Positions 1-64,000 of a DNA stretch of 64,000 nt are shown here, piece by piece. This stretch comes from Sycon ciliatum (Eukaryota > Porifera > Calcarea > Leucosolenida > Sycettidae). Where the stretch lies: positions 36,132,303-36,196,302 of the forward strand of contig NC_088645.1 in the NCBI RefSeq assembly GCF_964019385.1. The letters run 5' to 3'. The position numbers and the translations under genes are program-made. The notes beneath the pieces are model-generated. The model was given only the letters and a program-made list of their open reading frames with translations. It was not told where the DNA came from and ran no database searches. The stretch's first letter is position 1. Each line of letters begins with the position of its first letter.

Positions 1-434
1 CCGAGCTGGGTGTCTGAAATACCTCCTGTTTGCAGCACCACTGGAGAACCGCCAGCGAAAACACGGTCAACATCTGTAGCTGGAAGAAGTTGGCACTCCA
101 CGTCCTCTCCATCACACTCCACCTGTACTTTCAGATATACAGTATACACTGCTGCACGCAGTCTTCCAGTTCCTCAACATACTAGACGTCGCACTCATAT
201 TCTCCACACCAAAGCCCACCTGCACACGGTTTTCTCCGCTCGCCAGAGAGTACTGCTTTCGCTGCATACTGCTCATGCTAGCGATGTTCCGCATAAGGGT
301 ACTCAAATTATCGACTTGAGCAAGTTGAGGGAGCAGCAGAGTCCATTGATTGTTTTTGCTCTTGCAACCAATACTGGCATTGTCCCGGATATGTGCAGCG
401 GTGTCCGTTCTGGCCAAATCATCGGCCGACTCAC

Positions 435-635
435 CTCCCAAGTCAGTGTCGATGCCAATCGTTTGCCAGGTTGTCATCAAAGTAGAATTCCTCGTCACTG
501 CAGATCGTGGGACTACCAGCATCAATTATTTTTACGCTCGATGAAAGTGTCGCCCTCAAATGACTCGTCGCTGTAGCCATCATCGTCTTCCTTCTGTTTC
601 CGACCCGAATCCTCAAAATATTTTATCCTGCGCAT
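435..635 (-). CDS. Possible 5' coding exons of an unknown gene
   Basis: An ATG at 635-633 (minus) follows an in-frame TGA and opens a very acidic reading frame containing GYSDESFEGDTFIE. It runs to a GTAAAA donor at 535 (exon 536-635). A second open exon, 435-497, lies between a TGCAG acceptor and a GTGAGT donor. Both exons end in phase 1 and join in frame. The intron between them would be only 38 bp, which is a weak point. I do not recognise the protein. An upstream GTAAGT donor near 776 could end a 5' untranslated exon. No downstream exon was resolved in 1-434. Confidence 0.25.
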
Positions 636-1088
636 GGAGTGCGATCATGTCGTCTTCTTCCGCTCCGCAGTACATTACTACTACTAGGCTCTTCTGTCAA
701 TACATCGAAATCGATCAGTTTTAGGCGACTCAGCGCAACATGGAATACAAACTCAAACAAATAAACTTACTTGCAACGAAGAATTGCATCCGGAACAGTC
801 CAGTCGACCGAGGAGAACAACAACAGCGACTCGCGTTGCACTGCACTTCGTATTTTTTGCCGCGGAATTCAAATCGCGATTTTCTCGACTTTTGCAAAAA
901 AAGCTGTGGTCATGTTTTAGCGCGCTCGGGCTCATATGGCGTGATCATTGCGAGGTAATTCCAGGAAATAGCAGAACAAGTCAAACCGGAATGTGCGCAG
1001 CCAGTCAGCAGAAATGCAGAATATACGTACGGTGATCATTCGAGAAGAAAGAGAAAGAAAGACATCGGGAGAAGAAAGACCAAATTGG
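636..1088. other. Unassigned region upstream of the possible gene start
   Basis: No convincing coding region is visible. The minus strand has a plausible splice donor at 776 (TGCAA followed by GTAAGT). That fits a spliced 5' leader for the candidate exons at 435-635. A purine-rich stretch lies at about 1043-1080. Confidence 0.3.
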
Positions 1089-1170
1089 GACGTGGGGAGC
1101 CCGCTCACCCACGTCAGAGTACAATGTGAGTATATGAGGGTCACGTTGGGGAGCCCGCTCACCCAACGTG
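1089..1170. repeat. Pair of related hairpins with compensatory stem changes
   Basis: Two stem-loops sit 26 bp apart at 1089-1115 and 1142-1170. Both share the inner sequence GGGGAGCCCGCTCACCC. The outer stems differ but each pairs perfectly: GACGTGGG with CCCACGTC in the first, CACGTTGGG with CCCAACGTG in the second. The function is unknown. Confidence 0.6.
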
Positions 1171-2555
1171 CCATAGTTCAGCGGCTTCTTATGGTAAGAT
1201 CTGCTGCATTCTTGGTCTTGCTTGCGTGATACTCTGACCTCTCGTGCAGTCACTGCGGTGACGGTTTTGGTTCTTGCACACATCTCCTGTCTTGCACTTA
1301 GCTCTTGTTATACAATGTCATATTAGTCTTGGCTCTTTGCACGAAGCGCCGAGGCATCGTGGAAACCTGTAGAACGGCATAGTGACGTGGTTTTGCACAA
1401 AGCCTGGAGTCACATTTCCAGGAAGTGAAGCACTTCCAGGAAACGTACAACGCGAGAACCTACCTGACCAGGTTCCGGCCTTGGATCACATGATGTGACA
1501 TGCCAAGAAGGCATGTCACCTACATGGGAAAGCGCGTGTCGCTCAACCTACATGCTAAGCACGTGGGACAAGACACTGGCCAAACCACGTTGTACTAAAG
1601 CTAAAAGGGCGTGACAGCTCAGCACAGAGCTGCTCACTATGTAGATCCTGCTGTCACAGGACTATCAGGCAGCAGTTGTCTTATTCTGGGACGTGACATC
1701 TTCGCTTGGCCAACGACTAGGGCACTGAACGCTTCAGGGGTCGCCCTCGGACGACTTTGGTAACGGTCTTGCAGACGGAACCGTTATCATCGCATGGACT
1801 TACCCTCAGATGTTGACGCAGTCCGCACAATGGCAGCGGACCGACAGGCATGGCGTGGAGCCCGCCACACCTAACAGGACTGATTCTCGTGATCCACGTG
1901 ATTCCGCCAGACATGTTGTATGCATATTCTATTTTATTTTATACTTTGGATGAAGTTTTCCAGTAGTCATATTGGTATTGTTGCTAACGGCTTTTGTTGA
2001 CGTCACTTGTGTCATTTCATTGTATCGTATTACTCTTCACTGTCTTCAGACATCAATCCTGAATGGCATACGCAAAAGTGGCACCCCTGCCACCTACGCG
2101 GACATGCTTTTAATAATAATAATAAATCGTAATTGAACAAACAGCGAGGAGACAACAATTTGATAACCGCAATCAGTAATACAAGCTGGATCGACATTTG
2201 TGTACACTTTATTCATGTAATGTAAAACTGTGGAGACAATGTGCAATAAAACGATGAAAATGTGAAGAAATGGTGCAGAGAAAATGAGGATTCAAACAAG
2301 TTTTCGTACAACACTCAGGAATCTTCGTTGTACTAAAGGACAATGAAAACAAAATTGAACTATTATAGAAAATACAAGTTAGAAAAATAACACTAAGAAC
2401 AACAGCAGTGAAATTTACAAGTGTGAATTTTATCAATGAAAGCGAGAGCAATAACGAATGCGTGTACTAACACTAAACTTGCAACTGAAAAATGAACAAA
2501 GAAGAGAAAGGGACAAAGTGATAACAAATAACAGGAGGACATTACACCTAGAAAA
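1171..2555. other. Unassigned intergenic sequence
   Basis: No coding exon or known element was recognised. A short (TAA)n run lies at about 2109-2126. It resembles the tails of the repeat family seen at 4.2, 16.3 and 17.0 kb. Confidence 0.3.
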
Positions 2556-3875
2556 TTAACGGCCAAGCTTGGCCGCACCAAACATGACACTTTCCTTGAA
2601 CAATTTCAACCCAATTATACTATCCTTCTGTACACACAAATTAGGCTTATACAGACGGAGACAGATGGCTTCCAAAACGTTTAACTGTAGTTCATAACCA
2701 TGACGACCACGGCACAATACAGTGAAAGAAGAGTCGGAATACGAATTGCAACAATCAGGACTAGCCAACAGATAATTGTACACTGAAGACTTGCTACCAC
2801 AAAACCTACACACAACACTAACATTCTCACCGGCACTCTCACGATCACTACAATCGTCGCTCTCCGACTCATTGCTCCCTTCGCCGTCCGTCCCATCATC
2901 CGCTTCCTCTCTGCTCTCTCTTTTATCCCGCCTGACTTGGTCCATTGAACGGGACCCGCCCTCACCCTGCTGTCACGTCCCTCCTTGCGCCCTTGTCTGT
3001 TGAGTGCATAGCTTCTGTTGTAGTTGGCTGTTGATCGTCTTGGTCTTTCAATAGTGGGCTTGGATGGTGGATTAGTTGTGTTTGCTGTATACTGCATTGT
3101 TGGTGATGGTGTGGGAGCTGCCCATACGCAAGGTGGGTCTTTTTGAGTTGGCACTTTCAGTGTTACAGTCAAACCTCGCTTATCCGGATCCCTCGCCATC
3201 CGGAAGAAAATAGTTGGTTACAAATGTACAGCATATGCCATGCTTACATACAGTATGTGTGTTCGATTATCCGGTTCCCTCGCCTATCCGGATATTTTTG
3301 TGGAAAACGGATATGTGCGGCTATGCGAGGTCTGACTGTATTGCCATTGTCGGTGTTGCTCGCGGTCTGTCACTGGCAAGCTCCACCGCCGCAAGAGCCG
3401 ATGGCGGAGGATCAGGAGGAGGCAGTGGGACCGGGACCGCAAGCGGCACCACCCCAGCCAAAGCCGCCGGGGGCACTGGCGAAGGAACCACTGACGGCAG
3501 GAGCAAAGGCGGCGACACAAGCCGGCCCGATGAGCCACCACGCCCACCGTCCTCCGCCACCGCCACCAGCGACGGCGGAGCAAGCACAGTCTGTGAACCA
3601 GGATCCACAAGGTGTGTAGGTAACGGTTGTTTTCTGGGTCGCCCTCGCTTTGGTCGTTGTTGCTGTGCGCAAGGTGGAAGTATGTGACGTGGTGGGTGTT
3701 GCTTGATGCGTGCGTTTAGGTGCTGAACAGTCCTACCAACATTCCGACTAGCGCATTGTCGGCATTCAAAGTTGTAAATAAGATGACTAAGGTGAAGGGC
3801 TGGTAGGACATCCTTCCGCACCGTAAATGCACGCACCGTCGTGATCAACAGCAAACTACAGCAGAAGCTACGCAC
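2556..3875 (-). pseudogene. Penelope-like element remnant, GIY-YIG endonuclease end
   Basis: PLEs encode a reverse transcriptase followed by a GIY-YIG endonuclease. The minus frame from 3875 carries a GIY-YIG-like start (LIYNFECRQC, then GRTVQHLNARIKQH). The frame at 2945-2556 carries the usual C-terminal half (YSDSSFTVLCRGRHGYELQ, then EAICLRLYKPNLCVQK and GLKLFK). Between them is a long Pro/Ala/Gly-rich insert opening with an AT-hook-like RPKRGRPRKQ. A pogo-like MITE (3166-3338) and frameshifts break the gene, and no reverse transcriptase core was seen. Related C-terminal fragments lie at 22.7, 35.1 and 58.5 kb. Assignment rests on motif pattern only. Confidence 0.65.
3166..3338. mobile_element. 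pogo/Tc1-type MITE inserted in the PLE remnant
   Basis: The 173-bp element begins CAGTCAAACCTCGCTTATCC and ends with the near-complement ATGCGAGGTCTGACTG. It is flanked by TA on both sides (3164-3165 and 3339-3340), the target-site duplication of Tc1/mariner/pogo elements. A second copy lies at 20100-20293. It has no coding capacity. Confidence 0.8.
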
Positions 3876-4199
3876 TCAACGGACAAGGGCGCAAGGAGGG
3901 ACAATATTGAGAACACATTATCACTGTACAACTCACGACAATTGGTACGGGCTGATAGATGTTGCTTGATTGACGAAGTGTGATTCTTAGCTCCGTTGGG
4001 TGTTGTCTCCTCCAATGTCCCGTCATCTCGCCTCTTCGCCTCTTGTCGTGTGGTAGATGTGCGTTGCGTCTGGCTTTGTAAGAAGCTTTGTATATCCGTA
4101 AGTTAGATCCTGAACTTTGCGTACAGAAAGAAAATGTGTTGTCGCTACAATTGTTTGGTGTTATTCCTCGTCGAGGTGGTAACAATGTAACTTAATTTG

Positions 4200-4478
4200 C
4201 TCACTATGTTGTTGTCACTATTATCATTTCCTTCGAGTTTTGTGTCGTACTGAACTTGATAATTTTCCACCTTGTCACGAGCGTTGTTATCTCATATCTT
4301 TACGCTATATAAGTTTTTAGTCTTTCCAACTTGAGCCATTCCCTGTAAAATCCTTGATGAGAAGGGACCGAAAACGTTCGGATGCTTTGGCAAGTGCCTT
4401 ATTTTGACTGGATGTGTGTTTGCGTGGACACTTACGGCCCAACACGTACCTTCGTTATTAAAGTAATAATAATAATAC
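4200..4478 (+). repeat. Interspersed repeat family A, copy 1
   Basis: The same roughly 280-bp sequence recurs at 16345-16970 (split by a solo LTR) and 17030-17305. All copies end in a (TAA)n-type tail. Each contains an ATCC...GGAT stem around a TTGATGA...GAAA arrangement (4350-4383 here). That arrangement resembles a hammerhead ribozyme with C3 changed to T. It abuts the PLE remnant in inverted orientation, as a PLE terminal repeat might. Confidence 0.6.
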
Positions 4479-4480
4479 TG

Positions 4481-6172
4481 TTAAGAGTAACTCTCCATCA
4501 CTGTAACTGGATACTATATACAGTCAGAAAGTGCAATAACTAGGCACAAAACTGACAAGAGTACTGAGACATTCGACGTCCTGACACCTAGCGTCAACAC
4601 ATCTCCGGTGTGCTAACCGACAGCCTTCCAACTTGGAAGGTGCAAGGTTATGAAAAGACCAAAGAGGGGAAGGCAAGCGCATCGAAAACGAGCAAAAGCT
4701 ACAGTCCCAACGGAACAAAGAATGTCGATTGTTACTGGACGATGAGGTGTGCAATTTGAAACTCGGATGTCGAGCCATAAATATATGTAGAAAGGGAAAG
4801 GACATATGGATACGAGTTAAGAGTAACTCTCCATCACTGTAACTGGATACTACAGGTAGACTCCCTCTAATTCGAATACGGTATAATTCGAACATTCCGT
4901 GTAATTCGAACTTTTACGTCGTACCGATCTTCTGCAAGTCAGTTCAAGTCAAAATCGAATGCATAATTCGAAGTACGAAAAGTGCGCCGGTTGGATAATT
5001 CGAACCCAGTCTTCGTACAGAAGAGCTGTTTACAGTACATTCGCTATGTCATTTGAACGCTTATTTCGAAGTGAGATTGAGTTGCTATCCTTGTAATTCG
5101 AAGTTCATTCTTTTCTCCTTCTCTAGCCAAGAGTAGCTCAAAAATCGATCGATGATCCGCTGCAGGATCGACTAATAGCGTTCAAGAAACCCACCTTCTC
5201 TCGAAATTTGATTCAAGCCCGTGCGAGGCAAATTGCAAAGGTTTGATTGAAGACGACTTCTTCCAGGTGGACGACTCCCTTCGCGGATCTCGATGGCCTT
5301 TCTTGCCGCGCCAGCTGGTGCGCGGAGATGTTGGCGCACAACAGCACTATTGTTGTAAATATTGTCTATGCTTATGCTCCACTTCCGTTCTCCAAAACGA
5401 CGTGCTGCTGTCCGACGGCCTTTCATGACGCAGATTAGGCAGCGCAGTTCTTTTCCGTTGAAATTGTTTCAGGAAAGCTGCAGTGACTGACAACTTCGTC
5501 ACTAGTTGATGAAGATAATGTCAAATCGGATTTTGTGTCAATCCAGTGTTTTGATGATCCGTTGTACATGACAGGTACGCGTATACAACCACCTATGTTT
5601 CGTTGATGCAAATAAAAAAGTGCAAAAAATATTCAGCATGCGATTTCAAGCATTTTGACATACATGTCACTGCATGGGGCTGAATTTGGATAATTAGAAG
5701 TTCCGGATAATTCGAAGTAAGGGCCTGGCAATTTGAGGTTCGAATTAAAGGGAGTCTACCTGTATATCCAGTCAGAAAGTGCAATAACTAGGCTGCTGCT
5801 TCGAATTGTAGTTAGACCGACTTGTCAAATATCGTACTGGTCTCGTCATCGTCCAGTAACAATCGACATTCTTTGTTCCGTTGGGACTGTAGCTTTTGCT
5901 CGTTTTCGTTGCGCTTGCCTTCCCCTCTTTGGTCTTTTCATAACCTTGAACCTTCCAAGTTGGAAGGCTGTTGGTTAGTGCAACGGAGATGTTTTGAAGC
6001 TAGGTGTCAGGACGTATAATGTCTCAGTACTCTTGTCAGTTTTGTGCCTAGTTATTGCACTTTCTGACTGTATATAGTATCCAGTTACAGTGATGGAGAG
6101 TTACTCTTAACTCGTATCCATATGTCCTTTCCCTTTCTACATTTATTTATGGCTCGACATCCGAGTTTCCAA
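4481..6172. repeat. Inverted-repeat arms flanking a pogo-like element
   Basis: The left arm (about 4481-4850) is largely the reverse complement of the right arm (about 5790-6172). Shared landmarks are CCTTCCAACTTGGAAGG-type sequence, the stretch meaning GTAACAATCGACATTC on the plus strand, and AACTCTCCATCACTGTAACT. Part of the outer arm sequence is repeated again next to the inner junction at 4815-4850. No tRNA-like or coding signal was found in the arms. Confidence 0.65.
4853..5762. mobile_element. Non-autonomous pogo/Tigger-like DNA transposon (910 bp)
   Basis: The terminal inverted repeats CAGGTAGACTCCCTCTAATT and its near-complement AATTAAAGGGAGTCTACCTG lie between TA dinucleotides (4851-4852 and 5763-5764). 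Subterminal ATAATTCGAA motifs recur at both ends. Internal frames are short and none is recognisable as a DDE transposase, so the element is probably an internally deleted derivative. Confidence 0.75.
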
Positions 6173-6458
6173 TAATACTGTTCCTTTCCCAATAATATGA
6201 AAACTGTGTATTGAGCACGGAGTGGGGCTTTCTTGCAGGTTTGCAGAATTGAAGGTTCGACGTGCTCCTCGTGTTCTCCAGACGCAGTCGTTAGTCAGTC
6301 AAGTGTCGAGCCAGTCGGCAGGAAGCGCGAGCTCCAACGTTCAGAGCAGACACTTGAAAAATATTGACCACGCTAATCATGTGTCGGATTTCAGTTGCAG
6401 TCACTGCACATGTCATGATGCATTCGATTGAGTAACAGAGTCACACAGAGGAACTTAC

Positions 6459-6575
6459 GAGCGCATTTCCCCTGTGCATCGAGTCCAAAGCCGAGCATGC
6501 AGCATGTGTAGGACCCTGAGGTGCTAAAGCATTGCTCAGCCTGAGGACACGTGACATTAAAGTAGTTGCAATTGT
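6459..6575 (-). CDS. EGF-like exon, CC type (3'-most exon seen)
   Basis: The 117-bp exon has acceptor CCTGCAG and donor GTAAGTTCC and is phase 1-1. Its six cysteines are spaced C-x6-C-x5-C-x8-CC-x11-C, an EGF-like pattern whose fourth and fifth cysteines are adjacent instead of C-x-C. The core reads STSGSYTCCMLGFGLD. It has no DxNEC calcium-binding start. It is the most downstream recognisable exon of the minus-strand mosaic gene. EGF domains of this kind act in extracellular adhesion or matrix proteins; the specific role here is unknown. Confidence 0.75.
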
Positions 6576-6758
6576 CTGCAGGAAAACAGAATTCAGAATT
6601 CCGTACATAGCATGAAGGCAAGGGCAGAGTGTAAGGCGTACAAACCAAGTCGGGACATGAACACGTTTGCAAAGGAAGTGTGGTTTTCTCTGGTATAGAT
6701 TGTCCCAGGTCATAAACAGACCAACCCAGAGACGATTATCAAATAAGGGCATACTTAC

Positions 6759-6820
6759 CTGCATGCATTTCGGTTACATTGGCAACCGCATTGGTCATAA
6801 CTCGTAACATGTTGTCCTTC
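6759..6820 (-). CDS. Possible short coding exon
   Basis: A strong GTAAGTAT donor lies at 6758-6751. It is preceded by an open frame containing NMLRVMTNAVANVTEMHA that leaves one base over, so it is phase 1 like the neighbouring exons. The acceptor AAATACAG at 6821 would make it 62 bp with a phase 2 start, which does not match its neighbours. There is no recognisable domain. Confidence 0.25.
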
Positions 6821-6839
6821 CTGTATTTAGCCATGATGA

Positions 6840-8100
6840 CGTTGGCTCAACATCCCAGTTCAAATGCACACATAGCTTAGAATGTATTTGAAAGGATGGT
6901 GAGAAGACGAAATGAAAAAAAAGTTTTACCATCCGGTATTGCCCACAGTAAATTCAATTGGAATTGTAGACTATGTTTGCGCTGGCACAAATAGAAGGCT
7001 AGAACTGCCTTTCCTGTTGAATTCACCATACAACACGTAAGTGGCCTGATAAGGGAGGTGCTCGTGTGCATTGGCGCATACTCAAAGCATCACAATCTTG
7101 GTTTTGAGCTCTTGCCTTCATGTGGCATGAATGTGAAGGCCAGGTATGCAGTTTTTTTTATCTTCCCCTGGAAATAATAATAACTTTGTGACTTTGTTAT
7201 TCAAGCAAACCCTTTGTGACTTTGTTATTCACATTGTTTATTTAATTTTATAGAAGAGAAAAAGGACCATGGAACTACAAGTTACGCTATAATGTCCACT
7301 AACACCACCAGTACTTCCTCCACTAAAAAACTTCGTGATGGATTTTTGAGGGACTGGTTGGCGCACAAACTGCCGTGAAATGAGTCGCGATCACTTTCTC
7401 GGCCTTCCCTGGATGTCATGGAAGAGGTACGATGCAGGGAAAGCGACCTTTTACAACAGGCTGAGCGGAATCGATAGTGATGACAGTCGTGGCAATCAAA
7501 ACTGAAATACTACTTCTCTGAGGGGATAATGCGCTGCTCGGCCTCTCTACTTCTCAAGCACTGAATTTGAGAGTGATAGAGAGCGATGGAACGGAGCAGC
7601 GAGCCCACACGATGGGCGAGTAAACAAGGAGCTGCTCCGATCGCACAGCATAATTAAATAATTCTGAATTCAAGTTATTGTTCAACCTGCACAAAGCCGA
7701 GATTCGAATGCTGATGACCATGAATTCATTCAGAAGTCTGCAGTCCGACGGGAGCCTTGTGGCTACAGTAAGTCGACTGGTCTTGCTGGCCGCTGCCGTT
7801 CAGTGCTAGCAGGAGTAGCCATCATAGAAATTGGAATCAGTTTGACTGTGCCTGTGTAGGAGTTGCATTTTAATAGAAAGTATATTTTTCGCAGTAAAAG
7901 AGTATTTATTTGTAGAGCTTGTGTTGATACAAATTCCTAGGTTCAAACTCCAAGATGGGCAGTTAGTTACATTTTTTCTCTCCTTGCGTATTTTGTATCT
8001 GCATGTTATTACCCTTTCCGTGAGTCGCTCGTGAGTAATGTATGAGTCGTGTATGGCTAAACCCGTATTTACCCGTATGACTGCTGCTAGTGTTATTGTT
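6840..8100. other. Unassigned, probably intronic
   Basis: No domain, transposon end or microsatellite of note was recognised. A short direct repeat of CCTTTGTGACTTTGTTATTC-type sequence is present at about 7186-7230. Confidence 0.3.
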
Positions 8101-8343
8101 CTAGAACATTGGCATGATTAACCAATCACAGTTCACAGCTCTGGAATATTCTAGAATTTCGTCGGCGACCGGTTTATATAGATTGCTCATTGGTTGATGA
8201 CCTAAAGAACAGGGCTGCCGTTCGCCGTGTGTTTTGTCTTCTTGCATTGTTCTTTTCTTGTGCTCTTTTCACTTCTTATCTTTACTTGCCGAGTGTGTAA
8301 CTAATAATTCTGTCCTAACGAGTATTCGTGAAACCACAAAGTG
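8101..8343 (+). promoter_or_regulatory. Promoter-like block with heat-shock element, CCAAT and TATA box
   Basis: A CCAAT box (8122-8126) is followed by GAATATTCTAGAATTTC at 8144-8160, which fits the alternating GAAnnTTCnnGAA heat-shock element. TTTATATA follows at 8173-8180. About 160 bp downstream, CACAAAGTGAGT could be a splice donor ending a leader exon. No coding gene was found downstream before the Gypsy element begins at 8444, so the driven transcript is unknown. Confidence 0.4.
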
Positions 8344-8443
8344 AGTGCCTTGTTTGAGTGTGTGAAATTGTCTCCGAGGGCCAGCTACCACACCTGTACT
8401 CCTGGTTTCGCGGAGTTCTGGAGAGCTGTTGTGTCCTACCCCA

Positions 8444-8596
8444 GGTGGGTTCTACTCGGACTCATCCAGCTCGATCACACACACACTCGAGGCCGTTACA
8501 GATTTCAGTTCATCTCAAACTCCATATCCGAAAAAGACCAAGCTCATGTGCGAGCATGCGCACTACATACATATGGTCCATGTCCAGGACATGACA
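8444..8596 (-). repeat. 3' LTR of deleted Gypsy element
   Basis: This 153-bp repeat matches 10631-10783 with a few substitutions. On the minus strand it starts TGTCATGTCC. It is preceded by the purine-rich GTGAGGAGGAAATT, a normal polypurine tract position. The outer two bases have decayed from TG to GG on the plus strand. Confidence 0.75.
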
Positions 8597-8888
8597 ATTT
8601 CCTCCTCACTAGTTGAGGCGAAGCACCTAGAACTATGCAATAGTAAAATTATCAACATGCAATCTCAAAACTCACAACTGCCGAGACATAATATTTCATG
8701 ATACACTATACACCATAAATATATAATTATATACAATATCCAGCAGAGTCCAAAATATATCATTTAAACTCCACAGACTAGAATAGGTCTATATGAAGTG
8801 TGTGTTCTGAACGTCAATCCTTGAAACAAACTGGTCGAACAGTAGCGCGGGTTGACCGTCGTTCAGCTTGAGGTGACAACGCCTTGCT

Positions 8889-10091
8889 CTAGCTGGTACG
8901 TGAAGTGCTAACCGACGCAGACTCACTAGTACCGGTTGTTGCTGAGACCGGCGCGCCTAGCTCCGCTGCCGTGACACTGGCGTCGTTGTTGCTGGTGAAT
9001 TTATCTCCCCCCGACAATTTCGCTAACATTTCCTCAATAGTAGGTAGCGGGTAGTGCTCCAAATCAGACTTGGCATTGATTGAGCGAGAGTAATCAGCAC
9101 AAATTCGGATACTACCATCCGATTTCAGTACTGGCACAGTAGGCGATGCCCATTTGGAGTGCTCAACTTTGCAAATAACTCCCTCTGCTTCCAATTTCTC
9201 CAAAGCCTCCTCGTACTTCTCCGTGATAGAGAACGGTACGGGACGCGCCTTGTGGAAAATTGGATCAGAATCATCCACTCTCAGGGTGATTTGAGCCGAC
9301 CCCAGCTTGCCACCCTGAGTCGTATCAAACAGCTCCTCAAATTCCTCAATGAGAGCTCTCCTCCTACCATCCATTTGAACATGATTGACATTGACAATCT
9401 GTTTCCACGATAGAGTAAATTGGGACAACATATCCCTGCCCAGCAACGACGGACCACCATTATCCACCACACGGAGAAGTGTTGGTTTCTCCACACCATC
9501 AATGCTGACATTTAACTTCCCTTCACCGATACATTTGATTTCTGCCCCAGAAAAACCGGTCATGCGTACACTCGGTTTGGTTAAATTTGTACGAGACACC
9601 CCAAGTGACTCAAAATCATGGACAGAAATGATTGAAATGCCACTGCCCGTGTTGATTTCCATTACAACAGGAACATCATTCACAGCAATTTCCAATTTGT
9701 AGGAGGGAACAGATTCGCTCTTCAATTCGCCCTGATCCGAAATGTGGAATATTGGCATGCACTCAAGATCAAGAGATTCATGCTCACCTGCGTCATCAGT
9801 CACAACATTGTGCACCGACGCGCCTGACGTGGATTTCTGCCGACAAACACGCTCCAAGTGCCCCTTCCTGTGGCAGTGACGACACTCAGTGGCCTTGTGT
9901 TTGCACTTATCCGCCAAGAGTTGAGTAGACCCACAGCGGTAGCACAATCTCTGCTCTCGAGATTGATCAGATTGACGAGAAACACCAAACTGCGGCTGCG
10001 AACGCGATTCCACTGGCCGATGATTCACCTTGTGCACTTCCTGCTGAGAGGTCAGCTGCACGGCCTCGCGCACAGCCGATTCCAGCGTCAA
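8889..10091 (-). pseudogene. Truncated Gypsy Pol: zinc knuckle, protease, RT start
   Basis: Zinc-knuckle cysteines and histidines appear near residues 45-85 (CYRCG, CRHCHRKGHLERVC). The protease-like motif near residue 145 reads MEINTGSG, with Asn where the catalytic Asp is expected. The RT fingers motif KWASPTVPVLKSDGSIR and CADYSRSINAKSDLEHYPLP sit near residues 315-355. The RT active site is absent. The broken protease and the lost C-terminal domains mark a dead copy. Confidence 0.8.
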
Positions 10092-10115
10092 AGCTAGTTT
10101 GACGATGTAATTGAA

Positions 10116-10514
10116 CTACTGTGCCGAAGTATCTTCTTTCGTCAATAAGAAATTTCGAGTGGATGAGCTGCTCAAGCCAGCAATAAACTGGTCTCGAAGC
10201 CCTCGATCGAGGTGATCAGCAAACTCACACCTCACAGCCAATCTCTTCAGACGAATGATGAAATCCGCAGTCGACTCATTTTCCTTCTGCTTCAACTGAT
10301 GGAAATTGAACGTCGCCGAAACTTGCGAAATTGCAGGTTGAAAATACTTCCTCAAAAGATAGCAAATCTCCGACAGTTTCTTGTCTGCTACTTTCGCTGG
10401 CAGACAGAGGCTCCTCAAAATCGAGTAGACTTCCGCAGACAGCAAACTCACTAATACAGCCTTCCTTTTCTTGCTGGCAGCCAACTTGTCTGCAGCATTG
10501 GCCGAAGCAGCCAC
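10116..10514 (-). pseudogene. Gypsy Gag fragment
   Basis: The 132-residue frame contains the retrotransposon-gag pattern of short hydrophobic helices: CYLLRKYFQP, then FHQLKQKENESTADFIIRLK and GLRDQFIAGL. It lies directly upstream of the pol frame and downstream of the 5' LTR, as expected for capsid. A stop or frameshift separates it from the zinc-knuckle frame. Confidence 0.7.
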
Positions 10515-10630
10515 GGTTCCAATATCATTGGCAAAAAATAGAATTCAAGTCTCTCCTCAAACTCTTGAAAGTCGCCGCCGGTAAACGGCTGAAGCGATGA
10601 TACCCGAGCCATATCTTCGTCGCCAGTTAT

Positions 10631-10783
10631 TGTGGGTTCTACTCGGACTCATCCAGCTCGATCACACACACACTTGAGGCCATTACAGATTTCAGTTCAT
10701 CTCAAACTCCATATCCGAAAAAGACCAAGCTCACGTGCGAGCATGCGCACTACATACATATGGTCCATGTCCAGGACATGACA
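10631..10783 (-). repeat. 5' LTR of deleted Gypsy element
   Basis: The 153-bp LTR has TG...CA ends and is paired with 8444-8596. The adjoining internal TGGCGACGAAGAT marks the primer-binding side, so transcription would run on the minus strand. Confidence 0.75.
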
Positions 10784-11110
10784 AGAGCGAAGATGAAACC
10801 AGGGAGTCGTACAATATTTTTACGACTCCCTGGTGGTAACCAGTGATGGCCACCGCGGTTGATCACTCAACTTGAAAACCAACTTACTTGAACGACTGGC
10901 GACATGAAGTTCAGCGAAGTGAGAGAGATGACGACTCACGTGCAGCAGATGACGACAGCGACGCAGGGTCAAAAGTAAGTCGAGCAAAAGCGACGCAAAC
11001 TGAACTCTCTGCTCATTCCGCCAGCAGTTTCTCTTGTGAAGACGCTGTACATAGGCTGAACTACCTTCGTCCAGTGATTCGCAGTTGATACAAACAGTAT
11101 TTACTGTTCT
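10784..11110. repeat. Interspersed repeat with AGGGAGTCGT hairpin, copy 1
   Basis: The stretch begins with a hairpin (10799-10833) whose arms are CCAGGGAGTCGT and ACGACTCCCTGG. The rest matches 21390-21770, including CAGCAGATGACGAC and GTACATAGGCTGAA landmarks. The same hairpin type occurs inside both hAT elements (37851-37884 and 57464-57498), suggesting a hAT-related origin. Confidence 0.5.
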
Positions 11111-11379
11111 TGACCTGTTCTGCGACCGTATAAAATAGAACGGACACGGCTTGAGTCAAACTCAGAATTGCCAAGACTCACCTTCGCTTAATTCCCCAAA
11201 ACAGCTGAATTCCCCATCACTGACAGATTGAGTAGAGTCACAAACGGTTGTTTTCCCGCAGCCGTATGCAAAAGACGTTACCTCCAGTGACACACTAGCA
11301 CTAGCTTCGGTCTACACAGCTTTAATGTCCACATGTGAAAGACCAAGTTTAGCTCATCGTTCATTCTGCACTGTCTTAC

Positions 11380-11547
11380 CTACACAAGCTGTACTCCATA
11401 GGTTGCCACCCTGACACCTCATTGGCAAGTCGCCTTGTAAACTGTAACCACTGTTGCATTCTGCTGTGCCGCGAGAGTAACTACCATTGACGTAAGCGAA
11501 ATTTCGCTTGTTTGACTCTGGAGCCGGCGGGTCACAATACGTATACT
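11380..11547 (-). CDS. Sushi/CCP domain exon
   Basis: The 168-bp exon has acceptor TTTGCAG and donor GTAAGACAG and is phase 1-1. It encodes one complete CCP module with four cysteines (YTYCDPPAP, AECNSGYSL, MRCQGG, TACV). The conserved Trp sits in LWSTAC just before the last cysteine. NGS in YVNGSYS is a possible N-glycosylation site. CCP modules bind proteins in complement and adhesion receptors. It belongs to the minus-strand mosaic series. Confidence 0.85.
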
Positions 11548-11659
11548 CTGCAAAGGAAGAAAAAGAAAAAGGGAACAACAGCGCACACACTTAACATCTG
11601 ATCAGATCAAGTGAGTATGCCGGTTCAGTACAAACGCCCCAGCGGGTGCTCATGATTTG

Positions 11660-11760
11660 CGACTCCGCACACTGCACACTGCACACTGCACACTGCACAC
11701 TGCACACTGCACACTGCTCACTGCACACAGCACCCACACACAGCACACAGCACCCACACT
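11660..11760. repeat. 7-bp minisatellite (GCACACT)n and degenerate flank
   Basis: About seven near-perfect tandem copies of GCACACT are followed by a degenerate CAGCACCCACACA stretch. It lies in the intron upstream of the CCP exon at 11380-11547. Confidence 0.8.
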
Positions 11761-11799
11761 CTGCACAGTCTACGGGTGAAGAGCCGGAATGCAAAACCT

Positions 11800-12755
11800 G
11801 CTAAATCCATTTCATCACTTTTGGATGACGGCCAGAAAAGGATTCAGTTTTATTCTGAGCGGTTGGTATCCAAATACGAATTTGGGTTGCAGTTTTGAAA
11901 ATGTTCTGGTCGGATATTGAATGTGAAGTAGAATCCGCAAAGTATCTTGGTGTCCACATGGACCAAGATCTCAAGTGGACTATAATAATGGTCAACCAGA
12001 TGGCCAAGCGAGCTGCCTGTAAAATAGCTGCCCTGTTTAGAAACAGGCGCTGCATGCCCCTCCCGTGCCGCATCACGTACCTAAAGTCCCTGATCCTTCC
12101 TGACTTCCTGTATGCTAGCAACTGTTTCTCTGCTGGCCTCACCTCACATCAGCCCGAGCGCCTAGAGCGTCTACTCAAGCGCGCAGTCCGCTGTGTTTAC
12201 AACGCTCCATTTGCATCCCCATCTGCGCCGCTGTATTGCCAATTGCGATTGCACTCGCTAGAAGTTATGTACTGCCACAAGCTTCTTGGCTACACTTGGC
12301 ACTGCCTTCAGGTAAATGCAGCACATTGCTTACCGATATGTTCAGTCCTCTTAATGCCGGCCGTGCTACACGTAGTCAGGGAAATCGAGCACTTAAATTT
12401 CCAGTCACTAAGACATCCGCTGGCACACATTCTGCCTCATTCCAATGTGTATCACTGTGGAACAGGCTCCAGCCCGACATCAGGAAAATCCCACAGTACC
12501 ACCGATTCATGCGATCCCTCCCAGCACATGCTGCTTTTCAGTAATGCCACTCCCCGCTGTATTATTATTTCCTTTACGGGCCTAACTGGCTTCTACAATG
12601 TAATACTTTACTACCCACTCTACTCAGTGTCATTACCTTCACTGGCCTTTTATAATGTATTCTCCTTTTTAGTCGATATCATGTAATTAGGCAAATTTGC
12701 CGGTTTGTTCTTCGACTCTAAATAAACAAACCAACCAACCAACCAACCAAGCTTT
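11800..12755 (+). mobile_element. LINE 3' end: reverse transcriptase C-terminus
   Basis: The frame from 11895 reads KYLGVHMDQDLKW, then RLLKRAVRCVYN, a pattern typical of the C-terminal RT/thumb region of non-LTR retrotransposons. The coding sequence then shifts frame, and the +2 frame reads SFQCVSLWNRLQPDIRKIP to a stop at about 12544. The 3' end is marked by a TAAACAAACC tract with (AACC)n repeats at 12722-12750. The copy is 5'-truncated and dead. Confidence 0.75.
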
Positions 12756-12759
12756 GCCT

Positions 12760-13645
12760 GGAGGTGCCTGCAGGCCCAAGTGCGCAATTCTCTTCTAGGT
12801 CCGTGTTGTTTGTGGATCATCTCTGTACATTTGGATCCGGGGCCTTCAGACCAATAGAGAATTAGTGATCTACCAACAGCACCATCCTCAGCCGACTTAA
12901 GCTCCACAAAATCACTGTGTAGAGAGCAGAGAGCTGTGCTGCAGTATACTGGGTGCGTGTTTACTTGTGCGGAGCACCGGAGAGGCTGTCTGTCGAGTGA
13001 AGGTCTCTTTCAGAGCGCAAGGGTTTGTTTGTTTGTGTGTGTGATAAACATATTGGTTTATTCTTACAAAATACTAGTAGTCTCCATCGAGGAGCGAGTG
13101 GAAAAGAACAACAAAACAAAGAACAGCACAACGGAATCAGCATGCTCAATGTGTAGTCATGCGTGCATGCCAAATACCGGTGCATGGCGTAAGCTGATGT
13201 AAGCTGCGTACAATAAGACAGATGCACGCGGGTGGGTGCATATAGGATAGCGTACATAATAATACAACGAGTGTTCGCCTTCATTTTACTTCGCACATTA
13301 AACGGGACCCGGGCGCATATGGCGAATATGGAATGAAAGAAAAGGAGGAAAGGAAATAAATGACAGGAAGACAGAAGAAGGGTGATGCTGAAGTTGAGGT
13401 TGCGAGCGCTTCAAAAGCACATGTGACACGGTATCCATCAGTAGTTCAGCAATCTCTGCTCCTATTCTCCCCCATGCGCTCTGAGTTGACACGTGGCTAC
13501 CCACAGTAGCCATTGCGCACACCAACAATTTGAAACAACGAAGGGGTTACGGGTATGTCAAGTATTGTTACTGGTAATATTCCTCTGCCAGCTTTATTGA
13601 CATAGCATCAGAAGTGGTAAAAAGATATGCAAGGCTTAATCTCAC
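12760..13645. other. Unassigned stretch between LINE and lectin exon
   Basis: The minus strand at about 12775-12905 has an open frame containing LILYWSEGPGSKCTEM and ELRTWACRHLQAK. This loosely resembles half of a C-type lectin domain, but no GT donor fits. No other feature was recognised. Confidence 0.25.
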
Positions 13646-13993
13646 CTGCGCAGATAACACGGTGGTGTGAAGATCGTGTATTAAGCAAGTTCCATTGGCC
13701 GGACAAGTAGTAACTAGTAAAAATGTCACCGGAGGTGGCGTCCGTGGTGTGTATGAAAACACCGGTCGATGTGGTGGAGGGCCGGCTGGAAAGTGCAAAC
13801 TTGTATTTCTGCACCATGAGGTAGAGGCAAACAGCCACAACATGGTTTCCAGATAGCATTCTCGTCGTGGGCAATTCCATTCCGGACGCCCGGCACATGT
13901 TCTGGGCGTCCGATAACGTCACCGGCTCAAAGAAATATCCCGGTGGAATGCGTAACGTAGTGTTCACACAATGCGCTTGATCGTGGAATGAAC
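13646..13993 (-). CDS. C-type-lectin-like domain exon
   Basis: The 348-bp exon has acceptor ACGCTACAG and donor GTGAGATT and is phase 1-1. It encodes about 115 residues forming one CTLD-like unit. It starts after SFHDQAHC, has helix-like TLSDAQNMCRASGMELP, and ends with the characteristic HRVICA just before the donor. Canonical EPN/QPD sugar-binding motifs are not visible, so carbohydrate binding is doubtful. It may mediate protein binding. It sits between an EGF exon (17998) and a CCP exon (11380). Confidence 0.7.
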
Positions 13994-14251
13994 CTGTAGC
14001 GTAACAGGAGAAGCAGGGCACACAGGTCAGGGCATACAAGCGCCACAGCTTCCAAACTTTCCAAGGATTTCTCTTTTAAATAATCTCAGCTGAGAGGTTG
14101 AGTTGATAGTGTTCCTCTCGTCAGGGGCTTTCCAAGATGCCCAAGATGATCATTCGGAAAGCTGTCCCAGGGAAAACAAAGTCACGTCTGATTTAAGGTA
14201 AAGAATTTGAGGGCACAATGCTCCACGGACATTAAGCTCTGTCGTAAAGTG

Positions 14252-14737
14252 TTAACCCATTCAGCGCTACTGGGCCTTGCCTATGGTACTCTGCATATAA
14301 ATTCTAAAAACAGTGCCAATAGCAAGTTCTAAAACTCCAGGGTTCTGGCAACTGGGGTCCTCAAATATTTTGGAAATGATTGCCAAAACTATCAACTACA
14401 GGGTGACAGAATCGATACAGTCCCCAAAAAGAGTAGCGCATCACAACAGGGGACGCAAGTTTGCTCAAATTGCGTGAAATACGCCAAATGCGTGAAATTG
14501 TAGCTGAAACATCGCTGAAAAGAGAAGAAAAAAAGACGCGTTGTGTTTCCAAGCGGGATTCATACCAACAACCTATCGTACAAGAGGCAGGATCATGATC
14601 CAGCTGACTAACAGTGCTTTTACATACCAGAGTGTGCCAGAAATCGCTATATATCCCATGACGTCTATAGACGTCATCCGCGCATGGGGGGCATTTTCAA
14701 TGACGTCTATAGACGTCATCAGCGTTCAATGGGTTAA
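14252..14737. mobile_element. piggyBac-like MITE
   Basis: A 478-bp element lies between TTAA target sites (14252-14255 and 14734-14737). Its ends are CCCATTCAGCGCTACTGG and its imperfect complement ATCAGCGTTCAATGGG. TTAA duplication and CCC-type ends fit the piggyBac superfamily. Near the right end are two copies of the perfect palindrome ATGACGTCTATAGACGTCAT (14658-14677 and 14700-14719). No transposase frame is present. Confidence 0.7.
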
Positions 14738-14739
14738 GG

Positions 14740-15430
14740 GTCTTTAAGGCTGAAGTGTTTCTACATGGAGATGACGTTTGTCTGCAGCAACAGACTGTAT
14801 AATATTATGGGCTGCGTGCATGATCATGCAACATGTCTATGTTTGGAGTTAAAAGGTGTGTGTATTCCATCGATCGATTTTCCTATTCCAATCATTAGTG
14901 GCAATGAATGAATCTACAATGTAAGGTACCAGAGACACCAGATTTTGCCATGGTTCTCAATGGTACTGTGATCGTATATGTTGCCGAGTGTCGTACGGTA
15001 TTTGATGATTCCTGGTTTAGTGTTATCCGTTGCGCACATTTCTTTTTGCTTAGAAAAGCATTTGCAAGTTTGGGAGCTATCTACATTGATGCATGTGGCC
15101 ATCTTCTATGCAAACAGAAAGAAAATGTTGTAGCATTCACATTCTTCAAATAATACACTGCACGCATCATCATTTTCACACACGCAGCCCCCTTACACGC
15201 TTTCGCATTATCCATTCATTTGCCACTAGCTTCCTCCCAGTCACATCCGAAACACACGCCAATGGTGCCATATTTTTTGCTGTGTTGGGGTAAAACTAAT
15301 CTGACTGCATAATTGCTTGTTTTAACAAAAGCGGGTGGTGATCCATTGCATAAAAGTGCTCTATCGATAGAGCTATTACTACCAAATCAGTTCAACCACA
15401 AAACTACCAAGACCTCATTTGCAGCTCGGA
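14740..15430. other. Unassigned, probably intronic
   Basis: Only short open frames occur, none with a recognisable domain. Confidence 0.3.
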
Positions 15431-15590
15431 GTTTCATGCATTACGCCATCATCAGGCAGAATTCCACAGCGGGCCTACAGCACAGCATATGTTATGTTAC
15501 CTTTATTTTACTTCACCATAGGTACAGGCATTGCTGCCTTCTTGCTGTAGATCATAAAATAATGATGCCACAGCTCCTAGGCTATGATGA
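15431..15590 (-). repeat. Copy of the 310-bp interspersed element, with hammerhead-like motif
   Basis: The segment 15490-15590 matches, in reverse, the element that interrupts BEL copy 2 (near 51960-52058). The shared part includes TATGTTATGTTACC and GGCATTGCTGCCTTCTTGCT. Just upstream on the minus strand a CTGATGA...GAAACTCCGAG arrangement (about 15425-15455) resembles a decayed hammerhead core like those at 31843 and 37204. Confidence 0.4.
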
Positions 15591-16340
15591 ATATATCGGG
15601 CTTTTAAAATACAGGTGCCCCTGTGGAAGGTGTGGGTCCTATCAGGACCTATTTTTACAGTGGCAGACCAGAATGATAATGTGTGACTGTAGACTGCTGG
15701 TCTACTGTGCACTGGATGAGTGTAGTAGAGCAAAGAATGCAGGTCTCAGGGGCTAATTGTTTGTTTTAGACACTGCACACTACGCAACGAGTTTCGACTG
15801 AAGATGTCATGAGAAAACATTCTGAATGCTATTATTGCTGTTATTGTTGTAAGGAGTGCACAGTTGATCTAATGCATTGCCGTAAATGCCTCAGCCTTGT
15901 TTTAATAGGCTGCGCCTCGATTCTTATCGAGGTTTTTCTCTCTATCCCACTCAGCACTGTATCCTACACATGATGTCAACAATACACCGTACTCTCTCAA
16001 ATAGTGCCCCATCTGTGGTGAACATTACAAAATAGTACCCCAGGGGTAAGACATTGCAATTAACAGAACTAGCTGAAGCGTCATTTCACGAACGTTACAT
16101 TGAGGTGGCACGAAGAAATTCAAGAGCCACGGACAAAATTCTTCGTGCACTGACGTTTCAGCTGTTATCAGTTTACTGCAATCCCTTAACTCTTGTCACC
16201 TCGTCACCTTTTCGTGTTTTTATATTTCCGGATAAAACAAGTAGTACAGGTATACGCATGCCGTATTTTCCTGATTTATTACAAGAGTAGTCGCACTCGA
16301 AGTCGCACGCCACTTTCAGGCCTGAGCCAAATTGTTACAA
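15591..16340. other. Unassigned stretch
   Basis: No exon or element boundary was resolved. Open frames are short and lack recognisable motifs. Confidence 0.3.
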
Positions 16341-16344
16341 TAAT

Positions 16345-16970
16345 AACTTGATAATTTTCCACCTTGTCACAAGTGTTGTTATCTAATTATCTTTAGGCTA
16401 TATAAGTTTTGGTCTTTCCAACTGGAGCCATTCCCTGTTGTTGTGAACCCTCTGGTTCTCTAAAGTGTCAGGAACGAACGACCCCTCACGGCACGAGGAA
16501 AACTATAAATTCTCAACAGTATATTTCACTTCCATCGACTAATAATAATGAACAATGAATGAATGAATGAATGAACAATGAATGAATAACACTAAAACCA
16601 CCAGGTAGGTATAGAGGGAAATGACAGCGTACATGTATATGAGAAAAGCATACACATGCAACATACAACTTAACTACAGCGCACACAGCAAACTGCAGAT
16701 AGGGCATGTAGTGTATGCCACGTAAACATCAGCAGTACGGCGGAGTCGAGATACAACTGCATTGAAACGAACACAATGTCACAAGCGAGAAGGCCTTTCA
16801 CTCTCGAGAACTTGTGGTTTCACAACACCTGTATAATCCTTGATGAGAAGGGACCGAAAACGTTCGGATCCTTATGACAAGTGCCTTATTGTGACTGGAT
16901 GTGTGTTTGCGTGGATACTTGCGACCCATAACTTACCTTCGTTTTAAAATAATAATAATAATAATAATAA
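16345..16970 (+). repeat. Interspersed repeat family A, copy 2, split by solo LTR
   Basis: The two halves (16345-16438 and 16828-16970) join to match the copies at 4200-4478 and 17030-17305. The break falls exactly at the solo LTR. The hammerhead-like ATCC...GGAT unit is at 16836-16869. The copy ends in (AAT)n. Confidence 0.75.
16439..16827. mobile_element. Solo LTR related to the BEL/Pao copy 1 LTR
   Basis: The 389-bp sequence starts TGTTGTGAACCCTCTGGTTC and ends TTTCACAACA. It resembles the BEL LTRs at 46119 and 51450 along its length, including CGGCACGAGGA and AGTATATTTCACTTC. It is flanked by the 5-bp duplication CCTGT (16434-16438 and 16828-16832). The two uninterrupted family A copies show a single CCTGT at the same place. 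A solo LTR is left when LTRs recombine and the interior is lost. Confidence 0.9.
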
Positions 16971-17029
16971 TAATTTTACAAGAAGTCGGAGGCGGATAAT
17001 ACTTTAATAACGAAGGTACGTGCTCACTA

Positions 17030-17305
17030 TGTTCTTGTCGCTATTATTATGTCCTTCGAGTTTTGTGTCGTGCTGAACTTGATACTTTTTTTCACCTTGT
17101 CACGAGTGTTCTTATCTCATATCTTTACGCTATATAAGTTTTAGTCTTTCCAACTTGAGCCATTCCCTGTATAATCCTTGATGAGAAGGGACCGAAAACG
17201 TTCGGATACTTTGACAAGTGCCTTATTTTGACTGGATGTGTGTTTGCGTGGATACTTACGACCTAACACGTACCTTCGTTATTAAAATTATAATAATAAT
17301 AATAA
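17030..17305 (+). repeat. Interspersed repeat family A, copy 3
   Basis: An uninterrupted copy ending in an (ATA/AAT)n tail. The hammerhead-like unit is at 17174-17207. It provides an empty site for the solo LTR at 16439. Confidence 0.7.
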
Positions 17306-17621
17306 TAGTTACAGTTCGCATGTCACTCATGGAAGGATCGCATCTGTCAATGAAATCCAGGCAGAAGAGCCAACAAAAGGCATCTCAATACTCAATACTC
17401 GGTTAGAGCTAATTATGTTACAATAATATGCACACAAGTAGAAAGTCATGCTCAACTGTAAGTTCCCTGCACTTGACAGCTAGTGTGAAAAGTTAGACTA
17501 ATATTCAGAGAAAATAACGGTACTGTGAAACCGGAAATTTTCGGTGGTGTAATTTTAATGGCATTTCCCAAAATCAACGGTTCGGTGGCGACACATTTTC
17601 GGCAAATCAGTTTTCCAGATA

Positions 17622-17876
17622 CAGTAAAACCTGGTTTAAGCGACCACCCCACGGTGCAAGCAAAAGCGGTCGTTAAAGCCAGGTGGTCTTTAGAACCAGG
17701 TCCCACAGTGTCTGTGTAGAACTGTGGGTGCATGGAGAAACGGTCGTTAAGAGCAGGTGGTCGCTAAACACAGATGCTGTATAATTATGAATGTGACGCC
17801 GTCCATGCCTGGCAAAGTGCCCTGTAGTACCAGGCTGGTCGCTAACCAGGGTGGTCTTTAGTTACAGGTTTTGCTG
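17622..17876. mobile_element. TA-flanked MITE with ACCTGGTTTAAGCGACCAC ends
   Basis: The 255-bp element begins CAGTAAAACCTGGTTTAAGC and ends with the near-complement TTACAGGTTTTGCTG, between TA dinucleotides at 17620-17621 and 17877-17878. Internal GGTCGTTAA and GGTCGCTAA motifs repeat the terminal sequence. It is a Tc1/mariner/pogo-type non-autonomous element. Confidence 0.7.
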
Positions 17877-17997
17877 TATGCCTGAAAGAACAAGAACATG
17901 TAACAACACCAGTATGATAACACAAGCGATGATAAGATATTAAATTTTAATATGCTCTGGCAAAATGTCATCGAGGCAGGGAAGCACTAAACCTTAC

Positions 17998-18105
17998 GTT
18001 GGCACGACCCGTTGTCAGCTCTATAGTAGGGCAAAGTACATTCACACGACCCGTCCTTGGAGCAGTGTTCATTCTGGCCACAACCAGATGCGCATCCAGT
18101 ATATC
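17998..18105 (-). CDS. EGF-like exon
   Basis: The 108-bp exon has acceptor CCTGTTGCAG and donor GTAAGG and is phase 1-1. It encodes C-x3-C-x5-C-x5-C-x-C-x11-C (motifs GCASGCGQNEHC, GSCECTLPYY and NGSC), a compact EGF-like domain with standard C-x-C spacing and no calcium-binding start. NGS before the last cysteine is a potential N-glycosylation site. It lies between the two lectin exons in transcript order. Confidence 0.75.
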
Positions 18106-18114
18106 CTGCAACAG

Positions 18115-18366
18115 GAGAGCAGAGAGAGAGAGAGAGAGAGAGCAGCAGAGTTTATTTCGACCCGCGCCTTAAAGTGCCGCGAGAGCGCCCCACCATGTCG
18201 TCGTTTTGTGTCCGTTGTGTCCTGCCTATAGCGGTTGAATGCGGATGATTTAATGGCGGATTTTTTATTGCGGGCCAAGTGAATTTCTACTGGGTGCAAA
18301 ATATACAATGTGAGTAGGTAGTGCCAGTGGAAGGGGGGGGGGGGGAGGGAGAGGGGGGGGGGGGGG
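18115..18366. repeat. (AG)n microsatellite and poly-G tract
   Basis: An (AG)n run of about 26 bp lies at 18118-18144, next to the acceptor of the EGF exon at 17998. Poly-G stretches lie at 18333-18366. Confidence 0.85.
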
Positions 18367-18466
18367 TGCAGTGATGTGCAGCGAGTCCGTCTTGACTTTG
18401 CCACAGCAAGTTAACTGATGGTGCAATTGCATACCGTCTATTGGTCAAAGAACACATACCTTGCTA

Positions 18467-18516
18467 TACACATGCACGCGCACACATGCACACAAACACA
18501 CACACACACACACACG

Positions 18517-18567
<51 letters not shown>

Positions 18568-18689
18568 GCGCACACACACACACACCACACACATGCACAC
18601 ACACACACACATACACACACACACACATACACACACACACACACACACATACATCCGCGCACCCCCCCCCCCCCCCACACACCCACACG

Positions 18690-18765
<76 letters not shown>

Positions 18766-18837
18766 CACACACACGCACACAAACACACACACACAAATAC
18801 ACACACACACATACACACACTCATACACACACACACA

Positions 18838-18875
<38 letters not shown>
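18467..18875. repeat. Imperfect (AC)n microsatellite
   Basis: About 400 bp of (CA)n is interrupted by CG, AT and a poly-C tract at 18662-18677. The long His/Thr or Cys/Val frames in all registers come only from the repeat. Confidence 0.95.
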
Positions 18876-18876
<1 letters not shown>

Positions 18877-18879
18877 GGT

Positions 18880-20095
18880 GTGACCTTAAAACACTAGGGT
18901 TCTCACATCGCACAAAACACAGTTAGTTGAGCTCAGCCATACCGCTTTCCATCCCCTGAGTGTAAAACCAAGGTGGGAGACTCTAGCCAGACGGGACACT
19001 GTCGTCGACGTACTTTATTATGTTTTTGAACGATACTGGTCCCTTATAATCCGGCACCATTTGTGCTTCAGAAATTGAGCTGGATTAGCGAGTGTGCAGG
19101 ATAAACAAATCTGATTTACTGCTGCAATTTGCATGAAGAAGCCATTTTTGGGCGAATATATTTTGCCATTATTTGGCTACTGAAAATTGTGCTGGTTCAT
19201 AGAGGGTGCTGCCGGTTTGTAAAGTGATGGATTAAAGAAGGACGACTGTATTGGTACAGTTCTACAGCTGTGCAGGCAAGAGTGGACCGGTTATGGCTGT
19301 GATTAGCTTGTTGCAATGCAAATGTCCTGGATGATACCATGCAGGGCAAGGATCATATTCATACTACTCTCTGTGTGGTATTTGTACTTTGGAGGTCATT
19401 ATATTATTGACTTGACACGCACGGTACGCAGCACGTCTGTGTACCTGGGTTTCACACTAGACCTGGGTGGCAAACAGACTCATGGGAGGAGGGGGGGGGG
19501 GTAAATCGCAGCTGCTCTCTGTTTTTCACGAACGCCCAGGGGAAAGTCATAACATCCCAGCGGAACAGAATCCAACACACATATGATGCTAAGTGTCTGT
19601 TCTCTCGTTGACTGTCAACGTGAGGATGGTGTTGATATTGTATTTGTTAAATCGTTGCTGACATCTTTGTTCGGTCTGTGTATATTTACACTATATTATA
19701 CAGTAGGAGTAATAGCATTTTCATTTTACCCAAAACCACCAAATGACGCTTGCAGAAGACAAAGACAGTTCACCAACCGGGCTCCATAAATTTTGTTTTA
19801 CTCCTGTCAAGTCTCGCTTTGTTCCAAAGGATGACAGGAACTACTTGCAATTGTGGAGTGTTTCTGGTGAACTGTTTCGCTGCTGAAATCTTCAAGTGTT
19901 GTGTGATCTTGTAGGGTCAAGTGCAAACATCTAATATCACTGTTGTATTTTGTTGTATGCGATGTTGTGTGATCCGGGAAACATGATCTTTTCCTAACAC
20001 ATGGCTACCAAATGTTTGCCTACTCATAGATCTGCAGTGTGAGAACTTTGTGCCATCGGCAACCCCATACATGCCCTTTCACCTATTTTGACGAT
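18880..20095. other. Unassigned, probably intronic
   Basis: A possible decayed MITE lies around 19030-19255, with GGATTAGCG and GGATTAAAG motifs resembling the pogo-type ends elsewhere. No exon was recognised. Confidence 0.3.
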
Positions 20096-20099
20096 AATA

Positions 20100-20293
20100 T
20101 AGTCAGACCTCGCATAAACGCAAATATCCGTTTTCCACAAAAAAATATCCGGATAGGCGATGGAACCGGGTAATCGAACACACGTGATGTATGTATGCAT
20201 GCATGGTATATGCTGTAAATCGGTAGCCAACGATTTTCTTCCGGATGGCGAGGGGTCCGGATAAAAGAGGACCGGATAAGCGAGGTCTGACTG
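20100..20293. mobile_element. pogo-type MITE, second copy
   Basis: Ends are AGTCAGACCTCGCATAAACG and GGATAAGCGAGGTCTGACTG, with internal ATATCCGGATAGGCGATGG. The element is the same family as 3166-3338, in opposite orientation. The left terminal base has decayed. Confidence 0.75.
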
Positions 20294-20587
20294 CTGTGCT
20301 ACAGCACTGCTGAATGAAATCCAGCCGCGGCACTCAGGTACGCGCCGGGGCGTTGCCCAGCCCTAGACCTGACAACACTGGGCTGCAAAAGAAGGTGCAG
20401 ATCTGAGTGACATGACTGGATTTCATTCCGCAGCACTGGATGATGGCCATTTGCTGGTGCCTTGACCGGATTGTGCTGGCTCTGCAGGAGCTATATGCCT
20501 GAGCTCTATCCGAACATGGTTACATCGCCTGCCGGCACACATGTAGCATATAACACATAGCGTTGGCGCATAGCACGCCATACTTAC

Positions 20588-20854
20588 TTGCACAGGCAAC
20601 ATTATGCAAATCTTCGCGGGACGCATTAGTTTGGGCAAGGAATACCTGTCCCAGCCCGAATGGCTCGGCAAACATCCGGAACCACACAAAGTCACTGATT
20701 ATCAAATCTCTGGTTGCCTGGACAATCATATCTTTTTCCTCCGTTCTACTTGGTATCGCTAACCCTAGCTGAGAACATAGTGAAGCGGCCCTGGAAAAAT
20801 TCATTGCCGGATAATTGACTGGATCAAGTATCAGAAGATTGCCTCTGTACTCTC
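20588..20854 (-). CDS. C-type-lectin-like domain exon
   Basis: The 267-bp exon has acceptor GTTCTGCAG and donor GTAAGTATG and is phase 1-1. It encodes about 88 residues with the CTLD helix signature NFSRAASLCSQLGLAIPSR, then VWFRMFAEPFGLGQVF, and a final cysteine in NVACA at the donor. It is shorter than the usual 110-130 residue CTLD, so part may lie in another exon or be lost. No sugar-binding EPN/QPD or WND motif is seen. Confidence 0.7.
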
Positions 20855-21039
20855 CTGCAGAACGACAGTACACAAACAGTAGAATGTGCACATCGTTGGT
20901 AAAGCCATGACATCGTTGGTAAAGCCATGAGTAAACTTGAAGATGGGTGATGCTTGGGTTAAAGAGCACCGCACATTCACTTGGACAAGTATGAGGTGAA
21001 GTGTACATCTGATCTGCTCTCGGGATCAACGACGCAGCA

Positions 21040-21430
21040 GTCCATTCACCTGAGCCAGTCTCGTTGGCTCTTGAAAGCCCAATTTTGACAGAATCGAGGC
21101 ACAAAAATCCGTGTTTGGAATCCGCTTCTCCACACATTTTGCCATGGAGTACCTTTCCAAATTTTGGTAAAACCAGGCTGATTTTGTAATGCCCTGTGTC
21201 CTTTGACTTTTCTGGTATCAAATTTGGTTAGGAATAATTGCACGTTCCACACAATGCAGGATGAACTGTTGTTTTCATGATAGCTATAAGTGCAAAAATT
21301 TGTACGAAAAAACCATACTGTAAATCAACAAATTTTGGCCGGTGTGAAACTTTGGCCGATCTCGAAATGAAACTTTTGGCCGTCAAAAATATTTTTACGA
21401 CCCCCTGGTGGAAACGAGGAATCGCCATCG
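21040..21430 (-). repeat. Paralogous segment of unknown nature, copy 1
   Basis: This segment matches 26380-26690. Shared minus-strand landmarks are ACAACAG followed by T-CATCCTGCATTGTGTG, CCAGAAAAGTC and CAAAAGCCA. Copy 2 could be an exon (HPALCDLCNYSLPHLRPEKS up to a GTATGCC donor), but this copy has a stop codon at the equivalent position. It may be a decayed duplicate exon or a repeat. Confidence 0.35.
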
Positions 21431-21770
21431 CGGCGGATCACGCAGCTCGAAAGCCAACTACTTACTTGAACGACGGCGACATGAAGGTCAGCGGAGTGTG
21501 ATCAAAGAAGCCGAGCCAAGGCCGAGACGAGCTGAACAATGATTCGAGAGAGATGACGACTCGCGTGCAGCAGATGACGACTCGCGTGCAGCAGATGACG
21601 ACAGCGACGCAGGGTCAAAAATGAGTCAAGTGAAAGCGACGCAAACTGAACTCTCTGCTCATTCCGCCAACAGTTTCTCTTGTAAAGACGCTGTACATAG
21701 GCTGAATCACCTTCGTCCAGTGATTTGCAGTCGATACAAACTGTTCTTGACCTGTTCTAAGCGTTTTCAT
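21430..21770. repeat. Interspersed repeat with AGGGAGTCGT-type hairpin, copy 2
   Basis: Matches 10784-11110. This copy has a short tandem duplication of ATGACGACTCGCGTGCAGCAG at about 21553-21597. Only the right half of the hairpin (ACGACCCCCTGG near 21390) is preserved. Confidence 0.45.
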
Positions 21771-22300
21771 ATCCATCAAAATCCATCACGAAGTTTTTGT
21801 TAACGGAGGAAGTAGTTTCATGCAAATTTTCGCATTTTGACGCTTTTGGTATTTTGGTTTAAAAAAAAACCGGGTAGACCTGTACTGAGAGGTTCATTGT
21901 TATCCACACATCCTCACACAACAGTGGGTTAGAGTGTCTGCTTTAGGTTTTCAAACCAACCGGGTACACGTGTAGATCTACCTGGCATAACTCTTGCAAC
22001 CGGGTCAGTCCCGGGTACAAGACTCAATCGCGGCTATTGTACATCAGAGAGCATTAGGACGTCCTGATTGAGTCCCAACCGGGTCACAAGTGACCCCCGG
22101 TGTTTTTTTCCCATGCGGGCCCAAACCCAACTGGGTCGCCGAAACGGCTGACCCGGCTCTGGAGCAGACGCTGGGTTAAAGGACCGTAGCGATGAAGCTA
22201 GTCATGGCAGTCATGGCAGATAAAGGCTAGAGTGAAGCCACCATGCCCAGACAATATGTTTTAAAAGCAGGAAGGTTCAGCAATCACTACAAGGTCCCCT
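21771..22300. other. Unassigned stretch
   Basis: No exon or element end was resolved. Several AACCGGGT motifs recur at about 21880-22150, possibly a decayed short tandem family. Confidence 0.3.
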
Positions 22301-22404
22301 GGTAACGAGAGAGCTTGGAAGCTCAGGGCCCTACGCTATGCTTTTTTGCCTTGCTGACCTAGACAAAAAAAGCATAGGGATGTTATAAATTCTTATAAGT
22401 TTCT

Positions 22405-23090
22405 AATAGCTATGAAAAGTATGAATGCCGCAGACATCACCACGGAACATGACAATTTGTTCAAGGTTTGGTTTTGTGTGTTTCCAACATCGATTTTCAC
22501 GCTCCGATCATCAGTGGAAATACGGAACGAAAGAGATCAAGGGACAAACAAAGGTTAAAATCCAAAAATTAGGTTATCATCAGTGGAAATACGGAACTAA
22601 AAAGATCAAGGGAAAAACAAAGGTTAAAAATCCAAAATCGTCCCGATTGTTTGAGTGTGTATGATGATTCCCACTTCTCTGTACTGTGTCGTGCCCGTTA
22701 TGTCCAGCAGTTGAAAGTCCTTGAAGCTGTTTGTATTCGTACGCATCAGCCCGATTTGTGTAAGGGAAAAGAACATGTTTTAGCACTAAGGTTATTTTCG
22801 TGAGTTTGCACCCCGTGTTCATGAGTTGTTTCTGCACTGTTCATGCCCGTTTGTCACACTTACTCTTTATTTTAGTTCTCACTTTTTGTAATACTTACCA
22901 CAAGTTACCTGTCATGTGTCACACTTCTTTGGATTTTTAACCTTTGTTTTTCCCTTTATCTCTTTAGTTCCGTATTTCCACTGATGATCGGAGCGTAAAA
23001 ATCGATTTTGGAAACACACAAAACCAAACCTTGAACAAATTGTCATGTTGCGTGGTGATGTCTGCGGCATTCATACTTTTCATAGCTATT
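22405..23090 (+). mobile_element. Penelope-like element remnant with inverted flanks
   Basis: The plus frame at about 22655-22805 reads VYDDSHFSVLCRARYVQQL, then EAVCIRTHQPDLCKGKEHVL and ALRLFS, the C-terminal end of a PLE GIY-YIG endonuclease. The flanks (about 22405-22567 and 22929-23090) are inverted copies of each other and start or end at AATAGCTATGAAAAG. PLE insertions commonly carry an inverted terminal-repeat piece at the 5' side. Each flank contains a hammerhead-like unit (22481-22520 minus, 22975-23014 plus). Reverse transcriptase is missing. The element interrupts a foldback-type repeat. Confidence 0.65.
22975..23014 (+). ncRNA. Decayed hammerhead ribozyme-like motif in PLE flank
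   Basis: Helix I strands TTTCCA and TGGAAA enclose the core CTGATGA, an imperfect helix II, a position-12 mutated GAAA (AAAA), and a short AATCGATT-type helix III ending in TTT as the cleavage triplet. The mirror copy on the minus strand at 22520-22481 keeps GAAA but has lost U16.1. Taken together the two imply a functional ancestor; neither copy looks active. Confidence 0.45.
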
Positions 23091-23357
23091 ATTAAACTTT
23101 TATCTCCACGTAGATTATTAGTGTATCAGTTTCTACTTTATGTGTTTTAGACATAACCAGGGATTCGAACCCGCACTACCCCCCTGCATGCATCCCCCAA
23201 TACACTTCGCATACATACTAATTCTTCCAAGTTGCTTCACGTTATGATCTTGCATTTGAAAGCCCTATTTGAATATGCATTGTGGCCAGCAGTCTTTGAT
23301 TGTACGGTACGGTACGGGACGGGTACGGGATAGGTACGGGACAGGTACGGTCGAGGG

Positions 23358-24106
23358 CAAGAGTTCATAACCCCCAAGATTGTGCAACAGACATAGACCC
23401 AGCGCTCGGCGAAATTCCTACATTACGTCATGCGCAACTTGTCATCCGGGGGAAAATTTGGGCTCCTTGAGATTTCTGGAAACTATACTCGGGACCGCTC
23501 CTAAGTTAGGCTAACTCAGGGTTGTAGCCTCGACATTTTGAAGACATTTCGGACGTACAAGTCGTACTTTCTCAAAAACAAACTCTTTCTCCAAGAATCC
23601 ATGGAAATTGCGACAAGAAGAAGTGAGGACGCTGCTATAAAATATTGCATTGCCGTTGAGGACAAACATTCTGATAGCTTTGCAACTCAGCCAAAAAATG
23701 ATCCTTCGACGTATTCTCAAGTTCCTCAATCATTTGAAATCATCTTCGAGGAAAGCACCGGAAATATGCCGAAGGCCCGGGGATGAAATAGTTCTTGAAG
23801 AGACTGACTGCAATGGCGAAAGACGAAGGCGATGAAGAGCCACAGGCTGCACCATGCATTGGCATCGAAAAATAGTTTTGTCTGTGTGCTTTGTTTTACT
23901 TCGTGAGGCTCAGACGTAGATCAGAATGGAAGTTTAGGCAGTTTACCCTGAAGAAGCATCCTGGTTTGACTGTACCTTTAAGAAGAATTCATCGACGTGA
24001 CTCATCGCACTGCACCAAAAATGACGCAATGAAGGAATTCCTCCGAGTGGGCTCCCATACAGGAACTGATCAGGAGTTGCACACTCTTGGGGGTTATGAA
24101 CTCTTG
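23358..24106. mobile_element. 749-bp TIR element nested in a foldback element
   Basis: Ends are CAAGAGTTCATAACCCCCAA and its complement CTTGGGGGTTATGAACTCTTG-type sequence. They are flanked by near-identical 7-mers TCGAGGG (23351-23357) and TCGGGGG (24107-24113). Removing the element rejoins the GAGGGTAATACGACACCGTC sequence found in other family copies. Superfamily is unclear. An 82-residue plus frame (23538-23786) lacks recognisable motifs. Confidence 0.6.
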
Positions 24107-25799
24107 TCGGGGGTAATACGCCACCGTCTACCGCCTTGATGACGGTGAAAAATAGGGATGTTATAAATTTTTCAATAATTCTCCAATTTTTTCAGGCATT
24201 ACCTGGGATTCGAACCAGCACTATCGCCCTACATGCATTCCCCCATACACTTCGCATTCATACTCTTTCTTCCAAGTTGCTTCACGTTATGATCTTGCGT
24301 TTGAAAGCCCTATTTGAATATTGCGGCCAGCTGTACGTTGCCAGCTGTCTTTGATGGTACGGTACGGGACAGATACGGGATTGCGCCAGGCGTGACACAA
24401 ACACACAAACAAACAAACAAACACCAAACGCGAGAGCTTGGAAGCTCGGGGCACTACGCTATGCTTTTTTGCCTTGATGACGTAGACAAAAAAAGCATAG
24501 GGATGTTATAAATTCTTATAAATTTCTACTTTTTGCTTTTAAACATAACCTGGGATTCGAACCCGCACTATCGCCCTGCATGCATCCCCCGATGCACTTC
24601 GCATACATACTAATTCTTCCAAGTTGCTTCACGTTATGATCTTGTATTTGAAAGCCCTATTTGAATATGCATTGTGGCCAGCCATCTTTGATTGTACGGT
24701 ACGGTACGGGACAGGTACGTGTACGGGACAGATACGGTCGAGGGTAATACGACACCGTCTACCACCTTGATGATGGCAAAAAAAGAACAGGGATGTTATA
24801 AATTTTTCAATTCTCCTATTTTTTCAGGCATTACCTGGGATTCGAACCCACACTATCGCTCTACATGCATTCCCACATACACTTCGCATTCATACTCATT
24901 CTTCCAAGCTGCTTCACGTTATGATCTTGCGTTTGAAAGCACTATTTGAATATTGCGGCCAGCTGTATGTGGCCAGCTGTGTTTGGTGGTACGGTACGGT
25001 ACGGGACAGATACGGGATAGCGCCAGGCGTGACACAAACACCCAAACACACAAACACCAAATTAAAGCTGTGTGGACCCTGGCTAGCGCCAGACGTTACT
25101 GAAGTAACGTCTTCTGCATAGCTATGGGAATTAAAGCTGTGTGGACCCTGGCTAGCGCCAGACGTTACTGAAGTAAAGTCTTCTGCATAGCTATGGGAAC
25201 GAGAGAGCTTGGAAGCTCAGGGCCCTACGCTATGCTTTTTTGCCTTGATGACCTAGACAAAAAAAAGCATAGGGATGTTAAAAATTCTTTTAAAAAAATC
25301 CTTTTTTTTAAGACATAACCTGGGATTCGAACCCGCACTATCGCGCGCCCTGCATGCATCCCCCGATACACTTCGCATACATACTAATTCTTCCAAGTTG
25401 TTTCACATTGTGATCTTGCATTTGAAAGCCCTATTTGAATATGCATTGTGGCCAGCCGTCTTTGATGGCACGGTACGGTAGGGGATAGGTACGGGACAGG
25501 TACGATCGAGGGTAATACGACACCGTCTCCCGTACCGTACCGTACCATCAAACACAGCTGGCCACATACAGCTGCCCGCAATATTCAAATAGGGCTTTCA
25601 AACGCAAGATAATAACGTGAAGCAACTTGGAAGAATGGGTATGAATGCGAAGTGTATGGGGGGAATGCATGTAGGGCGATAGTGCGGGTTCGAATCCCAG
25701 GATATGCCTGAAAAAATAGGAGAATTGAAAAATTTATAACATCCTATGCTTTTTTGCCGTCAGATACGGATAGCGCCAGGCGTGACACAAACAAACAAA

Positions 25800-26379
25800 C
25801 ACACAAATACCAAATTAAAGCTGTGTGGACCCTGGCTAGCGCCAGACGTTACTGAAGTAACGTCCTCTGCATAGCTACGGGAATTAAAGTACGAATGAAG
25901 CCGCTATGCCCGGAAAACTCGGCTTCCTAGCCGTGTCTCACGCAGACCGTGAAATTATTTATTACGCCCGGACTATACATTAATTCAGTAGGTAGGTTTG
26001 GGAATCACTACTTCGACAATTTCCCCGGTAAATTACACTCAAACATCTCTTATCCGGACTTCTCACATGTGGGCAAGTCAATGCACCTGCCACCTTCAAC
26101 CCGAGTTGCTATGACAAAAGTGCATTGTTCTCGAATTTTTCCTCAATGGTGTGCATCCACATGCTCCTTTTTAAAAGTCTTGTCCTTGCCAACCTCTGCA
26201 GTTCACACGTTCAGAATCGATGGATTTTTTTAAATCTTGGACAAGTGCAATACATGCCAAATAGCTTCAAAGCTTGTAGTAGTAGCATGATGCGCGGCAG
26301 GTGGGATTGTCCTGACGTGCAGGCAAATCTGACATACGGGCAGTGCCCAGTTCCAAGGTGCCCGGATACGAGATGTCCA
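25800..26379. other. Unassigned stretch next to a foldback element
   Basis: Contains another copy of the AATTAAAGCTGTGTGGACCC direct repeat that also occurs twice at 25058-25198. No exon was recognised. Confidence 0.3.
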
Positions 26380-26690
26380 AGGGTACTACAGTCCATTCAT
26401 CGGAAACTGTCCCGCTGGCTTTTGAAAGTCGTATTTGGGTCGATTTGAGGATCAAAAGCCCACTTTAAATCTCCAAAAAATTGGGTTTCGGATCTGCTTC
26501 TCCATACATTTTGCCAGGGCATACCTGTCCTAATTTTGTAAAACCTGGCTGAATTTCTATTTCCCTGTTCTTGGACTTTTCTGGCCTCAAATGCGGCAAG
26601 GAGTAATTGCACAGGTCACACAATGCAGGATGTACTGTTGTTTTACGATATCTACAACTACGTGAGAGAGACACCAAAAAGTTAGGGTGC
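26380..26690 (-). repeat. Paralogous segment of unknown nature, copy 2
   Basis: Counterpart of 21040-21430. After an ACAACAG acceptor-like site the minus frame reads HPALCDLCNYSLPHLRPEKS and stays open to CAG/GTATGCC. That makes a possible short exon containing a C-x2-C pair. The frame after the donor-like site is also partly conserved, which argues for a longer shared segment. Confidence 0.3.
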
Positions 26691-26722
26691 TAGTTTCCAA
26701 TGTATGGACTGTAGCTACTTAC

Positions 26723-26848
26723 TGGCGCAAGCTGATTGGAATGGTTGGTAGCCAGGACTACAGCACGCGAAGGAGCCGGGAGTGTTGAAGCATGACGTTG
26801 ATGCCAGGCTGCAGTTGCTGCTCGTGGGCCCATCGCATTCATCAATAT
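26723..26848 (-). CDS. EGF-like exon, calcium-binding start, CC type
   Basis: The 126-bp exon has acceptor ATACTGCAG and donor GTAAGTAG and is phase 1-1. It starts IDEC, the cbEGF signature, and continues C-x7-C-x6-C-x8-CC-x10-C with core FNTPGSFACCSPGYQP. NCS in SSNCSL is a possible glycosylation site. Like the exons at 6459 and 29217 it has adjacent fourth and fifth cysteines. Confidence 0.8.
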
Positions 26849-26859
26849 CTGCAGTATAA

Positions 26860-27420
26860 GCATAGATCAAACCACCACTGGTGTGTTGTTACCTTCTCCC
26901 ACAGGCCCCCGCCGTACAGCAAAGCAAACTCTTGATTGTGCGTCTCATTCCATATCATTTCTTATTGACAATTAACGACGAGGGCACAGGAGGAGAAAGG
27001 AAATGCATAACCCAAACAAAAAGGCGAAGGGAGAAGACACGAAGAAACAACAAAGAACAAGCAGTGATAAAGTGACGCCAAATCGGGATGACCATTCAGC
27101 GACCAATGCATAGAGAGTACATGACTAAGACCAAGACAACCAGACCACGGACGAATCACACATGACTCTCACTCCCAGACCAAAACTAGCGCTGCGCATG
27201 CAGGACATTCACTTGACAGTCCCCCTCACACAGACGGAAGCAGATTCTCACACTCTGACAGCACGTACTTTTGCATGCACTACATACCATAAGCGTCACA
27301 CATTACACCATACTCGCATATACACTTAGACCATATAATTACCACATCTGACATCGGACTCTACAAGATAAGAACAAAATACAACGGGCGCAAATAATAC
27401 TCGAGCGGAATTTCGTACCA
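26860..27420. other. Unassigned, probably intronic
   Basis: No exon or known repeat was recognised. Confidence 0.3.
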
Positions 27421-27422
27421 TA

Positions 27423-27604
27423 CCGTATTTTTCGGAGTATAGTGCGCACCTTTAGTATAACGCGCACCCCCAATCTTCATTGGGGGTGCGCACTTCTATC
27501 TTCATTGAAGAACATGCATTTCATATTCGGAGCATAGTGCGCACCTGCAATTTAGGGCCTAAAATAGCACATCCAAAGTGCGCACTATACTCCGGAAAAT
27601 ACGG
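27423..27604. mobile_element. TA-flanked MITE with GTGCGCAC ends
   Basis: The 182-bp element has inverted ends CCGTATTTTTCGGAGTATAG and CTATACTCCGGAAAATACGG, followed inward by GTGCGCAC in both. TA lies on each side (27421-27422 and 27605-27606). The interior contains a second GTGCGCAC pair. Non-autonomous DNA transposon. Confidence 0.75.
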
Positions 27605-27679
27605 TACGCAATCAATACGTTCCTGCGAGAGTGTTTCAATGCCCTACACATTTTACCAAGAGTATCAACCCCCACGTAC

Positions 27680-28760
27680 CGTACGTACCGTCAAAGACAG
27701 CTAGTTGGCCACAAACAGCCGGCCACAAACAGCTGGCAACAAACAGCTGGCCACAATATTCAAATAGGGCTTTCAAACGCAAGATCATAACGTGAAGCAA
27801 CTTGGAAGAATGAGTATGAATGCAAAGTGTGCCGGGAAAATCATGTAGGACAATAGTGTGGCCACGGTGCGAATCCCAGGTTATGCCGTGAAAAAATAGG
27901 AGAATTGAAAGTTTTATAACATCCCTATGCTTTTTTTTCATCAAGGCGGTAGACGGTGTCGTATTACCCTCGACCGTACCTGTCCCGTACCATACCGTAG
28001 GGAGGGCCCAAATATGCTCAACAATTTTGCATATTATGTTTTTCGCATATTGGCCACTTGCTTCAAAATATGCTTCGAAAACACACAAAAGCAGAAAAAT
28101 ATGCTGGAAATATGCGCGAAATATGCTCGAAATATGAACTGATATCAGTGATAATTATGCGAATTCTTTGCTCCTTGTAGCAAAATATGCTACATTTGGT
28201 ACAATATGCTAGATTTGCTACTTTATGCGACCTTGATTTGCAGACACTCTCTTCTCGGGTCAAATTTTCGCCCCGTGTTTGGATGAGCATTTTTCCTTCC
28301 GGGCTAAGGTTGGAAGTGTTCCCTGACCGAGCGTGCCGTGGTAAGTTTCCTTGTCCATTTCCGCAATCAGCCCTATAATTATGCGAATTCTTTGCTCCTT
28401 GTAGCAAAATATGCTACATTCGGTACAATATGCTAGATTTGCTACTTTATGCGACCTTGTGTCAAAAGGACCAAAATATGCGAAAATATGCGCAAGCATA
28501 TTCGAGCCCTCCCTACCGTACCGTACCATCAAAGACGGCTGGCCAAAATATTCAAATAGGGCTTTCAAATGCAAGATCATAACGTGAAGCAACTTGGAAG
28601 AATTAGTATGTATGCAAAGTGTATCGGGGAATGCATGCAGGGCCCTAGTTCGGGTTTGAATCCCAGGTTATGTCTTGAAAAAAAAGTAGGAGAAATTTAT
28701 AAGAAAATGTATAAGAAAATTTATAACATCCCTATGTTTACCGTTAGGCGCTGCATCTGC
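27680..28760. repeat. Foldback-family copies split by another MITE
   Basis: Arms at about 27680-27990 and 28514-28760 belong to the B-box foldback family of 22.3-25.8 kb. The left arm is decayed at its B box. The two parts meet across the element 28000-28513. Confidence 0.55.
28000..28513. mobile_element. MITE with GGGAGGGC ends and an internal direct repeat
   Basis: Inverted ends GGGAGGGCCCAAATATGC and GCATATTCGAGCCCTCCC border a 514-bp element, flanked by TA on each side. About 84 bp starting ATAATTATGCGAATTCTTTG occur twice, at about 28151 and 28375. ATATGC-type motifs are spread through the interior. Superfamily unknown. Confidence 0.6.
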
Positions 28761-28779
28761 CGCTAGGGTTTATCGGCCG

Positions 28780-29216
28780 TCGTGAGTTCCCTTCGGGAAC
28801 GGATACGATAATTTACTATTTTGTTATGCTTTTTTTGTCAAGGTCAACAAGGCAAAACGCATTGCGGTGGGGGGGGGGGGGCTGAGCTTCCAAGCTCTCT
28901 TGTTAACTTATTCAACATCCTATATGGCATTTATCGGAAGGGAGGGGGTGAAAGCCAACCACGGCTGACGAACGTAAAGAAATATAAAGAAATAATCATC
29001 TGTGCTCCACAAAGGAAGAAACAGTTCTGTCCGCAGATTGAGTATTTCGCTTCTGCTTTTGTAGCAGTTTTAAAGCACGCTTGTGTGAGGTAGTGCCTTT
29101 GCTGTTTGCGTTACGCAGAGCTCAGTGACTTGTAAATACAGGTGCATCGGTCCATTTAAAACACCTCATCGAGTAGTCACAAGAATTAAAGCTGCATGAA
29201 GATCCACAGTACTAAC
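28780..29216. other. Foldback end fragment and intron sequence
   Basis: A GCTTCCAAGCTCTC foldback-family end with a poly-G tract (28867-28880) is followed by sequence repeated at about 30780 and 36680 (TAGTGCCTTTG, GTTACGCAGAGCT). The latter is part of the duplicated intron. Confidence 0.4.
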
Positions 29217-29357
29217 CTGTACATTCTTCAATCCCGGCACTGTTCAGCATTGTCCTATTGGCGATATACCCGCGTTGGCAGCATGTATACTTTCCAATCT
29301 CATTAATGCACCTTTCATATTCACAGGGCGGTGAGGGCAGAAGACACTCGTTGATAT
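29217..29357 (-). CDS. EGF-like exon, calcium-binding start, CC type (copy A)
   Basis: The 141-bp exon has acceptor GTGGCAG and donor GTTAGTAC and is phase 1-1. It starts INEC (after a split codon that probably gives Asp), then C-x6-C-x4-C-x8-CC-x18-C with core NEIGKYTCCQRGYIANRTM. NRT is a potential N-glycosylation site. It is nearly identical to 36400-36540 and clearly paralogous to 59868-60008. A huge (AC)n run lies 58 bp upstream. Confidence 0.85.
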
Positions 29358-29414
29358 CTGCCACTAAATAACACACATACATGCACGTACACGTACACAA
29401 ACATACATACACAT

Positions 29415-30270
<856 letters not shown>

Positions 30271-30329
30271 TTTGACCTTTGACGCCCATCGCCGGAGGCG
30301 ATGATAGCAATGCTACGGCAGAAGCCATA

Positions 30330-30772
<443 letters not shown>

Positions 30773-30990
30773 CCAGCTCTTGTAGCAGTTGAGCACTCTG
30801 GTGTGGGGTAGTGCCTTTGTTGTTTGCGTTACGCAGAGCTAACTGACTTGTCAGTTTGAGCACTCTGGCAAGGTACATTCGGGTCTGGTTTAAACTTGGC
30901 TTCATTTCTATCAGGTTCGGCCTCATTTTCTCTGTGCTGCGCTGATTCTTCCACAAAGGACGAAACAGTTCTGTCCACAGATTGAGTAAG

Positions 30991-31512
30991 GTTGATAAAT
31001 ATGGTGGTAAAGACACACCTGGCAATATGGCGGTAAACACACGCCTGCCCACACACGCTCTCTAGACTGCAAAGACTGCAAAGTTCTGGCACAGAGCTCT
31101 CCTTCTCACCACCACCACCATCAGTTCGCGCCTGGCGCCTGGTCGATGCATGGCTGGCGGTATCCGGCATAGCAGGCTGGTACATCAAGTAGCGCATGGC
31201 ACATAGATGATGACACAGCAACGACATAGCTCGATTGCGACGTACGTTTCGTCCCCGCTGGACTCATCAGGCAATCTTCTTCTTGGATTTCTTCATACGG
31301 AGCTTGACTCGGGAGAATGAAATTGAAGTCACCACTGCAGCTGTACTTATGGTTGATAAATGGTGAGAAGGAGAGCTCTGTGCCAGAACTTTGCAGCCTA
31401 GAGAGCGTGTGTGGGCAGGCGTGTGTTTACCGCCATATTGCCAGGTGTGTCTTTACCACCATATTTATCAACCATAAGTACAGCTGCAGTGGTGTCTTCA
31501 ATTTCATTCTCG
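30991..31512 (-). mobile_element. Short PLE-type insertion carrying a hammerhead ribozyme
   Basis: The 522-bp insertion is flanked by the 13-bp direct repeat CAGATTGAGTAAG (30978-30990 and 31513-31525). The duplicated block at 36880-36892 has this 13-mer once, with no insertion. Order on the plus strand is B (30991-31110), X with the ribozyme (31111-31312), A (31313-31365), then reversed B and reversed A. An A-B junction plus its inverted copy is what a PLE terminal-repeat insertion with an inverted 5' piece would give. No protein-coding part is present. Confidence 0.65.
31233..31276 (-). ncRNA. Hammerhead ribozyme, canonical core
   Basis: Reading the minus strand: helix I 5' strand GATTGC, core CTGATGA, helix II GTCC with loop AGCGG and GGAC, core GAAA, a minimal helix III (AC GTAC GT) and cleavage triplet GTC, then helix I 3' strand GCAATC. 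All catalytic positions (C3, G5, A6, G8, A9, G12, A13, A14, A15.1-U16.1, C17) are canonical, and both longer stems pair fully. The very short helix III matches the form known from Penelope-like elements and retrozymes, which often act as dimers. Confidence 0.85.
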
Positions 31513-31664
31513 CAGATTGAGTAAGATACGAATATAAATATTCTGGGTTTACATACAGGGCGAGTCGAAAACCACCTTTTCGATTTACATCTTTTAATGC
31601 CCGGCATGCACACTCCTTTTGGCCAATTTCAAAGCATGTGTGTAAATCTATAATAATTATTTAC

Positions 31665-31787
31665 CTTCACAGTCGGTGCCATTACTGCGAAATGCTGGTG
31701 GGCATGTACACTGGTATGACCGGTGTGTGTTTACACATGTTGCCATGCCAGTGCATTTATGAATATTCAAGCTACATTCATCAACAT
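31665..31787 (-). CDS. Calcium-binding EGF exon (copy A)
   Basis: The 123-bp exon has acceptor TTGAACAG and donor GTAAATAA and is phase 1-1. It encodes (D)VDEC followed by C-x6-C-x5-C-x8-C-x-C-x10-C, with core CVNTHRSYQCTCPPAF. This is a standard cbEGF. NGT near the end is a possible glycosylation site. It differs from 37030-37152 at only about two bases. Confidence 0.9.
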
Positions 31788-31842
31788 CTGTTCAAATATA
31801 CAAAGATTACACAGCAATGAAGCAAACAAAATAATCTCTTTC

Positions 31843-31886
31843 TGCTGTTACTCGGATTTTCGTGTGAAAACATTCATCAGACAGCA
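31843..31886 (-). ncRNA. Decayed hammerhead-like motif (copy A)
   Basis: Minus strand: helix I TGCTGT / ACAGCA (6 bp), core CTGATGA, helix II ATG-TTTTCA-CAC (first pair A-C, broken), core GAAA, then ATCCGAG and cleavage triplet GTA. Helix III beyond A15.1-U16.1 is lost here but retained in copy B. Confidence 0.5.
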
Positions 31887-31889
31887 TAT

Positions 31890-32340
31890 GCACGTCTGTT
31901 ACATGCGTACAGAATCCTGCCACTTCGATCCGGGAGAGAGAACTCGACTGTTGAGTGATTTTCAGGGATTTCCCGTTCTCAAGTTCAAACTGAGGTTCTC
32001 AGTTTGCAGCTTTCTGCATCGATTTCAATACTCAAAAGTCCCTTGGACAACTGATTTCTCCACCGCGCTGGAATATTTCGCCATCACGAGAGCTCCTTGG
32101 AGAACCAATTTTGTTCTTTCTAGGACGAAGCAGACGTGCTTCTTTGTTGCTGTCTTCGAATCTTTTGTTTCCTACGCCGTAGCCCTTTTGCTGTTGCTCA
32201 GTAGGTGCCCTTTGCCCACGATTTGTGCTGTTGGCGTAGTTTTCCTGAACCATTGCGTCAGTTTTTCCTTGTGACATTACCCACCATCTTCCCCTTTTGG
32301 TGGATGCGAAGCTCCCGCAGCTACGTTCTTCCGCCCGCAG
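31890..32340. repeat. Repeat sequence after the hammerhead-like motif (copy A)
   Basis: Duplicated at 37250-37720. The minus strand contains a short frame beginning MSQGKTDA, but it is not conserved in register between copies. The sequence may belong to the element that carries the hammerhead-like motif. Confidence 0.35.
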
Positions 32341-32389
32341 TGGCCTTCTGTACGTACTCTTTTTACTGATGTTCGTATGTTATGGATAA

Positions 32390-33531
32390 ACATTTGGAGA
32401 ACCTTCAGCGTGTGTTTCGCTTTGATGGCCACCTCAACTAGGCATGGTACGACTTATAGGGTCTCCAATTACCCAGAAGCAGTCAAAGCTGTATTAAAAT
32501 TGGACATATTGCTTGACAAAAGCAATACTCACCCACCACAAATGTGCAGCAATTGTCATAGAACGATTAGAACGACTAGATCTTATGAAGAAAACAAGCC
32601 TTTATATGGCTCAGTGGGCTGTGGACCTCTGCAGGAATGGTCTCTACATTGATGTACTGGCTGTGAGCTATGTACAAGGCTCAGCCAACTATGTCAAGGG
32701 GGCAGAAAAAAGAAAGAAAAAATTGGTGGTTTGCGATTGCTAAACGCCTCCTCTTCTGAACCCTGCAGTACCAGCTGCTCTTCTGCCAAAACAGAGGCAT
32801 TGTCTGAGCCTTGTCTGAGCCTTGTCTACTTGGGTAGGATGCATGAAGCAAGTACAGCTACAGCATCTTCGTGCTCATGTTACAGAATGTCCCTACAACC
32901 CACAGACACACGCCATCCACACCACTACCTCCTACTATTACAGCCAGTACTGCCTTTACCGATTAGCTTACGGCATCACCATCCAAGCTGCGTGGTAAAG
33001 TGTGTGACACAGGGCTGGCGCACCTTGTTCGAGGTGAAGCCAACAAGGACAGTTTAGAGGTCAGGACAGGTGGGAGGCCCCAGGCTTGGACTTTGGACAC
33101 CCATTTCCATTGTGGACAGTACAGATGCCAGTCCCAGTACGCTGAAGAGAAGAGCATCATAATTATCTCAAAAACAGCAAGAAACTGTGTGTGTGGCAGT
33201 GTTGCTGGGGCGACAACACACCTCGCTTCCACTTTGAAGAAAATTGAGCGAAAGGGATAGTGATGCCCTTCTGGTTGAGGCTGGTCTTCGACCTAGCAGT
33301 ACATCTCCTGGCACTGCCGACACTGGCCATTAAAGCAGACCTTCCCTGGCACAGGAAACTGCAGAAGTGGTTATTTTCTTTTGGTGTACGCATGGAGTTT
33401 GAATGCACAGTTTGCAAGTCCCTTCAAGACTTGCCAAAGTTCAAAACAGAACTAATTCCTTTTGCTGCACGAGGTGGCAGTGTTTGTTCTGCACCGATGG
33501 TGTACATTGAAGATCTTGTGTCCTTCATTAG
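32390..33531 (+). pseudogene. RAG1-N-like transposon gene, copy A (RING deleted)
   Basis: The frame near 32480-32652 reads VKAVLKLDILLDKSNTHPPQ, MCSNCHRTI, then EWSLH and, past a TGA, CTGCELC and GGRKKKEK. This is the arrangement of the Zn-binding region in the RAG1 N-terminus. Compared with copy B (38404 on), about 350 bp containing the RING domain are missing at about 32820. The later part (33260-33531) matches 39647-39910, with motifs DLPKFKTELIPFAARGG and MVYIEDLVS. It is broken at 33531, where a different gene fragment begins. Not functional. Confidence 0.6.
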
Positions 33532-34366
33532 GCGCACATTCCACACCATGCCCGGGAAGTAGGTGCATTGTATTTCAAATTTCCGCGCCGGATCCAGATT
33601 TTTGGTGTTGCAGCGGAGGCTGTGCCAGCACAGCACAACTATTTTTTTAGCGAAAATGAGACCATCGGAGTTGATGGCAGCAAATGCCATGGGCCAAACT
33701 CAGTGGTCTCACTCCTCCATTTCCATCTTCGGCAGCATGCCAAGGGCGCACACGACATCGGTCTGCACGCCGACAATTGCTGCGGACAAAACAAAAACAA
33801 AACAGTCGTTGGGTACCTCTGCTGGCGAGTCATTGTGGGGCTCAACGAATCCATCGATCTGTGCTTCATGCGCGTTGGGCACACTCGATGCTTTGTCGAT
33901 GGCGGCTTTGGGCTGCTGAAGCAGACTTACAGGAAGTCCGACGTCGATACACTTCAGCAGCTAGCTGATGCAACAGATAAATCAGCAGCCTTCAACAAGG
34001 CCGTTTTGTTTTCATAGGATTGGAGACAGTGGGATGCATACCTTTCCACTGTTTTCAAGCCCGTGAAAAACATCACGAAATACCAGAATTTCCACTTCTC
34101 AGCTGACAAGCCTGGGATGGTGGAGATGTCTGGATCATCGACGGAGGCTGACAAGACCTTGTCGATTATCAAGCCGGATGCTGACATCAGCACATTGAAG
34201 ACGGAAGTCCTTCCACCTGCCCTGCAACCAGCCGGGATGTCACACGCTCGTGCCGACTACCTTTTCAAGCAGGTTCGTCAGCACTGTCAGGAGGAGAACA
34301 GAGACATCACCTGCCCCGCTCCTACTGCCGTTGCTGCTGTCGCAGCTACCCTACCAACAGAGTGAA
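33532..34366 (+). pseudogene. Transposon-associated gene fragment (DUF7869-like)
   Basis: The frame reads ALYFKFPRRIQIFGVAAEAV, then the hallmark LHADNCCGQNKNKTVVGYL, CFMRVGHTRCFVDGGFGLLK, a TAG stop at 34015, and after it DWRQWDAYL and NITKYQNFHFSADKPGMV. This is a family often found in multiple copies in invertebrate genomes; the DUF name is from memory. It abuts the RAG1-N-like fragment, and copy B has no such sequence at this place, so it arrived after the block duplication or was lost from B. Confidence 0.55.
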
Positions 34367-34839
34367 AGCTGGAAAAGAAGTGCTTATACACTCTATTGTA
34401 GTCCTGTACTGTTTTCTGTTATTGTAACAAATTGGAAACAAACAGTAGTACCAACCATACTGAGTTTTCAAATCAATGTTAAGATGTGCAAATCCAAAAT
34501 CTGACTCCTACTCATAAAATGCATTGCTACATGGTGAATATTGCTCTGAAATCCGTGAAACGTTGTCAAACTACTCTACACAGGTCAGAAATCATTTTAC
34601 AATGAAAAAGTCATTTTCACCAAAATAGCGGAAGGTCGATTTTCTCAGATATTGGGCCATTTGTATTTGTTTTTGCATTTATGGATTCTCCACAGGCCTT
34701 AGCATAAATCGAGGGAGTCTCCGTTAACAGCTTATGAACAAGAAGCTGAGGAGAAAATAGAAATACACAGTGCTCTATGGCATCGTTACTCTACGTGGAA
34801 TGAAACCATCAATGAATGCTACCTTTGTCAGACACTTAC
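34367..34839. other. Intron sequence duplicated near 58 kb
   Basis: From about 34660 onward (TTTGTATTTGTTTTTGCATT) the sequence matches 57986 onward. No exon was recognised. Confidence 0.5.
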
Positions 34840-34995
34840 CAACGCAAACTGGCCAGAGGTGTTGATCGTCGCAGTACTGGATTGCAGGTACACCCGGCTC
34901 CAAGGCCAATCCTGGATGGCAGGTCAATCTCTTCAAAACATTGGTTATGTCAGTGACGGTGCCTAGAAAACTGCTGCTTTTCGGGCATGCTTGAG
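34840..34995 (-). CDS. Sushi/CCP domain exon (copy A)
   Basis: The 156-bp exon has acceptor CTCCTTCAG and donor GTAAGTGTC and is phase 1-1. Four cysteines (ACPKSSSF, LTCHPGLAL, QYCDDQHLW, PVCV) and a Trp before the last cysteine make a short CCP-like module. It is paralogous to 58203-58358, with a few substitutions. It lies downstream of the EGF exon at 36400 in transcript order. Confidence 0.8.
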
Positions 34996-35069
34996 CTGAA
35001 GGAGAAGAAACAAAGAGAGTACTCAACGATGTATGAAGGCAGCAAAGGGAGCAAATGAGTGGAGAGCGA

Positions 35070-35400
35070 CGAGGAGAGCGGTCGTGAGAGTGCCGGTGAG
35101 AGTGTTGGTGCTGTGCATAGGTTTCGTAGTAGGAAGTCTTCAGTGTAAAATCATCTGCTAGCTAGTCCTGATTGTTGCAATTCGTATTCCGACTTCTTTT
35201 ACTGTGTTGTGACGTGGTCGTCATGGTAATGGCCAACAGTTAAAAGTTTTGGAAATCATTAATCAGTGTTTGTACAAGCCTAATTTGTGTGTGCGGAAAA
35301 AATAGTAGAATTAGGTGGAAATGGTTCAAGTAATGTGTCGTGTTTTGGTGTGGCCAAGCTTGGCCGTTTTGTACAATTCAGTGTCATATATAATTATGGT
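35070..35400 (+). pseudogene. PLE endonuclease C-terminal fragment (copy A)
   Basis: Plus-strand sequence parallels the frame at 2945-2556. It keeps SSVYN, ASPDCCNSYSDF and VAKLGR-like stretches, but with stops and frameshifts. The duplicate is 58440-58760. Confidence 0.55.
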
Positions 35401-36399
35401 CTTCTGTGCGTATGGGTGTGGTGCAGTGTGTGCCAGATATTGGGAGTGGTGTCAAGGGCGTGATGTTTGACGGATATGAACTTGCTGAACTACACACTCT
35501 CATGTACTCTCTCTTTCTCAATCTTACCCCTCCCCTCCTGCTCCCCCTGTTCTTTCTCTTTCCCTCACACTTCCATTAAATTTTATCTGGTGCGTCCAGA
35601 GCGTGACGATGTCGAGACTAGTTGGTCGACAGCGCACCTGGCCCCCACCACCCTGGCTGCTGAATGTTCCCATTGTGTGCACCACATGGCTTTTAGTAAA
35701 AAAATAAATGGTATGTGTAGTGCATGCAGGAGTATGTGTTGTTGAGTGTGGGAATCTGCTTCCATCCGCCTGAGAGCATTTGTCTACTGGTTGTTGGGGC
35801 ATGCGTAGACTATGTGGAGTATGCGCTGTGACAGTAAGGTCCAGGAGTGAGAGAGTGGTGTGATTCGTCCACGTTGTTGCTGTCTTGGTTCTTGTCACGT
35901 GTGTCGTACGTACTGGTGGCTCAATGAGTCAGAGCGTCGTGTTGTTGCGGGGAATGGGGGAGCAGGCGGTTTCACATGTATCGTTTTCTCATATGTATGA
36001 GTTGATAAGGGGTTTCCTTATATCGACTCAACCTTATCAACTGGCCAATCGACTTATCAACTCAGTCATGTCACCTCTAGTTCTCACTATGACAGACTGA
36101 ATTTGTCATTTGATCTTCGTCCTCCGCTGGAGTAATACTTTTCATCCATTAGTCTATCTCTTCTGTCTGTCAGGGCTTACTCTCACCCAGCGCTGGGGGG
36201 CGGGGGGGGGGGGGGGGGGGAACACCCCTGGCAAATACATACTTCATTCTCTACTTGATGATTGTTCTCCCAACTCAAAACTAGATGTAAACACAGGTGC
36301 CTTTAGTTCATTCAAATAATCCATGCGGGAGTAACTCGTCTGTCTGGAAGTATTGTTTCTCCCAAGAATTAAAACTGCATGAAGATCCACATTACTAAC
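35401..36399. other. Duplicated intron sequence (copy A)
   Basis: Matches 58761-59867 with small indels. A 92-residue plus frame (35467-35745) is shared with 58830-59105 but changes length through an indel, so it is probably non-coding. A poly-G tract is at 36195-36221. Copy C has an extra insertion of about 110 bp near 59285-59405. Confidence 0.55.
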
Positions 36400-36540
36400 C
36401 TGTACATTCTTCAATCCCGGCACTGTTCAGCATTGTCCTATTGGCGATATACCCGGGTTGGCAGCATGTATAGTTTCCAATCTCATTAATGCACCTTTCA
36501 TATTCACAGGGCGTCGAGGGCAGAAGACACTCGTTGATAT
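36400..36540 (-). CDS. EGF-like exon, calcium-binding start, CC type (copy B)
   Basis: A 141-bp phase 1-1 exon with the same borders as 29217-29357. INEC start, C-x6-C-x4-C-x8-CC-x18-C, core NEIGNYTCCQPGYIANRTM. Only about four base changes separate it from copy A. An (AC)n run lies just upstream. Confidence 0.85.
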
Positions 36541-36562
36541 CTGCCACAAAATAACACATATA

Positions 36563-36671
36563 CATGCAGGTACACGTACGCACTCATACATACACATGCA
36601 CACATGTGCATACGACCACACACACAAACACACACACACACACACACACACGCACATACAAACACACACAT
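36563..36671. repeat. (AC)n microsatellite (copy B)
   Basis: About 100 bp of interrupted (AC)n in the position equivalent to the 853-bp run at 29416-30268. Confidence 0.9.
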
Positions 36672-37029
36672 TTCGCTCCAGCTCTTGTAGCAGTTGAGCA
36701 CTCTGGTGTGGGGTAGTGCCTTCGTTGTTTGCGTTACGCAGAGCTAACTGACTTGTCAGTTTGAGCACTCTGGCAAGGTACATTCGGGCCTGGTTTAAAG
36801 GCTTCATTTCTATCAGGTTCGGCCTAATTTTCTCTGTGCTGCGCTGATTCGTCCACAAAGGACGAAACAGTTCTGTCCGCAGATTGAGTAAGATACAAAT
36901 ATAAATATTCTGGGTTTACATACAGGGCGTGTCGAGAACCACCTTTTCGATTTACATTATAATGCCCGGTATGCACACTCCTTTTGGCCAATTTCAAAGC
37001 ATGTGTGTAAATCTATAATAATAATTTAC

Positions 37030-37152
37030 CTTCACAGTCGGTGCCATTACTGCGAAATGCTGGTGAGCATGTACACTGGTATGACCGGTGTGTGTTTACA
37101 CATGTTGCCATGCCAGTGCATTTATGAATGTTCAAGCTACATTCATCAACAT
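37030..37152 (-). CDS. Calcium-binding EGF exon (copy B)
   Basis: A 123-bp phase 1-1 exon, near-identical to 31665-31787. (D)VDEC start, C-x-C between fourth and fifth cysteines, core CVNTHRSYQCTCSPAF. The Pro to Ser change and one silent change are the visible differences. Confidence 0.9.
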
Positions 37153-37203
37153 CTGTTCAAATAAACAAAGATTACACAGCAATGAAGCAAACAAATCTCT
37201 TTC

Positions 37204-37247
37204 CGCTGTTACTCGGAGTTTCGTGTGAAAACATTCATCAGACAGCA
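37204..37247 (-). ncRNA. Decayed hammerhead-like motif (copy B)
   Basis: Minus strand: helix I TGCTGT / ACAGCG, core CTGATGA, helix II ATG-TTTTCA-CAC with an A-C mismatch at the 10.1-11.1 pair, core GAAA, helix III AC-TCCGA-GT and cleavage triplet GTA. A single G at 10.1 would restore a normal fold. It is better preserved than copy A. Confidence 0.6.
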
Positions 37248-37727
37248 TATGCACGGCTGTTACATGCATGCAGAATCCTGCCACTTCGATCCGGGAGCGA
37301 GACCTCGAGTGTTGAGTGATTTTCGGGGATTTCCCGTTCTCAAGTTCAAACTGTGGTTCTCAGTTTGCAGCTTTCTGCATCGATTTCAATGCTCAAAAGT
37401 CCCTTGGACAGCTGATTTCTCCACCGCGCTGGAATATTTTGCCATCACGAGAGCTCTTTGGAGAACCAAGTTTTTTTCTTTCTAGGACGAAGCAGACGTG
37501 CTTCTTTGTTGCTGTCTTCGAATCTTTCGTTTCCTACGCCGTAGCCCTTTTGCTGTTGCTGAGTAGGTGCCCTTTGCCCACGATTTGTGCTGTTGGCGTA
37601 GTTTTCCTGGCGCGGGCGTCAGTTTTTCCTTGTGACATTACCCACCATCTTCCCCTTTTGGCGGATGCGAAGCTCCCGCAGCTACGTTTTTCCGCCCGCA
37701 GTGGCCTTCTGTACATACTCTTTTTAC

Positions 37728-38395
37728 TAGTGTTGAAACGATCTCACCGGATACTCGTTAGCTCGCTCGTCAGAAACTCGGCTCGTTTGTGCGGCCAGCT
37801 CGTTTGCACTAATGAACACCGTACTCCGTACACATGGCAGTACATGTCGACCGGGGAGTCGTAACATATTTTACGACTCCCTGGTCGATCGAGAGTCCAG
37901 TCCCACGCAAAGTGAAATCACTCGCAGTTACAGTGACTGTATGCCTGCACGACACTTGAGTTGTTTCAGTTGTCGTTACAGCTTTGGTGGACTTTACTGA
38001 TGCCTTGTTCCGCGTCTGCTGACCTGTCGCAGGATATGCTTCAGTCACCTCTGCATTCGAGTGAAAGTTACGCTCAGCCGTTTGGAAGTTTTCTCCCGCG
38101 ATGCAGCGAAGATCAGGGCTACTTGCAATCTTTGCAAAAGGTCTATTCTTACAAAGGCTACTCGATGACGGCGCTGAAAAGACATCTCGACACCAAACAG
38201 CAGTCCGAAGTGAAGCAGCAGCAACCCCAAATGCCGGCGGTGATAATTTGAACCAGCTGAAAAAATCGAACTTAGAAACAAATTTGTTCCAAAAAATCAT
38301 ATTTGACATCAATGAAACTCGTTAGCTCGCTCGATAGGTTGCTCGTTAGTGGAACTGATCGCTCGTTTGTTATAGATACGCTCGTTTCAACACTA
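37728..38395 (+). mobile_element. Non-autonomous hAT element (copy 1, 668 bp)
   Basis: Inverted ends TAGTGTTGAAACG and CGTTTCAACACTA are flanked by the 8-bp duplication CTTTTTAC (37720-37727 and 38396-38403). The un-inserted paralogue near 32355-32362 has it once. Inside, a frame encodes part of a BED-type zinc finger (ending LKRHLDTKQQSEVKQQ) as in hAT transposases, but no catalytic domain. Subterminal GCTCGTTAG-type repeats and the AGGGAGTCGT hairpin (37851-37884) are present. Confidence 0.85.
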
Positions 38396-38403
38396 CTTTT
38401 TAC

Positions 38404-40924
38404 TGATGTTTGTATGTTATGGATAAACATTCGGAGAACCTTCAGCGTGTCTGTCACTTTGGTGGCCACCTCAACTAGTCATGGCACGACTTATAGGGTC
38501 TCCAATTACCCAGAAGCAGCAAAGCTGTATTAAAATTGGACATATTGCTTGACAAAAGCAATACTCACGCACCACAAATGTGCAGTAATTGGCATAGAAC
38601 GATTATCAGATCTTATGAAGAAAACAAGCCTTTATCTGGCTCAGTGGGTTGTGGACCTCTGCAAGAATGGTCTCCACATTGATGTTCTGGCTGTGAGCTA
38701 TGTACAAGGCTCAGCCAACTATGTCAAGGGGGCAGAAAAAAGAAAGAAAAATTGGTGGTTTGCGATTGCTAAACGCCTCCTCTTCTGAACCCTGCCGTAC
38801 CAGCTGCTCTTCTGCCAAAGCAGATGCATTGTCTGAGCCTTGTGCACAAACAACACATACATGTGCCAAGCAAACACTTCACGAAACATTGCACACTATT
38901 TCTGCAATAGCTACACCTAGATATAGGCAGATGCTGAGCCAGCACCGGAACGCTTTGCACAACCGTATGCCGAAGTGAAGTGTGCAATTTGTCTCCACAT
39001 TGCCAAGCAAGCAGTGGAGTCACCATGTTGCAGCCATTTGTATTGCAAACCATGTATTTCCTTCCGGCTAGCTATGCACAACAACTGCCCTCTCTGCAAG
39101 AAGGAACTTCATGCACAGCAGTTACTTTCTCCGCACCGTATTGTGGCTGGTATACTTGGTCAGATGGTGTTGCGGTGCGACTTTCATGAGTCTACCTGGG
39201 TAGGATGCATGAAACAAGTACAGCTACAGCATTTTCGTGCTCATGTTGCAGAATGTCCCTACAACCCACAGACACACCATCCACACCACTACCTCCTACT
39301 ATTACAGCCAGTTCTACCTTTACCGATTTGCTTACGGCATCACCATCCAAGCTACGTGGTAATGTGTGTGAGACAGGGCTGGCGCACCTTGTTCGAGGTG
39401 AAGCCAACAAGGACAGTTTAGAGGTCAGGACAGGTGGGAGGCCCCAGGTTTGGACTAGGACACCTATTCCCATGGTGGACAGTACAGATGCCAGTCCCAG
39501 TACGCTGAAGAGAAGAGCATCATATCTCATATCTCATATCTCAAAAAACAGCCAGAAACTGTGTGTGGCAGTGTTGCTGGGGCGACAACACAACTCGCTT
39601 CCACTTTGAAGAAAATTGAGCGAAAGGGATAGTGATGCCCTTCTAGTTGAGGCTGGTCTTCGACCTAGCAGTGCATCTCCTGGCACTGCCGGCACTGGCC
39701 ATTAAAGCAGACCTGCACCTTCCCTGGCACAGGAAACTGCAGAAGTGGTTGGTTTCTTTTGGTGTGTGCATAGAGTCTGAACGCACAGTTTGCAAATCTC
39801 TTCAAGACTTGCCAAAGTTCAAAACAGAACTAATTCCCTTTGCTGCACGAGGTGGCAGTGTTTGTCTTGCACCAATGGTGTACATTGAAGATCTTGTGTC
39901 CTGCATTACACGTCTCCTTGAACTGCACAAGTCTGCGGAGACACTGACCTGGCATGATGGCATGCCAAGTGATGAAATTGGGGTGAAATTGGGAGGGGGG
40001 GGGGGGTGGGTGTGTGACCATGGTGGTGGTAGTTTCAAATTCTGCTGCCAAATCTTGAATGTACCCGACCCCAATGCCCCTCAAAACACAGTTCCAGTAT
40101 GCTTCTTTACTGCCAAGGATCTTGCAGCCAATCTTGAAAATGCACTTGGCCGCTACAGACCACAGGTCGAGACTTTGCTGAACACAGCATGGGAAGGGAG
40201 ATGTATCTGTCTGGGGATGACGAGTTCCTTACGACAATTTATGGCCTTTCGGGCTTCAGTGGGGTGCGTCCTTGCTTGTTTTGCCACTGCGACTTGAAAA
40301 GAAGGCCATGCAAGTGGAGAGAGAGCAACGCACTCCCGTCAGCAATCACAGCCTCGAGACACTCTCGAGAGATTTCACTACATTCACATCTTCTGGCGCT
40401 GTCTTACACAATGCAAAGTATCACAACAATGTTATCAGGTATTGTATTTTGCCCATTGCTTGGGAGCAAGTATCTATTCCAGTTTTGCATCTGGATCTTG
40501 GCATATTTCCATACCTTTACTATGCCTTTTGTACTGAGCTCTAGACTTAGACCTAGTTAAGTGTCCAGGCCAAGAAATGGCCGAAACAGACCAAAGTACG
40601 TTCCGGTCACTAGTCGTGGCTAGGAATCTAATAGAAGAAAAAAACCCACTCTCGCTAAAGCTCAACAAGAGCACAAAGCCATTTAACTGCAGCTGTAGTA
40701 TGTTATACTGTATGCTCAGCAACAGGGCCTGCCTGTACAGTCAGTACAGCTATTGGCGGTTGCATTGCGGGTGCAGTGGAAGGAAAAGAAAACGGGTCTA
40801 GAGGAGTCAGAAAAAGACCTGCAAACATTTTCAACAGAGTTTGAAAAACTAGTTGAAAAGAATGGAAAAGGCTGCTGGTCCCTGCTTTTCTTCTCTTGAG
40901 CAGGTGTTGCAACAATACACTATC
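38404..40924 (+). pseudogene. RAG1-N-like transposon gene, copy B, 5' part
   Basis: In order: a decayed Zn-binding region (to about 38800); a RING finger at 38977-39110 (CAICLHIAKQAV, PCCSHLYCKPC, NCPLCKKEL); a linker LLSPHRIVAGILGQMVLRC and a C-x-H zinc finger ending HVAEC (to about 39260); then a transposase-like region with DLPKFKTELIPFA (39790-39850), GGGSFKFCCQILNVPDPN (40020-40080), SGDDEFLTTIYGLSGFSG with PCLFC (40210-40290), and VLHLDLGIFPYLYY (40480-40530). The RING-zinc finger pair follows the RAG1 N-terminal layout. The remainder resembles the multi-copy invertebrate family I associate with N-RAG-TP-type elements. Frameshifts and stops are present. The frame is cut at 40924 by BEL copy 2 and resumes at 54621. 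Confidence 0.65.
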
Positions 40925-41265
40925 TGTTCTGTAGAGGCGTGCTCCTGCCTCGGCACACACCCAAACCACACAAAGGACCAGCTCGCGACTATCAAGAGAA
41001 CTCTGTTAGAAAACTCTGGCTCCAAGCCGCAATTGCTTGAAGCCTTTCACCGAACTCGTAAGCACTACAGCCTACTATAGCAAACTGATTACTGCAGTGA
41101 AAACGTCTAGCTTATAACATTTGCATGCCAAGAACTCCATCAGCAGGCGCGAAAGAAGGTGAAGACAAAGCCTGTGACATAAAAGTGTGAACCCTAACGA
41201 AAGTCACAGCTACATGTAACACAAAACGAGAGTGCATGTCAGTGACACGTGCGACCTCCTGAACA
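40925..41265 (-). repeat. 3' LTR of BEL/Pao copy 2
   Basis: A 341-bp LTR starting TGTTCTGT and ending CTCCTGAACA on the plus strand, matching 54280-54620 with scattered substitutions. The outside base pairs form the duplication TATC. Confidence 0.9.
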
Positions 41266-41492
41266 TTCTCCCCTTCCCGATATGTTGAAAAGTAACATCG
41301 AAAAGCATATCGCAACTCAACAAACAAATATCCAAAGCGACAAAAGCATTATTCAAAAAAGCTGTTGAAGAAATCCAGCAAATGAACAATGTGAACACAT
41401 TCAAGAAACAGTGAATCAAACTTTCCTTGAAATCAGTTTCACAAACGCCTCCCGCGGGTTGTTGTCACCTAGCCAATGTGACACCAGGGGCT

Positions 41493-42713
41493 TTAGCACA
41501 AGCCAAGCGGACATAGTCGTGTGATAGGGTGTGTCTTCTCCTTGCCGCCCACAAGCACCTTAGCCACTCGTACATGTCCATCTGGCTCAGGAAAGACTGC
41601 CGTGATTCTTCCCAATGGCCAGTGCCCTCGTGGCGTGTCGAGATGAAGAACTAGTACCATATTTCCAACAGCCAAGTCCCGATTGATCTTGATCCACTTG
41701 CGACAAGCATAAAAGCGTCGGAACCCATTCCTGTAGCCAGCGCTTCCACACTTGGCATATTACGTCCTGCACTAACCGCCATCTCTTCTCTGGGCTGAAC
41801 TCTGTCGTGTCGACGCTCGCAGGTGCAGGCTGCTCGTTAGCGTGTCCTGTCAGAAAGTGTAACGGGGTAAGCGGGGTGTTGTCGTCCGCACTGGCGCTCT
41901 GGTATGTCAGAGGCCGAGAATTGAGGAGCGCCTCAAGTCCGACAATGGCCGTCGTCAGCTGCTCATCAGTTAAGACGCCTGGAGAGTTGCCGAGAATAGC
42001 AGTCAATGCCTTCTTGGCTGCTTTAATCATGACCTCGTGGACTCTTCCATGGTGTGGGGCCAATGGCGGATTGAAATGCCACATCACTCCTCGGTTTGCC
42101 AGAGACCGCTGGATGGCATCTTGGTCGAGCTGTTGCACAAGGGCTAGCAATTCCTTGTTGGCTCCCACGACGTTTGTGCCATTATCGGACAACATCTCTA
42201 ACGGCAGTCCACGTCGGCCGACCATCCGCGTGAATGCTTTCAGAAATGAGTCGGTGTCTAGTGCATAGCTCATCTCCAGGTGGAGAGCAGACAGGTGAAC
42301 AGGCAGAGGTATCGCTTCTGTTGAACTCGTCCTCGACCTTGCTTGGTCGAGAATGGCCCTCCATAGTCCAAAGAACACAGGGCAAATGCGCGCAGTGGAG
42401 TTTTCAACCGCATAGCAGGGAAGTCGGCCATCACTTGTTCTACTGGCTTCGCCTTGCGATTAGGGCATGTATTGCATTCTCGTTCCCACTCGCGAATCAT
42501 TTCACTCGCGCCTTCAATCCAATAGTGGGTGGTTATCGCGGCAAGAGTCTCGTTCGTTCCACCGTGCTGCCGCATCTCATGGTGGTCTTTCACGATGAGA
42601 CGTGTTAAGGGGTGCCGGCGCGGCAATAAGATTGGATGGCGCACATCGAAAGGCAAATTGTCTGCCAGTCGGGTTCGTCCGGACGCTCTCAAGAGACCAG
42701 CATCATCTATCAC
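41493..42713 (-). pseudogene. BEL copy 2 integrase, frameshifted
   Basis: Frame 42713-42270 carries the zinc-binding part (HHEMRQHGG, CNTCPNRKAKP) and the first acidic motif (SLDYGGPF). Frame 42378-41587 carries the rest of the core (LSDNGTNVVGANKE, then PHHGRVHEVMIKAAKKAL where E is the third acid) and AIVGLEALLNSRPLTY. The tail (HWPLGRITAVFPEPDGHVRV) is in a third frame ending at 41493. At least two frameshifts inactivate it. Confidence 0.8.
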
Positions 42714-42764
42714 AGGCTGCAGCTTTCCTAGATGTGACTTGGCCGGTAAGGGTTCAATAGCATC

Positions 42765-45700
42765 CTAGAAATCTTCGTGTTGAGCTTCCAGGATGATATC
42801 GTTCTCAGCCTCACTTAGCTCCGCTACGGTCAGCTCCCCGCTACGCTTCTCGGCACGGCGACAGTTGTCAAGGAAGCGGTTGACCAAAGCCCAAACTCTT
42901 TTGTAAAACAGCCAACCGGAGAAACGATGTGGCGCAAGTCTTCCTTCTTCCCTTCCGTCACCTGTGACGGTTTCTTGCTCGTTAGCAGTCGAGTTTGCCA
43001 TCACTTTCCTGGTCTCTTGGTCTGCCTCGTGTGAGAATGAGGCGGGTCCCACTAGCCACTGCGCTGGTTTGTTGTGCAGGAAGGGCGGTCCCTCCCACCG
43101 CAATGTACAACTACTTAGCTCCGCAGCCGAAGTGCCACGAGATGCGAGGTCAGCCGGATTCTGTCCTGATGGCACATGATGCCATTGCTGCGGTTGTGTC
43201 ATCGTCTGGATCTCTCCAACACGGTGCGCTACAAATGGCTTGAAGTTATGGCTTGGACTTCTGATCCACCAGAGAACATCAGCACTGTCGCTCCAGAAGG
43301 TCACCTCGGACATTGGCCACTCCAGCACATGGCACACAGTTTCGGCCCGATGCAAACCGAGAATGGCAGCCAATAGCTCCAATCGTGGAATGCTAGTTGA
43401 AGCTACCAGGCGAGTCTGTACAGTATAATCCGAGCTTAGGTCCCGGCTGTACGCTACAGCTCCATACGCCACCATTGACACATCTACGAACACATGGATA
43501 GAGCTGTCTCCGGCTGGCCCGCTAGGGAACAGGCAACGAGGTATATTGACGGCAGACAGCTGTGTTGCTCCCGAGCACCACCGTCGAAACTTGTCGGCTA
43601 ATGGCCCTATCACCTCATCGTCCAAGTCGACGCCGAGTGCCCAGAGCTCCTGAATTAACACCTTGCCGACCGTTACAAATGGTGCCACAAATACTAGCGG
43701 GTCGAACAGCTTGGCAATTTGACTCACCACCTGGCGTTTGGTCACCTTGTTCACTTCCTGGAAGGCAGGCTGGAATTGGAACACATCATGTTGCGCTACC
43801 CATCTGACTCCGAGCGCTTTCATCGTCGGCTGGCTTCCATCATTGAGCTCCAGTGCAGACAGCCGGTCCTCCGCGGGTATCTCAGCTAGAACCGCAGGCG
43901 ATTTACTCAGCCATTTCCGTGCCTTCATGCCGGCTGCAGCCCAGATCAGTGACAACTCTTGGTACATTTGCACTGCCAGTTTGTCGTTGGCTACTGAATC
44001 AAGAGTATCGTCCATGTATGTGGACTTCAACACACCATTGGCGCCTAGCGGGTGAGTCGACAGATACTTTGATGCATGTTCCTGCGTCACAAGATGGGCG
44101 ACGAACGGAGAAACATTCAGGCCAAAGACCAGCCGCTCAAACTGAGAGACGTCCGGTTGAGCATCACTCTGCGGTGGTCGCCACAGGAAACGCAAGTACG
44201 GTTGATCCTCGGGGTGAATTCGAATCTGAAGATACATCTCCCGAATATCACAGACGATGGCTACGGGGTTGCGTCGAAATCTGAGCAGCACATCCAATAG
44301 CTCTCGCTGCAACTTAGGGCCCGGATCTATGCAGTCGTTTAAGGCCACTCCATCGCACCTTGCAGCCGCGTCAAACACCAGTCGAACTTTAGTTGTACTC
44401 TTATTCATCCGGATGACAGGGAAATGTGGCAAATACCATGCCTTTTCCGCTGAAACTGTTGTCGCCAGTCGCCTCACATAGCCCTTGGCTTCATACTGTT
44501 CGATTGTGCTGCTGTATGCCTCTGCAATAGACGGATCACGGTTCAGCCGGTTCTCCGTGTTGCGTAACCTCTTCAACGCCATGCTGTAGTTGCCGGGCAG
44601 TTGCGACTTCCGCTCATTCCATGGCAGTCGAATCTCGTACCCAGCCCCGTCGAATTGCCGCATTGACTGCTCAACTTCAGCCTTCACACTGCGGTCTTTC
44701 ATGTTCCAGGGGGGGGGGGGGGGGGGGGGGGGCTCAGGGCTGATGCCGCCTTGATCAACTTCCCAGAACCGTTGCAAGCAGTTGTAAAGCGGGTTCAGCT
44801 GTACGCCACAGTAGGTACTGTTGGCGCGAATTGGTCCATTATCATGGTGCAATACAGCTCCGATACATGTCCAACCTAACGGCATTCTGCGAGCTAGCGG
44901 TTCTCCTGGCTTGCCATTGACTTCTTCCAAGGCAGAATGGAATTCACTGTGATCGCTGCCAATCAGAACGTCCACTGATTTCTCGGTGAGAGCCGGGAAG
45001 GGAACATCGCGCAGGTGGTCCCATTGGGCTGCCGCATTCGCCCAGTCAACGGCCTTTAAGTCGCTTGCAATGTTATCAATGGTTAGCGCTGTTAATTTGG
45101 ACTGGAATGTTCCGTCAGCGCTTTCCACTGTGATGTTGACCGGCGTAGTGACGAATGTTTCCGTCAGCCCACTCAGAAGAGAAACTGATGCCTGCTGCGG
45201 TCTTCCTGCCACCCTCAACTGACCGGCAGCTGCAGTGATTATGTAGGTGGTAGTGCTGCCATCGTCCAACACAGCGTTGACCCGTAGCCGTACTCCTTCA
45301 TGCACAAGCGACACCGGGAGGATGCGTAACGAGACTGATGGTACTCCACACGGCCGATCTTCTCCCAGATCCGGCTCCCCTTCCGTGATGTCGCATGCTT
45401 GGATGGAGCAATTAATAGAGGCTTGCTCTCTTGCAGGTGTTGTTGCCCCTCTTGTGCTGATTGAAGCTGTGGGAGCGCTTGACGATGCTGCATCACCGCT
45501 TATGGCTGCTTCAGACAGGTTCCGTTTCTGCTGCGGTTGACGATAATGAAGGAGCTGGTGATGTGTCTGACTGCAGCCACTGACACCACACTTCCTGTTT
45601 CTGGTACAGGATGTCCCTCGATGTCCAGTGCCAAGGCACCTATAGCAGAGGCCTTTCTTCTTTGCTGTTTCCCACCGCCTGCTGGGCGACTCGCTCTTGA

Positions 45701-45962
45701 AGATGTCACAACTCCATGTGTGATGGGGCGCATCACATACGGCACACTGGATTTTGGCAGCGCTCTGACCAGAGGCCAGGAATGACGACGCGTAGGGCTC
45801 CGGAGCTGCCACCGAACGTTGGCCGACTTCTTGCAGGAGCTGGTTTAGTCGGCAGCGCCGCTGCATGAAGACCATTCGCAGAACTGACTCCGTGGGCCAT
45901 CTCCGCTGCTCCAGTAGCGAATTCTGCCTCGAGGGCCACCCATTCCAACAGCGTTGGTACAC
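42765..45962 (-). pseudogene. BEL copy 2 Pol: zinc knuckles, protease, RT, RNase H
   Basis: The 1065-residue frame holds zinc knuckles (CAVCDAPHHTWSC, CYRCLGTGHRGTSC; residues 75-135), a protease with VLDDGSTTTYI (about 230), RT from about 510 with RLVFDAAARCDG and active site TYMDDTLDS (about 648), and Pao-type RNase H with FVDVSMVAYGAVAYS (about 825). A Pro run from the poly-G tract at 44708-44733 lies between protease and RT and probably varies in length. The frame is open throughout, but it is separated from gag and integrase by shifts. Confidence 0.85.
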
Positions 45963-46064
45963 TGCTGGGTTTCGTGTTGTTGTGACGCCAACGGTTAAGC
46001 TGGGTCAGCATGGGCATCGGCAGCTTGTTTTGCAGCTGTCGGAACAGAAGACCATCGCCCAGCT
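45963..46064 (-). pseudogene. BEL copy 2 Gag, downstream piece
   Basis: The minus frame reads ELGDGLLFRQLQNKLP and TQLNRWRHNNTKPSSVPTLL, the region that normally follows the DUF1759-type gag domain in BEL elements. Its continuation upstream is at 52066 onward, across the nested insertion. It leads into the pol frame through a frame change near 45960. Confidence 0.8.
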
Positions 46065-46118
46065 CATATTCTCATTTCAAAAAATCTCTTTCAGATCTTG
46101 ATCTCACTTCACTCCATT

Positions 46119-46454
46119 TGTTGTGAACCCTCTAAGATTCTCTAAATTGTCAGGATCGTACGACCACACGGCACGAGGACAACACTTTTCCTTTAGACAG
46201 TATATTTCACTTCATCCAATAATTAACAATGAACACTAATAACACCAGCTATTTATAGCATGCAAAAACAGCATACATGCAAAAACATACGCATATAAAA
46301 CTGTACAGCGTATACAGCAAAACACACACAGCGCATATAGCGTATGCCATGCAGCAACATCAGCGGTACGGCGGAGTTGAAAGACAACATTGCGACGAAT
46401 ACAATGCCATAAGCGCGAAGGCCTTTCCCAATTGAGAACTGGTGGTTTGCAACA
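46119..46454 (-). repeat. 3' LTR of BEL/Pao copy 1
   Basis: A 336-bp LTR starting TGTTGTGAAC and ending GTTTGCAACA on the plus strand. It differs from 51450-51790 by three substitutions and one 5-bp indel, so about 99 per cent identity. Confidence 0.95.
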
Positions 46455-46502
46455 TTCTCCCCACCAAAGGGCTTCTCACCGCCGTACAACAATGCACACA
46501 AG

Positions 46503-49500
46503 TCAAAAACGATCCGGGGCTCTGACTACGCGCCCAGAACGCGTCATCTCCTGCTGCCGTGGTGGTGGTAACGGTGCTGACGGTTCATACGCTGGCTGCT
46601 GAGGGACGATAGCAGGTTGAGCGGTATCGGCAAGCCCAGGAGCCACGTCCTGTGACGATACTTCTAATGGCACTAACCTTTGGATCGGCCTCAACAGGGT
46701 ACTGGTACTCAACTTAACCTTGGCAACACGACGCTTACCATCTCGACCAGGGAATAACTCGATGATCCGTCCCAAACGCCAGAACTGTTTGCGCTTGGTA
46801 TCATCGAGAACAAAGACAACATCACCCACAGCTAAAGGGCGCGACATGGTCTGTTGGTGTTTGTTCAGCTGACTTAGGTACTCCACCTCCCAACGATTCT
46901 TAACATGATCCAGTGTCCGACTGAGGTAACGCAATCTCGATGACATCTGCGCAGCGTCCAGGGTACCTGCTGGCTTCTCTGACGACATCCAGATGTCACC
47001 CATCATCATTGCAGGGGTTACTGGTGGCTCATCCAGGCTATCAGACACATAAGTTAGCGGACGACTATTCACCACTGCTTCAACCTCATACAAGAGGGTC
47101 TCAAGCTCCTGGACCTTCAGAAACGCTGTTCCCATTACCTTTTTCAAGGCACTCTTCACTGTTCCAACCATTCTCTCATAGAAGCCTCCATGCCATGGTG
47201 CAGCTGGAGGATTGAACATCCATGGCACACTCAGTTTGTCAGATGCCGCCTTGAACGTTGTAGCGTTGTCAGACCTGATCCGAGACGGCAAACTACGTCT
47301 CGCGACAAACTTCCGAAATGCCATCAGGAATGACTCGGTACTTAAACTATCGACCACCTCCAAGTGAACTGCTCTGGTGGTGGCACACACAAACAATGCT
47401 ATCCATACCTTCGGAGATGACTCACCACGGCGCACGTACAACGAACCAGCATAGTCGATGCTGGTAGTTGCGAACGGCCTCTCGTGAACAACTCGGTCTT
47501 CCGGCAGCGGCGGGCAGACTTCTGAGGCAGCCTTAGCCTTGTAGCGGCGGCAGGTAACACATCGCTGAGTAATGTTGCGTAGCGCCCGTCGACCACCGAT
47601 AATCCAGAATTTCTGACGGATGAACGACAAGACTCCTTCTACACCTTGGTGCATCCTTTCAACATGCATTTTCTCCAACAGCAACTCGGTCAGATGATGT
47701 TTGCCTAACAGGACTGGGTGCTTGGCTCCATACGCCAACTCGCTGTGCTGAAGTCGTCCCCCGGCTCTGAGCACTCCATGCTCATCCAGAAACGGTGCAA
47801 GCTGATACACCTTCGACCCAGGCTTCACTGGTTGACCTTGCTTGATCAGCTCAAGATCCTCAGCGAAACATGCGGCTTGAACGATGCGGTACAATACGTT
47901 GTCTGCTGCAAAATAGAGTTCAGCACGAGGCTCAGTGTGCTTCCACTGCAACATCCGAGTCACCATGCCCTGTGCCCTCGACCATTTACTGAATCGGAGC
48001 CACCATTCCTTATCAGATTCTCGACTACAGGTGGTGGCTGACACTCGTACTTCTACATTGGACTCATCTGTAGCTGCGGTTGAGGGTGCGGTGGGCCAGT
48101 CATTGGGCTCCGTGATCGTGGTTGGTCCGCCCCTCCAGAACGGACTACGGATATGCTGTGCACTACTCCCACGCGACGGTAAATCTGCTGGGTTGTGAAG
48201 GCCCGGGCAATGGTTCCACACAATGCCGACCTTCTTCGATATCTCTTGGACTTGACTGACGCGGTTAGCCACAAATGTTTTCCATTTGTATGATGGATTA
48301 CTGATCCAATGAACGGTAGTGAGACTGTCAGTCCAGCCATAGACTTGCATGACGGTCACACGCAGCTCCTTCACCACAAACTCAGCGTAGCGAGCCGCTA
48401 GACATACTGCTTGTAACTCAAGGCGGGCTAACGTGGGCGGAGACACAGGTGCCACTTTGGCCTTGGCAAATACCAAGTGCGACTGTCCATTGACGACTGC
48501 ATACAAACAACATCCAAACGCTTTCTCACTGGCATCAGCGAAGGCATGAAGCGCAATCGGCGTGTCAAGATTGCAGCAAATCCAACGTGGTATGTCAATG
48601 CTCACCACTTCGGCCAACTCTCCCCACCATTGCGCACATGCGGCTGCGATGCCATCAGGCAACATATCATCCCAGTCGTCTCCGACTTTCCTGGCTTGCT
48701 GTAGCAGTATCTTTCCTGGCACAACTGCCGGTGCTGCTAGACCTAGCGGATCAAACACTGATGCAACACACTTGAGGAGGGATCGCCGGGTCCAAACAGA
48801 CGGCCTATCGGACTCGCCTAGCGCTGCTATGCTGAGCAAGTCATCACTGGTTTTCCATTTCACACCGAGGACTTTATCTCCGGCCTCTGGATCGCACGGG
48901 ATTTCGTTGCCTCGCCACTTGCGTAACTCCATGCCAGCATCCGTAAGCACACGCACGCTGAACTCTTGCATCTCCTTGGCTGCCGAGGCATTTGAGACAC
49001 TAGAGACCAAATTGTCAACGTAGAAACTCGTGAGCAAGAGATCAATACGATCTCGCTCTTTGGGTGCAGACATCGCCCGTAGCTCCTTCAAGTGATGCTG
49101 AATCACCGCAGTAAGCATGTACGGCGAGCAGTTTACGCCAAATGGCAGTTTCGTTAGCCTCCAGGTTAACAGTTCATCGCTGTCGCTTCGACCGGGCCAC
49201 AAGAAACGCAGGTACGGACGGTCTTCGGGATTAACCGCGACCATGAAGAAAGCCTTGCGGATGTCCGCTTGCAGCGCGCTCTTATATTCACGGAACCGTA
49301 ATAGCATACCTGCGAGACTCGGCAATAGCGACGGTCCAGGGTCAACCATGTCGTTCAACGACTTGCCATCTGGAGCCGTCGCCGAGGCATTGAACACCAC
49401 TCTTAACTTCGTGGTTGCAGCGTGCTCGCGGAATACACCATGATGCGGTACATAGTACCCGGCATCGCTCTCACATGGCTCCAGCTCAATTGCTCCAAGC

Positions 49501-51419
49501 TCACGGTACTCCTTGATCAGCACATCATCATAGAGCGCACGCTTCCCATTCCTCTTCAGCTTTTCAAGAAGCCGCGTTGCGATGACTCTAGCTTGAGCAA
49601 AGTTATCCGTTGGGCGACGCTCATTTCGCCACAAGAGACCCACTTGGTACCCGCTGCCCTGGCGACATAGCGGGAAAGATGGCAGGTGCTGATGTTGTTC
49701 TGGAGGTTCATCCAACTGCCATAGTTTGTCGATGTGGGCTGTGACACATGACACGGTCACCGGCTGACTGTTACGACTTGGTGCAGACGCTGGACCAGAT
49801 AATATATTACCTATCTCTGTGTTCCACACCGTCTCACCATTAACTTCCTTCTTGCTGTGCAGTACCGCGTTGATATAGTCTGCACCAATCAGCATATGTA
49901 TTTCGTCTGATGTCCCTTGTTGAGGCTGGTCACTCAGCTCTACTCCCCAACTGTGCCACTGCGCAATGGTCTGCGGACTAGCGCACTTCAGGTCCAGCTC
50001 TATCGTTGGTTTCACGAACGCGCGTACCCGAATGCTAGCAGAGCTACTCTGGATCGTGATGGCGTACTTATCCATGCGCTGTTGGGTTGGTTCCGCGCCG
50101 AACGGCTTCACCTCTACATTTTCAACCCCAATGTGTTCTGCATTGATTGCTGACACCAACGCTGCAGTCACGAATGACGCCTCAGCACCCGAGTCCAGGA
50201 ACACGCGAACCTTCGCGTTTCGAGTTCTTCCCTCAACTCGTGCCACTCCGGTCATCAGCCGCACACTTGGCGAGTGTAGACAGCACGATCCAACATTCTT
50301 CTCCGTTACTATCTCAGTCGGTTTCTCCCGGCTGTAACCTGCTCTATCCAACACATCATGTATTAGCAGGTGGTGTTTCCTCTGGCATTTCGTGCATCTC
50401 GCGCCTGACCGACATTCTCTGGCCATATGGCCATACTTAAGGCAGTTCCAGCAGAGTCTCTCGCGCTGCAGAAAACCCTTTCTCCCTTCCTGTGGCAGCG
50501 ACTTTAGCTGCTTCTCTGCATCTGCGACCGATATCGCCATGCACTGTGCCGACGCCGTGGGCCTTGGCACGGATCGTTCTACTGGCTTCCTGGCAGTATC
50601 ACCCTGTCGTCCGTGTGCGACCTGGTAAGACGCGCCGTGCTCCTGTACCTGGCGCAGAGACATCCCGTAGCACTGCCGTTCGACCAGGTACGTCTTCATC
50701 TCAGGTCCGCATTGCTCCAAGATTACCTGCTTTGCCATTGCTTGCAGCACCGGGGCCATTTTTCCTATATCGGCGCTATACTTGGTGTCCACCTCGCCAT
50801 CTTCTGTCATAGCGAGTGTGGCCCACACCTCTACCTCTCGGCAAACACGGACAACGTATTGATGAAACGACTCATCTGACCGCTGCTTGCCTGTCAGCAA
50901 TGTCTTCCACGCTTTATCCGGAGTCTTTCCGAGCGAGGCAAGCAACTCTCGCTTTGCTTCCTCGTAATTGTTGCATCCAATACATATCCTCTCCCCTTTG
51001 CTACCCGCTAGCGCGATGCGCAGTCGCAGCAGCCATTCGCTTTCTTCGAACTCATTCTTGGAACAGATGTCCTCGAACAGGTCAAGATAACGCTCCAATG
51101 GCTGCGTCCCATCATATGAGGGGATTTTCATCAGCGGTTGACGCCCACCGCTGTGACTGGGAGATTCCTCTGTACCTCCCATCGCGGCTTTACCCTCACC
51201 CTCATGCGCATTGGCGATGCGCTCGTTAATCTCCTTTAGTGTTTTGGCAAACTCGGTGCGGAGCGCCTCCTCTCGCCGTCTGGCACTGCGCTCCTCACGC
51301 TCCGCGTACTGTTGGAGCCTCTGCTCCACATGTACCTTCAACAACTCGCCTTCTAATCCTAACCGCTCTCCATTGTCGATAAAGCTGGCTTCCAAATTGT
51401 TCCATAGTTCCTCTGCCAT
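46503..51419 (-). CDS. BEL/Pao Gag-Pol polyprotein, 1638 residues, intact
   Basis: The start chosen is MAEELWNNLE at 51419, the first ATG after the 5' LTR; an upstream in-frame ATG at 51500 lies in LTR sequence. Domains in order: Gag with coiled, Glu/Arg-rich N-terminus (to about 300); zinc knuckles CWNCLKYGHMAREC and CTKCQRKHH (320-350); aspartic protease VFLDSGAEASFV (about 405); RT from about 645 with RVVFNASATAPDG and active site FYVDNLVSS (about 798); RNase H with HAFADASEKAFG (about 960); integrase HHCC region (1245-1290) and D,D,E core (SIDYAG, RSDNATTF, GFYERMVG; about 1322, 1383, 1414); C-terminal FWRLGRIIELFPGRDG (about 1550). RT carries YVDN and not YVDD, a variant I recall from other BEL elements. 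Confidence 0.95.
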   Translation of the reverse strand: MAEELWNNLEASFIDNGERLGLEGELLKVHVEQRLQQYAEREERSARRREEALRTEFAKTLKEINERIANAHEGEGKAAMGGTEESPSHSGGRQPLMKIPSYDGTQPLERYLDLFEDICSKNEFEESEWLLRLRIALAGSKGERICIGCNNYEEAKRELLASLGKTPDKAWKTLLTGKQRSDESFHQYVVRVCREVEVWATLAMTEDGEVDTKYSADIGKMAPVLQAMAKQVILEQCGPEMKTYLVERQCYGMSLRQVQEHGASYQVAHGRQGDTARKPVERSVPRPTASAQCMAISVADAEKQLKSLPQEGRKGFLQRERLCWNCLKYGHMARECRSGARCTKCQRKHHLLIHDVLDRAGYSREKPTEIVTEKNVGSCCLHSPSVRLMTGVARVEGRTRNAKVRVFLDSGAEASFVTAALVSAINAEHIGVENVEVKPFGAEPTQQRMDKYAITIQSSSASIRVRAFVKPTIELDLKCASPQTIAQWHSWGVELSDQPQQGTSDEIHMLIGADYINAVLHSKKEVNGETVWNTEIGNILSGPASAPSRNSQPVTVSCVTAHIDKLWQLDEPPEQHQHLPSFPLCRQGSGYQVGLLWRNERRPTDNFAQARVIATRLLEKLKRNGKRALYDDVLIKEYRELGAIELEPCESDAGYYVPHHGVFREHAATTKLRVVFNASATAPDGKSLNDMVDPGPSLLPSLAGMLLRFREYKSALQADIRKAFFMVAVNPEDRPYLRFLWPGRSDSDELLTWRLTKLPFGVNCSPYMLTAVIQHHLKELRAMSAPKERDRIDLLLTSFYVDNLVSSVSNASAAKEMQEFSVRVLTDAGMELRKWRGNEIPCDPEAGDKVLGVKWKTSDDLLSIAALGESDRPSVWTRRSLLKCVASVFDPLGLAAPAVVPGKILLQQARKVGDDWDDMLPDGIAAACAQWWGELAEVVSIDIPRWICCNLDTPIALHAFADASEKAFGCCLYAVVNGQSHLVFAKAKVAPVSPPTLARLELQAVCLAARYAEFVVKELRVTVMQVYGWTDSLTTVHWISNPSYKWKTFVANRVSQVQEISKKVGIVWNHCPGLHNPADLPSRGSSAQHIRSPFWRGGPTTITEPNDWPTAPSTAATDESNVEVRVSATTCSRESDKEWWLRFSKWSRAQGMVTRMLQWKHTEPRAELYFAADNVLYRIVQAACFAEDLELIKQGQPVKPGSKVYQLAPFLDEHGVLRAGGRLQHSELAYGAKHPVLLGKHHLTELLLEKMHVERMHQGVEGVLSFIRQKFWIIGGRRALRNITQRCVTCRRYKAKAASEVCPPLPEDRVVHERPFATTSIDYAGSLYVRRGESSPKVWIALFVCATTRAVHLEVVDSLSTESFLMAFRKFVARRSLPSRIRSDNATTFKAASDKLSVPWMFNPPAAPWHGGFYERMVGTVKSALKKVMGTAFLKVQELETLLYEVEAVVNSRPLTYVSDSLDEPPVTPAMMMGDIWMSSEKPAGTLDAAQMSSRLRYLSRTLDHVKNRWEVEYLSQLNKHQQTMSRPLAVGDVVFVLDDTKRKQFWRLGRIIELFPGRDGKRRVAKVKLSTSTLLRPIQRLVPLEVSSQDVAPGLADTAQPAIVPQQPAYEPSAPLPPPRQQEMTRSGRVVRAPDRF

Positions 51420-51449
51420 GCTCGCTCCTATCCTGGCGTGGTCGCCAAA

Positions 51450-51790
51450 TGTTGTGAACCCTCTAAGATTCTCTAAATTGTCAGGATCGTACGACCACAC
51501 GGCACGAGGACAACACTTTTCCTTTAGACAGTATATTTCACTTCATCGAATAATTAACAATGAACACTAATAACACCAGCTATTTATAGCATGCAAAAAC
51601 AGCATACATGCAAAAACATACGCATATAAAACTGGACATAACAGCGTATACAGCAAAACACACACAGCGCATATAGCGTATGCCATGCAGCAACATCAGC
51701 GGTACGGCGGAGTTGAAAGACAACATTGCGACGAATACAATGCCATAAGCGCGAAAGCCTTTCCCAATTGAGAACTGGTGGTTTGCAACA
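51450..51790 (-). repeat. 5' LTR of BEL/Pao copy 1
   Basis: A 341-bp LTR paired with 46119-46454. It contains five extra bases near 51636 relative to the 3' LTR. Confidence 0.95.
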
Positions 51791-52065
51791 CCATTAGCTA
51801 TTGACACACGAGTACGTTCTGTGCCCTGTCCATCATCAATATTACCTACATGTACAACCACAACACACATAAAATACACTGCTGCATGGTATTTTTATAA
51901 TTGTCCTGCTGACAGTCATGACATCTTATCATATTAATCTATCATACTATTATATTTTTCATCATAGCCTAGGAGCTGTGGCATCATTAATGATCCACAG
52001 CAAGAAGGCAGCAATGCCTGTACCTATGGCGAAGTAAAATAAAGGTAACATAACATAACATATTC

Positions 52066-54215
52066 CTTGCCTGCATCCACCATGTTCACTATCAGCACAT
52101 CCAGCAAATCGGCGAATCTCTGCATGTCTCCAGGCCGGACTGTCTGGAGGGCGGGGAACGACTCTATTTCCTCAAATTGGAGGTTTGTCTGCCTCTGCTC
52201 GCCACCAAATTTCCTGGCTCGGTTTACGGCGGCTTCGTAGGGATGGGCCGAGTAGCCTAGGCTCTCGATGGCAACCAATGCCTCTCCACCTAAATACTGC
52301 TTCAGGTGCAGGAGCTTCACCTCCGGACTTGAGCTCGTCTGCCCAACACAAGCCATGAAGGCTGCTCTCCAGGCACGATTGGCTTTCTTGTTGCCTGTGA
52401 ACGTTGGAATTTGTATGGGTTTCAGCCGCCGGAATATCTCGTCCGATGACTGTTGATGCCGTGTTTGGCCTGGTGCTACTGATGGCACCGGTACTGGTGC
52501 GGCAGTCGACCCTGCTGGTTGCAAACCCATGGCCTGTGGAGCGGGCGGGCTCCACAGACTAGCTGCTGGCACAGTGTGCACACCGACCACACCACTGGCA
52601 CCAGCCCACTGCCGAGACGCAGATGTAATTACTGGTGACTGAGTAGTGGTGCGGCAGGTGTAAATGGATTGCTGGAAAAGCATGGCAGGCACAGATCCAG
52701 GCGGCCTGCCGATTGCGCTGAAAAGCGTTGCAGGTACGGATGATCCAGGCAGCCTGTCGATTGCGCTGCTTCCGCTGACTGTCTGCTAGGATGCAGGCAT
52801 CTCTGGCCTCATTCCATTTGCGCTGTTGGCGCTGGCAATCTGGAGTGCTAACGTTTCAGCCGTTGACACAGGTAGGTTGCTGGTCATGCTAATCGCTCCA
52901 ATGCCGTTTGCGCTGTTTTCGCTGATCAATCCTTAAGGCGCTGATCCTGCAGAGGTCACAGGCTGTGCGCTGTCCGCGCTGGTCTGAATTTCCGACGTGT
53001 GCACAGGCTCGGATCCAGGCGGCCTGCCAATTGCGCTGAATAGCGTTGCAGGTACGGATGATCCGGGCGGCCTGCCAATTGCGCTGAATAGCGTCGCAGG
53101 CTCGGATCCAGGCGGCCTGCCGGTTACGCTGAATAGCGTTGCAGGCACTGGTGCAGACTCTGGATCTGACGCATGTGGGGCGCTGCTCGTGCTCATCTGG
53201 GGAACAGCCGCGGACAAAGGCGGACCGCTTGTCGCTCTGTTCGAGCTGTCCAAGTGCCCGGTGGCGCCAGACTCTAAAGCGGCAGCAGCTGGCGCGCCGA
53301 TCCCTCCAACCTGCGCCACAGCCATGGACAAAGGCGAGCCTCTTGCCGCTCTGCTAGCGCTGACCTGGGTCTGAGACGGAGTGAGCGCTCTGTGGACCAA
53401 CGGCGTCTCTGGTCGCAACTCATCCGTGCCCATTTCGGTCCGCTTTCGCTGACCGCCTTGAAATTGTCTTCACTGACTTCAGCAAGACCGTACTCCGTTT
53501 CCCAGTGCTCGTCTGCAACTTGCCCTACGCCGGCTGATCGACTCGTCGGCTCGTACGTGTAGCCATGGTAGCCGTAGTCGTACGCTAGTCCACGTGCAGC
53601 AGTAGACTCCGAGGCCTCAACTGAACTTCTGCCGTGCTCGTGCAGGTAGCTCCGGGCACCAGACCAACTGGGCATAGTGCTTGCGGCAGATCTGCTGTAC
53701 ACGTACCCGACCTCCGAAGCTAGTTCGAGTCGAGCCTGGACTGGGTGGGGCCGCTGTGAGACGCCCAGGTAGTCATTTCCCTCCGCGTAACTACGTACCT
53801 GCCCACATTCGTCCTCCAACATGCTCTCGGTTGCGGTGGTGAATCGTTCCTCGAGCAATTCCGCTTCCCGCAGCGTTACTTCCATGCACTTCTCTTCGTT
53901 GGTTGAGCTGTACAGACTGATGAGGTTCATGATAGCACTGGTGGCGTTGTCATAATGTGAGCTTAGCTCGGCTAGCTCGTCATTAGCTTGCTCTCCTCGC
54001 ACTCCGCCATTCATGGAGCGCACGAGAAGTGTCTGCCGCGCGTTGGTGAAGTATTTTTTAGCTACCATTTTTTCTCTAAGCAGCTCGCTAAGCTTCTCGC
54101 GCTTGTTCTCTACTGCCGCTGGTTCATCTCGGTGGTTTGCTTCTTCGGTGCTGGCGGTTCCGTCCTCCGCGGCTTGGCTGTCTTTCTCCTTGTCCTCTTC
54201 GACTGGAGACTCCAT
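52066..54215 (-). pseudogene. BEL copy 2 Gag, upstream piece
   Basis: Frame 54215-53274 starts MESPVEEDKEKD and has an acidic, coiled N-terminus. At about 53430 the reading moves to frame 53433-52933 (TDELRPETPLVH on), ending at a stop at 52933. The DUF1759-like capsid domain (IPTFTGNKKANRAWRAAF, LLHLKQYLGGEALVAIESLG) is in frame 52692-52066. Between them the unit PATLFSAIGRPPGS is repeated in tandem three to five times, from a minisatellite of about 54-57 bp at 52690-53150. Frameshifts make it a pseudogene. Confidence 0.75.
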
Positions 54216-54279
54216 AGCTGCGCTTAGGTGGAACGTTCAGCACTTACGAGGTTGACTCGACCATCCTCCGCTACCAATA

Positions 54280-54620
54280 TGTTCTGTTGAGGCGTGCTCC
54301 TGCCTCGACACACACCAAAACCACACAAAGGACCAGCTCGCGACTATCAAGAGAACTCTGTTAGAAAACTCTTGCTCCAAGCCGCAATTGCTTGAAGCCT
54401 TTCACCGAACTCGTAAGCACTATAGTCTATTATAGACAACTGACAACTGCAGTGAAAACGTCCAGCTTATAACACTTGCATGCCAAGAACTCCATCAGCA
54501 GGCGCGAAAGAAGGTGAAGACAAAGCCTGTGACTTAAAAGTGTGAACCCTAACGAAAGTCAAAGCTTCATGTAACACAAAACGAGAGTGCATGTCAGTGA
54601 CACGAGCGACCTCCTGAACA
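54280..54620 (-). repeat. 5' LTR of BEL/Pao copy 2
   Basis: A 341-bp LTR paired with 40925-41265. More substitutions separate this pair than separate the LTRs of copy 1, so the insertion is older. Confidence 0.9.
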
Positions 54621-55090
54621 ATATCAAAAGGCAAGCCTACCATGCTGGTGCCTTTGTGGGCAACCACATCCACCGTGCTCTTGACGCAAAGGTGCTCAAA
54701 GAGTTGACGTCTGCTCCAGTGCAGGTTGTAAACAACCGAAGTCTTCAACCCTCAACACACCAGCAGCTGAAGCTGAGCTTGCCAATATTGCACAAACAGC
54801 TAAATCCCAGCATGTGAGGTACCATCGTCTGCTTTCTGAGTACGCAGCTTGCAGAGCGATCTTCTCCACAACAACCCCTATTTCCAACAGCACAAAGGGC
54901 ACATTGGTCGACCACATTAGAAATTTACTCGCCACTTGTCGTCAGGAAATCGTCGCCAGGAAGCCGGGCAATTATAACGCCTAAATTGCACCTTATCGAG
55001 GAGCATGTGTCCTGTATGGATCACTTCGGCATGGGCTTGTCCCTTCTTGGTGAGCAGGGCATGGAGTCCATGTGTACCGGTATGTGTGTG
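54621..55090 (+). pseudogene. RAG1-N-like transposon gene, copy B, 3' part
   Basis: Continues 38404-40924 across BEL copy 2. The frame reads KRQAYHAGAFVGNHIHRAL, ELANIAQTAKSQHV, LLSEYAACRAIFSTTTP, TLVDHIRNLLATCRQEIVAR, then shifts to KLHLIEEHVSCM and SLLGEQGMESM. The K-x-H-L-x-E-x-H ... GEQG-x-ES ending is the conserved end of the family. It could hold the last acidic residue of a transposase core, an analogy with RAG1/Transib that I cannot confirm. It ends in a (GT)n-rich stretch. Confidence 0.6.
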
Positions 55091-56208
55091 TGTAGGTGTG
55101 GTTATGTACATGTATGTGTGTGTGGGTGTGGGTGTGGGTGTGGAGGTGGATGTGTGGGTGTGTGGATGTGGGGTGTAGATGTGCAATGCTTCGATTACTT
55201 TCTATTCTCTTCTCTCTTCCTGTCGGTGTCTCCCGCTTCTGGGCCGGCATGGCCCATACTTCATGCGTGCTTGTTCCTGTTGTTGTTATGTCTACTGTGT
55301 CTTGCTGCTACTCCGGCTTTGGCCATGACCACGATGTGTCTCCCCCTTTTCTCTTTTTGCTAAAAGCTTTCTTCTCGCCTTGACCACAATTTTTCTTCTT
55401 TTTCTTCTTTTTCTCCTTTATTCTTTTTCTTTCCTTCTTTTCTCTTCTTCCTTTGCTGGGAGCCTTCTGTTCCCATATTTCTTTTCATCTGTGCCCCCAT
55501 TCCTGGGTCACTTGGACTTCATTCGCTTCCTTGTCATTGGACATGTTCAGTCCGTTCGGTTTGCGAATTCAAATAACACACAACCAAACAACCAACAACC
55601 AACCATGCAGAGATTAATTAACACTTTGGATAGAAAATTCCTTGCAATATTCCTTGCGATACGATCTCCTTCAGATTGTCTTTGCACGTGCGTAGAGCAG
55701 CACTTCCTTGCAATGCTGCCACAAAACGCAGCTGTCAGGCTGAAACTGTGCAACGTAGACGGAAGGCAGCTACTACTGAAGACTAACGTCTTCCGCAGTG
55801 AACTCTTCTTGTCCAGGTTGGGTCTTGGGGCACAGCGCATTTCTTGCTGTGCCGAGCTCTATCTTCTTGACCTGGTGTTTGGTGGACGTTCGAACCTGGA
55901 AATTTGTCGTACTTGGCCAACGACTGGTCTTCCTTGACCTGTGAAAGTCGCTACTGTCCAGCACTGAGAGAAAAATCTCTAAAACAACAGAAAATTTGAT
56001 TTTTCTAGCCAGCTTCTTTTTCGACTTGCACAAATTGCATGTAGACGCGTACGGTATAGAGAATAGGGTAGAAGGATAGTGTGATTCTCTGGCAACACAT
56101 CAGTTCAGATTTGTGCACATGTGCTTATGGGCACACGTGCATGCATTCATCACAATAGGACTGGTACGAGTAGTGCAGGAATATTTTAAATTACTGGTGC
56201 TATACAAC
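55091..56208. other. GT-rich and pyrimidine-rich unassigned sequence
   Basis: (GT)n-like sequence at 55085-55185, then a TTCTTT-rich tract at 55385-55460. A CAACCAACCAACC-type stretch at 55576-55604 may be the tail of a decayed retroposon. No exon was recognised. Confidence 0.4.
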
Positions 56209-57626
56209 AAGTGTTGAAACGAGCGTATCTATAACAAACGAGCGATCAGTTCCACTAACGAGCAAGCTATCGAGCGAGCTAACGAGTTTCATTGATGTGG
56301 CAAATAATATTATTTTTTGGAATAATTCTTTTTCTAAGTTCGATTTTTTTCAGCTGGTTCAAATTATCACCGCCGGCATTTGGGGTTGCTGCTGCTTCAC
56401 TTCGGACTGCTGTTTGGTGTCGATATGTCTTTTCAGCGCCGTCGTCGATAAGCCTTTGTAAGAATTGACCTTTTTGCAAAGATTGCAAGTAGCCCTGATC
56501 TTCGCTGCATCGCGGGAGAAAACTTCCAAACGACTGAGCGTAACTTTCACTCGAATGGAGAGGTGACCGAAGCATATCCTGCGACAGGTCAGCAGATCCC
56601 CCTCCAGCATCTGAACAATGTTCAGCGCCGCGCGCTTCATGCTATCGGCCCTGGGGCACACCTACCCAGCCTGGCCATCCGCCGCACTGTTGCCTCGCTT
56701 GCCTGCCTGTACAAGCTGCACTACTTGCCTGGTCCTCCGCAGCTGCTCTCTGTGTTGCCACCGCGCCACATCATCTCTACCAACCCCAGAACTCGCAGCA
56801 AGCACGGTGCTGTCAGTGGCCATGACCACCAGCTCCAACACCAGCTGCCTGCATCTGCCCCGCTGGCACTGAAGCGCTCGTTCCCACACTGCAGCATCAG
56901 CGATTGGAACTCCCTCCCTGCAGCTCTCCTATCCCAGCCTCCCCTCAGCAAGAGAATGCAATCATTCAAAACGAATGTTTACCGCCATCTTCGCAGCACA
57001 AATTGGCTCTGGGCAGTCGATTCCCTATGAATAGTATGACGCTAAGACAGTTTCTCCCCCACAATCGCTCGTGTTAAGCCTTGGGTTTTTGCATCTTTCT
57101 CACCTGTACAGCTCTATCTTCTTCTTTTTTCATTGTTTTTGGTCCGTGTTTTTGGCCGTGACGCCGAGACCTCAGGTCGGCAGAGTCATCAATGCCCCAC
57201 CATCACTGCTGCGTCTCGGTGCAGCGCCTGCTCATTAGTACCCACGTTTGTCCTAGTCTCCGTACCATTGTCTTTCCTTATTCTTTTCGAGCTGGTTATG
57301 TGAACGTAGTAAAAAAAAAAAAAAAAAAAGATGCGGAACAAGACATCAGTAGAGTCCACCAAAGCTGCAACGACAACTGAAACAACTCAAGTGTCGTGCA
57401 GGCATACAGTCACCTGTAACTGCGAGTGATTTTCACTTTGCGCGGGACTGGACTCTCGATCGACCAGGGAGTCGAAAAATAGTTTACGACTCCCCAGGCG
57501 ACATGTACTGCCATGTGTACGGAGTACGGTGTACGGTGTTCGTTAGTGCAAACGAGCTGGCCGCACAAACGAGCCGAGTTCTGGCGAGCGAGCTAACGAG
57601 TATCCGGTGAGATCGTTTCAACACTA
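56209..57626 (-). mobile_element. hAT element copy 2 with nested LINE
   Basis: Ends AAGTGTTGAAACG and CGTTTCAACACTA are flanked by the 8-bp duplication TATACAAC (56201-56208 and 57627-57634). It is the same family as 37728-38395, in opposite orientation. The minus frame at 56661-56359 encodes a BED-type zinc finger (CNLCKKVNSYKG, then TALKRHIDTK). It is interrupted at 56597 by a LINE fragment. The AGGGAGTCG hairpin lies at 57464-57498. Confidence 0.85.
56598..57329 (+). mobile_element. 5'-truncated LINE with poly-A tail
   Basis: The frame from 56598 reads LQHLNNVQRRALHAIGPGAH, ASLACLYKLHYLPGP, HCSISDWNSLPAALL and MQSFKTNVYRHLRS, the C-terminal part of a LINE reverse transcriptase protein, ending at about 57030. 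A 3' untranslated region and 19 A residues (57311-57329) follow. AGAT flanks both sides as a short target duplication. It lies inside hAT copy 2. Confidence 0.8.
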
Positions 57627-57756
57627 TATACAACACGACATTTACAAACTACTACACACTCTGACAATAGAGAATAGTACTGCAAAACATCATACTCAAT
57701 TTTCAGTGTTTCATAGTATGCACATTATATTCAAGTGGACGCAGGTGAGGACTTAC

Positions 57757-57843
57757 TGCTGGTGACGTTGGCAGTTGACAAATAACAGCTTTCGTAAATC
57801 GCCCTAGACGCTGAGCAGTAGCTCCCCAACGATTTACCACTCA
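57757..57843 (-). CDS. Possible short exon of the mosaic gene
   Basis: A GTAAGTCC donor ends an open 87-bp stretch that is phase 1-1 like the confirmed exons. It encodes SGKSLGSYCSASRAIYESCY and LSTANVTS with two cysteines and one NVTS glycosylation site. The acceptor (TTTTGAG) is weak. There is no recognised domain. Confidence 0.3.
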
Positions 57844-58202
57844 CTCAAAACTGCAATGCTTTCAGCGTAGCAATATACTTCGCCATTTGAGAATTGAAAG
57901 TGGATCCACTTACCAGAGTCTGTGCACCCACTTCAGTCTCTCTCGTATACAGTAGGTTTTGCACAACACACTGGGCTGAACTACACATTTGTATTTGTTT
58001 TTGCATTTATGGATTCTCCACAGGCCTAAGCCTAAATCGAGGGAGTCTCCGTCAACAGCTTATGAAGAAGAAGCTGAGGAGAAAAATAGAAATAGGAAAT
58101 AGAATGATGCGGGGTGGTAGTAATATAACACACTGCTCTATGACGTCGTTACTCTACGTGGAATGAAACCATCAATGAATGTTAACTATATCAGATACTT
58201 AC

Positions 58203-58358
58203 CAACGCAAAATGGCCAGTAGTCTTGACCGTCGCAGTACTGGATTGCAGGTACACCCGGCTTCAAGGCCAATCCTGGATTGCAGGTCAATCTCTTCAAA
58301 ACATTGGTTATGTCAGTGACGGTGCCTAGAAAATTGCTGCTTTTCGGGCATGCTTGAA
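58203..58358 (-). CDS. Sushi/CCP domain exon (copy C)
   Basis: A 156-bp phase 1-1 exon, acceptor CTCCTTCAG, donor GTAAGTATC. Four cysteines (ACPKSSNF, LTCNPGLAL, QYCDGQDYW, PFCV) with Trp before the last. It is paralogous to 34840-34995. Confidence 0.8.
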
Positions 58359-58439
58359 CTGAAGGAGAAGAAACAAAGAGAGTACCCGACGATGTATGCA
58401 GGCAGCAAAGGGAGCAAATGAGCGGAGAGCGACGAGGAG

Positions 58440-58760
58440 AGCGGTCGTGAGAGTGCCGGTGAGAGTGTTGGTGTTGTGCATAGGTTTCGTAGTAGGAAGT
58501 CTTCAGTGTACAATCATCTGTTAGCTAGTCCTGATTGTTGCAATTCATATTCCGACTTCTTTCACTGTGTTGTGACGTGGTCGTCATGGTAATGGACAAC
58601 AGTTAAAAGTTTTGGAAGCCATTAATCAGTGTTTGTACAAGCCTAATTTGTGTGTGCGGAAAAAATAGTAGAATTAGGTGGAAATGGTTCAAGTAATGTG
58701 TCGTGTTTTGGTGTGGCCAAGCTTGGCCGTTTTGTCCAATTCAGTGTCATATATAATTAT
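58440..58760 (+). pseudogene. PLE endonuclease C-terminal fragment (copy C)
   Basis: Near-duplicate of 35070-35400 with the same frame-breaking changes, so it was copied with the block and was not inserted independently. Confidence 0.55.
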
Positions 58761-59867
58761 GGTCTTCTGTGCGTATGGGTGTGGTGCAGTGTGTGCCAGA
58801 TATTGGGAGTGGTGTGAAGGGCGTGATGTTTGACGGATATGAACTTGCTGAACTACACGCTCTCATGTACTCTCTCTTTCTCAATCTTACCCCTCCCCTC
58901 CTGCTCCCCCTGTTCTTTCTCTTTCCCTCTCACTTCCATTAAATTTTATCGGGTGCGTCCAGAGCGTGACGATGTCGAGGCTAGTTGGTCGACAGCGCGC
59001 CTGGCCCCCACCACCCTGGCTGCTGCATGTTCCCATTGTGTGCACCACATGGGTTTTAGTAAAAAAAATGGTATGTGTAGTGCATGCAGGAGTATGTGTT
59101 GTTGAGTGTGGGAATCTGCTTCCATCCGCCTGAGAGCATTTGTCTACTGGTTGTTGGGGCATGCGTAGACTATGTGGAGCATGCGCTGTGAGAGTAAGGT
59201 CCAGGTGTGAAAGAGTGGTGTGATTCGTCCACGGCGTTGCTGTCTTGGTTCTTGTCATGTGTGTCGTACGTACTGGTGGCTCATTGGTCGTTTCGATCTG
59301 TTCGCCTTTTATCCTGGATATAACTGTTAGTCGTTTGTGATTTCCTTGTCTTCTTCTCCCGTTCTCTCGCCAAGTATCAGATAATAACAATCCCTCCCGT
59401 ACACCAATGAGTCAGAGCGTCGTGTTGTTGCGGGGAATGGGGGAGCAGGCCGCTTCACATGTATCGTTTTCTCATATGTACGAGTTGATAAGGGGTTTTC
59501 GTTATATCGACTCAACCTTATCAACTGGCCAATCGACTTATCAACTCAGTCATTTCACCTCTAGTTCTTACTATGACAGACTGAATTTGTCATTTGATCT
59601 TCGTCCTCCGCTGGAGTAATACTCTTCATCCGTTAGTCTATCTCTTCTGTCTGTCAGGGCTTACTGTCACCCAGCGCTGGGGGGGAGGAACACCCCTGGC
59701 AAATATATACTTAATTCTCTACTTGATGATTGTTCTCTCAACTCAAAACTAGATGTAAACACATGTGCCTTTAGTTCATACAAATAATCCATGCGGAAGT
59801 AACTCATCTGTCTGGAAGTATTGTTTCTCCCAAGAATTAAAACTGCATGAAGATCCACAGTACTAAC
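58761..59867. other. Duplicated intron sequence (copy C)
   Basis: Counterpart of 35401-36399, with about 110 extra bases near 59285-59405 (absent in copy A) and without the long poly-G run. No exon was recognised. Confidence 0.5.
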
Positions 59868-60008
59868 CTGTACATTCTTCAATCCCGGCACTGTTCAGCA
59901 TTGTCCGATTGGCGATATACCCGAGTTGGCAGCATTTAAAGCCTCCAATCTCATTGATGCACCTTCTATGTTCACAGTGTGGGTAGGGCACAAGACACTC
60001 ATTGATGT
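59868..60008 (-). CDS. EGF-like exon, calcium-binding start, CC type (copy C)
   Basis: A 141-bp phase 1-1 exon, donor GTTAGTAC. INEC start, C-x6-C-x4-C-x8-CC-x18-C, core NEIGGFKCCQLGYIANRTM. It is more diverged than copies A and B are from each other, so this block separated earlier. Confidence 0.85.
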
Positions 60009-60051
60009 CTGCCACAAAATAAAACACACGCACACATGCACAGAAGCAGGT

Positions 60052-60053
<2 letters not shown>

Positions 60054-60114
<61 letters not shown>
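60054..60114. repeat. (AC)n microsatellite (copy C)
   Basis: About 60 bp at the position equivalent to the 853-bp run in copy A. Confidence 0.9.
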
Positions 60115-60116
<2 letters not shown>

Positions 60117-60309
60117 TCAGACCTCAGACATGCCCATCGCGGAAGCGATGATAGCGAACAGCTATGTTAGACATAGAAACTTGTGCTGGGATTACACCAT
60201 TCAACAGCTGGCAAGGCTGATGAATTGACCGCCACTATTTTCTAGCCTGGTATCCACCACACAGCTGATTGAAGTGGTTTTTTCTGGCCAGTGAATCCCT
60301 GTTTTTCAT

Positions 60310-60494
60310 TTTTCCAGTTTTTTACACACACACCACACCACATACTCCGGCATACACTGGCTGTTGGTAACCACCCAGGAGAATGAAAGAAGAGCTAGGA
60401 GTATGAGAAAGAGAAGAAAGACGTGTGTGACCATAATCGTCGGGAATTGAACCCGCAACTTATCGATTGGAAATCGCTGCACATACCACTGCGT
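60310..60494 (-). mobile_element. SINE with tRNA-Gly-like head (copy C)
   Basis: Counterpart of 30330-30664. It keeps the TTTCCAA loop, and the B box has decayed to GGTTCAATTCC. An (AC)n run follows at 60494-60541. Confidence 0.6.
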
Positions 60495-60541
<47 letters not shown>

Positions 60542-60543
<2 letters not shown>

Positions 60544-61948
60544 CTCGTAACAAGCTGGACGACCTGAGGCATGCACTCAACCAGCACGACATAGATGTAG
60601 CAATTATCACTGAAACTAAATTCTCTGATGCCAAAACTAGCCTTGACTCATCCATCCCTGGATACGGCGTCCCATTTTGCAGAGACCGGAACGAGCACGG
60701 AGGCGGTGTTGCTGTTTGGATCAAGTCCACCATTGCTTCTGCTCTTCTAGACCAACTCCAGTCTGCAGAACATGAAACACTCTGGGTTAAAGTCCGCCTC
60801 CGTGGTGGCACAAGCTTGGTGATCGGCTCTGTGTACTGTCCACTCTCCTGTAGCCCCACCGACCTCTGTCTCATCGATTCACTTGACGATACACTACATC
60901 AGGCGAAAGAGCTGTCCCCGAACGTAATCCTCGCTTGGGATTTCAACGTGCATAGTGCAGATTGGCTTGGTAGCGCGAAGTCAACCTCGGCCGGGGATGC
61001 CCTCGAGGATCTTTGTATCACCCACGAGCTCACGCAACATGTCCGAGAGCCCACTCGAGGTGCCAACACACTAGACTAAATCATGTCCACTTTCCAACAA
61101 CCCATCAGCACCACTGTACTTGCCCCTTCAGGACGCTCAGATCATGGAACTGTGATAGCTCAATTCCCGACCATGTCACCATGCCGGGGAGAGGCCACAA
61201 CGCGTACTGTGTGGCGTTACGAGCGTGCTGACTGGGGGGGGGGGGCAACTCAGAGCACACCGCAAGGCTGTCCCTTGGGCCTCCATTATCACGGACGATC
61301 CAGAGTTGTCTTGCTTACAAGGCACAAATACCATCGCTGCAGGCATGGACCAGTTCATTCCCCATAAGACTCTCGTCATCCGCTCATCTGATCCCAAGTG
61401 GTGGACCCCTGAGTGCACACAAGTGATGCGTATCTAGGACAGAGAATGGAGGAAATGGCGGCACGACCTCGGCAATGACGTCAAGAAGCAATCCTTCATC
61501 GACTCTGTTACCCGCTCTACCACCACACTTCAGCACTCCAGGCAGGAGAAGGAACGGCACCTTCGGGCCCGACTCACCTGTGGCTCGCTTCGCGACAAGG
61601 CATGGTAGTGCAACCTGAAAGGAGCATGCGGTCTTGGCCGAAACTCTGACATCTCCCTCCTCCTCGACAATGCCGGGAAGGAACACATTACCAGCAAGGA
61701 GAAGGCTGACTGCTTTGGTCACTTCTTTACTGGCAAGTGCAGCCTGGGTGACAGGGACCTACATCGTGCCTACCTTGAAACCCCAGCGCCTTCTCACCCA
61801 CATCCTCCACTCACCCACGTCCAATTCTGCATCCAGAATGTTCACCACCTCCTGCGCCGTCTCGACGCGTCGAAAGCTACGGGGCCGGACAGCATCTCCC
61901 CCGTGTCCTGAAAGAATGCGCTTCGGTGCTCGCACCGGTCCTGACAAA
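60542..61948 (+). mobile_element. LINE: endonuclease and start of reverse transcriptase
   Basis: The frame to 61079 is an apurinic-like endonuclease: IDVAIITETKFSD, EHGGGVAVWIKS, VIGSVYCPLS, VILAWDFNVHSADW (the usual GDFN is WDFN) and, after a TAA stop at 61077, GRSDHGTVIAQF with the catalytic His. The linker continues, with shifts, to LTCGSLRDKAWW, NAGKEHITSKEKADCFGHFF and LRRLDASKATGPDSISP, the start of RT. A foldback element ends the sequence at about 61950. Several stops make it dead. Confidence 0.8.
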
Positions 61949-61949
61949 A

Positions 61950-62490
61950 AATCAAAAGAATGTTATAAATTTTTCAATTCTCCTATTTTTTCAGTCATAT
62001 CCTGGGATTCGAACCAGCACTATCGCCCTACATGCATTCCCCCATACACTTCGCATTCATACCCATTCTTCCAAGTTGCTTCACGTTATGATCTTGCGTT
62101 TGAAAGCCCTATTTGAATGTTGCGGGCAGCTGTATGTGGCCAGCTGTGTTTGATGGTACGGTACGGGAGACGGTGTCGTATTACCCTCGATCGTACCTTT
62201 CCCGTACCTATCCCTACCGTACCGTACCATCAAAGACGGCTGGCCACAATGCATATTCAAATAGGGCTTTCAAATGCAAGATCATGATGTGAAGCAACTT
62301 GGAAGAATTAGTATGTATGCGAAGTGTATCGTGGGATGCATGCAGGGCGCGATAGTGCGGGTTCGAATCCCAGGTTATGTATTAAAAAAAGGATTTTTTA
62401 AAGAATTTAAAACATCCCTATGCTTTTTTTTGTCTAGGTCATCAAGACAAAAAAGCATAGCGTAGGGCCCTGAGCTTCCAAGCTCCCTCG
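61950..62490. repeat. Palindromic foldback element with two B-box arms
   Basis: The left arm has the B box in reverse (GGATTCGAACC at about 62004) and the right arm forward (GGTTCGAATCC at about 62360). They are separated by a GTACG-rich centre with GGTGTCGTATTACCCTCG. The right end carries the ATGCTTTTTTTTGTC...GACAAAAAAGCAT hairpin. It is almost the reverse complement of 25196-25760. Confidence 0.65.
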
Positions 62491-63763
62491 TTCGGTATAT
62501 TATGTTTGTTGTGTCGACAGGCATGCCTGGTGCTATCCCGCACACGTCAGGCGAAATAGCACGTCATAGTACATTTGAGATCAGCGGGAAGAAGATGACG
62601 ACGACCACTAATTTAGTACCTGTGCACACGAATCTCCTGTGTGTGTTACTCTGTGTGTCAGCTATGGTATCATCGCCTGTGGTTCCATGCCTAGCATGTA
62701 CGTCTGAACCATCCGGCCTGCAAGGTTTGAATGACGTAGCTTGAGCGATCGCTCCGCGAAACATACTTTTTGAAATTCTCTTCATACCATATCTTCCACC
62801 ATTGAGATTTCAAATTTCTTCGAATTTTTTGCTGAGAGGGGTGGCTTGGAACCTCGATATGGCTTGTTCCAGGCATGCTTTGGAGCCATCGCCTGTTGAA
62901 GTAGTGGCGGAGATCTGCCCTGCAAATGCTACAACAAAAAATGATTCGATCTGAGAAAGGGTGAGACCGCGATTCTCGGAAGAATATTGAGTATTTAAAG
63001 CCTTTTCACGGCGAAGATGGAGTTCTTTTTGAAGATGGGCGTCGCGGCAAAGGACATGGTGTCCGACTTCTGGCGTCTGGTGAAGCCAGGGATCATTTGT
63101 CCAGTCAGGTCGGCAGCCTAACCATCGGTAAGCTTGTGTTTGGATCCCGTTCTGCTCGATGTGGTAGATCACGAACAATTTGATATCGCACAAATTGATC
63201 TCAGCATCGTGCGTACGGTATTTTATATTCAGAAAATCCCAAAGTGTCTCTGTGTGGCCGTCCTATGCCACGAGAAACTCCAATCAGGCTCCTATGTCCT
63301 CTGCCTTCATGATTGAATGTCCACTTCGTTTGAACAACGAACACAACAATCGAGGACGGCTTTGCAATGAAAAATACAGCTAGCTACTGGAGCTGAAAAA
63401 AAGAAGAAAAAACGTGCTCAGGATGAGACTCGAGTACACGCATACTCTCTCAGCAGGAGAAACGCAAATTTTTGTGAAAAATGCGTGTCGCCGACTGACC
63501 AGTAATTTCGCATGACGAGACAGCTGGCCTCCTTATTCAAATGGGTGAAGATGAGCATGAAGTTCAAAACTATCTCTGAAATAAGGCGGGTCCCAACAGT
63601 GGAGATCTCTCTATCCATATGACTTGATTGCACACTCAGGAAGATTGTGGCTGAGGAACATTAATTTCATAGCTCGTTCCAGACAAAATGCATCGACAGA
63701 TTCATATCCTATGTGTTCTGAGAGAGATTTACACCAGAGACCACCATCAGTAACTTCATTTAC
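62491..63763. other. Unassigned, probably intronic
   Basis: A 127-residue minus frame (63193-62810) is open, but I recognise no domain and no clear splice sites. Nothing else was found. Confidence 0.3.
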
Positions 63764-63886
63764 CTTCACAGCCAGTGCCATTTGCCTTATATCCCGGTGG
63801 GCATGTGCAACGGAAAGAACCAAGCGTGTTAACACACGATGCCACACCAGTGCAACCATCAACCCTCAAGTCACATTCATCCACAT
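63764..63886 (-). CDS. Calcium-binding EGF exon (5'-most exon seen)
   Basis: A 123-bp phase 1-1 exon, acceptor TTGAACAG, donor GTAAATGA. (D)VDEC start, C-x6-C-x5-C-x8-C-x-C-x10-C, core CVNTLGSFRCTCPPGYKANG. It is closer to the textbook cbEGF than its paralogues at 31665 and 37030, and is the first member of the module series in transcript order. The gene continues beyond the right edge, since no signal peptide or start was found. Confidence 0.9.
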
Positions 63887-64000
63887 CTGTTCAACGAAAA
63901 CATTTATACAAATAAAACCTTGGATTTGTGATGTGAACCACATGCTTGATGGTTAGACAGTTGTCCAAGGTCCTCAGGCTGCGTCTATTGCTCTGTGTCC

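Follow-up and report, generated by a model that had tools for sequence, protein, structure and literature searches.

The 64,000-nucleotide stretch of Sycon ciliatum DNA analysed here (hereafter the window) very probably holds a cut-and-paste DNA transposon of the Chapaev type in two copies, both of them decayed and both on the + strand. Across the two copies, the domains follow one another as in RAG1, the vertebrate antibody-gene recombinase: zinc-binding pairs, a RING finger and a zinc finger, with a DDE-transposase core behind them. The element may be placed among the Chapaev transposons by its DUF1280 domain, its domain order and the literature, the comparison with Chapaev having been made by description only.

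Layout and decay of the two copies

Copy 1 spans 31511-33530 and was delimited by self-BLAST against copy 2 (92-95%) and by tblastn of relatives. Its upstream part, about 0.9 kb from 31511, is common to both copies, the 5' part of copy 2 (36878-37727) matching 31511-32373 at 94.9% in self-BLAST. The zinc-region motifs HPPQMCSNC (32530-32556), EWSLH (32635-32649) and CTGCELC (32653-32673), named in the original prediction, were all recovered in copy 1, with a match to RAG1_imp_bd under the cut-off (E 6.7e-4; 19.8 bits against 23.3). The RING has been deleted from this copy: similarity to copy 2 breaks at 32814/32824, skipping 38843-39190 of copy 2, then takes in part of the post-RING region and stops at 33530. 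A DUF7869 sequence 3' of copy 1 was rejected as its continuation, since it belongs to another transposase family and copy 2 continues otherwise.

Copy 2 covers 36878-40924 and, after an interruption by insertions, 54626-55084. Its decayed N-terminal zinc region (38404-38760) was matched in tblastn by 21 of the 30 query proteins (38377-38760) and retains the altered motifs HAPQMCSNW (38566), EWSPH (38665) and CSGCELC (38683). The RING and zinc finger region (38927-39275), identified by zf-C3HC4 and PDB matches, comprises a RING finger at 38981-39103 and a zinc finger at 39170-39256, in the RAG1 order that had been predicted. The first part of the transposase core (39271-40924; DUF1280, tblastn and motifs) contains GGRPQ at 39433 and DUF1280 in an ORF at 39647-40297 (E 7.3e-11), with the first D in CDHGG at 40013, the second D in GDDEF at 40213, PCLFC at 40270 and LHLDLG at 40485. 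The C-terminal part of the core (54626-55084; tblastn 54614-55084 with 22 of the 30 query proteins, and the empty site described below) starts with RQAYHAGAFVGNH at 54629 and carries the putative zinc histidines in KLHLIEEH (54983-55006) and the putative catalytic E in GEQGMES (55049-55069). The motifs that the original prediction named for the transposase-like region are present in copy 2. Stops or frame changes interrupt every frame in both copies. The 3' end of copy 2 disappears into TG-rich sequence at about 55090, and the 5' limit of the element is ill-defined; neither terminal inverted repeats nor a target-site duplication belonging to it were found in the window.

Insertions within copy 2

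The sequence at 37728-38395 (- strand) is not part of the element. It has the ends TAGTGTTGAAACGA and is flanked by an 8-bp duplication, CTTTTTAC, at 37720-37727 and 38396-38403; judged from these ends and the duplication length, not from a profile, it appears to be a hAT-like insertion, and self-BLAST showed a similar sequence in inverted orientation at 56210-57626. Position 38404, the start given in the original prediction, does not bound the element but directly follows this insertion and its right-hand duplication; copy 2 resembles copy 1 from 36878 onwards.

A BEL/Pao LTR element, A (40925-54620, - strand), recognized by its LTRs and flanks, is inserted further downstream. Its LTRs (40925-41265 and 54280-54620) show 17 mismatches in 341 positions, and its 5-bp flanks, CTATC and ATATC, differ by one base. 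A second BEL/Pao element, B, with LTRs at 46119-46454 and 51450-51790, is nested in A, and each of the two carries Peptidase_A17 and RVT_1 within one 500-aa piece. Removal of the BEL/Pao sequence leaves an empty site, ...VLQQYTIKRQAYHAGAF..., in a single reading frame. The gap at 41-54 kb was thus ruled out as sequence of the transposon itself, and the 344-bp repeats at 40.9 and 54.3 kb were ruled out as two overlapping copies of it, being LTRs (TG...CA). Of the interval 38.4-55.1 kb in the original prediction, 40925-54620 is BEL/Pao sequence.

Relatives of the element

Profile A3, built from 28 proteins of the family, matched the frames of the window with E-values down to 1.9e-67, compared to 0.0097 for the best match in 20 windows randomized by first-order Markov resampling. 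At E<=1e-3, tblastn with 30 family proteins marked 32398-33736, 38377-38760, 38843-40966 and 54614-55084, all on the + strand. The joined window translation contains DUF1280 (44.2 bits against a cut-off of 25) and RAG1_imp_bd (24.7 bits against 23.3); its RING scores are under the Pfam cut-offs (zf-C3HC4, 20.5 bits against 21), and in a single ORF of the 38927-39275 region zf-C3HC4 is above that cut-off (E 3.8e-5; 23.9 bits). Among the 20 relatives of alignment A1, for which 25 of 49 Pfam families are listed, DUF1280 was found in all 20, RAG1_imp_bd in 16 and zf-RING_2 in 12, the latter two at E<=1. The D-D-E, CxxC and HxxxxH (four residues between) positions are identical in all non-gap rows of A1, and these motifs are present in the window.

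The 30 relatives, 18 of them above 1,000 aa, have a RAG1-type N-terminus and a core with the predicted RAG1 fold in one protein. Scans of IMG/VR with A1 (25 pattern matches) and of bacterial and archaeal genomes with A3 (39 pattern matches) yielded no relatives, though both scans may leave out near records.

Two subgroups of Chapaev, in the CMC/CMCT clade, carry a Chapa domain and a RING (PMC4411706, also citing Kapitonov and Jurka 2007), and the Chapa domain can be equated, after PMC4411706, with the RAG1-type N-terminal zinc region. According to PMC12730594, the CMCT signature combines D-D-E with two further motifs, CxxC and H(3-4)H, that lie between the second D and E, and CA..TG ends with duplications of 2-5 bp are in keeping with this clade. 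The family would resemble Chapaev in its DUF1280 transposase, Chapa-type zinc region, RING, and CxxC and HxxxxH between the second D and E; this likeness is set by description, not sequence by sequence, and the window copies differ in being dead.

The N-terminal region is collinear with that of RAG1

The family profile matched mouse RAG1 101-381 with an E-value of 1.9e-24, with the N-terminal zinc pairs, RING and ZFA in the same order, which bears out the claim of RAG1-N-terminal-like domains in a mobile gene. The RING taken alone does not tell RAG1 and TRAF6 apart. The best PDB match of the 38927-39275 region was RAG1 (3jbw, 9.4e-10), with TRAF6 at 2.7e-9. The zinc region of about 100 residues ahead of the RING is collinear with RAG1 (21wb; E 3e-13 and 1.1e-13). 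Together with 18 Cys/His columns shared between the family and RAG1 (98.6% identical between groups), this region argues against the reading that a TRAF6- or LNX-like E3 ligase RING became joined to a transposase by chance and has no tie to the RAG1 N-terminus, which we regard as highly improbable. In the predicted model the structural rows mostly cover 207-317, so that the fold of the pre-RING zinc region is barely covered.

A RAG1-N-terminal-like protein in an invertebrate transposon, N-RAG-TP of Aplysia californica, was reportedly described by Panchin and Moroz in 2008. The family shares this trait and the RAG1 N-terminal order, and might represent a separate kind of transposon, with such a protein and RSS-like ends, that later fused with Transib to give RAG1; we consider this a minority reading, though one of some weight. 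N-RAG-TP is described in PMC8355894 and PMC2996935, the former presenting it as made up wholly of RAG1-N-terminal-like sequence, whereas in our family a DUF1280 DDE core follows in the same protein, a distinction drawn by description. RSS-like sites were also not beyond chance in the window, where the element ends are missing: at <=3 mismatches, there were no 12-RSS matches (0.97 expected) and one 23-RSS match (1263-1301; 1.11 expected). The N-RAG-TP and Chapaev readings are not exclusive, as N-RAG-TP could itself be a Chapaev element described in part.

The core is RAG1-like in predicted fold and not significantly so in sequence

The predicted core of a relative has a RAG1-type fold and is 17-18% identical to RAG1 in structural alignments. 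By hhalign, the core alone was not significant against RAG1 (probability 4.2%, E 0.0098; 1.2%, E 0.046), and when the profile is aligned with that of RAG1, two helices of the model (399-440 and 448-484) fall largely against gaps. A phmmer search of the PDB with relative P0020 and a core-only profile (A6) returned no RAG1 and no Transib chains, and the RAG1 core Pfam domain was absent among the 10 families of relative P0002 and the 9 of the joined window translation.

These data bear on a RAG-like transposon (RAG1L/RAG2L, 'TransibVDJ'), which would account for the RAG1 domain order and the RAG1-like predicted core; RAG1L is known in protostomes according to PMC7204232. The BbRAG1L core is, however, clearly related to RAG1 by sequence: a RAG1 profile (A5) built without RAG1L from 13 of the best 120 of 233 RAG1 matches scored BbRAG1L (6b40) at 317 bits (1.5e-93). 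The family core, with no significant match to RAG1 and, in P0002, no RAG1 core domain, differs in this respect from both RAG1L and vertebrate RAG1, and DUF1280 is assigned to Chapaev. We therefore find a RAG-like transposon highly improbable. HzTransib (6pqx) was likewise absent among the best 60 of 169 chains matched by A5, so the absence of a sequence match is compatible with a relationship to Transib. Transib differs from the family in having no N-terminal non-core region, as stated in PMC7204232.

Proposed activity of the intact transposase

Full-length relatives encode a transposase of about 1,000-1,100 aa, in which a RAG1-type N-terminus, made of three zinc-binding pairs (Chapa domain), a RING and a zinc finger, is joined to a DDE core of predicted RAG1/Transib fold. 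The core would bind the terminal repeats of the element and then dimerize, and cleavage would depend on a D-D-E active site with the first D in GGDHGG, the second in GDYE and the E in EQGxES, probably braced by a zinc site (CxxC and HxxxxH). By analogy with Transib and RAG1, the core may then join the element to a new target. The RING and zinc finger part probably dimerizes and, as in RAG1, could tune the transposase as a ubiquitin ligase.

N-terminus and core diverge discordantly

Between the RAG1 and Chapaev groups the ratio of core to N-terminal distance was 1.02, compared to 0.53 and 0.24 within groups. Within each group the rate of change of the N-terminus is thus roughly two to four times that of the core, and between groups the N-termini are as similar as the cores. 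The columns came from hhalign local alignments (249 N-terminal and 168 core, or 231 and 165 without the shared Cys/His columns), those of the core being its best-aligning part and not the whole, and family rows of at least 60% of the length of the first row were used (17 N-terminal and 19 core rows, each out of 20). Relative to within-group conservation, RAG1 and Chapaev resemble each other much more closely in the N-terminus than in the core.

Such a discordance would be expected if the RAG1 N-terminus had an origin of its own, and equally if the core had changed faster; on this first, simple comparison we lean towards different histories. The discordance is also in keeping with the N-RAG-TP reading, in which that N-terminus has its own past. 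The fuller scenario, in which a Chapaev-type transposase supplied the zinc/RING front end of RAG1 or exchanged it with RAG1 once the Chapaev and RAG/Transib cores were already apart, is put forward tentatively and as rather doubtful.

Significance for the origin of RAG1

An element with a RAG1-type front end and a RAG1-shaped cutting core is a kind already known, to which the window adds a member. Two published views of the RAG1 N-terminus compete: that it was fused onto Transib from an N-RAG-TP element (PMC8355894), and that Transibs arose from an ancestral Chapa-RING-core protein by losing parts (PMC4411706). The 30 relatives have both parts in one protein and form a family suited to separate trees of the two parts, which would allow the views to be tested.

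Two decayed copies of the transposon

Self-comparison of the window revealed two copies of the Chapaev-type element, both on the forward strand: copy 1 at 31511-33530, and copy 2 at 36878-40924, continuing from 54626 to about 55084. The copies are 92-95% identical wherever both exist. When the 30 protein relatives that make up the family were compared with the window by tblastn, they matched four intervals, all on the forward strand, and the family profile reached a best E-value of 1.9e-67 in the window versus 0.0097 for the best hit in 20 randomised windows. A motif check recovered every motif of the original prediction, which had described RAG1-N-terminal-like domains followed by a transposase-like region. 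Stops and frame changes occur throughout both copies, and the window holds no working gene of the element. The RING has been lost from copy 1, whose similarity to copy 2 stops at 33530, abutting a remnant of a DUF7869-type transposase (33531-34365, forward strand; E 1.9e-16, and 1.1e-15 for one piece). This remnant is fused directly onto the broken end of copy 1.

Around the transposon copies lies a repeated block (34658-36657 and 57986-60117, forward strand; 89-93% alike by self-comparison), the ends of which overlap sequence also found at 29177-30710. A CA/TG dinucleotide tract of about 900 bp was seen at 29400-30280. The forward-strand segment 63758-63894 is approximately 75% similar to sequence upstream of the two copies (31659-31795 and 37024-37160, respectively); judged by this resemblance, an older third copy extending past the window may have its edge here.

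Insertions interrupting copy 2

Copy 2 is interrupted by a hAT-like element at 37728-38395, with ends TAGTGTTGAAACGA and an 8-bp duplication, CTTTTTAC. The gene had been predicted to start at 38404, a position that proved to be the first base past the right-hand duplication of this insertion. A longer copy of the same hAT-like element is present at 56209-57626 on the reverse strand (8-bp flank repeat TATACAAC) and, by reading, contains LINE-like sequence with an A-tract end near 57310.

A second interruption of copy 2, at 40925-54620 on the reverse strand, is a BEL/Pao element with LTRs of 341 bp that differ from each other at 17 positions, flanked by CTATC and ATATC. Joined together, its flanks read as a single open frame, VLQQYTIKRQAYHAGAFVGNHIHRALD, which agrees with the relatives, for example NIQRQAYHGGAFIGNHVHHAL in the family protein P0002. 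We conclude that the GDDEF, PCLFC and LHLDLG motifs at 40.2-40.5 kb come from the same gene as the KLHLIEEH and GEQG motifs at 55.0 kb. Nested inside this insertion is another BEL/Pao element, B (LTRs 46119-46454 and 51450-51790), and one piece of each of the two elements carries both Pao peptidase and reverse transcriptase domains. The single 1679-codon open frame of element B (46503-51542, reverse strand), together with LTRs that are 97.7% alike by self-comparison, suggests that its insertion was fairly recent.

Relatives and assignment to Chapaev

The joined translation, the conceptual protein pieced together from the window copies, was used as a search query and retrieved 20 proteins with E-values no higher than 2.7e-90 and identities of 30-39%; a profile of these added 10 more, giving a family of 30. 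Two members bear names of a type that we take to come from the sponge Sycon ciliatum, and 18 of the 30 are 1,009-1,106 aa long. In the 20 relatives of set A1, matches (E≤1) were obtained to DUF1280 in all, to RAG1_imp_bd in 16 and to zf-RING_2 in 12.

DUF1280 is assigned to putative Chapaev transposases, and placed in one clade with RAG1, in PMC3985635. According to PMC4411706, Chapaev has a Chapa domain, which a RING follows in two subgroups; according to PMC12730594, C(2)C together with H(3-4)H is a signature of EnSpm, Mirage, Chapaev, Transib and RAG1. The family agrees with these descriptions in DUF1280, in Chapa plus RING and in C(2)C/H(3-4)H. N-RAG-TP (cited in PMC8355894 and PMC2996935), to which the gene had been likened, is probably of the same kind as the family.

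Divergence of the N-terminus and the core

With the shared Cys/His columns removed, mean identity was 29.9% in the N-terminus and 52.5% in the core within the family, and 44.2% and 82.0%, respectively, within RAG1. Between the family and RAG1 it was 17.4% in the N-terminus and 16.9% in the core, values of about 17% that are near saturation. For the family alone the core/N distance ratio was 0.53 (0.45-0.63) and for RAG1 alone 0.24 (0.18-0.32); comparing the two groups with each other gave 1.02 (0.85-1.21). In none of 2000 column bootstraps, at identity floors of 0, 0.06 and 0.10, was the between-group ratio equal to or below the family ratio. Such discordant divergence of N-terminus and core would be expected if the N-terminus had been transferred, and also if the core had evolved more rapidly along the RAG/Transib branch; we regard it as a lead rather than proof.
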